Source: a virus
Strand: one strand, 5' to 3'
IMG/VR virus record: IMGVR_UViG_3300035670_000742
Coordinates: 1-35,262 of that record
DNA length: 35,262 nucleotides
Part shown: piece by piece, positions 1-35,262 of the stretch
How positions within the stretch are numbered: the stretch's first letter is position 1
Layout: every line of letters starts with the position of its first letter
The notes under the pieces: model-generated
The model's input: the letters and a program-made list of their open reading frames with translations, nothing else
Databases searched by the model: none
What the model was told of the DNA's origin: nothing
Translations under genes and position numbers: made by a program

Positions 1-681
1 GTCCGCGTAGACCTCGTTCGCTGCGCCATCGTAGAACTCCCACGCCCCGTCGGACTGAGCCGACAGGAGGCCATCCCCGTAGTCGAACTCCTCGGACCAG
101 ACCAGTGGCGCGGTGGTGGTGCTCGTGGTTGTCGTAGTGGTCGTGGTGGTGGTGAATGTCGTCGAGGTCGTGCTCGTCGTTGACGTGGTGGATGTCGTCG
201 TCGTACTGCTGGTCGTCGTGGTGACGGTCGTCGATGTGCTGGATGTCGTGCTGCTCGTGGTGGTGCTCGTGGTCTCGGGAATGGCAACGCCAGTCAGTAG
301 GTCCAGATCGAGGGCGAGGGTGATCGCCACCCGCACGTTGTTCGACTCGCCGGGGTACACGTTCTGAGCCGCCGTGAAGTTGATTGGCTTTATGGGGAGC
401 TGCGTGTACTCGTCGAACGCCTCCTTGGCCAGCGCCCACACCATCTGCCGCCAGTTGCCAGTGGTGGCGTCCGCCAGCGCCTCAGTGGTGAATGGAACGG
501 AAGAAACGGGGATGCACATGTAGGAGGTCGAGGCGTCGAGGCCGGTGTCTCCCATGTCCGACGTGTCGTCCTTGTCCACGTAGACATAGCCGGTGATGTA
601 GGTTGACGGGGAGTCATCCTCGTAGGCGAACGCCGCCACGCATGCGAGCGAGAAAAACAGGACTGCTACAAGCGTCTTCAT
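1..681 (-). CDS. Secreted protein with Thr/Ser-rich linker (partial, C-terminus beyond window)
   Basis: The first 227 residues are visible and the frame is open to base 1. The start is ATG at 681, preceded by GGAGG five bases upstream. Residues 1-19 (MKTLVAVLFFSLACVAAFA) look like a Sec signal peptide. Residues 20-135 form a small domain. Residues about 136-191 are almost all Thr and Ser, and then a new domain begins with APLVWSEEFDYGDG. That opening loosely recalls laminin-G/concanavalin-like or glycoside hydrolase family 16 domains, but too little is visible to decide. The gene follows another secreted-type gene with the same kind of linker. It is probably a late accessory or surface-interacting protein; function unknown. 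Confidence 0.8.
   Translation of the reverse strand, partial: MKTLVAVLFFSLACVAAFAYEDDSPSTYITGYVYVDKDDTSDMGDTGLDASTSYMCIPVSSVPFTTEALADATTGNWRQMVWALAKEAFDEYTQLPIKPINFTAAQNVYPGESNNVRVAITLALDLDLLTGVAIPETTSTTTSSTTSSTSTTVTTTTSSTTTTSTTSTTSTTSTTFTTTTTTTTTTSTTTAPLVWSEEFDYGDGLLSAQSDGAWEFYDGAANEVYAD
70..275 (-). repeat. Thr/Ser codon low-complexity tract
   Basis: On the minus strand this is a run of ACN and AGC codons giving about 55 Thr/Ser residues. It acts as a flexible linker between two domains of the secreted protein. A shorter tract of the same type ends the neighbouring gene at 739-816. Such tracts expand and contract easily and can be misassembled. Confidence 0.85.
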
Positions 682-735
682 GCGGCCTCCATCTGCGGGT
701 ACGTTGCCATGTCTCGCCGTGGTTTTCAACAGGAA

Positions 736-2283
736 TCACGGAGCGGTAGTTGTTGTGGTAGATGTGGTTGTCATGCTCGTGGTTGTGGTCGTCGTGTCAG
801 TCGATGTCGTGGATGAGTCGCTGAAGTCAAGCTGAGGATAGACAACGAACGCAAAGTCGTAATCACACAGATTGTCTCCGTCGCAGAACTGGCCAGAGCG
901 GTATGTTGTTGCGGCGTAACCAAGCACGAATCCGCGCTGATCCCCGCTGATGTCGCAAAGCCCGCCATAAGCAAACAGCGAAGTCGGCGGTGTGAAGTCC
1001 AAAAACTGTAGATCCCACGTTTCAAGCGGAAAGCCAGCAAGGTCTACGCAGTTTGAGCCGTTTGACGAGTGTCCAAGAATGTACTGCTCGACAAATACGT
1101 CGTCGTTGTAAATCACGCACGTTGTTGCGTTGACACACCCACTGGCGACGCATGTTATTGGCTGAACTCCGGTGGCCGGACAGTTGTGGATTAGATACGT
1201 TTCGTCAGCAAAGCCATTGCCAGACTGTCCAACCAAACCCGGAAAGCAATCCGTCGTCATAGCTGCGAGCGCGTCAAGGTAAGCGTCTGTGCAATCAGCG
1301 GCGGCACCCATGCCATAGTGAGGCGTTCCAATCGCCGTCGGGCACGCCTCTGCCTGTCCCGTCACCAGAGCCGATGATGCTCGATCGTATCCAACAGCCT
1401 GACACTGCTCGATAATGGCGCGAAAATGCTTCCACCCATAATCGGCACTGGTGTAAGAGTCCGCAATATTGGTGCTCTGGCACAGCTTCGAGACTACCTG
1501 TCCGCTCGTGCCAGAAATCTCGTGCTCGGCACCATATGGGTCTTGGACTGTATTCGTCACGATCTCTCCTTGCGATCCTCCCGAGAGCACCCAAGACACC
1601 TCCATCTCGCGCGGATAGCCGGGATGATACCCATCGAGGTTGCGGTATGGCGTGTACTCGAAGTAATTGGTTGGGGCACCAGCCTTGCGAGCCGCCTCCT
1701 CTGGGGTCATGCGAATCCATGTATCATCGAACACCGAGCTGGTAATTCCCTGAAGTACATTGGCTTCGCCAGAAAACGGGCTGGACGTGTTGTAGTAGTT
1801 GAGATCGAGATACGTTTGAACCAGAATCCCAAGAAGCCGTTTTGCCTCCACCAAATTGTCTCGCTCATAGCGGTAGAAGCGGGCGATGTATTGCTCGTTG
1901 GATATAGCCATTCCACTGATCGAGTCGAAGCGCGACGTGTATGTAGGGAATGGACAGATCGTGTATCTCCACCTCTCGGCAATGGCATCAATCGCCTCCT
2001 TCGCCCGTATCTCGGCAGCATTAATAGCGGCACCGAGGATAATGTCCTGATCCGGGTATAGGCGCGGATGCGTGATGTCGATGTAATATGTTGTCGAGTA
2101 GTTGGTTGAAGTCCCGTCGGGCAGTTGCGTCGTAATGGTCGTGGCGTGGTCAGCCCATACGTCATCTCCGGATACTGTGACACCTCCGGAGTAACGCGGC
2201 ATACTCCATGCGTTCGTCGTCCAGTCTGCCTTCGCTGCCGTCGCAAACAGACTACAGGCCGCGAGTAAGATGAATATCGCCAT
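736..2283 (-). CDS. Secreted protein with Cys-rich region and C-terminal Thr tail
   Basis: This 515-residue protein has an N-terminal Sec-type signal (residues 1-19, MAIFILLAACSLFATAAKA) followed by a mature start at DWTTNAW. The second half, about residues 270-470, holds many cysteines, suggesting disulfides outside the cytoplasm. The last 26 residues are almost all Thr/Ser and end in TTTTTAP with no domain after them. The start overlaps the previous gene by 32 bases, with AAGG nine bases upstream. Base composition looks more AT-rich than the neighbouring structural genes, suggesting recent acquisition. No family is recognised. The next gene is in the same frame, separated by one TGA and 18 sense codons. 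Confidence 0.8.
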   Translation of the reverse strand: MAIFILLAACSLFATAAKADWTTNAWSMPRYSGGVTVSGDDVWADHATTITTQLPDGTSTNYSTTYYIDITHPRLYPDQDIILGAAINAAEIRAKEAIDAIAERWRYTICPFPTYTSRFDSISGMAISNEQYIARFYRYERDNLVEAKRLLGILVQTYLDLNYYNTSSPFSGEANVLQGITSSVFDDTWIRMTPEEAARKAGAPTNYFEYTPYRNLDGYHPGYPREMEVSWVLSGGSQGEIVTNTVQDPYGAEHEISGTSGQVVSKLCQSTNIADSYTSADYGWKHFRAIIEQCQAVGYDRASSALVTGQAEACPTAIGTPHYGMGAAADCTDAYLDALAAMTTDCFPGLVGQSGNGFADETYLIHNCPATGVQPITCVASGCVNATTCVIYNDDVFVEQYILGHSSNGSNCVDLAGFPLETWDLQFLDFTPPTSLFAYGGLCDISGDQRGFVLGYAATTYRSGQFCDGDNLCDYDFAFVVYPQLDFSDSSTTSTDTTTTTTSMTTTSTTTTTAP

Positions 2284-2899
2284 AGGTCGCTACCTTCAGG
2301 TAGTACTCTACATACTCAAGCGCAACGTACGCACCATCCACCACGGGAGGCGGGTCAGACACCTCCTCGCACACGGGATTCCCGGTTCCTATATTGGCAA
2401 CATTGACTCGCACCCACATGCGATCCGGGTGGGAGTTCAATCCTGTATACCGCGTTCCGTTTACCCAAGCATTTCCGGTAAAGTACCCAGCGCTTTCTTC
2501 TGCCCGCGCCTTCACGCCAGCAAACCCAACAACACCGCCGCCTGCGAGCTGGTTCTCGATGTCCTTCAGCCTGACTTCAAGCGCGCTCTCGTTCGCCTTG
2601 GCCCACGCCTCCTTGGTGTTCTTCTCGCGCTCCGCCCTGCTGCCGGTCGAGCGTGTCTCGCGGAAACTCTTGCCGGGAGGGCCGCGTACGGAAAAGGACC
2701 GCGAACTCATCTTTCCCTGCGATCCACGATGGTCTTCTCCGGTCCTGAACTCCTCGGAGACCGACGAGCGCTCGCCGAAGTTGCGCGACGAGACCTTGCC
2801 CTGCGGGCCGCGATGCTCGCTGTTCGCCATGTTGCGCGCCTTCTCGGCCATCGCATCCATCTGTGCGGCGACATCGCCCTTCTGTTTGTCAAGACTCAT
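2252..2899 (-). CDS. Hypothetical protein with RGPxGK repeats
   Basis: This 215-residue protein is hydrophilic and basic over its first 110 residues. Imperfect repeats are visible: HRGPQGKVSSRNF, HRGSQGKMSSRSF and VRGPPGKSFRET at about residues 29-80. Together they look like a disordered or collagen-like spacer. A helical segment (KEAWAKANESALEVRLKDIE, about residues 95-114) follows, then a compact C-terminal domain rich in Val, Tyr and Gly. It lies between the large repeat protein and the secreted protein, so it is probably part of the same late accessory or tail-fibre set. No signal peptide is visible. Function not recognised. Confidence 0.75.
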   Translation of the reverse strand: MSLDKQKGDVAAQMDAMAEKARNMANSEHRGPQGKVSSRNFGERSSVSEEFRTGEDHRGSQGKMSSRSFSVRGPPGKSFRETRSTGSRAEREKNTKEAWAKANESALEVRLKDIENQLAGGGVVGFAGVKARAEESAGYFTGNAWVNGTRYTGLNSHPDRMWVRVNVANIGTGNPVCEEVSDPPPVVDGAYVALEYVEYYLKVATYGDIHLTRGL

Positions 2900-2909
2900 G
2901 AGGACTCGC

Positions 2910-5900
2910 TCACGTTATCTGCGGGGCGTCCACCTTCTTCTCCCAAGGCGTCTCGCCAACCAAGAACCCAACGCGGCTGGTGTGGATCACCCTGCCGTAG
3001 CGCTCTGACGTGGAGAGGTCCATGTACCGCGTGTCGCAACCGGCCATGGTGGCGAGAATCAGGTCGCCGCGATACGTGGACGAGTAGTTCATCCTGTAGA
3101 TGGTTCGCCTGCGCCAGACCGATCCGTCTGCGGCGGTGTGGTACTTCCATTCAAAGGCTGTGTGGATTCCGACGACCCATTCCCAGTCTGACTTCTGGAA
3201 GGCATAGGTGTAACTCACGAGCACGCCGCTGCACGTCCCATCCGCATTGAGCACAAACGATTCGTACTCCCAATAGTCGGACGCTGGCTGCGGGAAGGCG
3301 TCGAGCTGGCATCCATCAAAGGCGGTTGCGGTCTTCGTGATCCCGGCCCGCTCGTACCACGGATCGCGCTTCGACATCGCGAAGGACTGAATCATCGCAA
3401 CGCGCTCAGTCTTGATGCGCTTCCATTCGTAGGTGCCGTCCGCATTGACTTCAAGCAGCAGCTCGTAGCTGACTCCGGGCGTCGGCTGATGCGAGAGATC
3501 GGTCGTTGAGTCTGCGGTCGCGTCGGTCACGGTCTCGCGCTGGCTGTAGGTGCCGCCGGTCCCGAACTTCTCGAACTTCTGCTTGGCGCGACGGCGCACT
3601 GAGTACGTGAAGGTCTTGTCGTCGTTCGGACGCACATCGACATCGACAACTTCGCCAAAGCCGGGAGGGGTTATCGCTGGCATCTTGTCTTGGTCCGTCC
3701 CGACGACAAGCGATACCGGCGCGTACTTCTCGCCCATGGAGACGGTTGCTGTATTGGCCTTCACGTCGCGCCGCATCATGACATAGCGAAACGTGCCGTC
3801 TGCGCGCGGGTCGATATTAACTTCGACGCGCCGCCTCGCGGCCCCGCTGTACATGGCGACAAGGGCGGTCAGCTCCGCGTTCGTGGCGGCGTACCCGCTC
3901 GACACCGACACATCGTGCCCTGCTGACGGGGCCGGAAGGAACAGGTTGCAGGTGGCGTTGGAATCCTCGGTCTCGACGATCAGATAGTCGATCCCGCCCT
4001 CGTCGTTCGGGTTGTACGTGATCTGATGGGCCTTGCGGGCACCGGCCTTTGCGGCGGAGAGGGCCGTCGTGAAGTCGCTATCCTTCGCGTTGACGCCGCG
4101 CCATACCTTGAACGTGACCCCCTCGGTGTCGGTTCGCGTGACGCCGACGCCCGAGAGAAGCGTCGTGACCGGAGTGACCTTGGTCGCGCTGAAGTTGATC
4201 GTGCCGTCGTCGTTGAGGTCTAGGTTGACGCTGGCGCGCTGCCCCTTGACGAGCGTCAACACGTCTGCGGCGGTTCCGGCATCGCGGTTGCGCCCCGCTA
4301 TGGTCTCGATCAGGACACCCGTGCCGCTGACGTTCGCGGAATCGGTTCCTGATACGACGGTCTGCGAGCTGCACGAGTAGTCGAACGTGCCATCATCGTT
4401 GCCGCTCAGTTGCAGGTTGACGCGCTTTCTGGCCGCGCTTTGCAACAGGTAGGTGAGGTTCCCCCAGTCCACATTCTTGCCGCTGGATGCCTCCGCCACA
4501 ATTCCGCCAGAGCCGGACGACACGCTGCCCTGTGTCTCCTTTACGGTCACGGCGCTGCACGAGTAGTCGAACGTCCCGTCGTCATTGCCGCTGATGTCGA
4601 TGTTGACGCGCTTGCGGGCCGCGCTTTGAAGGACGTGCAGCAGGTGGGCGGAGTCCACGTTCCTGCCAGCACTCGCCTCGGACACAACCCCGTCGGCTCC
4701 GGAGTCCACCTTCTTCTGTGGGGCCTGCACGGTGCGCTTGACGATGGTCGCCGTTGCCGTCCCGTTGTCTTCAATCTTCAGGTCGGCATCAATCCGCTCT
4801 CGCCCGGTGATGGTCTCCTGAAGGCCCTTCAGGGCGGTCGAGGTCTGGCCCCTTGCGGAACGGACGCTCGTCGCAACTCCGGTGCTATTGCCTGAGCCAA
4901 ACACCAGTTGCGCGTTCTGCGGCTCTTCCTTGGTGCGTTCGGCGAGGTAGTTGAAGGTGCAGTTGTCGTCGTTGCGGTCGATGCGGATGTTGGCAGCCAG
5001 CCCGACGCCCTTGTATGTCGTGGTCTCGAATGACGCCTTGACGGTTTCAAGGCGCGACATCGGCACCAGCCAGCCCCACTCCAGCGTCCTCTCGATGGCA
5101 TTTCCGGTCCATGCGTCGAGCGTGAAGACGTGGGTGTCGGCGTCGTACTCGGTGTAGGTCTCGATCACGATGGCATCGAAGAACCCATCCCCGCGCTGCG
5201 AGACCTTGATCTCCCGAGAGCGCCCCGACCAACTCAGCGGGGTCTGCTGTCCATCAACTCCAGCCTCGTCACCGGCATGGTCGTTCTCTCCGCCGTGAGC
5301 CGCCAAAAATGTTTCGAGCTGCTCCTCGGTATAGCCCCATGCGTAGTGATGAACCTCGACCGTGTCGCAGTGGACACGCATCGGGTCGGTCGTGAGGTTA
5401 GCAAGTGGATTCCCCTTGGCCGACAGGATCAGGTTCACCAGCGCGGAGTCGGCGCTGAAGGATGCGCTGGCAGACCTGCCCGCGAGCTGCTCTTCAGATC
5501 CGGTCGTCTTCCATGCCGTGATGATGTCCTGCGCGAGAGCCTTTGGAATCCCCCAGAGGTAGTAGATGTCCTCGGAGGTGACGAGATTCAGGTTCGCAAA
5601 CGACTGAAGCGTGAACTGCGGCTGCCCGAGATAGACGGTGACGGTCGCCGATCCGTCGTCTTCCTTGCGCCACGACTGCATGATCCGGTGCCATGTCCCG
5701 GTGACGGCAACGTCCTCAACGACGACATTCGAGTAATCTCCAGTGGAGAACTCTGCGCATACCGACGCCGCCCTCTCGGGGGCTATGTTGCGAAACTCCA
5801 CCGCGATGAGCTTTGCAGGATCGTCAGATCCGGAATTGGTCACGCCTGCCGTGGATGCGTTGCCGGGGGACATCGTGGAGCCGAGCGGCGACCAGCGCGC

Positions 5901-6245
5901 CTCAGTCCAGTCGATGCTCGCGCCGGACAGCAGGGTCGTGATGTAGCCCTTGCGCAGGGTGTGGCGCAGGAGTACCGAGCGGTTGCGGTCTACTGCCTCG
6001 ATCCCGCTGATCTCAACCTTGTAGGTGCGCCACGTATCAGAGAAGTCGCGCCCCTCGACGGTGAACTTCTTGATCGTGCGGCGCTTGGATTCGACCCACG
6101 CCTTGAGTTCCTCGGAGGCTTGCGGCGGGATTGGCCAGCGCAGTTCGATCTGGCCGTCGCTGTTGAGGCCCACGCCTTGATCGACCGCCAGTTGCGCCTT
6201 CTCGTAGGCGAGCAGAAGTTCCGGGTCGAAGATACCCTGCGGCAT
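2910..6245 (-). CDS. Large modular repeat protein, probable virion appendage
   Basis: This is the longest gene in the window (1111 residues), starting after AGGAGG. From about residue 350 to 960 it is made of roughly ten diverged modules. Each module ends in a beta-rich signature of the type (V/I)x(I/L)xxNDDGTFDYS. The best-conserved pair is 62 residues apart (GNDDGTFDYSCS twice). The N-terminal 300 residues and C-terminal 150 residues are unique; the C-terminus is rich in Tyr and Trp. Length, beta-rich repeats and position after the head genes suggest a tail, spike or adhesion protein of the particle. That role is inference, as no named family is recognised. No signal peptide is present. Confidence 0.8.
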   Translation of the reverse strand: MPQGIFDPELLLAYEKAQLAVDQGVGLNSDGQIELRWPIPPQASEELKAWVESKRRTIKKFTVEGRDFSDTWRTYKVEISGIEAVDRNRSVLLRHTLRKGYITTLLSGASIDWTEARWSPLGSTMSPGNASTAGVTNSGSDDPAKLIAVEFRNIAPERAASVCAEFSTGDYSNVVVEDVAVTGTWHRIMQSWRKEDDGSATVTVYLGQPQFTLQSFANLNLVTSEDIYYLWGIPKALAQDIITAWKTTGSEEQLAGRSASASFSADSALVNLILSAKGNPLANLTTDPMRVHCDTVEVHHYAWGYTEEQLETFLAAHGGENDHAGDEAGVDGQQTPLSWSGRSREIKVSQRGDGFFDAIVIETYTEYDADTHVFTLDAWTGNAIERTLEWGWLVPMSRLETVKASFETTTYKGVGLAANIRIDRNDDNCTFNYLAERTKEEPQNAQLVFGSGNSTGVATSVRSARGQTSTALKGLQETITGRERIDADLKIEDNGTATATIVKRTVQAPQKKVDSGADGVVSEASAGRNVDSAHLLHVLQSAARKRVNIDISGNDDGTFDYSCSAVTVKETQGSVSSGSGGIVAEASSGKNVDWGNLTYLLQSAARKRVNLQLSGNDDGTFDYSCSSQTVVSGTDSANVSGTGVLIETIAGRNRDAGTAADVLTLVKGQRASVNLDLNDDGTINFSATKVTPVTTLLSGVGVTRTDTEGVTFKVWRGVNAKDSDFTTALSAAKAGARKAHQITYNPNDEGGIDYLIVETEDSNATCNLFLPAPSAGHDVSVSSGYAATNAELTALVAMYSGAARRRVEVNIDPRADGTFRYVMMRRDVKANTATVSMGEKYAPVSLVVGTDQDKMPAITPPGFGEVVDVDVRPNDDKTFTYSVRRRAKQKFEKFGTGGTYSQRETVTDATADSTTDLSHQPTPGVSYELLLEVNADGTYEWKRIKTERVAMIQSFAMSKRDPWYERAGITKTATAFDGCQLDAFPQPASDYWEYESFVLNADGTCSGVLVSYTYAFQKSDWEWVVGIHTAFEWKYHTAADGSVWRRRTIYRMNYSSTYRGDLILATMAGCDTRYMDLSTSERYGRVIHTSRVGFLVGETPWEKKVDAPQIT
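4371..4660 (-). repeat. Near-identical 186-bp repeat units inside the 1111-residue gene
   Basis: The string gcacgagtagtcgaacgt begins at 4371 and again at 4557, 186 bases (62 codons) apart. Both copies run on into closely similar sequence for about 90 bases. The similarity persists at the DNA level, so the duplication is recent compared with the other modules of the gene. Confidence 0.8.
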
Positions 6246-6256
6246 GGATGGGCCTC

Positions 6257-6628
6257 CTATTCGTCGTCGGGGACGGAGTTCCGCGTCAGGAACTCGTCGT
6301 CATCCGCTATGGCCGATCCTATCGCCCTCCGGGTGTGCATGTCGAACTTTTCCCACGCTTCGGCATCCGTGTCCATGGCCCACGCGCCTGACTGCTGAAG
6401 GTAGAACCGAATCCCGTGAACGATGGCGGCGTACTGGTAGGACTCGATGGTGATGCTGCCGTCCGGCGCGTCCTCGCTGTCCGGCGCGTACTCAGTCCCC
6501 CAGCGAGGATTGACCTCGCCGAGTGTCGAGAGCAGCGCTCGCATGAAAGCACGCTGCGAGGCGGGGCTGTCCGAAATCCCCGCCTTGCGGCGTACGTCAT
6601 CAAACAGGTCGGCTAGGCCGAGGTTCAT
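6257..6628 (-). CDS. Small helical protein, possible head-tail connector
   Basis: This 123-residue acidic protein is predicted to be mostly helical, with a C-terminal stretch rich in Asp and Glu. The pattern resembles small helical connector/adaptor proteins that follow capsid genes: an early helical pair, then a segment about 75-90 with aromatic residues (YQYAAIVHGIRFYLQQSGAW), then a polar tail. The resemblance is weak. Its start overlaps the stop of the lipoprotein gene (ATGA). Treat the connector role as a guess. Confidence 0.7.
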   Translation of the reverse strand: MNLGLADLFDDVRRKAGISDSPASQRAFMRALLSTLGEVNPRWGTEYAPDSEDAPDGSITIESYQYAAIVHGIRFYLQQSGAWAMDTDAEAWEKFDMHTRRAIGSAIADDDEFLTRNSVPDDE

Positions 6629-7029
6629 GGCTTCTCGATCAGCAGAAATCCGGAGCCGACTAGCGCCTCGGCGTTCGTCTCTCCGGCTTCAGCCGAGTAT
6701 ACCGCCATCTCCAGCTTGTCGTTGTAGAGGTACTGGATGTCGCTCTCGGGCAGCACGCGGTAGACGGACATGGCGTTGGTGGCTGCGACCAGCGTGCGGG
6801 CCGTCTGCGACAGCCCGATGCCCGACACCGTCCTGAGCACCACCGTCATGTTGGTTCCGCCCAAGAACGAGAAGACCAGCGGCTTCCCTGTGACGGCGGT
6901 CTCGGATGCCGCCGTCTCGACGGTCGTCGTCACGACGCCAGTCACCGAGAACTTCCGCAGATCGTAGCCGCCGCCCCACGCATGCGAGCATGCGGCTACG
7001 ATGCAGGCGATCAGGAGGAGTCGCTTCAT
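6625..7029 (-). CDS. Small lipoprotein
   Basis: This 134-residue protein starts after AAAGGAGG. Residues 1-14 form a short hydrophobic signal ending in a lipobox (VAAC, Cys14), so it is expected to be lipidated and attached to a membrane. The mature part is about 120 residues, rich in Thr and Val, with no further membrane segment. It sits between a membrane-anchored repeat protein and a helical protein in the late operon. Possible roles include superinfection exclusion, a spanin-like function or a surface protein. The sequence does not decide between them. Confidence 0.75.
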   Translation of the reverse strand: MKRLLLIACIVAACSHAWGGGYDLRKFSVTGVVTTTVETAASETAVTGKPLVFSFLGGTNMTVVLRTVSGIGLSQTARTLVAATNAMSVYRVLPESDIQYLYNDKLEMAVYSAEAGETNAEALVGSGFLLIEKP

Positions 7030-7041
7030 GAACGACCTCCT

Positions 7042-7791
7042 TTACTCAAGGGCTACGGAGCCATTCGTCGCGACCGTGGCCGTCGTGCTGGCGACGTTGG
7101 TCAGCGCAACCACCGTTGCGTAGACATTGGTCACTCCACTGGCGGTCGCCAGATACGTGTTGGTGACTGCCGCCGCCGTGGCGAGATACACGTTTGTCAC
7201 GCCGCTGGCCGTCGCCAAGTAGGCGTTCGTGACAATCACCATGGTATTCGTCACATCAGTCTCACTCAGGTAGGTGAGCGTCGTTGTGTCGAGGGTCAAC
7301 CCCGTGCCAAACGTCGCGACATCCTGAGACACAGCCGTTCCGAAGTTGGCGGTATCCTGCGAGAGGCTGGTTCCAAAAGACGCCGTGTCCTTCGTCACTG
7401 TCGCGCTGATCGTCGCCGACTGCGGAGTTACGGTGGCGATCGCCGTTGTGGTCTGCGGGGTGAATGTCGCCGTCGTCACGCCGATATTCGTCGGGTAGAT
7501 GTTCGTGACCCCGGTTGACGACACCGTCTTGAGCGTGCCGTCGTCAAGAATCGACACCAACGCCAACGAGTCTCCGGTCCATGTGACGACCGGATCAGCG
7601 GCCATAGCGCCACCGGCGACCAGCAGGAACGCCAGCAGCACGATGCCGATCTTGCCATCCAAGTTGAAGTCGCGTCCGAAGAAGCGCTCCAGCGTGCGGA
7701 CGATGTAGAACACGATCTTTTCGAGGCGCTCCAGCTTTTCGGCCAGATCGCTCTTCTCGGTCTTCTTCTCGGTCTTCTTGTCTTCGCTCAT
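7042..7791 (-). CDS. Membrane-anchored protein with hendecad repeats
   Basis: This 249-residue protein has a charged Lys/Glu-rich N-terminus (1-20), a coiled-coil-like segment (about 15-38), a hydrophobic segment (about 47-66, IGIVLLAFLLVAGGAMA) and a long outer part. The segment before the membrane contains DFNLDGKIG, which resembles a dockerin or EF-hand calcium loop. After the membrane come two families of 11-residue repeats: TAxFGTxLSQD three times, then VTNxYLATAxG about four times. Such repeats suit a fibrous trimeric or superhelical stalk. Whether it belongs to the particle or to the infected cell surface is unknown. Confidence 0.75.
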   Translation of the reverse strand: MSEDKKTEKKTEKSDLAEKLERLEKIVFYIVRTLERFFGRDFNLDGKIGIVLLAFLLVAGGAMAADPVVTWTGDSLALVSILDDGTLKTVSSTGVTNIYPTNIGVTTATFTPQTTTAIATVTPQSATISATVTKDTASFGTSLSQDTANFGTAVSQDVATFGTGLTLDTTTLTYLSETDVTNTMVIVTNAYLATASGVTNVYLATAAAVTNTYLATASGVTNVYATVVALTNVASTTATVATNGSVALE

Positions 7792-7830
7792 GGCGAGGTC
7801 TCCCTGTGAACTGCTCTCTGCATCACTCGT

Positions 7831-7879
7831 GAAAAGGAGAGTCCGGCGGGCGGTGCAGGGGGTCGCTCCGCCGGACTCT
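7831..7879 (-). terminator. Hairpin terminator after the major capsid gene
   Basis: On the minus strand a perfect 12-bp stem (838-849 paired with 868-879, AGAGTCCGGCGG) encloses an 18-base loop and is followed by CCTTTTC. It lies 15 bases after the capsid stop codon. The U tract is short, so it may be partial and set a step down in expression between capsid and accessory genes. Confidence 0.7.
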
Positions 7880-7893
7880 GGGTGCTGGCGATC

Positions 7894-8883
7894 TTACGTC
7901 AGGGCCGCGAGCCGCGCACCGCGCCACGTCGCGCGGGGGTCGAGGCACCCGATGCCGAAGCGGGCGCGCAGGCGCTTGCCCATCACGTCCGGATCGACGA
8001 AGTTGATGTCCGCGATCGAAGGCCGGATCGCCCACCGGAACTGCAACCCGTTCGTCTTGGCCTTGGTGTCGCCCATGACGAAGAAGATGTTGTTCACGGT
8101 GAACTCGGGCACCACTTCGTAGTTGAAGCGGCCCTTCGCCCAGTTCGCGTCATTCATGGCCGTGCCGACGGTCTGCGAGGTCTCCCGCAGCCGCCACGCC
8201 ACGCGCTCGTAGGTCGGCGGGATCAGGAACTTCTTGATCGTGAGCGGCATCAGGTCGCCATTGTGAGCGCGCATGAGCGAGGCATTGACCTGAACATCGA
8301 AGAGCATGTCTTCCGTCAGGGAGCCGCTGGTCTCCTCGTTGTCCCACGTCGGCACGCCAACCACCGGATTCGGACGGTCGGTGTCCACGAGATACATGCC
8401 GTCCGGGCAGATGAAGGGCGCGTTCGTCGGCTGGATGCCGCGATTGAACACGTCCGCCAACTGGTAGTACAGCGTGCGGTTGAAGGCGTCGCGCATCTCG
8501 TCGCCCTCTTCGGCGATCGAGCCGAAGTTGTTGACCTCGGTCAGGCGGCGCTGGTGCTTCACGGCAACCCGGTAGGGCAGCGTGTAGAAGTTGTAGTCCC
8601 AACCCTGACCCCACGAGATGAACGGCAGGTCGTCGCCGTCTTCGTTGACGGAAGCGACCGAGTTGCCCTTCACGCGGGTCTTGACGACATGCACGTCGTT
8701 GAGCTGGCTTTCCTCGCGGAAAAAGCCCATCAACTGCGACGTGTTAATCATGCCGTTGATCTCGTCAATCAGTTCGTCGTAGTACTGGTTGATGAGATTG
8801 GTCAGGTCGGACTGACTGCGCATATCGGACCCCGTCGGAGGGGTCGCGGTAGCGGCTGATGCGGATCGTGCGAGCAGAGCCAT
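7894..8883 (-). CDS. Major capsid protein
   Basis: This 329-residue protein is called the shell subunit from several observations. Its length is usual for an HK97-fold capsid. It follows portal, scaffold-like and decoration-like genes, and it is followed by a strong terminator, as is common for the most expressed gene. Its text matches the general pattern of such proteins: an N-terminal helical arm (SDLTNLINQYYDELIDEING), a central EGDEMRDAFNRTLYYQLADVF helix and a C-terminal beta domain ending in a basic Arg-rich stretch. The ribosome site is AAGAAGGAG. No obvious maturation protease lies nearby, so the N-terminus may not be cleaved. Confidence 0.85.
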   Translation of the reverse strand: MALLARSASAATATPPTGSDMRSQSDLTNLINQYYDELIDEINGMINTSQLMGFFREESQLNDVHVVKTRVKGNSVASVNEDGDDLPFISWGQGWDYNFYTLPYRVAVKHQRRLTEVNNFGSIAEEGDEMRDAFNRTLYYQLADVFNRGIQPTNAPFICPDGMYLVDTDRPNPVVGVPTWDNEETSGSLTEDMLFDVQVNASLMRAHNGDLMPLTIKKFLIPPTYERVAWRLRETSQTVGTAMNDANWAKGRFNYEVVPEFTVNNIFFVMGDTKAKTNGLQFRWAIRPSIADINFVDPDVMGKRLRARFGIGCLDPRATWRGARLAALT

Positions 8884-8912
8884 GGTGTCTTCTCCTTCTT
8901 GTTCAGTTCAGG

Positions 8913-9497
8913 TTAGGCGTCCGAAACACCCGCGATCTTGAAGCGCACGCGGGCATACTGCTCGCCCAGCGCATCGAGGTCCACATTCGGGTCCTTGACG
9001 GGATTCCAGTTGCCTTCCACGTCAACGATCGTGGCGCACGCCTTCGTGGTGTTGTTCTTGTCAACCGCGATCCATCCGGCTGGGTAGGCGGCGCGATAGC
9101 CCGAGGCGGCTGCCGACTGGCTCTGCCAGAGAGCGTACTCGGTCCCGATGATCGACTCGGTCGCCGTTGCGGGCGCGGTCGTCGAGGCACCAGTCAGGAG
9201 TGGACCTTCGAGGATCGTCGAGGACAGGATGCGCTGCACCTTGACCTTGTCCGAGGTCGCCACATCCACGTCTTCGAGCGCGAGGAACAGGATGGTCCCG
9301 TCCGGAATGTCGTCGGTATCCACCGTCGCCGCCGTCGCGTTGTCCAACGCCTCCGTCACGACGCCGCTGGCGAGCTTCACGAGCTGCCCAGCCTTCCATG
9401 TCTGCGCGTTGTCGCCCGAGTAACGCTCTCGCGTCACCGGCCCGCCGCCCGACACAATGCGGGTCTGACTGACGAACTCAAGATAGGTCTTGGCCAT
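8913..9497 (-). CDS. Probable capsid decoration protein
   Basis: This 194-residue Thr/Ala-rich, beta-rich protein is immediately upstream of the major capsid gene. The segment DNAQTWKAGQLVKLASG (about 28-44) and the alternating Val/Thr pattern resemble head decoration or stabilisation proteins, which open with an xWxxGxLVxL strand. Position between scaffold and capsid genes agrees with this. It starts after AGGAAG. The decoration role is inferred from place and pattern. Confidence 0.7.
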   Translation of the reverse strand: MAKTYLEFVSQTRIVSGGGPVTRERYSGDNAQTWKAGQLVKLASGVVTEALDNATAATVDTDDIPDGTILFLALEDVDVATSDKVKVQRILSSTILEGPLLTGASTTAPATATESIIGTEYALWQSQSAAASGYRAAYPAGWIAVDKNNTTKACATIVDVEGNWNPVKDPNVDLDALGEQYARVRFKIAGVSDA

Positions 9498-9510
9498 GAC
9501 TACTTCCTCC

Positions 9511-9951
9511 CTAGTTGGCGGGCTTTCCTATGTCCCGCGCGTCCTTCGGCTTCCTCACGAGATTGCGCGGCGTGAACTTGAGATCCTCGTCATCCTTCCC
9601 GCGCATCGACTGCTCAACCAACGTGCGCGACAGATCCTCGCCGCGCTTGCGCTCCGCGTTGAACACATCCTTTGGCACGCGGCAGAGGATGTCCTTCTTG
9701 ACTTGGACGACCTTGCCACGCAGCGACTCAGGCGTGCTCTTCCCTTCCGGCCACTTGGCCTTCTGGTATCCGGCCATCTCCAGCTCTTCAACCGGAGTCG
9801 CCGAATCCATCCACAGGTGGACGTAGCCGGGGGACTCAAGGTCGAACCGCTTGGAGATCTCCTTGCGCTTCGACACATGCCCACGATCCTTCGTCACCAC
9901 CGCCTTCGGTTCCGCAACCCGCTCTTCAACCGGCGTCGTCTGCTCGCTCAT
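9511..9951 (-). CDS. Hypothetical head-region protein
   Basis: This 146-residue, highly charged protein starts at ATG 9951, preceded by GGGAGGGG. The frame is open further upstream, but those codons lie inside the scaffold-like gene and lack a ribosome site. Lys, Arg and Glu make up a large share, and a central part (VHLWMDSATPVEELEMAGYQ) looks folded. It could be a scaffold partner or minor head protein, but no family is recognised. Confidence 0.7.
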   Translation of the reverse strand: MSEQTTPVEERVAEPKAVVTKDRGHVSKRKEISKRFDLESPGYVHLWMDSATPVEELEMAGYQKAKWPEGKSTPESLRGKVVQVKKDILCRVPKDVFNAERKRGEDLSRTLVEQSMRGKDDEDLKFTPRNLVRKPKDARDIGKPAN

Positions 9952-9952
9952 C

Positions 9953-10714
9953 TCAGCCCCTCCCCTGCTTCTTGAGGTAGTTCGCGGTCGCCTTCTTGGC
10001 CCGCGCCTCATCACCGTAGATGCCCATGAACCCCGCGAAGATGTCCGCCTCGGGCCGCTGGTCGCCGCCCTTCGATCTCGTGGCGGTCTGGACCGGCCTT
10101 CCCGGCCCTCCGCTGAACTCGTAGTCCGGCTTCATGCCTGTCTTCTTCGCGATTGCGATGAGCTTCTCCTCGGGGAGGTCAGCCAGCGCTTCGTCCTTGC
10201 GCAACTCTTCGACGGCGGTCTTGTATGCCTGCCGCTCCGGGTCGCGCGACTTGAGTAGACCTTCGATCTGTCCAATCTTGCCAGCGATCGAGCCGTCGCG
10301 CTTGTCCAGCACGTCGGCGATCTGCGTGACGAGACCTTGCAGTTCGCGGCGCAAGTTGCGCTGAGTGAACTCGACGATCTTGTCGGGTGCGTTCTGGAAC
10401 TCCTCGCGCCTCGCGTCATCCAGCGCCCACGGGTCAGGCTCGCTCGCCTTCTCGGGTTCGCGCGCGGCAAGAATGTCGCGCTGCTCTCCGACTCGCCCCT
10501 CAAGCTCGACCACGCGCGTCGCGGCGGTTTCGAGCTTCTGGAGCAGGCTTCCCTGATTGCCCTTGAGTTCTTGGATGTACGCCTCGGCCTGTGCGAGACG
10601 TTCCTGAAGCGTGGCGTCGTCGGTCTCCCCGGTCGGGGTGCGATCGTCGTCGCCGGTGTCGGCTGGTTGCGTCGCGGTCGCCCCAGAGGGGTCCGCATCT
10701 GCTCGATCAGCCAT
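9953..10714 (-). CDS. Scaffold-like coiled-coil protein
   Basis: This 253-residue protein has an acidic, disordered N-terminus (1-35), then a long coiled coil (about 35-95, LQERLAQAEAYIQELKGNQG and on). Helical segments follow and a short basic C-terminal tail ends in ATANYLKKQGRG. An acidic coiled coil with a small basic helical C-terminus, encoded between portal and capsid, is the usual layout of a capsid scaffolding protein that binds the shell from inside. Identification rests on layout and position, not on direct family recognition. Confidence 0.75.
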   Translation of the reverse strand: MADRADADPSGATATQPADTGDDDRTPTGETDDATLQERLAQAEAYIQELKGNQGSLLQKLETAATRVVELEGRVGEQRDILAAREPEKASEPDPWALDDARREEFQNAPDKIVEFTQRNLRRELQGLVTQIADVLDKRDGSIAGKIGQIEGLLKSRDPERQAYKTAVEELRKDEALADLPEEKLIAIAKKTGMKPDYEFSGGPGRPVQTATRSKGGDQRPEADIFAGFMGIYGDEARAKKATANYLKKQGRG

Positions 10715-10728
10715 CTTGTGCCTCCGTT

Positions 10729-10944
10729 CTACTGCGGTTTGTTTTCCGCGTCAATAGTTTTTTCTTCAAGCAGGCGGCGCGGAATCGCCCGCAAGTCCTC
10801 GAACACGTCATCGACCACGAACCATGCCGGATCTTTCGTGCGGCGCAGCGGCCCCTTGTGGCGCTGCTCGATCACCGCCACGGCCTCCCAGAAGCGCGCC
10901 ATGCGGTCGCTCTCCAACAGCCTCGCCAGTTCGTGATTCGTCAT
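10729..10944 (-). CDS. Small hypothetical protein downstream of portal
   Basis: This 71-residue charged helical protein (MTNHELARLLESDRMARFWE) has its start codon overlapping the portal stop (ATGA), so translation is probably coupled. Nothing further is recognised. Confidence 0.75.
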   Translation of the reverse strand: MTNHELARLLESDRMARFWEAVAVIEQRHKGPLRRTKDPAWFVVDDVFEDLRAIPRRLLEEKTIDAENKPQ

Positions 10945-13136
10945 CCCCCAAGCGCCTCCCCGAGCGCCGCCGCCGGTACGCCACCCGCCGCCATGCCGGG
11001 AGTCCCGCCGCCGGGAGCGGCTGGGGTTGCCCCGCTCGACAACTGCTGCTCGCGCTGCGACAGGCGGGCCTTGTGGGCGTCTCGATGCGGGATCACGAGC
11101 TGCGTGATGTACGCCTCGATGACCGAGCGCGTGGCCTGCTGTCCCTCATCCAGCTCGTCCGGCTTGAGCCTGAGCGTCGGCGACCAGCGCATGATCTCGG
11201 CCTCGCACTCCCCGATGTGGGCGGCATCATCCTCGCCATCGCTGATGTCGATGTACTTGCCGGTGTCGAGCATCTGCCGCAGCTCATCGCGCTGGCGCAG
11301 TTGCGCGTCCGACTCACCAGCCGGGAGTACGATGCGGTCTGCGTTGCGGATGCGGCGGCGGCGGAAGAAGTCACGCAGCCAGTACCCGAGATCGACCTTG
11401 TGCGTCTCGCTGCGCTGGAGGGCCTGATTCGTACTCACGGTCTGGAGTAGCGCAAGCTCTTGGCTGGCCTGCACAAAGTCCTCGATGTACTCGTCGAGCA
11501 CCGTCAGCTCCACGTCGAAATCGCCATAGAGCGGGATTCCGGCTGGCAGCTTCTCGTCTCCCTGCACTTCGCTGATGTAGACCGCATGCGAGAGAGACTC
11601 GTCAGCGATCGCCTTGATCTGCTCGTCAGGCGCGAAGCCCTGCCAGTACGACTTCACCTTGCGCCCGTACCACTTCAAGAAGCCGCCCACCACGTAGCGC
11701 AGCTCAGCGACGTTCGGCATCTGGCTCTGGCGGTTGATGTTGATGTTCTCGGTCGCCGCCATCCTCCCGCCGAAGCCCTGACCCATCTGGTTCGTGTTGG
11801 ACGCGAACAGGGTCTCCTGCTCGGTCTGGAGTCGCTCGATCAGGGGCAGGTTCTCGCCGAGCGTGGACCGCACCGGGAACTCGACGACGCTGTCCCGTGG
11901 CGCGCGGATGTCCCACTTCTGGCCGCGACAGAACCGCATGCTGGACGGCTTGACGTTGAACTGCGTCGAGTCAAACGCGATCGGGGGCTCATTGACGCCA
12001 TGGTTGTTGTCGAAGGTCTGCGACCAGAGGGTACACTCCATCGCGTAGAGCGGGCGCACGGCCTGCGCGTAGGTGCGGTGGTAGAGCCGCTCGCGGTTGT
12101 CCGGAAGCACGTTGCCGAAGTAGAGCGGGATCTCACCGTCCGGGTCAAAGTCGGTTTCGAGGCGCACCACCTTGCAGTTGGACTTGCTCAGGGTATTGCC
12201 GAGCGCCGTCATCCAGTGCAGCTCGTACTCGGCCTCCTCATCCCACTCGGTGCCCTTGATCGGCACCCAAGCGTAGATGTCCCATTGCAGCACGGAGCCG
12301 GACTCGCCGAGGTTCGGGGCCTGCTTGCCCTCGTTCTCGGCTTCAGCCTCGATCATGTCAGAGCCTTCGCTGCCATCCCAGCGATACTTGTCCTTCTCCT
12401 TGGCCATCTCGTCAACGACCGCCGCGTCAAACCACTTCAGGCGCTTCGCCTTCCAGATCTCCTTCCACGACGTGCGCGTGAGCACCACGACGCAGTCCTG
12501 AAGGTTGATCGGCCCGCCCATGAGGTCGGCATAGACGTTGTCGAAGCCAAGCTCCTTGACGGACGGGAACTGGTGGACGACGACCTCTTTCCACACCTTC
12601 TTCTTGGTCTCAAGGTCGAAGAGCTTGACGCGCCTCCGGTCCTGATTCCACAACATCTGGAAGCAGGTGTACCCGCGCGCGAACCACGAGACCCCGGCCT
12701 CGTAGAGCTTCTCTGGAACGGCATCCATGTTCCAAGTGTAGCGGGCCAGCGTGTTGTGGATCGCGGCCTGATCGGACGCCTCCTGCGCGCTGCGGAAGAC
12801 CTCTGGGTTGGAGATTGGCTTGTAGCTGAATGGCACCTCGGCGGCATGCAGGGCCGCATCCATCTGCGCGTTCTTCTGGTTGACGAGGCGCAGGTAACGC
12901 ACCGAGGCCACGTCTGCGGTCGTCGCCTCCGTGGACGGCTGGCCGCTGGCCGCTTCCTTCTCGATCGTCGCGATCTCCGAGTTGCGGAAGCACCGCAACA
13001 TCGCGTCCGCCACTTCGGCGTCGCGGTCGATCTCCTGATCCTCGCGGTCCTGCTTGTACCGCTGGTACTCCTTGTCGGCGTGCTCTAGGAACTTGTCGAT
13101 CGCTTCGCTCGCGGACTCGATGCTCTTCTTGGCCAT
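10941..13136 (-). CDS. Portal protein
   Basis: This 731-residue protein would form the ring at the capsid vertex through which DNA enters and leaves. Support is its size, its place just after the terminase genes and before scaffold and capsid, and its content. It has a helical, charged N-terminus (1-80), a large mixed central region with many Trp and Tyr, and a clip-like segment. A long helical C-terminal region with an Arg-rich RDFFRRRRIRN patch (about 610-620) precedes an Ala/Gly/Pro-rich tail. The length is nearer to the large P22-type portals than to the 400-500 residue siphovirus forms. The start follows GGGGAG. Confidence 0.85.
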   Translation of the reverse strand: MAKKSIESASEAIDKFLEHADKEYQRYKQDREDQEIDRDAEVADAMLRCFRNSEIATIEKEAASGQPSTEATTADVASVRYLRLVNQKNAQMDAALHAAEVPFSYKPISNPEVFRSAQEASDQAAIHNTLARYTWNMDAVPEKLYEAGVSWFARGYTCFQMLWNQDRRRVKLFDLETKKKVWKEVVVHQFPSVKELGFDNVYADLMGGPINLQDCVVVLTRTSWKEIWKAKRLKWFDAAVVDEMAKEKDKYRWDGSEGSDMIEAEAENEGKQAPNLGESGSVLQWDIYAWVPIKGTEWDEEAEYELHWMTALGNTLSKSNCKVVRLETDFDPDGEIPLYFGNVLPDNRERLYHRTYAQAVRPLYAMECTLWSQTFDNNHGVNEPPIAFDSTQFNVKPSSMRFCRGQKWDIRAPRDSVVEFPVRSTLGENLPLIERLQTEQETLFASNTNQMGQGFGGRMAATENININRQSQMPNVAELRYVVGGFLKWYGRKVKSYWQGFAPDEQIKAIADESLSHAVYISEVQGDEKLPAGIPLYGDFDVELTVLDEYIEDFVQASQELALLQTVSTNQALQRSETHKVDLGYWLRDFFRRRRIRNADRIVLPAGESDAQLRQRDELRQMLDTGKYIDISDGEDDAAHIGECEAEIMRWSPTLRLKPDELDEGQQATRSVIEAYITQLVIPHRDAHKARLSQREQQLSSGATPAAPGGGTPGMAAGGVPAAALGEALGG

Positions 13137-13143
13137 GGCTCCC

Positions 13144-13605
13144 CTATCCTTTCGGCTGGAGGATCACGTACGGGTCAATGAGGTGGACGCCGCCATCCTC
13201 CATCAGCACCTCGTTCGCCACCCACAACAGCGGGGCGACTTGGTGCATGAAGCGCGTCCTGACGGCCCCGTGCTCGGGCCACCGCATGAGGACGTGATGG
13301 TTTTTCCGCATTTCCGCAAGGTCTTCCGGCGTGATAATGCGGCATCCACGCGACACCATCAGGATAGACACCCAGTTCGACGAGTCAAGGGTTTTGTCCG
13401 GCAGGTACAGCGCCACGCTGCCGTCGTCGTCCGCGACGTGCTCCTTGCGGCACTTCTTCCCAAGCATCCAGCGCCCCAGCAGGCGTTGGATGCGGTTCTC
13501 AAAATGGGTATCCGGTGTAGCGGTCTCGCCGGACCCCGGCGTCCCGTACTGGATCGCGTCGGTCTTCTGGGAGGGTGTATCCTCGCGGCTTCTTGGTCTT
13601 GGCAT
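13144..13605 (-). CDS. Hypothetical protein overlapping the terminase 3' end
   Basis: This 153-residue protein starts at ATG 13605, seven bases after a good AAGGAG. Its first 107 bases lie out of frame inside the end of the large terminase gene. The frame continues past the terminase stop with convincing protein-like sequence (LGKKCRKEHVADDDGSVALY, HQVAPLLWVANEVLMEDGGV). The end lies eight bases before the portal start. A later start is possible but lacks a ribosome site. Function unknown; placed between terminase and portal. Confidence 0.75.
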   Translation of the reverse strand: MPRPRSREDTPSQKTDAIQYGTPGSGETATPDTHFENRIQRLLGRWMLGKKCRKEHVADDDGSVALYLPDKTLDSSNWVSILMVSRGCRIITPEDLAEMRKNHHVLMRWPEHGAVRTRFMHQVAPLLWVANEVLMEDGGVHLIDPYVILQPKG

Positions 13606-15391
13606 TGCTTGCTCCTTGGGTGCTTGGCCTGAACGTACACTCCGGCATGTAAGGGACTCGCATCTCGATCGCGTAGCGCAGGGCGTCCGGCAGGTGGTTC
13701 TTCTTGTCCTGCGGGCGTTCGGACGGATTTCCGGATTCGTCGCGCTGCGGCTTGTTGGCGTATTCGAGGAAGGCGCGGCGCGTGTGCTTGCACGAGCGGA
13801 AGACGTACAGGCGCGGCGCTCCCTTGCGCCCGGACTGGATATGCACGCGCTCCGGATTGATCCTGAGAAGCTCCTTGATGAGCATGATGCCGGGGGACTC
13901 GTCGCCGATGATCGCCGCCCGCACCTTCGAGAGCCCGCTCGCCCGATACAACTCGCCAACCGTGAGGCGAGTGGCATTGTCAGGAGTCTTGAACGTGTGG
14001 CCGTCTAGGATGTCGCAAATGTACTGCTCGTTGAGGTACTGCTCGCGCCAGCGGCGCACGATCTGGGTGCGCAGGTCGAGGTCCGGCATCTGCTCCAGCG
14101 TGTTGCCAGCGCGGCGCACGACCTCCTGTACGTTGGCCGAGATCACCTGACCGGCCCCGATGTAGTCGCGGAAGATCACGTAGTCCTGATTCGGCGTGAT
14201 GGCGACGCTCACGGCGGCGGTTGGATTGGTTCGGCCATGATCCCAGCCACGGATGGCGCACCAATCTGACGGGATGTCGATGTCGTCAATGACATGGACA
14301 TCCTCGTCGTACTCGTCAAATACGGCACCCGTGGAGGACTCCCACTCCCCGAAGAGACGCGCTCTAATCTGGCGTACGCGCTTGCGGTCTAGACGTTGCT
14401 CGGCCTCGTCCAGCTCGCGCAGGTCGATGGCCTTCTGGCGCTCGGCGTAGATCCAGTCAGGCACGTCCTTGATGAGGTCTCCGGAATAGAAGCGCGACGA
14501 GATACCGCGCGTCTCCTCGCCGGTCGCCATGCGGTGAATCCACGTTCCTGAGCCAGTGTCGGGACGGCCCTCGACCTTGTGCGGCGTCATGGCTGAGACA
14601 TGGAAGCCGCGCGAGATGCGCTCGATGCCATCGCGGTCCTTGTACCACTTGCGGCGCGTCTTCAGGCGGGCGTTCGCGCCGTCGAACTTCGCCTCAACCC
14701 CCTGCTCATCCCATCCCATCCCGTCGAACGCGCCGGACTCGAACGCCGCCTGCGGCTGGGCGCATGCCTTGAGCGTGAGGGAGAGGCCATCCCCGAGTCG
14801 CAGCGTCTCGCCCTGCGTCTTCAGCGGCACATTCCAGTTGATGTAGTCGCCGAGGATGCTCTTCGGCGTCCACATCTTCACCACCTTCGGCCACAGCGTC
14901 TCGCGGTGATTATCCCATAGGTACGAGACCAGCGCCACCTCGCGCGGGCCGAGGTACTCCTGATAGCGGACGCCATGCTCCTTGAAGACCTCCCAGTTCG
15001 GGTCGGTCTGGATCAGTCCCCAGCGCAGGAGCATCTTCACCCACAGGAGGGTCGTCTTGCCGTAGCGGTTGCCGCAGGTGATGGCCGTGTAGATGTTGGC
15101 GTTGTCGTTGATGAAGAGGTGGGACGGGGTGACGAAGTCCGCATGGTTGGCGCAATGCGGCAGGAAGAAGCGCAGAGGGTTCTGCTCGCGCTCGTGCTGC
15201 ATGTGCTCGACGAAGCGCCTCTGGTTGGCATGCTCCGCCAGCCAGCGCCGGTCGAACGACAGGATGCGCAGCCCGAGGTTGACGAGGATGCGCGAGTCGT
15301 CGCCGATCCGCGCCATCAACTCGGGCCGCTTGAGGTAGTCGGCGTACTCCAACCTGAACTCGCCGTCCTCGGTGTAGAATATGAAGACCAT
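13499..15391 (-). CDS. terL: Terminase large subunit
   Basis: This 630-residue motor packages DNA into the procapsid and cuts concatemers. The ATPase part shows a Walker A motif at 107-113 (GNRYGKT) and a Walker B with catalytic Glu at about 224-230 (GMGWDEQ). The nuclease part (RNase H fold) starts near residue 378 with IRGWDHGRTNPT, where Asp384 is the likely first metal ligand. Further acidic residues are seen at Asp460/463 and in NHLPDALRYA (Asp569), the usual last motif. The start follows AGGAGC. It lies directly before the portal gene. Confidence 0.93.
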   Translation of the reverse strand: MVFIFYTEDGEFRLEYADYLKRPELMARIGDDSRILVNLGLRILSFDRRWLAEHANQRRFVEHMQHEREQNPLRFFLPHCANHADFVTPSHLFINDNANIYTAITCGNRYGKTTLLWVKMLLRWGLIQTDPNWEVFKEHGVRYQEYLGPREVALVSYLWDNHRETLWPKVVKMWTPKSILGDYINWNVPLKTQGETLRLGDGLSLTLKACAQPQAAFESGAFDGMGWDEQGVEAKFDGANARLKTRRKWYKDRDGIERISRGFHVSAMTPHKVEGRPDTGSGTWIHRMATGEETRGISSRFYSGDLIKDVPDWIYAERQKAIDLRELDEAEQRLDRKRVRQIRARLFGEWESSTGAVFDEYDEDVHVIDDIDIPSDWCAIRGWDHGRTNPTAAVSVAITPNQDYVIFRDYIGAGQVISANVQEVVRRAGNTLEQMPDLDLRTQIVRRWREQYLNEQYICDILDGHTFKTPDNATRLTVGELYRASGLSKVRAAIIGDESPGIMLIKELLRINPERVHIQSGRKGAPRLYVFRSCKHTRRAFLEYANKPQRDESGNPSERPQDKKNHLPDALRYAIEMRVPYMPECTFRPSTQGASNAKTKKPRGYTLPEDRRDPVRDAGVRRDRYTGYPF

Positions 15392-15398
15392 CCGGCTC

Positions 15399-15632
15399 CT
15401 ATAGCGCGATCACCTGCGAGTAGAGGACGCTGCCGCACCCAAGGCGCTCATGCTCGATCGGGCGGTGCGGATCGAAGCCGCGCTGCCGCAGCACCTCGCG
15501 GCGCATCCGCTCGTCGTATGAGCGCATCGAGGCCGTTCCGTAGATTAGATCCTCGCAGTTGCAGCGCTCGATCACCCATACCCGCATCATCATTCCGTTG
15601 CGGGCGATCACATTGCTGTCACCGTGTCGCAT
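15399..15632 (-). CDS. Small hypothetical protein
   Basis: This 77-residue protein starts at ATG 15632 with GGAG seven bases upstream, overlapping the HNH gene end by 14 bases. It carries three cysteines (CNC at 24-26, C66) and a basic helix (MRSYDERMRREVLRQRGFDP). It ends just before the terminase gene. No family is recognised. Confidence 0.65.
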   Translation of the reverse strand: MRHGDSNVIARNGMMMRVWVIERCNCEDLIYGTASMRSYDERMRREVLRQRGFDPHRPIEHERLGCGSVLYSQVIAL

Positions 15633-16032
15633 AGGGATTCTCCACTCGCTCGCGCAGGCGTTCCACGATCTCGAACACGTCATCCTCGGTCAGCGGCGCG
15701 ACTACCGCGCTGCGTTCTACGAGCTTCGCCATGGCGGCGGCACCCGCGCGCGAGATGAAGGTCCGCGCATAGGTGGGTTCAAGATGCCCGTCGTGATCGA
15801 GCCGGTGGCACTTGCGGCACATCAGGTGGCAGTTGCCGTCCTTCTCGACATCCCAGCGCAGGCGCAGGTAGCGTCGGCCAAGCAGGTGTGCGACCTCGGT
15901 GGCCGGGGCCGCACAGCAGTAACAGCGGCCCTCCTCCAAGATCCACAACACCTGCCTGACCAACAAATCCGCCTCGTCGATCAGGGCTGGACGCCCTCCT
16001 TCATCGCGGTCCCGACCCAGATCGACGCGCAT
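15619..16032 (-). CDS. HNH / NinG-like zinc endonuclease
   Basis: This 137-residue protein starts at ATG 16032; the longer open frame upstream lies inside other genes. The core is CYCCAAPATEVAHLLGRRYL, then RLRWDVEKDGNCHLMCRKCH. This gives two Cys pairs with His, Asn and His between them, as in HNH nucleases. The order (HxxxRRYLxxRWD, N, CxxC) resembles lambda NinG recombination proteins. HNH proteins next to terminases are often needed for packaging cuts, so either recombination or packaging is possible. A helical C-terminal region of about 50 residues follows. Confidence 0.75.
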   Translation of the reverse strand: MRVDLGRDRDEGGRPALIDEADLLVRQVLWILEEGRCYCCAAPATEVAHLLGRRYLRLRWDVEKDGNCHLMCRKCHRLDHDGHLEPTYARTFISRAGAAAMAKLVERSAVVAPLTEDDVFEIVERLRERVENPYATR

Positions 16033-16034
16033 GT

Positions 16035-16292
16035 TCAACCCTTCTTGGTAGTGACGACCCGCTTCGTGGCGACCTCGACGATGCGCTCGCCGCGCACGCT
16101 GGCCAGCATCAGGCGATGCTCGCCCTCCGCGAGATTCATCCCCTCGACCATATCCCAGACCGCGATCTCGCTCTTTGCCTTTCCGCTGAACAGAACCGTC
16201 GCCCCATCGCCGTCTACGCCAAGAAGCACGTACTGCGTCTGGCTCTTCGGCTTGCGCACCTTCTTCGCCTGCTCCGCACCCTGCTCGCTCAT
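16035..16292 (-). CDS. Small hypothetical protein
   Basis: This 85-residue protein has a Lys-rich N-terminus (VRKPKSQTQY) followed by a beta-rich domain with alternating hydrophobics (YVLLGVDGDGATVLFSGKAK). The ATG overlaps the stop of the upstream gene, with GGAAGGAG before it. Function unknown. Confidence 0.75.
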   Translation of the reverse strand: MSEQGAEQAKKVRKPKSQTQYVLLGVDGDGATVLFSGKAKSEIAVWDMVEGMNLAEGEHRLMLASVRGERIVEVATKRVVTTKKG

Positions 16293-17101
16293 TTCTCTCC
16301 TTCCGCCGCCACAAGGCGGCTCCTGACGGCCTTGGCCAGATCATACATGGCCTCGGCCACCGCTTCCCGCACCTGCTCATAGCTCATCTGCACGAACTTC
16401 TCCTTGGGTAGTTTGGCGTCCATGAGGCGTACCACGGCCCGCCCGACGGTCTCGGTCTCGATCGGCACCGGCTTGGTGCCGTCGATCCATTGCTTGAGGA
16501 TGCGCCAATGCGGACGACCTGCGCGCTGCCACAGCCCGAGGAACTTGTTGCGCGTGGCCTCCGGCAGATCCTTGGTCAGCTCGTCGACCTTGTACTCCTG
16601 CACCTTCTCAAGCACGTCTCGCCGCCACTTCGACCGGCCCTCGGCCTTGTAGTTTTCCGCCAGCCGCACGAAGCCGTGCATGATGTCGCGGGGAAGCTCG
16701 GCGGCGGCGATGTCGGTGTAGAAGCGGTGGGAGAGCCCGATCTTGCGGATTTCCGGCGGGATCACGCGGGAGACCCGGATGATGTTCTGGACGGTGGCGT
16801 AGGCCCACTTGATCTGGACGCCAAAGACGCAGGCGTAGTCCTCGCCAAAGATCTCCTCGCCCTGCACCAGCATGTCCCCGATCAGGAAGCGGATCATCGC
16901 GTCCACCTGATCCACCCTCTGAGACTCGACCGCCAGCCTGCCAATGATGTCCTGATACTGGTTGATGGTCGAGGTCGGTCGCAGCATCAGGGATGCGGGG
17001 CCTGTCACCACCACCGCATCGCGGTAGTCGGAGTTGATGTCCTTGGCCAGCACGACCGCGAACTCCTCCGAGCTACTTCCCGAGCGATTTTCCGAAGTCA
17101 T
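16289..17101 (-). CDS. Probable DNA-binding protein near terminase
   Basis: This 270-residue protein starts at ATG 17101, with AAGGAG ten bases upstream and a 29-base overlap with the previous gene. The central part (about 70-150) shows QGEEIFGEDYA, TVQNIIRVSRVIPPEIRK and LSHRFYTDIAA. This run of helices is seen in ParB-like or helix-turn-helix phage proteins of the type that read a site and then contact His/Leu-rich helices. Encoded three genes before the large terminase, it could recognise the packaging site or act as a regulator. Neither is proved by the sequence. Confidence 0.7.
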   Translation of the reverse strand: MTSENRSGSSSEEFAVVLAKDINSDYRDAVVVTGPASLMLRPTSTINQYQDIIGRLAVESQRVDQVDAMIRFLIGDMLVQGEEIFGEDYACVFGVQIKWAYATVQNIIRVSRVIPPEIRKIGLSHRFYTDIAAAELPRDIMHGFVRLAENYKAEGRSKWRRDVLEKVQEYKVDELTKDLPEATRNKFLGLWQRAGRPHWRILKQWIDGTKPVPIETETVGRAVVRLMDAKLPKEKFVQMSYEQVREAVAEAMYDLAKAVRSRLVAAEGEK

Positions 17102-17516
17102 CGAAGTTGATCTCCTTGTGTTCCTTTTCGGCAGACAGCAGTTTCTTCTCGGCATCCGCGAGCTGGTCAAGGATCTTGGGGATCTGCGAGAGCATCTTCA
17201 CGGCGGTCTGCGGATTCGTGGACACGGTGTCCATCAGCACGGAGACCTGCGTGGCCGCGAAACGCCACACGATCATCCGCATGACCTTCATCCGCATCGC
17301 GTCCCCGATGTCCTCGACGAAGGACGAGTAGCGGGCGACCGCCTCGGCCACCATCTTCTCGTCGTAGGACAGCATCTTGGCGATGCGTGCGATCGGTGTG
17401 TAGATGGCGTGCAGCGCGATGATCTCACGCTCCCATTCGGGGATTCCGGCCACGTCCGGCTTGACCTTGGCCAGTTCCGCCGCAATCTCCTTCGGCGTCA
17501 TCAGCCCGCCACTCAT
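17073..17516 (-). CDS. Candidate small terminase-like protein
   Basis: This 147-residue helical protein starts at ATG 17516 with AGAGG upstream. The first part carries a likely helix-turn-helix (TPIARIAKMLSYDEKMVAEA, about 44-63), followed by long helices and a charged C-terminal coil (DQLADAEKKLLSAEKEHKEI). A DNA-binding N-terminus, central oligomerisation helices and a charged tail are the layout of small terminase subunits, and the position upstream of the large subunit fits. The adjacent 270-residue protein is a rival for this role. Moderate to low confidence in function. Confidence 0.7.
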   Translation of the reverse strand: MSGGLMTPKEIAAELAKVKPDVAGIPEWEREIIALHAIYTPIARIAKMLSYDEKMVAEAVARYSSFVEDIGDAMRMKVMRMIVWRFAATQVSVLMDTVSTNPQTAVKMLSQIPKILDQLADAEKKLLSAEKEHKEINFDDFGKSLGK

Positions 17517-17986
17517 GCGTGGCACCTCTTGACGTTCTCGCGATTCATGTCGGGCGTATAGATCTCGATGCGCCAGTGGCTCCCCCAATGCCCACCCTTG
17601 TACTTCCGCATCCAGATCCATGTCCAGTCCGGATACATGCCCTTGGCCATGTTGAACCGCACCCGCGAGTCCTTGTTGCGAATGAAGTTACCCTTGACCT
17701 CGACGGCCACCCGAGCGGCCTCGTCCACCCAGTCCGGAGTGTAGATGCCGGTGTAGAGCCGGAACTCATACCCCTCGAACTTGGCCTGCGACAGGACTCC
17801 GGGCAGGGACTTGAGCAGCGTCATGGCCTCGGTCTCGGTCTGGTTCGGGGCTGGCCTGCTGGCTTCTGCTGGCTTGGCCTCGCGGGGAGGCTCCGGCAGG
17901 CCCAGCGCCGCTTTGACGCGGTGCGTAGGCCCGCCGGGGATGCGCTCGCCATCAGGGATAGGTTCGAGATCCGACAGTCGGATCAT
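17513..17986 (-). CDS. PD-(D/E)XK nuclease-like phage protein
   Basis: This 157-residue protein has a Pro-rich linker (30-50) and then a nuclease-type core. YTPDW (Asp85) starts the metal site and VAVEVKGNF (Glu96, Lys98) completes the PD-(D/E)XK signature. A later strand with aromatic residues (YPDWTWIWMRK) follows. Small phage nucleases of this kind (for example the DUF1064 type) are often placed where Holliday-junction resolvases are found. It is next to DNA-binding genes and not far from SSB. A role in recombination or branch cutting before packaging is likely but inferred. The start follows AGGAGG. Confidence 0.75.
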   Translation of the reverse strand: MIRLSDLEPIPDGERIPGGPTHRVKAALGLPEPPREAKPAEASRPAPNQTETEAMTLLKSLPGVLSQAKFEGYEFRLYTGIYTPDWVDEAARVAVEVKGNFIRNKDSRVRFNMAKGMYPDWTWIWMRKYKGGHWGSHWRIEIYTPDMNRENVKRCHA

Positions 17987-18153
17987 CGGTTGCCCTCCTG
18001 AGCCTCGCGGAGCATCTCGTCGCGCTCGGTGAGCGGGCAGGCTTGCAGGATGGCGGAGGCCACGATGAACTGGGCAATCGTCATGCCCTGTGCAGCCGCC
18101 GTCTCCATGATCGCCACCACCGCGCTATCAGGTATGTTGACCACTGTCTTCAT
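17983..18153 (-). CDS. Small ribbon-helix-helix-like protein (56 aa)
   Basis: The open frame encodes 56 residues beginning MKTVVNIPDSAVVAIMETAA. One short strand (TVVNIPD) followed by two helices is the ribbon-helix-helix pattern of Arc/CopG/MetJ-type DNA-binding proteins. Its stop overlaps the next start (ATGA) and its start lies 26 bases inside the end of the 63-residue gene upstream, which is of the same type. It may be a regulator or an antitoxin-like protein. Confidence 0.6.
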   Translation of the reverse strand: MKTVVNIPDSAVVAIMETAAAQGMTIAQFIVASAILQACPLTERDEMLREAQEGNR

Positions 18154-18319
18154 CAATCAGTCCGAGTTCCTTGCGCAACGCCCTGTTGACTACCCACGAG
18201 AACGAGCGCTCAAGGGCTCTGGCCCGCTCCTGCACGGCTCGGTGGACCTCGTTCTCGACGTAGATCGAGACCTTGGTGCCCCCGCTCTCGTACTGCCACC
18301 CTGCCTTTTCGTCGCTCAT
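18128..18319 (-). CDS. Ribbon-helix-helix protein, likely regulator
   Basis: This 63-residue protein has the sequence TKVSIYVENEVHRAVQERAR followed by ALERSFSWVVNRALRKELGL: a strand, helix, turn and helix as in CopG/Arc repressors. The pair of helices with conserved SFSWVVNRAL is the most typical part. It lies directly downstream of a promoter-like sequence with an 11-mer that is also found inverted in another promoter. It may therefore control that pair of sites. Confidence 0.7.
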   Translation of the reverse strand: MSDEKAGWQYESGGTKVSIYVENEVHRAVQERARALERSFSWVVNRALRKELGLIDEDSGQHT

Positions 18320-18329
18320 TCTGCCACCT

Positions 18330-18357
18330 TGTATCAGATGGTGGGAGAACCTGTCAA
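18330..18357 (-). promoter_or_regulatory. Promoter-like sequence with 11-mer site
   Basis: The minus strand shows TTGACA (18357-18352) and, 16 bases on, GATACA (18335-18330). Between them is TCTCCCACCAT (18348-18338), identical in inverse orientation to the site at 19279-19289. The -10 is poor and would give a very short leader for the gene at 18319. Confidence 0.35.
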
Positions 18358-18358
18358 C

Positions 18359-18769
18359 TCAGAAGGGCAGGTTCTCGTCATCGTCCTTGGGTTTCTCGAC
18401 AGTCTCCTCCGGCGGGCGCTGATCCATCTCATCCCTGCCGCCCCGCGTCACGAAGTCCACCCCGTCGGCGAGGATGACGACCTTGGAGCGCTTGTCGCCC
18501 CCCTTGGTCTCCCACCGCTCCTGCGCCAGCCGCCCGCGCACGATGCAGTTGGCCCCCTTGGCGAGGTGCTGTCCGACCAGCTCGGCGGTCTTGCCAAACG
18601 CCTTGCAGTCGAAGAAGTGGGCCACGTCCACCGTGGTCTCCTGCACCTTGTCGCGCCGCCTCTCGTTGAAGGCCAGCGCGAAGGATGCGACGGCGACCCC
18701 GCTCGGCGTGTGCCGGATCTCGGGATCGCGTGTCAGGTTGCCGCGAATAACGACGATGTTCGTGCTCAT
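18359..18769 (-). CDS. ssb: Single-stranded DNA-binding protein
   Basis: This 136-residue protein coats single-stranded DNA during replication and recombination. The OB-fold opening VVIRGNLTRDPEIRHTPSG and AVASFALAFNERR (residues about 6-39), then HFFDCKAFGKTAELV and GANCIVRGRLAQERW, follow bacterial SSB in order. The C-terminus is acidic and ends in DDDENLPF, the partner-binding tail of SSB. The start is ATG 18769, overlapping the preceding stop (ATGA). The length is near that of phage SSBs, and the linker is shorter than in Escherichia coli. Confidence 0.93.
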   Translation of the reverse strand: MSTNIVVIRGNLTRDPEIRHTPSGVAVASFALAFNERRRDKVQETTVDVAHFFDCKAFGKTAELVGQHLAKGANCIVRGRLAQERWETKGGDKRSKVVILADGVDFVTRGGRDEMDQRPPEETVEKPKDDDENLPF

Positions 18770-19068
18770 GCCTTGTTCGTCCCCTCCACGCCGCGCGTCA
18801 TGCGATCTGCCGTCCGGCTCTGGAGCCACGTCAGCGCCGCCGCCAGATTCTCGATCGCGTACTCGTTGCGCAGGTCGGGAACCTTGGTGTTGAGGAAGCG
18901 CAGCCGGTCGATCAGCGCCATGAGCACCTCCTCGTTCGTGGTGCCGTCCTTGACCAGTTCGAGCTTGCCGTCCTTCTCTTCCTTCTCGACGAACCGGAGC
19001 GACTGGTCGCCGCCCGGACCCTCGGACCCAGCCAACTTGTACGCATGACCTGTCTTCAGTACCTTCAT
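18766..19068 (-). CDS. Acb2/Tad1-hairpin-like protein, possible anti-defence nucleotide sponge
   Basis: This 100-residue protein starts at ATG 19068 after AAGGAG; an upstream extension lies in the neighbouring gene. Residues 1-45 form a small beta-rich head (KVLKTGHAYKLAGSEG, SLRFVEKEEKDGKL). Residues 46-88 form a helical hairpin (TTNEEVLMALIDRLRFLN, YAIENLAAALTWLQSRTADR), then RGVEGTNKA. From memory this matches a frequent phage family with the pattern ALIxRLxxLN, AxxxLxxAxxWLxxRT and RGVEGT, which I associate with the Acb2/Tad1 hairpin. Those proteins bind cyclic nucleotides and block CBASS or Thoeris immunity. The link is not certain. Confidence 0.75.
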   Translation of the reverse strand: MKVLKTGHAYKLAGSEGPGGDQSLRFVEKEEKDGKLELVKDGTTNEEVLMALIDRLRFLNTKVPDLRNEYAIENLAAALTWLQSRTADRMTRGVEGTNKA

Positions 19069-19244
19069 TGCTCTTCTCCTTGTTCCTGCCTGTACTCGCC
19101 GCACCAGTCATCCGGCAATGTGTTTACCCACTTTGGACTTGGCGGACTTTTGTGACACTGCCCGAAGATGTTTGGGTGAGGGAAGCAGTTCTCGTTTATA
19201 CCTCTCCGCGCATCGCTGCGAAACCAAACCTGCACGTCTCGCAT
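19065..19244 (-). CDS. Small zinc-binding-like protein
   Basis: This 59-residue protein begins MRDVQVWFRSDARRG at ATG 19244 with AAAGGAG close upstream. An earlier ATG at 19289 lies between the -35 and -10 of a promoter, so it is less likely. Cys20, Cys30-His31 and Cys48 in DDWCGEYRQEQGEEQ follow the common pattern of small phage zinc proteins ending in WCGE(Y/F). Function unknown; first gene of the operon that carries the Acb2-like protein and SSB. Confidence 0.65.
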   Translation of the reverse strand: MRDVQVWFRSDARRGINENCFPHPNIFGQCHKSPPSPKWVNTLPDDWCGEYRQEQGEEQ

Positions 19245-19266
19245 GACTCCTTTCTGACCTTGCCAC

Positions 19267-19296
19267 ACTATCCTACACTCTCCCACCATGTGTCAA
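19267..19296 (-). promoter_or_regulatory. Promoter with embedded 11-mer
   Basis: The minus strand has TTGACA (19296-19291), an 18-base spacer and GATAGT (19272-19267). The spacer holds ATGGTGGGAGA (19289-19279), the inverse of the site at 18338-18348. It would start transcription near 19260 for the small zinc gene, the Acb2-like gene and ssb. Confidence 0.5.
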
Positions 19297-19317
19297 CACG
19301 ATTTTTCTTTTTTTCCT

Positions 19318-19638
19318 TCAAGCGTGCGTGGCATGGAGTTCGAGGTGGTGGGTTCGGCATAGCCAGACGACATCGAGCGGCTTGTCGTAGTTGTCGTGGT
19401 GGGCCTCGACTAAATCAGATCCGCACACGCAGCACGGGCCTTTCTTCACCTTGCCCCTGCTGACGTAGGTGGTGAGGTATGCCCGAGCGTTGGCCCGCCC
19501 CCGCGCCTCGTCGTCCAGCTCTGAGTGCCGCTTTCGATGGGTTCGCATCCACTCCGCCCTGCATGACAGGCACCAGCGCTGCCCTTTAACCGCCTGATTC
19601 GCCCCGCACCGCCCACACAACCCGCTTTTTTCTTTCAT
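19318..19638 (-). CDS. Zinc-finger / HNH-like protein
   Basis: This 106-residue protein has two zinc modules. Residues about 8-26 give CGRC and CLSC around NQAVKGQRW. Residues about 69-103 give CCVCGSDLVEAHHDNYDKPL then DVVWLCRTHHLELHATHA, an HNH-like arrangement of Cys pairs and His. It may be a small HNH-type nuclease or just a DNA-binding zinc protein; the catalytic set is not complete enough to choose. It is the first minus-strand gene after the divergent control region. The start follows AGGAG. Confidence 0.75.
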   Translation of the reverse strand: MKEKSGLCGRCGANQAVKGQRWCLSCRAEWMRTHRKRHSELDDEARGRANARAYLTTYVSRGKVKKGPCCVCGSDLVEAHHDNYDKPLDVVWLCRTHHLELHATHA

Positions 19639-19695
19639 GGGACTCCTATCTCAACTTGGACCTCACATCACTTTCATTGGGAGTCTCGGTGTTAA

Positions 19696-19736
19696 GTGGA
19701 ACAATGTCAATCGTGGAACATTTGCTACTGTTCCAC
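19696..19736. promoter_or_regulatory. Three-site operator-like repeats (GTGGAACA)
   Basis: GTGGAACA occurs at 19696-19703 and 19713-19720, and its reverse complement at 19729-19736. The first two copies flank a minus-strand TTGACA. The last two form an 8-8-8 inverted repeat. This suits a dimeric repressor that blocks the early minus promoter. Confidence 0.5.
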
Positions 19737-19862
19737 AGTCTATGGATGCTAGGTATAGGGGTTTTCTTGTCCGGTTGGGCTATTCCCCCTACCACCGACC
19801 TACCGAGCATGGGGAAAGGGGGCCTCCACCCTGCTGCCTAGTAGTAGAAGGTACGATGGTAT

Positions 19863-19883
19863 GGCGGGACGAGTGATCCCGCC
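19863..19883. other. GC-rich hairpin before first plus gene
   Basis: GGCGGGA (19863-19869) and TCCCGCC (19877-19883) enclose a 7-base loop. It lies about 60 bases before the first plus gene and has no U tract, so it may be an operator or leader hairpin, not a terminator. Confidence 0.35.
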
Positions 19884-19907
19884 CACCTATCGCACCTTAA
19901 CAAAGCT

Positions 19908-19921
19908 GGTTACTTGTAACC
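19908..19921. promoter_or_regulatory. Operator-like site GGTTACttGTAACC
   Basis: This near-palindrome begins 33 bases before the ATG at 19941. Two further copies, with AT in the centre, lie after the same gene (20459 and 20487). Confidence 0.55.
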
Positions 19922-19940
19922 GGCTGAAAGGGTAGGAGCC

Positions 19941-20372
19941 ATGAAGGTTGATAAGACGTTAGTCGATGGGTTGCGCGTGGCGCTGGCCAATCTCGGGAGT
20001 GCGTATGGTGCCGTCGGCATTGCGTTCGATGAGATTGCCGACGCGGCATGCACAGACCTTGACGGCGAGACGGCAACGGCCTCCACGCTGGCGGCATGCC
20101 GCGCCGATGCTTGGGCTGCCTGCAAGGCGGCTGGGCTGAAAGAGGGGACGTTCAAACGCTACTGGGCTAGCTACGTGCGCGAAGAGGGGTACGAAGACCT
20201 CTTGGATTCCACGAAGCAAAACCGCAAGGCGACGGCAAAGACGCCACCGCCAAAGGAATTCGACGCCGCCGAAATCACGGCATGGATTCAAGCTAAGTAC
20301 AATCCGAATCCGGCTCAGCGTGCGGCGCTCGCCGCCCTGTGGGCTCCCGTGAAGGAACACGCGACAGCCTGA
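19941..20372 (+). CDS. Candidate regulator, 143 aa
   Basis: This 143-residue, Ala-rich, mainly helical protein starts at ATG 19941 after GGTAGGAG. The region about 45-80 (DLDGETATASTLAACRADAW, CKAAGLKEGTFKRYWASYV) resembles a helix-turn-helix with a basic recognition helix. A Pro-rich linker (KTPPPKEFDA) and a short C-terminal helical part follow. The gene is flanked by the three GGTTAC-type palindromes and ends before a strong terminator, which suits an autoregulated DNA-binding protein. No family is recognised, so the role is inferred from context. Confidence 0.7.
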   Translation: MKVDKTLVDGLRVALANLGSAYGAVGIAFDEIADAACTDLDGETATASTLAACRADAWAACKAAGLKEGTFKRYWASYVREEGYEDLLDSTKQNRKATAKTPPPKEFDAAEITAWIQAKYNPNPAQRAALAALWAPVKEHATA

Positions 20373-20390
20373 CACCGAACCGCACAACTC

Positions 20391-20430
20391 ACACGCACGG
20401 CAATAACCTTGCCGTGCGTGTGTCTTTTTT
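20391..20430 (+). terminator. Intrinsic terminator
   Basis: ACACGCACGGCAA (391-403) pairs fully with TTGCCGTGCGTGT (409-421) over a 5-base loop and is followed by GTCTTTTTT. It lies 18 bases after the 143-residue gene and would insulate it from the long operon. Confidence 0.9.
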
Positions 20431-20457
20431 GCCCCACCATTCTCACGCATGAGAACC

Positions 20458-20501
20458 CGGTTACATGTAACCGCGCCGGAAAGTCCGGTTACATGTAACC
20501 G
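20458..20501. promoter_or_regulatory. Tandem CGGTTACATGTAACCG palindromes
   Basis: Two perfect 16-bp palindromes (20458-20473 and 20486-20501) have centres 28 bases apart. They sit immediately before an AGGAGG ribosome site (20507-20512). The spacing is close to three helical turns, allowing two dimers on one face. Confidence 0.65.
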
Positions 20502-20518
20502 AGAACAGGAGGACACGC

Positions 20519-20707
20519 ACGACCAAAAAACATGCCGAGCTGCTCCGGTGCACAACACGGGCAGCAATGAAGATACTGGCGACGCGCCAGCAGGATCAGC
20601 ATCGCGTTGTAGCCCTGATTGAACGGGCAAAGCGCATGATCGACGCTGGCGTTGACCCGACCACGGTGGACGATGATACCGCGAAACGCATCGTGAACGG
20701 AGCATAG
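20519..20707 (+). CDS. Small basic protein, probable ACG start
   Basis: AGGAGG at 20507-20512 is followed six bases later by ACG at 20519, not ATG. The frame then stays open for 62 codons to TAG 20707: TTKKHAELLRCTTRAAMKIL then DQHRVVALIERAKRMIDAGV, a charged helical protein. An in-frame ATG at 20567 would leave 46 residues without a ribosome site. Either a rare ACG start is used, or one base is misread or mutated. It is preceded by the operator pair. Function unknown. Confidence 0.5.
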   Translation, partial: TTKKHAELLRCTTRAAMKILATRQQDQHRVVALIERAKRMIDAGVDPTTVDDDTAKRIVNGA

Positions 20708-20836
20708 GCACTCCGGCGCTACGCATGCGGTCCCAACAGGGATTGCCACGCATGCGTGGCGCTACAGTGCCCATGGTACGGGCGCAATGGATGGCGCACT
20801 CCATAAGATGCGCAACTAGAGGCGGAGGATCGGAAC
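20708..20836. other. Short gap with palindromic repeat
   Basis: This 129-base gap carries a 16-bp palindrome GCCACGCATGCGTGGC (20745-20760) and a related partial copy CTACGCATGCGG at 20719-20730. No gene or clear promoter is visible in it. Confidence 0.5.
20745..20760. repeat. CCACGCATGCGTGG palindrome, copy 1
   Basis: Perfect 16-bp palindrome GCCACGCATGCGTGGC in an intergenic gap. The same 14-bp core recurs at 26871, 29540 and 33279. Confidence 0.85.
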
Positions 20837-21283
20837 ATGACTAAGATCGAGGCCGCGCGGAAAGTGACCGAGGCGGAGCGGGCGGCGGCGGAGGAGGCCA
20901 TTGCGGAGCGGCTGGGGCCGGACGCCCCGAAGCCCGCGAGCGGCGCGTCGGGCAACAGCCCGTACTCGTCGGAGACCGTCGTGTTTCTGGCCGTCGGGAC
21001 CAGCGAACGCGGGGCACGGGTGGCGCTTGCCGCCGTGTGCCAGTCCCACGATGGGGCCGGGCACTACAAGGGCCGGGGCCGGTGGCGCACGGTGTGCGTC
21101 GCCGCGCCGAAGGCGGACGGCGACCTCGCCGTCTGCGCGGCGTCTGACCGAGACGCCGAGGAAGTCGGAAGCTCCGGCTTCTACGTCCGCCCGTGGGCAA
21201 CCCATGAGGCGGAGCAGGCAAGCCGTGGGCTGGGGCTGGCGCAGGACGCGATGGCGTCCGCGTTCGCGGCGTTGGGAATCTGA
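20837..21283 (+). CDS. Hypothetical protein, GC-rich gene
   Basis: This 148-residue protein starts after GGAGG. It has an Ala/Glu-rich helical N-terminus (1-30), a short Pro/Ser linker and a compact domain (SETVVFLAVGTSERGARVAL, HYKGRGRWRTVCVAAPKADG). The GC content of this gene and the next two appears higher than the rest of the operon, with mostly G/C third codon positions. Not recognised. Confidence 0.7.
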   Translation: MTKIEAARKVTEAERAAAEEAIAERLGPDAPKPASGASGNSPYSSETVVFLAVGTSERGARVALAAVCQSHDGAGHYKGRGRWRTVCVAAPKADGDLAVCAASDRDAEEVGSSGFYVRPWATHEAEQASRGLGLAQDAMASAFAALGI

Positions 21284-21300
21284 ACCGAAAGGAGATAGAC

Positions 21301-21708
21301 ATGAAAACAGCATTGTGGTTTTCGCGCCACGCGCCGAGCGCGGCGCAGGTGGCGGAAGTGGCGGCGATGGGCTACGAGATCGCCGCGCAGGATGATGGCC
21401 TCCGGTTGGGGGCCATGAACCTGGCCGACGACGGCGACCTGAACGCCGTCCTGTCGGCGTTGCTGGGCCTGGCCGCCGAGCACGAGGCCGAAGCGTGTTT
21501 CGGCGTGTTTGCCGCGCCCGTGCAGGAATGCCTGCACCGCACGGCAAACGACGCCGTGCAGGCGGGCGAGTGGGGCCGCGTGCTGACGTGCTATGCGGCG
21601 TGGAATGTGCAGCGGTCAGCCGACGGCGGCAAGCCGACGTTCGAGCACCGCCGATTCTGCTGCGTCGGAGCGTTGACCGCCGCGGCCTTGCGGTGGGTGC
21701 GGATATGA
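21301..21708 (+). CDS. Hypothetical protein, GC-rich gene
   Basis: This 135-residue protein begins MKTALWFSRHAPSAAQVAEV. It has strongly patterned stretches (LWFSRHAPS, CFGVFAAPVQE, CYAAWNVQRS, GGKPTFEHRRFCCVG) that suggest a conserved family, but I cannot name it. The start follows AAAGGAG. Its stop overlaps the start of a possible 30-residue zinc ribbon gene. Confidence 0.7.
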   Translation: MKTALWFSRHAPSAAQVAEVAAMGYEIAAQDDGLRLGAMNLADDGDLNAVLSALLGLAAEHEAEACFGVFAAPVQECLHRTANDAVQAGEWGRVLTCYAAWNVQRSADGGKPTFEHRRFCCVGALTAAALRWVRI

Positions 21709-21797
21709 TCCGCGCTGTCTGCCCGCAGTGCGGGCGCAAGGTTGGGCCGCTTCGTGCCGCGCTCGCTCGCGGGGTCAACATCGTGCTGATCCGGTAG
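21705..21797 (+). CDS. Possible 30-residue zinc ribbon peptide
   Basis: The ATG overlaps the previous stop (ATGA). The peptide MIRAVCPQCGRKVGPLRAAL ends 10 residues later. CPQCGRK is one half of a zinc ribbon; with only one Cys pair it could dimerise around zinc. Shortness leaves doubt. Confidence 0.4.
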   Translation: MIRAVCPQCGRKVGPLRAALARGVNIVLIR

Positions 21798-21806
21798 CCT
21801 CCGGCG

Positions 21807-21832
21807 CATGGGGTGGGCCGTCTCACCCCATG
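21807..21832. other. Intergenic hairpin
   Basis: CATGGGGTG (807-815) pairs with CACCCCATG (824-832) over an 8-base loop, in the 132-base gap before the 99-residue gene. No U tract follows. It could be an RNA processing or stability element. Confidence 0.5.
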
Positions 21833-21929
21833 GCCAGAGCCTATCGGCTCTACGAGTGCGGCGTATTGACCGCACGCAACAACGGGCAATGCCGTAGCCC
21901 TATCTGCATCACGGCGCAGGGAGAGAGAC

Positions 21930-22229
21930 ATGAACGCGAAGCAGGAACGGAACGAGTTGGCAAGGGTGTTGGCCATGGTCGAATCGCTTGGCGAGTTCAA
22001 CGCCATGACAACCGACAAGCGTCGGTTGGCGGCGAGAGCCGTCGCGGCCCTGTCGGAAATGGATGACGACTCCGCGCTGGTGGCGGTGATCGCAGCGGAG
22101 CGGCGTGGACTGACGACGCGCGAGGAGAACCACAGGGCTATCGCGCGACAGGGAATCCAGGAATGGCTGTTCGGAGCGCGGATTCTCTCAGCGCCCACCT
22201 ATGCGGCCCGTCAGACCGTCGCGGCCTGA
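21930..22229 (+). CDS. Small helical hypothetical protein
   Basis: This 99-residue protein is nearly all helix (NELARVLAMVESLGEFNAMT, RRLAARAVAALSEMDDDSAL). It starts after GGGAGAG. Not recognised. It may belong to the same GC-rich insertion as the two genes before it. Confidence 0.7.
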   Translation: MNAKQERNELARVLAMVESLGEFNAMTTDKRRLAARAVAALSEMDDDSALVAVIAAERRGLTTREENHRAIARQGIQEWLFGARILSAPTYAARQTVAA

Positions 22230-22319
22230 CATCAAACCATCGCATCCCCGCCACGCATGAGTGATGGGGAGGCTCAAGCGGGTGGCGCACCTCGCGGAAC
22301 GATGCGCATGGAGCAGGGT

Positions 22320-22622
22320 ATGAGCGTGTTCCTGCTGGAAGACATGACGCGGATCGAAGTCCGCGTGATCGAAGACGTTGGCGGTCTCAAGACCGTCACC
22401 GTAAGCGTGAATGGCGGCGAGCCGGTGTCTATCACCGAGTTCACCAAGAGCCGCCAGTTGCTCGGGCTGTGGGCGCGTGTCATCAAGCGCGCTCCCTACG
22501 TCGAGCTGCGCCGCTACATCGCATGGTGCCTCCGGGCGCTCGACGATGAGCGCTGGGAGTCGGCGTGCCGCGCCGAGCGCTTCGATCAACCACTTGGCCA
22601 CTTCTGGCCATCCAAAGCGTAA
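22320..22622 (+). CDS. Hypothetical protein, 100 aa
   Basis: The ATG at 22320 is chosen because GGAG lies seven bases upstream. Earlier in-frame ATGs (22257, 22302, 22308) have none. Beta-rich first half (SVFLLEDMTRIEVRVIEDVG) and helical second half (SRQLLGLWARVIKRAPYVEL). The TAA stop lies inside a 16-bp palindrome. Not recognised. Confidence 0.65.
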   Translation: MSVFLLEDMTRIEVRVIEDVGGLKTVTVSVNGGEPVSITEFTKSRQLLGLWARVIKRAPYVELRRYIAWCLRALDDERWESACRAERFDQPLGHFWPSKA

Positions 22623-22632
22623 CATGTTACGC
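22617..22632. repeat. Perfect palindrome GCGTAACATGTTACGC
   Basis: A 16-bp perfect palindrome covers the stop codon of the 100-residue gene. Its core TAACATGTTA shares the central CATG with the GGTTACATGTAACC sites but with different arms. Possibly an operator, or chance. Confidence 0.6.
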
Positions 22633-22680
22633 CCACCCCGCCCGTGGGGATCATACGCGGGCAATCACAAAGGAGAAGCA

Positions 22681-22755
22681 ATGAACGACGCCGAACGCCA
22701 CGGATCACGGGCGCGGGAACCGCGTACCGTGAATCCGGTTGTTGGAATCTTTTGA
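22681..22755 (+). CDS. Possible 24-residue peptide gene
   Basis: ATG 22681 follows a strong AAAGGAG by five bases. The frame gives MNDAERHGSRAREPRTVNPV and four more residues, ending at TGA 22755. It is hydrophilic with no domain. It could be a leader or coupling peptide for the next gene 29 bases on. Confidence 0.4.
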   Translation: MNDAERHGSRAREPRTVNPVVGIF

Positions 22756-22784
22756 CCGCGAATGTCCAGACATTGGAGGAACGA

Positions 22785-23018
22785 ATGAAGATTACGATTG
22801 AGTTGACCTACGACGAGGCGAGGCAGGTTGACTGGGCCTTGGCCATGCGCCAGACGACGCTGGAGGAGTTCATCGAGGACAACCCGAAGGACACGGACGG
22901 CATCGAGCGTACCGCTCTGGAGTTGCAGGCTTGCGCCAGCGTCGTTCACAAGCTCGCGCCGCTGTTCAAGGCCGTGCATTCCAACGCTGCGCCTCAGACT
23001 GGCGCGGAACGCGCCTAG
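22785..23018 (+). CDS. Small hypothetical protein
   Basis: This 77-residue protein starts at ATG 22785 after GGAGG. It opens with a strand (MKITIELTYDEA) and then has two long helices (VDWALAMRQTTLEEFIEDNP, ERTALELQACASVVHKLAPL). It is a typical early phage accessory protein. Not recognised. Confidence 0.75.
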   Translation: MKITIELTYDEARQVDWALAMRQTTLEEFIEDNPKDTDGIERTALELQACASVVHKLAPLFKAVHSNAAPQTGAERA

Positions 23019-23055
23019 TCTGGAGGCGCTGGTTGGCAATCTGAATGGAGGAACG

Positions 23056-23256
23056 ATGAAGGCTCCTGACAAGCTGAGGCTGTACGACGGAGAGCTGGCC
23101 TGCGACAGCAGGCCGGACGCGCAGACGTACCTGCGGGCGTGGATGAAGGAACGCAAAATGCAGGACGGCGAGGCCGTGTGTCTGATCCGGCGCGACGACC
23201 TGCAACGGCTGTACGACGAACTGCTCATGCAGCGGGAGTGCATCCTGTGCGCGTGA
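23056..23256 (+). CDS. Small protein, paralogue of the gene at 23980
   Basis: This 66-residue protein (KLRLYDGELACDSRPDAQTY, LRAWMKERKMQDGEAVCLIR) starts after GGAGG. The order LYDGE, TYxxxR, LxxWxxxxKxxxG, R(R/H)xxLxxLxDE is shared with the 75-residue protein at 23980. The two are diverged copies. Function unknown. Confidence 0.75.
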   Translation: MKAPDKLRLYDGELACDSRPDAQTYLRAWMKERKMQDGEAVCLIRRDDLQRLYDELLMQRECILCA

Positions 23257-23340
23257 GTATTGCCAACGCGAGTTCATCATCGGCATCGGGCTCGTAGCGC
23301 TTTGCTACGGCCTGTTGACGTGTGCATTGATGGGGGCGCT

Positions 23341-23517
23341 ATGACGCTGCAAGACCTGATCCTGATGTGCAATCAGTTACGCAAGGACCACGAGGCCAGC
23401 GGGACGTACGAATCCGCAAAGGACTATATGGCCATGACGCGGACGCTTCGCCTCATCCAGAGCGAGGCTCCGCACATCGTGAAGCGGGTAGAGGAAATAT
23501 GGGAGGAAGCATCGTGA
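23341..23517 (+). CDS. Small helical protein, 58 aa
   Basis: The protein MTLQDLILMCNQLRKDHEAS and on is mainly helical. The ATG overlaps the stop of a short hydrophobic frame (see findings). The stop overlaps the GTG of the next gene. Not recognised. Confidence 0.7.
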   Translation: MTLQDLILMCNQLRKDHEASGTYESAKDYMAMTRTLRLIQSEAPHIVKRVEEIWEEAS

Positions 23518-23978
23518 AGACGAAGGACTACACAGTTGCGGAGGCGATCGCATCGACTTGCGAGGCTATCCGCAACTGCCAGAAGTCTGGCAACGAGGAG
23601 TGGCGGCTCAAGCATCACGCCACGCTGCGCTGGATCGAGCGGCAATTCCTGCCGTCCGGCTCCGGCGTGGACAGCGGCACCACGATCGACGACAGCCTGA
23701 GCGGGCCGTCCAAGATCGTGCTGCACCTCGGCTACCACCACATGGACGATGTGGGCGTGTACGATGGGTGGACCGAGCACACCGTCACGGTGCGCCCGAC
23801 GTTCACGGGTCGCGACATCCGCATCAGCGGTCGTGACCACAATGGTATAAAAGAGTACCTCGCGGAGATCATCGACTGCGCGCTCGGCGAGGTCTGTCAA
23901 CGCATCGACTATGCCCGCAACTCCAACGAGTACGGCTGGCTGGACGGTGCCGATGAGTGGCACAAGAAGGAGGACTGA
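23514..23978 (+). CDS. Conserved phage protein, 154 aa, GTG start
   Basis: It starts at GTG 23514, overlapping the previous stop (GTGA), with GGGAGGA before it. An N-terminal helical part (VAEAIASTCEAIRNCQKSGN) is followed by FLPSGSGVDSGTTID, HLGYHHMDDVGVYDGWTEHT and RISGRDHNGIKEYLAEIID. The pattern GSGxDxG, YHHMxxxGxYDGWTxH, GxDxNxIKxYL is one I have seen in many phage proteins of unknown function. A role in early infection is likely only by location. Confidence 0.8.
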   Translation: MKTKDYTVAEAIASTCEAIRNCQKSGNEEWRLKHHATLRWIERQFLPSGSGVDSGTTIDDSLSGPSKIVLHLGYHHMDDVGVYDGWTEHTVTVRPTFTGRDIRISGRDHNGIKEYLAEIIDCALGEVCQRIDYARNSNEYGWLDGADEWHKKED

Positions 23979-23979
23979 A

Positions 23980-24207
23980 ATGCTGCTAAAACCACCACAG
24001 AAAACGCTCTACATCTACGACGGGGAGATCCGCGTGTTCAGCGACGACCACAATGATTCTCAACCCGTCACAACCTACGCCGCGCGCAGGCATCTGCTCA
24101 AGTGGCAGGAGGACAACAAGGTGCCAAACGGGACATTCATCAATGTCGTGCGACACGAGACACTGTGCAAACTGAACGACGAGCACGGCTTGAACATGGC
24201 CAGCTAG
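23980..24207 (+). CDS. Small protein, paralogue of the gene at 23056
   Basis: This 75-residue protein begins MLLKPPQKTLYIYDGEIRVF and starts seven bases after GGAGG. It matches the 66-residue protein at 23056 over about 50 residues, with an 8-residue insertion after YDGE. Not recognised further. Confidence 0.75.
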   Translation: MLLKPPQKTLYIYDGEIRVFSDDHNDSQPVTTYAARRHLLKWQEDNKVPNGTFINVVRHETLCKLNDEHGLNMAS

Positions 24208-24216
24208 GAGGACTTA

Positions 24217-24435
24217 ATGCCAGCGCCATACAAGACTGCGACAGAGATTCCGCAAGACGAGTTCGACGACATGATCCGCGAACTCGCGCGCCGCGACGGG
24301 ACCAGTGTGGTGCTGGATATACCCGGCGTTTGGGAGTGCGTTAGTGAGTTCTACAACAATGCAGCCATCGACGAACTCACAGAGAGCGAGGACTACGAGC
24401 CGACGGAGCAAGAGGAAGGATTCGGAGACCAATGA
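24217..24435 (+). CDS. Small acidic protein with PTEQEEGFGD tail
   Basis: This 72-residue acidic protein starts after AGGAGG. It ends EPTEQEEGFGDQ; almost the same tail ends the zinc protein at 32270. The codons for this tail also form the ribosome site of the next gene (AAGAGGAAGG), whose ATG overlaps the stop. Function unknown. Confidence 0.75.
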   Translation: MPAPYKTATEIPQDEFDDMIRELARRDGTSVVLDIPGVWECVSEFYNNAAIDELTESEDYEPTEQEEGFGDQ

Positions 24436-24638
24436 CAAAGGTATTTCAGACGTTTAAGCGCGGCGGCAAGACCTTCATCGCCATCCCCAACGGTAGCGAA
24501 GTCTCCATCCTGTCGGAGGACGGGGAGAACTACGGGTCGTGGTGGAACATTGAGTCCTTCGACAAGCACTACCCCACCGGGGCCGACTATGACGCGACTC
24601 CTCTCGGGAAGGCGTCATTGGGGCTGCATTACCCATGA
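24432..24638 (+). CDS. Small hypothetical protein
   Basis: This 68-residue protein (VFQTFKRGGKTFIAIPNGSE, NYGSWWNIESFDKHYPTGAD) is beta-rich with many aromatic residues. Start and stop both overlap neighbours (ATGA), so it is translationally coupled. Not recognised. Confidence 0.75.
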   Translation: MTKVFQTFKRGGKTFIAIPNGSEVSILSEDGENYGSWWNIESFDKHYPTGADYDATPLGKASLGLHYP

Positions 24639-24817
24639 GCGTGCGCGAGGCCATCATCGAGAAGGTCATGGCGGCGGGCTATGACATGTTCATTGCTTGC
24701 GAGCAGGCGGACGAGATCATCGCCGAGTTCAAGGCGAGCGGAGAGAAACGCAAAACATGGGGAATCACGGGAGCGCACGGGAAGTGCGTGGATACCGTGA
24801 CTATCGCAAGGAAGTGA
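24635..24817 (+). CDS. Small helical protein
   Basis: This 60-residue protein has two helices (VREAIIEKVMAAGYDMFIAC, EQADEIIAEFKASGEKRK) and a short tail. The start overlaps the previous stop. Not recognised. Confidence 0.7.
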   Translation: MSVREAIIEKVMAAGYDMFIACEQADEIIAEFKASGEKRKTWGITGAHGKCVDTVTIARK

Positions 24818-24821
24818 ACGA

Positions 24822-25025
24822 ATGACGAAGAAAGACTACATCCTGCTGGCGGACGCGATCCGCGAGCACAACGCAACGATTCGCGAGGGCGGAGCGACCG
24901 CATTCAACGCGGGGCACCTGGCAACGCTGGCCAAAGCCATCCAGCGCGACAACCCCGCTTTTGTGACGGGGCGCTGGACGGACTACATCGCCGGTAAGTG
25001 CGGGCGGAATGGAGGAAAGCGGTGA
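24822..25025 (+). CDS. Conserved small phage protein (MTKKDYILLADAI type)
   Basis: This 67-residue protein opens MTKKDYILLADAIREHNATI. It then has HLATLAKAIQRDNPAFVTGRW, a pattern common in small phage and prophage proteins of unknown role (LAxAIxxDNPxF). Its stop overlaps the GTG of the next gene. Confidence 0.8.
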   Translation: MTKKDYILLADAIREHNATIREGGATAFNAGHLATLAKAIQRDNPAFVTGRWTDYIAGKCGRNGGKR

Positions 25026-25264
25026 AGAACGGACCACCTATCACGCAGACCGAGATGGACGACGAGACGATTGAGCGGGCCGAGGGTCTCGCCAAGCGCC
25101 TCGGCTATCAGCAGACCGCCTACACGAGCACGAGTGCCTTGTGGGGCCTGTTCTGCCTGCCGGAGAACCCTGCGCATGGGGGCTGGCCCACGCGGGGTGG
25201 GTGTATCATCAACACAACGCAATTCGGCCTGCTCTTTGTGCAGGACGAGGAGGACATCGGATGA
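25022..25264 (+). CDS. Hypothetical protein, GTG start
   Basis: This 80-residue protein starts at GTG 25022 (GTGA overlap) after GGAGGAAA. It has a helical first part (DDETIERAEGLAKRLGYQQT) and a beta-rich second part with paired motifs (ALWGLFCLPE, IINTTQFGLLFVQDEED). Not recognised. Confidence 0.7.
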   Translation: MKNGPPITQTEMDDETIERAEGLAKRLGYQQTAYTSTSALWGLFCLPENPAHGGWPTRGGCIINTTQFGLLFVQDEEDIG

Positions 25265-25842
25265 TTACGCGACTGGAGATTCACCCGAAGGCCGGGGAGA
25301 CCGTACCCCTTGCCTTCCATGTCAGGCAGAATCACCCCTACCCCGACATCGAGGGGCATTCGGGCTGGTTCAAGTGGCGCAACGGCGAGGGCCTGTTCGA
25401 CGCCTACAATAAACCCGCAAAAGGATTGAAGGCCGAGTACACGGCGAACCTGCTTGTCGAGGGGTTCGCAGGGACCGAGCCCAAGGACAGAACCGAGTAT
25501 GCAGGCTACGAGGGACGGCCCGGATCGTTCAAGTACAGGGGTAAGGACATCGGCGAGTTGAGCATTGTGCTCGACCGCTCGACCAACTGGCCGAGCCAAA
25601 CCGTGCGGGTGCGGGGATTCGAGACGCCGACGGCGAGCGAACGCACCTTCATCGTGGAGAACATCGTCCCATCCTTGGTGGCCGACATCGCGGCCCACAA
25701 GTCGGAGTTGTACCGCGAGGCCGTTGCGAAAGTGCGCGAGCGCTTCGAGATGGAGATCATGGACATGCGCGGCGAGGTCAACAAGCTGGAGAGGGAAGCC
25801 GCCGTTGCGGTCAAGAAGCTGGAGGCGTTCAGGAAGGCATGA
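25261..25842 (+). CDS. Hypothetical protein, 193 aa
   Basis: This protein starts at ATG 25261 (ATGA overlap). A beta-rich domain (1-120; MITRLEIHPKAGETVPLAFH, SGWFKWRNGEGLFDAYN) is followed by a long C-terminal coiled coil (about 145-190, RERFEMEIMDMRGEVNKLER). Such a head-plus-coil layout suggests an oligomer. No family is recognised. Confidence 0.75.
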   Translation: MITRLEIHPKAGETVPLAFHVRQNHPYPDIEGHSGWFKWRNGEGLFDAYNKPAKGLKAEYTANLLVEGFAGTEPKDRTEYAGYEGRPGSFKYRGKDIGELSIVLDRSTNWPSQTVRVRGFETPTASERTFIVENIVPSLVADIAAHKSELYREAVAKVRERFEMEIMDMRGEVNKLEREAAVAVKKLEAFRKA

Positions 25843-26222
25843 AACGAAAATACACACGATGCGTATTCGACATCTGCAATTACTGCGGGCACAACGGAGG
25901 TGCGTGGGCCGACCTTTGGGGAGATGATCTTATCACGTTCGGAGGGGCGTGGCACGGAGACTGGATCGACTATGAAGCTCCTACGTCATGGATGCCGGGG
26001 ATCAGAGATCCAGCCTACGACACGGAAGCCCGCCGAGATTGGACATTCCAGTGCGGCGATCGCCTTCTGTCTCACGCCGGAGGCTGCTGGTTCGGGGTGA
26101 TTGGCGACGTGTCATGGTTGTTGAGAAGGTTTGATGCCGATCTCTACCCGCTGCCAGAGGACTTCCGTGGATTGCGAATCCTCACGACGAGCGAGATCGA
26201 GCAACTTGTGGAGGGGAAATGA
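25839..26222 (+). CDS. Trp-rich hypothetical protein
   Basis: This 127-residue protein is rich in Trp, Gly and Cys (CNYCGHNGGAWADLWGDDLI, FGGAWHGDWIDYEAP). CNYCGH may bind zinc. The start overlaps the previous stop. Not recognised. Confidence 0.75.
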   Translation: MKRKYTRCVFDICNYCGHNGGAWADLWGDDLITFGGAWHGDWIDYEAPTSWMPGIRDPAYDTEARRDWTFQCGDRLLSHAGGCWFGVIGDVSWLLRRFDADLYPLPEDFRGLRILTTSEIEQLVEGK

Positions 26223-26620
26223 AACTTCACGCACCAATCATTATCACGCCCCGCCTCATGGCGGGAGTGGTCGTCGCGGATGGATACGTGTCCATCCGGT
26301 TCGACGGCGAGACCGGCGACGGGCGGGCGCGCTGCTTCTATGCCATCGACACGCCGAATTGCGAGCACGAGGCGCGCGACCTGAAGTCTGGAGTTGGCGA
26401 CGGCACGCTGCAAGGCATGTTGGACAACCTGCTTATCTTCATGTCAGCCGCAGGAGATCGCTATGAGTATGCGCGCCGCTTTGAGGGCGGACATCCCGAT
26501 GGCGACGAAGACCCGTTCCCGCACCCAATCATGGAGTGGTGCTACCTACACAAGGACGAGATCGACACGGTCGGCTGCGAGATCGCCGAGGATGCCGGAA
26601 CGCTGATCGAGGAGGACTGA
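26219..26620 (+). CDS. Acidic hypothetical protein
   Basis: This 133-residue protein has a beta-rich start (IIITPRLMAGVVVADGYVSI, RARCFYAIDTPN) and a helical, acidic end with DDDED-like patches. The start overlaps the previous stop. Not recognised. Confidence 0.75.
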   Translation: MKLHAPIIITPRLMAGVVVADGYVSIRFDGETGDGRARCFYAIDTPNCEHEARDLKSGVGDGTLQGMLDNLLIFMSAAGDRYEYARRFEGGHPDGDEDPFPHPIMEWCYLHKDEIDTVGCEIAEDAGTLIEED

Positions 26621-26621
26621 C

Positions 26622-26816
26622 GTGGCCTACAAGATAGACGGATGGAACGGAATCGCGTGGCGGCGGGCTCGCAAAACCAAAGACGGCAGGGCTTTTATGA
26701 CGATGATCGGGGATGATCGCGTCTTTGAAGTGGACGCCGAGGATGTTCATCACATCCGCGACGACGAATACTGTCCGGAGTGCGGCCAGATCGGGTGCGG
26801 ACACGGGAGGGGATGA
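26622..26816 (+). CDS. Small zinc protein, GTG start
   Basis: This 64-residue protein starts at GTG 26622, eight bases after GGAGG. The C-terminus CPECGQIGCGHGRG offers three Cys and His for zinc. The start of the protein is YKIDGWNGIAWRRARKTKDG. Not recognised further. Confidence 0.75.
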   Translation: MAYKIDGWNGIAWRRARKTKDGRAFMTMIGDDRVFEVDAEDVHHIRDDEYCPECGQIGCGHGRG

Positions 26817-27164
26817 ATGAACGTACGATTTGAGCGCACCACGCTCGTTGTCGAGAGAGCGCCGGGCGATCCACGCATGCGTGGCGGAAGCTGGGGCAGC
26901 GCGGAGTCGCAACTGCTCTACCACATCAAGAAGTACCTGAACCGCCACGGCTTCGACCTCGTCAAGAAGCGCATGTGGCGGGACGGGCATCTGGTTAGCG
27001 ACGATCAGCTCTACCTGCGCAGCCGCAATCTCAAAGCCGGAGACTTCGCGATCTGGAATGGAAGCTACGCAATCTACGATTCGGGGGAGCGGTTCATGCG
27101 CGATGGGCGCGTGGTGCTGAACGTTGAGCGCGGTATCTGGAGAAATAATGAGAACTCTTATTGA
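26817..27164 (+). CDS. Basic hypothetical protein
   Basis: This 115-residue protein is basic (LLYHIKKYLNRHGFDLVKKR, MWRDGHLVSDDQLYLRSRNL). Residues 18-23 are encoded across one copy of the CCACGCATGCGTGG palindrome. The pattern KKYLNxxGFDLVKKRMWxDGHLV is typical of small phage proteins of unknown function. Not recognised further. Confidence 0.75.
   Translation: MNVRFERTTLVVERAPGDPRMRGGSWGSAESQLLYHIKKYLNRHGFDLVKKRMWRDGHLVSDDQLYLRSRNLKAGDFAIWNGSYAIYDSGERFMRDGRVVLNVERGIWRNNENSY
26871..26884. repeat. CCACGCATGCGTGG palindrome, copy 2
   Basis: Perfect 14-bp palindrome inside the coding sequence of the basic 115-residue protein. Confidence 0.85.
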
Positions 27165-27360
27165 AGTGCAAATCGGTAACGGGACAATCAAGCCTCGCGT
27201 TCGCAAGCGCGGGGATACGTATACGGTCGAGGCCGTTTGTTCGCAGTGCGTAGATCATGGTCGCGCCGTGTGGGTGCGGACGCTCGCGCCCGGAAGCCAA
27301 GATCCGAAAGACGGAAAAGGGCTTCTTGTTGGGGTAACGCGCAAACTCAAAGCGGGATGA
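27148..27360 (+). CDS. Small hypothetical protein
   Basis: This 70-residue protein starts at ATG 27148 after GGAG, overlapping the previous gene by 17 bases. It is beta-rich with two Cys (CSQCVDHGRAVWVRTLAPGS) and a basic tail. Not recognised. Confidence 0.7.
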   Translation: MRTLIEVQIGNGTIKPRVRKRGDTYTVEAVCSQCVDHGRAVWVRTLAPGSQDPKDGKGLLVGVTRKLKAG

Positions 27361-27387
27361 CGCTAGACCCGCGAAAGGAGGGCTGAC

Positions 27388-27897
27388 ATGGCGTGGTCAT
27401 GGTCGCATACCGAAGAGGCATACCAGATGGCGAGGCGCAACCTCGGCAGGAAGTCAATCACCTTCCTCGCCGAGTGCTACGCGGAGTGGAAATGCAGGGA
27501 GGTCGCGGATGCGCTCAAGCTGGCACAGGAGCCTGACGAGTGCCCGCTCAACGAGGCCGTCGAGCTGATTGAAGAGATCATGCAGCACCCCGAGCATGTC
27601 TCGCGCACATGGCGCGGGCGTGCGGAGATGCTGCTGGCCGACATCCCGAAAAGCAAGGTCGCCTGTCCAAACCAGAGGCTAGCCGAGAACGGGTTGCCGG
27701 ATGTGCTCTGCACCGACCCGCTGCTGGACGGCAGGCGCGACAAGTTCATCAAGGAGGCGCGGGAGATCGCCGCCAAGTGCGGCAAGGAACATCTGGCGGA
27801 CTGGGTCTGGATGCGGGCAGAGGAGCAAGCGACGTGCGACAACGGAGGGTACGAGCTGTGGATGTGCCCGACCGGCTGTCATTTCGTCGAGTGCTAG
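27388..27897 (+). CDS. Conserved phage protein (MAWSWSHTEEAY type)
   Basis: This 169-residue protein starts after AAAGGAGGG. It opens MAWSWSHTEEAYQMARRNLG, an opening I know from other phage proteins of unknown role. Helices follow (EWKCREVADALKLAQE, AVELIEEIMQH). The C-terminus carries four Cys (CDNGGYELWMCPTGCHFVEC), likely zinc-binding or surface-exposed. Confidence 0.8.
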   Translation: MAWSWSHTEEAYQMARRNLGRKSITFLAECYAEWKCREVADALKLAQEPDECPLNEAVELIEEIMQHPEHVSRTWRGRAEMLLADIPKSKVACPNQRLAENGLPDVLCTDPLLDGRRDKFIKEAREIAAKCGKEHLADWVWMRAEEQATCDNGGYELWMCPTGCHFVEC

Positions 27898-27910
27898 GAG
27901 GACACTCGTT

Positions 27911-28213
27911 ATGAAGAACATATTGACAGCACTGATGACAACAGGAGTGATCGAGGATGCTCTGTGGCAGGACTGGAGCTGCCTCACACAAGCGGAGTTT
28001 GGCGAGACTATTGGGTCGGTCGTGACCGGCAATGGATGTGTCTTTATCCTGTGGGATGTCGTGCGCACCAATGACCGGGATTATCCAGTCACGTTCTGCG
28101 CGCGGCAACTCATCCCGGCCACGCTCGGCAAGGATCGCGCGATCAGGATGGCGGTCGAGCGCAAGCAGGCTATTGAACGCGGTGAGGGCGGGTGCTACGC
28201 GATCGAGCTATAA
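27911..28213 (+). CDS. Hypothetical protein, 100 aa
   Basis: This protein starts at ATG 27911, with AGGAGG eleven bases upstream. It begins MKNILTALMTTGVIEDALWQ and has a beta-rich middle (GCVFILWDVVRTNDRDYPVT). Not recognised. Confidence 0.7.
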   Translation: MKNILTALMTTGVIEDALWQDWSCLTQAEFGETIGSVVTGNGCVFILWDVVRTNDRDYPVTFCARQLIPATLGKDRAIRMAVERKQAIERGEGGCYAIEL

Positions 28214-28223
28214 GGAGTCCTCC

Positions 28224-28877
28224 ATGCCACACACCATTGAGAAGACGGTCTGGACGTTCGATGAACTGAGCGACGAAGCGAAGGAACGTGCGCGCAACAG
28301 GTGGCGCGAGAACCACCTCGAATACGAGTGGTGGGACGCCTGCTACGACGACTTCGAGCGGGTCGCTGAGTGCCTCGGTATCGAGTTCGACTACCGAGGA
28401 GGCAAGAACTGGAAGGGTGAGCCGGTGCGCGGACAGCCCCGCATCTACTTCAGCGGGTTCTGTTCACAGGGGGATGGCGCGTGCTTCGAGGGAACGTGGT
28501 CCTTCCGCAAGGGTTGGCGCAAGGCGCTCAAGGAGCACGCCCCGAAGGACAAGGAGCTGCTGGAGATCGGACTGACGCTCTCGTCGTGCGCGCGTACGTT
28601 CTTCTATCGCTGCTCGGCGCGCGTCAAGCACAGCGGCTATTACTCCCATGAGTACTGCACCAACATCGAGGTCTGCGTCAACGACTCGCGCGGCTACAAG
28701 ATTCCGGCACCGGAGTCCGTCGATTCCGCCATCGCGGATGCGCTGCGTGACTTCATGCGGTGGATGTACAAGCGGCTGGAAGAGGAGTACGACTACCAGA
28801 TGGCGGACGAGCAGATCGACGAGTCGATTCGGTGCAACGAGGTCACGTTCGACGAGGAAGGGAGGGTGTCGAATTGA
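28224..28877 (+). CDS. Conserved phage protein (FSGFCSQGDGA type)
   Basis: This 217-residue protein starts after AAGGAG. An N-terminal motif (WTFDELSDEAKERARNRWRE) and a central IYFSGFCSQGDGACFEGTW are typical of a widespread phage protein. It is sometimes labelled an antitoxin of a toxin-antitoxin stability system; that label has little support. Long helices close the protein (ADALRDFMRWMYKRLEEEYD). Function unknown. Confidence 0.8.
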   Translation: MPHTIEKTVWTFDELSDEAKERARNRWRENHLEYEWWDACYDDFERVAECLGIEFDYRGGKNWKGEPVRGQPRIYFSGFCSQGDGACFEGTWSFRKGWRKALKEHAPKDKELLEIGLTLSSCARTFFYRCSARVKHSGYYSHEYCTNIEVCVNDSRGYKIPAPESVDSAIADALRDFMRWMYKRLEEEYDYQMADEQIDESIRCNEVTFDEEGRVSN

Positions 28878-29074
28878 GCAGACTCTACGTGGAGTCGGCG
28901 TGTCGGGCGTTCATGCTCGACTACGCCAAGCGGCAGAACCGCAAGCTGTCTCGCATCGCCAACGAGGGGAGCGAGACGCTACCGGCGGTGTGGGATCGGA
29001 TCGAGGCGGGGGTGCGCGGCGTGCTCCGCAAGATCGTGGATGAACAGCCGCGCAGCGCGAGGACAATCAGATGA
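28874..29074 (+). CDS. Small helical protein, TTG start
   Basis: This 66-residue protein starts at TTG 28874 (TTGA overlap with the previous stop) after AGGGAGGG. The helical sequence SRLYVESACRAFMLDYAKRQ, then RIEAGVRGVLRKIVDEQP, is protein-like. Not recognised. Confidence 0.7.
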   Translation: MSRLYVESACRAFMLDYAKRQNRKLSRIANEGSETLPAVWDRIEAGVRGVLRKIVDEQPRSARTIR

Positions 29075-29136
29075 TCGGGTTCATTGGATTCCTGCTGCTG
29101 ATCGTCACGATCGTCGTCGCTGGGAGGGGCAAGTGA
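29071..29136 (+). CDS. Tiny single-span membrane peptide (21 aa)
   Basis: ATG 29071 overlaps the previous stop and the TGA overlaps the next GTG. The peptide MIGFIGFLLLIVTIVVAGRG plus one Lys is one hydrophobic segment with a basic end. The start and stop overlaps on both sides support translation. Confidence 0.6.
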   Translation: MIGFIGFLLLIVTIVVAGRGK

Positions 29137-29339
29137 AAGCAATCGCTCTGGTTGTCGTGCATGGCGGGGTCGCTTACACATACTCGCCGCCGCATGTGTT
29201 GGTTGGTGTTGTCGATCGAGACAACATCGAGGCTGGCGGCGGGCGGCCCGTACTGCCATCCGGAATCGGGTTCGAGGAGTTGTGCAAGGCCGCAGGACTT
29301 GACAACAACCACGTCCGATTCAGAACGGAGGGGGAATGA
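29133..29339 (+). CDS. Small hypothetical protein, GTG start
   Basis: This 68-residue protein starts at GTG 29133 after GGGAGGGG. It is beta-rich (KAIALVVVHGGVAYTYSPPH, VLVGVVDRDNIEAGGGRPVL). Not recognised. Confidence 0.7.
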   Translation: MKAIALVVVHGGVAYTYSPPHVLVGVVDRDNIEAGGGRPVLPSGIGFEELCKAAGLDNNHVRFRTEGE

Positions 29340-29470
29340 TCGCGTTCTGCGAAAAGGGGATTGTGGTCGGTGTGTTCCTGCTGCTGTGGGCGCACATCAT
29401 CGGGCGTGTGTTCGATGTGGGCGAGGCGATGGCGAGGCGCAAGCGCGCCAGAAAGGAGTGGCCATGCTGA
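29336..29470 (+). CDS. Small membrane protein, 44 aa
   Basis: The ATG overlaps the previous stop. Residues 9-24 (IVVGVFLLLWAHIIGR) form a membrane segment, followed by a basic end (MARRKRARKEWPC). It overlaps the next gene by seven bases. A lysis, anti-defence or exclusion role is possible but not shown. Confidence 0.6.
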   Translation: MIAFCEKGIVVGVFLLLWAHIIGRVFDVGEAMARRKRARKEWPC

Positions 29471-29742
29471 CGCTGGACGAGTTGCCTGAGGCTGCTATCG
29501 ACAGGCTTGAACACTACGAGTGCGAGGCTGGCGAGGAGGCCACGCATGCGTGGCAGCGCATCGTCGATCTCAATGCCGGTGCGGACATCGTCGTGTGCGA
29601 TGACTGTGATGGCGTTGGGCGTGTCGGTCTGTCGTGGGATCGGTACGGCATGCGGGACTACGACACCTGCATGACGTGCGATGGCGATGGGATCGTGGCG
29701 ATCAAGGATGGACGGGTCTACAACCCGTTTGAGGGGGATTGA
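29464..29742 (+). CDS. DnaJ-type zinc-finger protein
   Basis: This 92-residue protein starts after AAAGGAG. Two Cys motifs CDDCDGVG (about 46-53) and CMTCDGDG (about 69-76) match the CxxCxGxG pairs of the DnaJ zinc domain. The upstream half is helical (EAAIDRLEHYECEAGEEATH). It lacks the J domain, so it is a stand-alone zinc protein. Role unknown. It contains palindrome copy 3. Confidence 0.8.
   Translation: MLTLDELPEAAIDRLEHYECEAGEEATHAWQRIVDLNAGADIVVCDDCDGVGRVGLSWDRYGMRDYDTCMTCDGDGIVAIKDGRVYNPFEGD
29539..29554. repeat. CCACGCATGCGTGG palindrome, copy 3
   Basis: Perfect 16-bp palindrome GCCACGCATGCGTGGC in the DnaJ-type zinc gene, encoding ATHAW. Same 16-mer as copy 1. Confidence 0.85.
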
Positions 29743-30023
29743 TGAGAGGACCATTCTACATCGAGTACAATGCCAGCGGTACGCTGGCGATCTGTGATGC
29801 GGACGGGGCGTGCCTGCTGCTGGCCAAGGGGATTGGCCTGAACGAGGCCCAGAACATTCAGAAGTTGATCGACCTCGCCAATGTCGGTGCGAGCCGACGC
29901 GAGGCGGCGCGGTCGCGTATCACGAAGTCGCTGGCCGACTGGCTGGACCGGCTGGACGACGACGTGCTGGACGGGGTGGCCCAGCAACTCGGCGCGATCC
30001 ACCAAGACCGCAAGGAGGGATGA
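29742..30023 (+). CDS. Helical hypothetical protein
   Basis: This 93-residue protein starts at ATG 29742, overlapping the previous stop by one base. It has a short beta start (GPFYIEYNASGTLAICDADG) and helical rest (AQNIQKLIDLANVGASRREA, LADWLDRLDDDVLDGVAQQL). Not recognised. Confidence 0.75.
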   Translation: MRGPFYIEYNASGTLAICDADGACLLLAKGIGLNEAQNIQKLIDLANVGASRREAARSRITKSLADWLDRLDDDVLDGVAQQLGAIHQDRKEG

Positions 30024-30235
30024 TGGCAAAGCTAAACGCATACTGCGGGACGTGCAAAGCACCGAGGACTTCCGGCTACTGTGCCGGTAGCCTCGACGCT
30101 CCGCACGATCCCGAGCCGTGCCCGCCATGCAGCGGATGCACGCGGAGGGTCTGCAACTGGAGCGACGAGGCGGGGTGCGCCCGCTTCTCGCTCAATGACA
30201 AGGCAGCGGCGCACGCAATCGAAAAGAGGAAGTGA
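30023..30235 (+). CDS. Cys-rich zinc-like protein
   Basis: This 70-residue protein starts at ATG 30023 (ATG 30020 is too near the AAGGAGG). It has about eight Cys (YCGTCKAPR, CPPCSGCTRRVCNWSDEAGC), enough for two zinc sites. Not recognised further. Confidence 0.7.
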   Translation: MAKLNAYCGTCKAPRTSGYCAGSLDAPHDPEPCPPCSGCTRRVCNWSDEAGCARFSLNDKAAAHAIEKRK

Positions 30236-30537
30236 TGAGCAAATGCGGCGATTGGTTCACAGTCGCGAGGCCGAGTGGGTTCTCGGAGGTCTACAAGGAA
30301 AACGACGAGGGGGCGTCGGAGTTGTTCTGCGTGGTCCCGACGGTTGCCGTACTAACTGACGAGCACCTGTTCTGCTTCACGCAGGGATTCTACACGGGCG
30401 AACAGTACGGGAAGGAAGAAGCCTATGCGAAGGCGGCGGAAGAGGCTTCCGACATGAACGAGAGCATGCTGTTCGCGATGAAGCACATGAAGCGAGCGCG
30501 ATTGCCGGATGGCGAGAATCAAAATACCGGAGGCTGA
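30235..30537 (+). CDS. Hypothetical protein, 100 aa
   Basis: This protein begins MSKCGDWFTVARPSGFSEVY; the ATG overlaps the previous stop by one base. It is beta-rich then helical (EQYGKEEAYAKAAEEASDMN). Not recognised. Confidence 0.75.
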   Translation: MSKCGDWFTVARPSGFSEVYKENDEGASELFCVVPTVAVLTDEHLFCFTQGFYTGEQYGKEEAYAKAAEEASDMNESMLFAMKHMKRARLPDGENQNTGG

Positions 30538-30701
30538 TGTCTGCTTACACGAGACTGGTCATGTGGGGGCTTGGTCGCATCGCCGACCAGCCCTGCATGG
30601 CCGACGAGATACTGACGGTGCTGGAGCGCGTGCAGCGCAAGGAGATCGCTCCGCGCACGGGCAAGCTGGAGATCAGGGAGATACTCAGGAGGAAGGCATG
30701 A
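30537..30701 (+). CDS. Small basic helical protein, 54 aa
   Basis: ATG 30537 overlaps the previous TGA by one base, and the stop overlaps the next ATG. The protein MSAYTRLVMWGLGRIADQPC, then DEILTVLERVQRKEI, is basic and helical. Not recognised. Confidence 0.65.
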   Translation: MSAYTRLVMWGLGRIADQPCMADEILTVLERVQRKEIAPRTGKLEIREILRRKA

Positions 30702-31018
30702 AGTACACGCTTGACGGGCGGAGCCAGTGCAGCAAGGTGCTGGCATTTATGCGGGATGCAGGAGAGATCACGGTGAGGGATGCCGGGAAATACCTCGGCT
30801 GCTTCTGCCTGCACAAGCGCATCGCCGAGCTGCGCAAGGACGGGTGGAACATCGACTCCTCACAGCGCCACACCTACACGAACGAAGATGGCGCGCGCGT
30901 TACGGTGGCGGTTCACAAACTGGTTGAGCCGTGGTATGTCAAGCCAGAGGCGAGGACGCTACCGGCTGACGAGGATGGACCGCAGGCTGGATTCGGCTCC
31001 ATGGAGTACGAGATATGA
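30698..31018 (+). CDS. Winged-helix DNA-binding protein
   Basis: This 106-residue protein starts after AGGAGG. Residues 10-55 (QCSKVLAFMRDAGEITVRDA, CLHKRIAELRKDGWNIDS) give a clear winged helix-turn-helix: a first helix, a T-x-x-D-A helix, a recognition helix and a wing. This form is common in phage proteins near replication genes. It could be a regulator or replication accessory protein. Confidence 0.8.
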   Translation: MKYTLDGRSQCSKVLAFMRDAGEITVRDAGKYLGCFCLHKRIAELRKDGWNIDSSQRHTYTNEDGARVTVAVHKLVEPWYVKPEARTLPADEDGPQAGFGSMEYEI

Positions 31019-31179
31019 CCAAGATCAGGATCGAAGGACGCAACGACCACGCGCTGCAAGCGCTCGCCCAACTGCTTCAGCAGTTGCGGAGCTGGCACGG
31101 CGGCGAGCGACTCGCGCTGGTGACGCCGGACAAAGACCATTGCATTGTCGAGATCGAGCCGCAACAGAAGGAGTGCTGA
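31015..31179 (+). CDS. Small hypothetical protein, 54 aa
   Basis: ATG 31015 overlaps the previous stop and the TGA overlaps the next ATG by one base. The protein (MTKIRIEGRNDHALQALAQL) has a helix and a strand (RLALVTPDKDHCIVEIEPQ). Not recognised. Confidence 0.65.
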   Translation: MTKIRIEGRNDHALQALAQLLQQLRSWHGGERLALVTPDKDHCIVEIEPQQKEC

Positions 31180-31493
31180 TGAAAAAGATCATTGGTGGTC
31201 GTGTTTACAATACGGAGACTGCTGAACTTCTAGGTGACGACTCGTCCCACGTCGGGCGATCCGACTTCCACTGGTATGAAGAGGGCCTCTACCGAACGAA
31301 GAAGGGCGCGTACTTTCTCGCCGGAGAAGGAGGAGCCATGACTGGATACGCCAAGTCCTACGATGGCGGCAACTCGTACGGCGGCGGCGAGCTACTGACG
31401 CTGCTGACGGAAGCGGAGGCGCGGGAGTGGATGGAAGCGCACAGTACGCCAGACGCATACGAGGCCGCGTTTGGAGCGGCGGAGGAGGGCTGA
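31179..31493 (+). CDS. Conserved phage protein (KKIIGGRVYNTETA type)
   Basis: This 104-residue protein shows KKIIGGRVYNTETAELLG, EGLYRTKKGAYFLAGEGGAM and LTEAEAREWMEAH. This is a frequent phage and plasmid-borne protein of unknown function, with LYRTKxGxYFLxGEGGAMTxY as its hallmark. The start overlaps the previous stop. Confidence 0.85.
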   Translation: MKKIIGGRVYNTETAELLGDDSSHVGRSDFHWYEEGLYRTKKGAYFLAGEGGAMTGYAKSYDGGNSYGGGELLTLLTEAEAREWMEAHSTPDAYEAAFGAAEEG

Positions 31494-31496
31494 ACG

Positions 31497-32273
31497 ATGA
31501 GATGGTATGACTGCCTGACAAACACACGCTTTGACATGAACCACAAGGTCTGGTCCGAGCGGATGCGAAACAAGAATGGCACAATCAAACAGAGAGCAGA
31601 CTGGAAGCTGGCCGAGGCGCTGGAGAAGGAAGGTCTGATTCTCCTCGTTCCGTCGGTGACGGAGGTGGCCAAGGTTTCCGATGGCTTCTCCGCGTTCAGC
31701 AACGGGGCCAAGTGGGGCCGGGACATGACGGTTGAGGCGTATCGCCTTCTGGTTCCGGGTGGAGACTACCCGACATACCCCACGCCGGAGCAGCTTGAGA
31801 AGGCGGCAAGGACGGCGATGGACGCACCAAAGGAGGCTGGCTCCGAACTGCACGACCTGTTCCACCGGATCAGGACCGGAGAGGAGAAGACCCCGACCGA
31901 GGATCAGGTCCGCTTCCACGACATCTGCGCCTTCGAGGTGCAGCGGTTCGGGATCGGCGAGTTCCAGACGGAGGTGCAGTTCGCCGACGCCTCGCTCGGG
32001 TATGGCGGGACGTGCGACCTGACGGCGGGCGATGCAGGGATGGACTGGAAGACGGTAAGCAAGGAGGACCGCGAGACCCGCACGAGCGAGATCCTCCAGA
32101 TGGGGGCCTACGGACGGCGCTTCGGCTGGAAGCGGGCGCGCGTCGTTTATATCCTCCAGAACCCGCTGAAGGTGGTGCGGGTCGAGGACTTCGATCAGGC
32201 CCGCCTCGATGCTGGCTACGAGGCGTTCACCGTGGCGCTCAAGTTGAGCCGCATGATCGAGGGGCTGGCATGA
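31497..32273 (+). CDS. PD-(D/E)XK exonuclease (RecB/Cas4-like)
   Basis: This 258-residue enzyme probably trims DNA ends for recombination with SSB. The PSVTEVAK segment (about 52-59), a possible helical SELHDLFHRI (116-125), YGGTCDLTAGDAGMDWKTVS (Asp174, then Asp183 and Lys185) and ILQMGAYGRR (Gln201) give the order of the RecB-family nuclease: His/Glu, Asp, (D/E)XK, Gln. A Cys-rich iron-sulfur site of Cas4 is not seen. The gene starts nine bases after GGAGG. Confidence 0.85.
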   Translation: MRWYDCLTNTRFDMNHKVWSERMRNKNGTIKQRADWKLAEALEKEGLILLVPSVTEVAKVSDGFSAFSNGAKWGRDMTVEAYRLLVPGGDYPTYPTPEQLEKAARTAMDAPKEAGSELHDLFHRIRTGEEKTPTEDQVRFHDICAFEVQRFGIGEFQTEVQFADASLGYGGTCDLTAGDAGMDWKTVSKEDRETRTSEILQMGAYGRRFGWKRARVVYILQNPLKVVRVEDFDQARLDAGYEAFTVALKLSRMIEGLA

Positions 32274-32479
32274 GCAAGCCGCATCGCGTCGGCGACAGTC
32301 TGGATGATGCGTGGGAGTGCGAGGAGTGCGGAGATCTGTTCACCGGCGAGCCAGCGAAGGTCATTGGCCCGCTTCACTCGTCTCCGGACGGGCTTCCGAA
32401 GTACTACTGCGCGTCCTGCGTGAACGATGATGATGACTGGGGGCCAACCGAACAGGAGGAAGGGTTTGGTGATGGCTGA
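32270..32479 (+). CDS. Small zinc protein with PTEQEEGFGD tail
   Basis: This 69-residue protein has CEECGD (about 18-23) and CASC (about 49-52), a zinc ribbon pair, and ends WGPTEQEEGFGDG. The tail nearly repeats that of the protein at 24217. The start overlaps the nuclease stop, so it may act with it. Role unknown. Confidence 0.75.
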   Translation: MSKPHRVGDSLDDAWECEECGDLFTGEPAKVIGPLHSSPDGLPKYYCASCVNDDDDWGPTEQEEGFGDG

Positions 32480-32984
32480 GTCTGCTGGGCGCGTTGATGC
32501 GATACTCTGCACCGGATGCCAGAAGTCGCTACCGGCGTCGAGCTTTCCGCACTTTAATGGGCGCAGGCATGGAGCCAAGTGCTTCGAGTGCAAAGCGCAA
32601 TACCATCGCGCCTATCACCACGCCAACCGAGATGAGGTTCTGAGAAAGCTAAAGCTCTACAGGGCAACCCACAAAGAGGAGATGAGCGCCAAGAAAAAGG
32701 AGTGCTACCTCCGCAGGCGCAAGCACTACATCGACAAGGCTGCCAGTTGGGCGGCGAAGAACAGAACCAAAAGGCGCAAGACCGCATTAGCGTGGAACAA
32801 AAGGAATCCAGATTGCATTAAGGAGACTAGGCGCAGGATGATCGCCGAGCTGCGCGATTGTTATGTGCGGTGCGTGCTGAAGAGGGGCGGCTGGAGCGGC
32901 GATCTGATTGATGCGTGCGGCGCGGATCTTGTCGCCCTAAAGCGGGCTCAGTTACAACTACTACGAGCGACGAAGGGAGCATAG
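32472..32984 (+). CDS. Zinc-finger basic protein
   Basis: This 170-residue protein starts at ATG 32472, eight bases inside the previous gene, after AGGAAGG. CTGC and CFEC (about 13-40) form a zinc site. A very Lys/Arg-rich helical region (KKKECYLRRRKHYIDKAASW, AAKNRTKRRKTALAWNKRNP) follows. The opening CTGCQKSLPASSF then CxxCKxxYxRxY resembles the zinc part found before HNH nucleases in phages, but no HNH core is visible. DNA binding is likely. Confidence 0.75.
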   Translation: MAESAGRVDAILCTGCQKSLPASSFPHFNGRRHGAKCFECKAQYHRAYHHANRDEVLRKLKLYRATHKEEMSAKKKECYLRRRKHYIDKAASWAAKNRTKRRKTALAWNKRNPDCIKETRRRMIAELRDCYVRCVLKRGGWSGDLIDACGADLVALKRAQLQLLRATKGA

Positions 32985-32986
32985 AT

Positions 32987-33232
32987 ATGGCAAAACCAAA
33001 GAACATGGCGGAGTTGCGGGATCAGTTGTTGGATGCGTTCGAGCAGTTGAAGACCGACCCGCGCCGGATCAACCAGTGCGCGGAGTTGGCGAACATCGCA
33101 GGCAAGACGATCAACACCGTGCGGGCGGAGCTTGAGTACGCTCTCATGCGTGGCGAGATGCCGGAGATCAAGTTCCTCGGCGAGACGAGCGGCAAGCCGC
33201 TTCCAGCTGGGGCGCGGCGTTTGTTGAGCTGA
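32987..33232 (+). CDS. Conserved small phage protein near replication genes
   Basis: This 81-residue protein has NMAELRDQLLDAFEQLKTDP, then ANIAGKTINTVRAELEYALM and EMPEIKFLGE. The pattern (xxELANxAGKxIxxxRxxLEYAxxRGExPEIxFL) is common next to phage replication genes; its role is not known to me. It starts after GGGAG. Confidence 0.8.
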   Translation: MAKPKNMAELRDQLLDAFEQLKTDPRRINQCAELANIAGKTINTVRAELEYALMRGEMPEIKFLGETSGKPLPAGARRLLS

Positions 33233-33277
33233 TAGACCGAAGTTGAAATCCCGACGCGGGCGGGGACCGCAAACCCG

Positions 33278-33293
33278 CCCACGCATGCGTGGG
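33278..33293. repeat. CCACGCATGCGTGG palindrome, copy 4
   Basis: Perfect 16-bp palindrome CCCACGCATGCGTGGG between the early operon and the replication genes. Confidence 0.85.
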
Positions 33294-33333
33294 GTCGACA
33301 CGATGACGAGACTGGCATAGGCTGGTCTCTTCT

Positions 33334-33397
33334 GGACGCCGCCTTACGGTGAGTAGCTCTCACCGGACAGCCGTTGCACTCCGGTTGGCGGTCGTCC
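33334..33397 (+). ncRNA. Candidate structured RNA element
   Basis: An outer stem pairs GGAC (334-337) with GTCC (394-397) and CCGCC (339-343) with GGCGG (387-391), with a small bulge between. Inside, CGGTGAG (347-353) pairs with CTCACCG (359-365) over a 5-base loop, and CCG (371-373) can pair with CGG (382-384). This gives a branched fold. It does not fit a tRNA. It could be a leader RNA or a control element for replication. Confidence 0.4.
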
Positions 33398-33462
33398 TCT
33401 TTCGAGTGCAGAATGGAGAGTGTGCTTGACGACCATTCGAGAGCGTGATTGGATGGTGACAC

Positions 33463-33684
33463 ATGAACGAACCGACTGGACAGTTAGACTCAGATCAGAT
33501 CGTCAACCGCCACATGGCACGCTTGCTCTCCGAACTTGAAGAGGCCGGATGTCCGGTCATCTTTCGGGAAGCGGTCAAGAGCAAGCTGGCGTGGCTGCGG
33601 AGCGATTTGAAGGCGGCAAACGAAGGGACAAGCGATGAAGCACAACGTCATCAGGAAGCCTACTCACGCCGACCCACCCGATAG
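33463..33684 (+). CDS. Small acidic helical protein
   Basis: This 73-residue protein (QIVNRHMARLLSELEEAGCP, VKSKLAWLRSDLKAANEGTS) is helical with a coiled tendency. The ribosome site is weak (GGATGG). It lies just upstream of the replication initiator. Not recognised. Confidence 0.6.
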   Translation: MNEPTGQLDSDQIVNRHMARLLSELEEAGCPVIFREAVKSKLAWLRSDLKAANEGTSDEAQRHQEAYSRRPTR

Positions 33685-33693
33685 GGGGTCGTG

Positions 33694-34467
33694 ATGTACG
33701 GCAAGTGGTTCTCAACAGTCTATGAGGGCTCCATGGTTGGGGCCGGGGCCTTGACGTTTGCGGTGTGGGGTTACTGCGTGGCGAAGGCCGACCCCGAGTC
33801 GCACATAGTCAGCCTGAATCCGACGCTTCTCTCCGCGATCCTTGGAGAGCCCGTCAGCGGCATTGAGAAGACCATCGAATTACTCTCGTCGCCAGACCCC
33901 AAGTCAAGGTGTCCCGACCACGAGGGGAGGAGGTTGCTTCATCAAGGAGGGCATGACTATCTCGTCGTGACTCACTCCCGCTATCGAGGGATGAAAAGCG
34001 AGGAGGATCGACGCCGCTACATGAGGCAATACATGCGTGAATACAGGGCTTCCGATGGTCCTGTAAACAAAAAGGTTAACAGGAGTTTATGTAAAGCTAA
34101 CCCTGCCTCTGCTTCTGCCTCTGTGTCTGATTCTGGTTCTTCTCTTGAGATGGGGGTGCAGGGGGAAGGGTGGCTGGCGTGGAGTTGGGATCAGGCAAAG
34201 GCAACGGCAGAAGACCCACACGTCGGGATGCCAGAATCCATGGCCAGAACCTACTTCGACGCCAGGACGGCTCGTGGCTGGGTAGACGGGGCGGGGCTCC
34301 CGGTGGCCAGGACACTTGAGGCCCTCAAGGCAGACATGCGCAAGTGGAAGGTGAACGAACCGAATCATGGGGCAAGACATGGACGAATCTCGGCAGATCA
34401 GCGAAGGGCTGACGAAAGCGCTCGGGAGTACCCCGAAAACATCAAGCCCAAGATCATCAAGGTCTGA
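33694..34467 (+). CDS. Replication initiator / replisome organiser
   Basis: This 257-residue protein would bind the origin and recruit the helicase loader. The first 115 residues (MYGKWFSTVYEGSMVGAGAL, TFAVWGYCVAKADPESHIVS, LNPTLLSAILGEPVSGIEKT, SRCPDHEGRRLLHQGGHDYL) have the classic order of phage replisome organisers. A low-complexity linker (ASASASVSDSGSS, about 138-150) and a C-terminal domain (GWVDGAGLPVARTLEALKAD, MRKWKVNEPN) follow. The gene is followed by a DnaC-like loader, as in lambda-like O/P-type modules. The start is ATG 33694; GTG 33691 is less likely. Confidence 0.85.
   Translation: MYGKWFSTVYEGSMVGAGALTFAVWGYCVAKADPESHIVSLNPTLLSAILGEPVSGIEKTIELLSSPDPKSRCPDHEGRRLLHQGGHDYLVVTHSRYRGMKSEEDRRRYMRQYMREYRASDGPVNKKVNRSLCKANPASASASVSDSGSSLEMGVQGEGWLAWSWDQAKATAEDPHVGMPESMARTYFDARTARGWVDGAGLPVARTLEALKADMRKWKVNEPNHGARHGRISADQRRADESAREYPENIKPKIIKV
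34060..34147. other. Possible replication origin inside the initiator gene
   Basis: An AT-rich stretch (about 34060-34100) with GGTTAAC (34074-34080) and GCTAACC (34096-34102) is followed by TCTG repeated at 34108, 34114, 34120, 34126 and 34132, exactly six bases apart. The repeats fall in the Ser-rich linker codons, where Ser is nearly always TCT. In lambda the origin iterons also lie in the middle of gene O. Confidence 0.45.
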
Positions 34468-35008
34468 CGTATCTACCAATGACTACCTGTACGGGTTGCG
34501 CGAGGCTAGGCTGCCAATGCGGCACATCGAGAAGCGCGACCTGCGCGGGGACGAGTGGGTGAAGACCCTGACTCGCATGCGAGCGATGCTTGGCGGCGGC
34601 GTGGTGGTCGGTCTGTGCGGCGGGCGGGGCACGGGCAAGACCCAGATGGTCGTCGAGATTGCCCGTGGCCTGCTCGGCAAGAAGCCGGTCAGGTACACCA
34701 AGGCGGTCGAGATCTTCATCTCGCTTCGCGGGGCCTTCCGCGACGGCGGGGACGAGGAGTCGATCATCAGCTCGTGGTGCAAGCCGGACCTCCTGATTGT
34801 TGATGAAGCCCACGTCAGGGGCGAGACCGCCTTCGAGGACATGATGCTCACGCACATCGTGGACAAGCGCTACGACGGGATGAAGGACACGATCCTGATC
34901 TCGAACCAGACGGCAGATGAGTTCGCCAAGTCGCTTCGGGTCTCGATCACGTCGCGGATGAATGAGTCAGGAGGAATGATTGAGTGCCAATGGCCGAGCT
35001 ACCGATAG
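34379..35008 (+). CDS. DnaC-like AAA+ helicase loader
   Basis: This 209-residue ATPase (213 from the alternative ATG 34367) loads the replicative helicase. Numbered from 34367, Walker A is GGRGTGKT (85-92), Walker B LLIVDEAH (142-149) and sensor-1 ILISNQT (about 177-182). The end SRMNESGGMIECQWPSYR carries the sensor/Arg pattern of DnaC/IstB-type loaders. It overlaps the initiator by 89 to 101 bases, which suggests coupled expression. 34379 is preferred because GGGG lies just upstream. Confidence 0.85.
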   Translation: MDESRQISEGLTKALGSTPKTSSPRSSRSDVSTNDYLYGLREARLPMRHIEKRDLRGDEWVKTLTRMRAMLGGGVVVGLCGGRGTGKTQMVVEIARGLLGKKPVRYTKAVEIFISLRGAFRDGGDEESIISSWCKPDLLIVDEAHVRGETAFEDMMLTHIVDKRYDGMKDTILISNQTADEFAKSLRVSITSRMNESGGMIECQWPSYR

Positions 35009-35061
35009 GCCAGCCGGATCGCTGGGCTTGCGCAGGCGTGGCGAGAAAGGAGCTGGAATGA
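34990..35061 (+). CDS. Possible 23-residue peptide gene
   Basis: ATG 34990 lies in the end of the loader gene, and its TGA overlaps the next ATG (ATGA). It encodes MAELPIGQPDRWACAGVARK and three more residues. The nearest AGGAGG is about 14 bases upstream, too far to be ideal. Low confidence. Confidence 0.35.
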   Translation: MAELPIGQPDRWACAGVARKELE

Positions 35062-35252
35062 AGAAGCGCGAGATACTGCGAGGGATGAAGATTCTCAGGG
35101 CTGACAAGACCGAGGTGACGTTCATGCGGTGGGGTGCTGGGGCTGGCGGGGTGACGGCGTGGGTGGAGATGCCAAACGGCAAGCTCGCCACGCTGTCTGC
35201 GACCGAGGTGCTTGGCGCGTTTCCGGATGCGGAGATACCGAAGGGGGCATGA
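35058..35252 (+). CDS. Small hypothetical protein
   Basis: This 64-residue protein starts at ATG 35058 after AAAGGAG. The basic opening MKKREILRGMKILRADKTEV is followed by a beta-rich part (AWVEMPNGKLATLSATEVLG). Not recognised. Confidence 0.7.
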   Translation: MKKREILRGMKILRADKTEVTFMRWGAGAGGVTAWVEMPNGKLATLSATEVLGAFPDAEIPKGA

Positions 35253-35262
35253 TGAAGACGGC
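35252..35262 (+). CDS. Start of next gene (cut by window end)
   Basis: ATG 35252 follows AAGGGGG and overlaps the previous stop by one base. Only MKT and part of the next codon are visible. ATG 35249 in the same frame is an alternative. Confidence 0.45.

Follow-up and report, generated by a model that had tools for sequence, protein, structure and literature searches.

We consider that the virus contig analysed here carries a recurring, sequence-variable set of predicted-exported, fibre-like late proteins of a poorly known phage group, a reading to which we give a probability of about 55%. The contig, hereafter the window, was analysed over its whole length of 35,262 bases and contains no tRNA genes. 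Seven genes, here numbered g1 to g7, lie downstream of its major capsid gene; three of the seven (g1, g2 and g6) begin with predicted Sec signal peptides, and g7 has a predicted signal-anchor with a cleavage-like site. Gene position and the export tag are shared by this phage and its relatives, whereas the sequences of the tagged proteins are not.

The late operon and its seven genes

Between position 1 and about 19 kb the genes are on the minus strand, and the early genes are on the plus strand. The minus-strand genes include those for SSB (18359-18769), a resolvase-like protein (17513-17986), an HNH protein (15619-16032) and the terminase large subunit (13499-15391; phrog_5653, 8e-16), followed by a 731-aa portal-size protein and a scaffold-like protein between the terminase and capsid genes. 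The major capsid protein (7894..8823, minus strand) is of the HK97 type, as judged from distant similarity to described phage capsids; it shares 22-33% identity with the capsids of a Pelagibacter phage, an Alcaligenes phage, Caulobacter phages and numerous environmental contigs. The genes downstream of it are, in order, g7, g6, g5, g4, g3, g2 and g1, the contig ending in g1, and all seven are co-directional with the SSB, terminase, scaffold-like and capsid genes. Given this gene order and these strands, with terminase and capsid upstream and the early genes on the plus strand, g1-g7 are in the late, virion-gene half of a tailed-phage genome.

The gene adjoining the capsid gene, g7 (249 aa, 7042..7791, minus strand as for all seven), encodes a charged, helical N-terminus, a predicted signal-anchor and a Thr/Ala/Val domain of about 185 aa built from 11-residue repeats. 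Its hydrophobic segment (residues 48-64, 7600..7650) reads KIGIVLLAFLLVAGGAMA followed by ADP, giving an AMA/AD junction; because an N-terminus of about 46 residues, charged and helical, precedes the segment, it is best read as a signal-anchor or a late-starting signal. The repeats (7087..7467; VTNxYLATAxx and earlier variants) are real hendecads, since a shift of 11 residues gives 57 identities, compared with 20.9 +/- 3.9 in shuffled sequences. AlphaFold models of g7 (pLDDT 38.6) and of the g4 N-terminus (39.1) were too poor for fold searches. The next gene, g6 (134 aa, 6625..7029), encodes a predicted Sec signal peptide with a borderline lipobox (MKRLLLIACIVAACSHA, 6979..7029, heuristic cleavage before WGGG) and a small domain, and it overlaps the start of g5. 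The latter (123 aa, 6257..6628) is a small gene without a signal, placed in the adaptor slot by position only.

The largest gene, g4 (1111 aa, 2910..6245), has no signal and consists of a conserved N-terminal part of about 400 aa and NDDGT repeats; this N-terminal part is conserved in Verrucomicrobiota-associated phages, and g4 is what links the members of the phage group. Also without a signal, g3 (215 aa, 2252..2899) carries three RG[PS]xGK motifs and then a C-terminal domain, and it holds the position of the variable gene that follows g4 in the relatives. The first 32 bases of g2 (515 aa, 736..2283) overlap the 3' end of g3. The g2 protein has a predicted Sec signal peptide (MAIFILLAACSLFATAAKA, 2227..2283, heuristic cleavage before DWTT) whose n-region lacks positive charge, a Cys-rich body with 15 Cys and a Thr-rich C-terminal tail; as its GC3 is 0.60, compared with 0.7-0.9 in its neighbours, g2 is possibly a recent acquisition. 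The 5' part of g1 (227 aa, 1..681), which runs off the contig, starts behind a strong ribosome-binding site, with GGAGG a few bases 5' of the ATG at 681. It encodes a predicted Sec signal peptide (MKTLVAVLFFSLACVAAFA, 625..681, heuristic cleavage before YEDD), a small domain and a Thr/Ser-rich linker (residues ~137-192, 106..273), after which the stretch beginning WSEEFDYGDGLLSAQ may be the start of a lectin-like domain, a resemblance judged by eye.

Searches of g1-g7 against Pfam, PHROG, NCBIfam, PDB sequences and named phages, where these were searched, gave no convincing match. For g1, g2, g6 and g7, matches to virion fibre and structural families were at chance level, and none was obtained with the curli/T8SS families (CsgA/B repeats, CsgF, CsgG) of Pfam, NCBIfam and PHROG or with the Cor family (NCBIfam NF047972); nor did g7 and g6 match spanin families. 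Matches to DUF5320, MapZ and serine-rich families were rejected as low-complexity. No close relative of the contig was found among named phages, DNA and protein searches of which with g1, g2, g4, g7 and the terminase gave no useful match, and no relative of g2 or g7 was found among viral contigs. Scans for exact peptides likewise drew no match in viral contigs, where g2, g7, the capsid, the terminase and the portal-size protein were used, or in genome contigs, where the portal-size protein was used. The capsid relatives L005-L084 do not share g1-g7 and served as controls.

Export signals in the window

Sec signals were called by a heuristic, not by SignalP, on the basis of an uncharged hydrophobic core, an n-region whose charge is not negative and an AXA-like site; g7 was scored in an extended search in which the hydrophobic core was allowed to start up to residue 60. 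The heuristic was positive for g1, g2 and g6, for g7 in the extended search only, and for none of the other late proteins scored in the same way. As background, the rate among shuffled proteins was 3.4%, and 229 mechanical ORFs gave 9 positives. By this measure g1, g2 and g6 show the n/h/c regions and the N-terminal AXA-type site of type I signal peptides, and the hydrophobic segment of g7 lies 48 residues in. The usual rule for lipoproteins places the lipobox Cys at residue 15-35 and a Lys or Arg in the first seven residues. In g6 the Cys is at residue 14 (VAAC) and K/R is present; in g1, Cys14 is preceded by SLA, and in g2, Cys10 comes without a charge.

The first-pass annotation, whose position numbers are the starts of genes that all lie on the minus strand, had proposed Sec signals at 681 and 2283 and a membrane segment in the protein at 7791, and these agree with the calls for g1 and g2 and with the hydrophobic residues 48-64 of g7. 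The protein at 7029 (g6), described there as a lipobox protein, has a good Sec signal and only a borderline lipobox. The four genes had been taken as consecutive, which they are not, as the unsignalled g5, g4 and g3 intervene. The Thr/Ser linkers, RGPxGK repeats and VTN hendecads are all real, but the linkers and repeats do not point to export: RGPxGK occurs in the unsignalled g3, and similar Thr linkers are present in L085, a large T4-like contig. L085 itself was rejected as a g4 relative, its match being a chance one in a glycosyltransferase-like ORF.

Recurrence of the block in related phages

Relatives of the group were found through g4. A six-frame search of 388 genomes from the phylum of L096, an uncultured Verrucomicrobia assembly, gave three matches (6e-17 to 9e-12), all of which fall in one class. 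A profile of the g4 domain found 8 of 346 genomes of that class at E<=0.001, six of them at E<=1e-5, and 0 of 742 genomes in the phyla of G010, G004 and G006; in IMG/VR it matched L135 (4e-29) and the near-duplicates L136 and L137 (2e-9). The g4 matches are thus phage contigs in one Verrucomicrobiota class and two to three viral contigs. Because they sit in this one class and are absent from the 742 genomes of three other phyla, the group apparently infects Verrucomicrobiota, the host being assigned by association.

The first-pass annotation had called for a search of related phages for the same block, and the block does recur: most relatives carry signal-peptide proteins of their own in the same slots, which in most of them are just after the capsid gene, before the adaptor and after the gene that follows g4. 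For example, in L135 (contig G614, 60.8 kb) the major head gene (phrog_1328, 1e-9) is followed by a 189-aa gene and then by signal-peptide proteins of 266, 171, 1355, 105 and 420 aa, with one unsignalled protein among them. Next come a holin-like gene, a small gene, an adaptor-slot gene, the g4 homologue, a small variable gene and a 668-aa signal-peptide protein. If read as a 673-aa form, the last of these overlaps the preceding gene by 35 bases at its start, comparable to the 32 bases of g2 and g3; the 1355-aa protein has a weak match to YadA-head repeats (1.6e-4). In L139 a signal-peptide protein directly follows the capsid gene (phrog_1357, 7e-17), which is the g7 slot. Near g4 there are six export-signal proteins in L138 and five in L142, one of the latter being a fibre-like protein of 843 aa. 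L136/L137 and L125 have mainly lipoprotein-like genes near g4, which may be lysis or accessory genes, and the short contig L126 has no signal-peptide genes near g4.

In L124, two signal-peptide proteins lie between capsid and g4. One, of 430 aa, has a tail-fibre-like motif at its C-terminus; the other, of 306 aa, matches phrog_10356, a LamG-type virion structural family (1.3e-27), and is not homologous to the window set. Fibre-like proteins that lack a signal are present in L124 as well, so that virions need not depend on exported ones. Pairwise tests of the signal-peptide proteins of the relatives and the window gave no convincing homology, and of the proteins of the block only g4 aligns convincingly between contigs.

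The enrichment of signals is strong. Of the 134 genes within 10.5 kb of a g4 homologue ("near g4"), 36 bear a signal, whereas in the rest of the same contigs 4 of 188 do (Fisher p 1.5e-11). Since the Fisher tests count related contigs as independent observations, the p-values exaggerate the significance, yet the contrast is large. In the control set of 106 phage loci with related capsids, signals were called in 20 of 1651 genes (1.2%). For genes of at least 150 aa the counts are 18 of 68 near g4 and 9 of 864 in the control loci; G616, a near duplicate of G615, is omitted from 18/68 and is counted in 36/134 and 4/188. The mature parts of the signal-bearing proteins also stand apart from the remaining proteins of those contigs in features outside the signal-selection rule, with fewer charged residues (16.7% vs 26.6%, p 4e-11) and more T+S+N (23.9% vs 15.6%, p 2e-8). 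Low charge with high T/S/N is the make-up of beta-rich, extracellular or fibre-type proteins. Cys is not enriched overall in the mature parts, g2 with its 15 Cys being the exception.

Proposed export, final location and alternative explanations

We propose, at slightly better than even odds for the explanation as a whole, that the late operon of a tailed phage with a probable Verrucomicrobiota host sends the products of its fibre/decoration slots out through the host Sec pathway. In this scheme g1, g2 and g6 would be made with a cleavable signal peptide, and g7 would either stay anchored in the inner membrane or be cleaved from it, the repeat domain facing outward. Export would take place late in infection and folding in the periplasm, giving low-charge, linker-jointed proteins of a fibre or adhesin kind, rich in Thr, Ser and Asn, that would do their work outside the cytoplasm; at lysis they would bind the released particles as head or tail fibres, or stay on the envelope or its debris. 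As g1, g2, g6 and g7 have no detectable homologue, their putative fibre nature follows from position and composition. In both respects, and in their lectin-like and repeat domains, they resemble tail or head fibres and LamG-type virion proteins (phrog_10356), but ordinary tailed-phage fibres, to our knowledge, have no Sec signal peptide, whereas the window set has predicted ones. The set is thus like exported phage envelope modules in its predicted export and like fibre genes in position and composition, and its family searches place it in neither.

The first-pass annotation had read the genes as a set of cell-surface proteins made late in infection, with surface display, a block to re-infection or contact with biofilm or matrix as possible roles. 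Predicted export, a probable surface type, a place in the late/virion operon and recurrence uphold that reading in part; as to location, a virion fate appears about as likely as a cell-surface one, because the genes fill fibre/decoration slots beside capsid and tail genes and one relative's protein matches a virion-structural family. The slots and the phrog_10356 match in L124 favour the virion, and the pelagiphage precedent (PMC9599517) and the unsignalled fibre-like proteins of L124 favour the envelope. That the exported proteins never enter virions, and instead coat receptors or alter adhesion while confined to the periplasm or the exterior of an infected or lysogenic cell, is possible, though we hold it well below even odds. 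The HTVC023P-type pelagiphages, which have a distantly related capsid, are described as encoding a curli (T8SS) export system (PMC9599517), and in HTVC023P itself two genes downstream of the capsid gene encode proteins with signal peptides, so that exported late-region proteins are common to both; relatives of the window were moreover found in bacterial genome assemblies. In the window, by contrast, no curli families, secretion pore or regulators were found, and the exported proteins are fibre-like and interleaved with adaptor, capsid and tail genes at positions that are fixed across divergent phages. Superinfection-exclusion lipoproteins and periplasmic proteins, such as T5 Llp and phi80-type Cor, are likewise small phage-encoded exported envelope proteins. 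They are usually encoded by one small gene outside the tail block, whereas here there are up to six genes in fibre slots, some encoding proteins of more than 1000 aa.

A two-gene spanin pair, with g7 in the inner membrane, g6 as the outer-membrane lipoprotein and only g1 and g2 fibre-like, would account for the predicted topology of g7 (N-in, one membrane segment, a long periplasmic repeat domain) and for the short export-signal gene with a near-lipobox that begins 12 bases after it, in the gene order of two-component spanins; in the window no further lysis gene could be recognised. Such a role is possible but less likely, and we regard the pairing as improbable: the g6 Cys is only at residue 14, the outer domain of g7 is Thr/Val/Ala-rich and does not look like a charged coiled coil, no spanin family matched, and the corresponding slots of L135 and L139 are filled by larger signal-peptide proteins of a fibre-like kind, L135 having a separate holin-like gene. 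Tailed-phage particles are assembled in the cytoplasm, and the standard expectation would make the hydrophobic N-termini buried segments of ordinary virion proteins. In line with this, hypervariable proteins of phages are reported in a survey to be devoid of signal peptides, an absence that is treated as typical of phage origin and used as a sign of it for fibre-like proteins (PMC6199706); this is also why export tags on fibre-slot proteins are unexpected. We think this explanation unlikely, as textbook n/h/c regions and AXA-type sites recur at the same gene positions in many proteins that are not homologous to one another, and the flanking conserved virion proteins have no such signals. Independently acquired, host-derived cargo (morons) or coincidence, with no common role, would fit the lack of shared sequence among the signal-peptide proteins and the deviating codon composition of g2; the strong enrichment near g4 and the repetition of positions across divergent contigs make it very unlikely.

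The preferred reading of an exported fibre-like set has a further, more tentative form, in which some of the virion fibres or decoration of this phage lineage would be produced outside the cytoplasm, by Sec secretion, periplasmic folding (in g2 probably with disulfides) and attachment only at lysis. Open-licence papers yielded nothing direct on exported virion proteins of tailed phages, and the set is not described there. Standard phage annotation would label such genes as bacterial contamination or as hypothetical. If the group routinely export-tags its fibre-slot proteins, either assembly would be completed outside the cytoplasm, or these phages would encode the remodelling of the envelope of their Verrucomicrobiota hosts.

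Repeats of g4 and genes beside its homologues

The g4 protein (window 2910-6245, 1111 aa), whose homologues tie together a group of Verrucomicrobiota-associated phages, has a repetitive build, each unit centring on an NDDGT(F/I) turn; recurring beta-alpha-beta-beta units are suggested by a structural model of low confidence. Among related contigs, an alpha/beta-hydrolase-like gene directly adjoins the g4 homologue in L125 (10086-10652) and in L136 (8856-9563), and likewise in L137, a near-duplicate of the latter; it is possibly a lysis or envelope esterase. In the phage contig L138, a lipoprotein-like protein of caspase/peptidase type (3819-4643) and a cellulase-like one (2805-3815), both recognized by eye only, adjoin the signal-peptide block. 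The late block of L135 includes a signal-peptide protein (6602-7963) that by eye resembles autotransporter passenger repeats.

Other signal-peptide proteins and a possible membrane protein

Downstream of the capsid gene, pelagiphage HTVC023P encodes the signal-peptide proteins gp45 (17463-18119) and gp46 (18153-19538), both annotated only as hypothetical. Among the early genes of the window, a 44-aa ORF with one membrane segment (29336-29470) is a possible small membrane protein.

Linkers and codon composition of g1 and g2

The late gene g2 (window 736-2283) has a low codon-usage score and a third-position GC of 0.60, versus 0.71-0.88 in genes nearby, and on these grounds it was probably acquired recently. 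Its product ends C-terminally in a Thr-rich linker (..STTTTTAP; window 736-810) with no domain beyond; in g1, a lectin-like domain comes after a linker of the same kind (window 106-273). The DNA coding for these linkers may be a recombination joint for the exchange of C-terminal domains.
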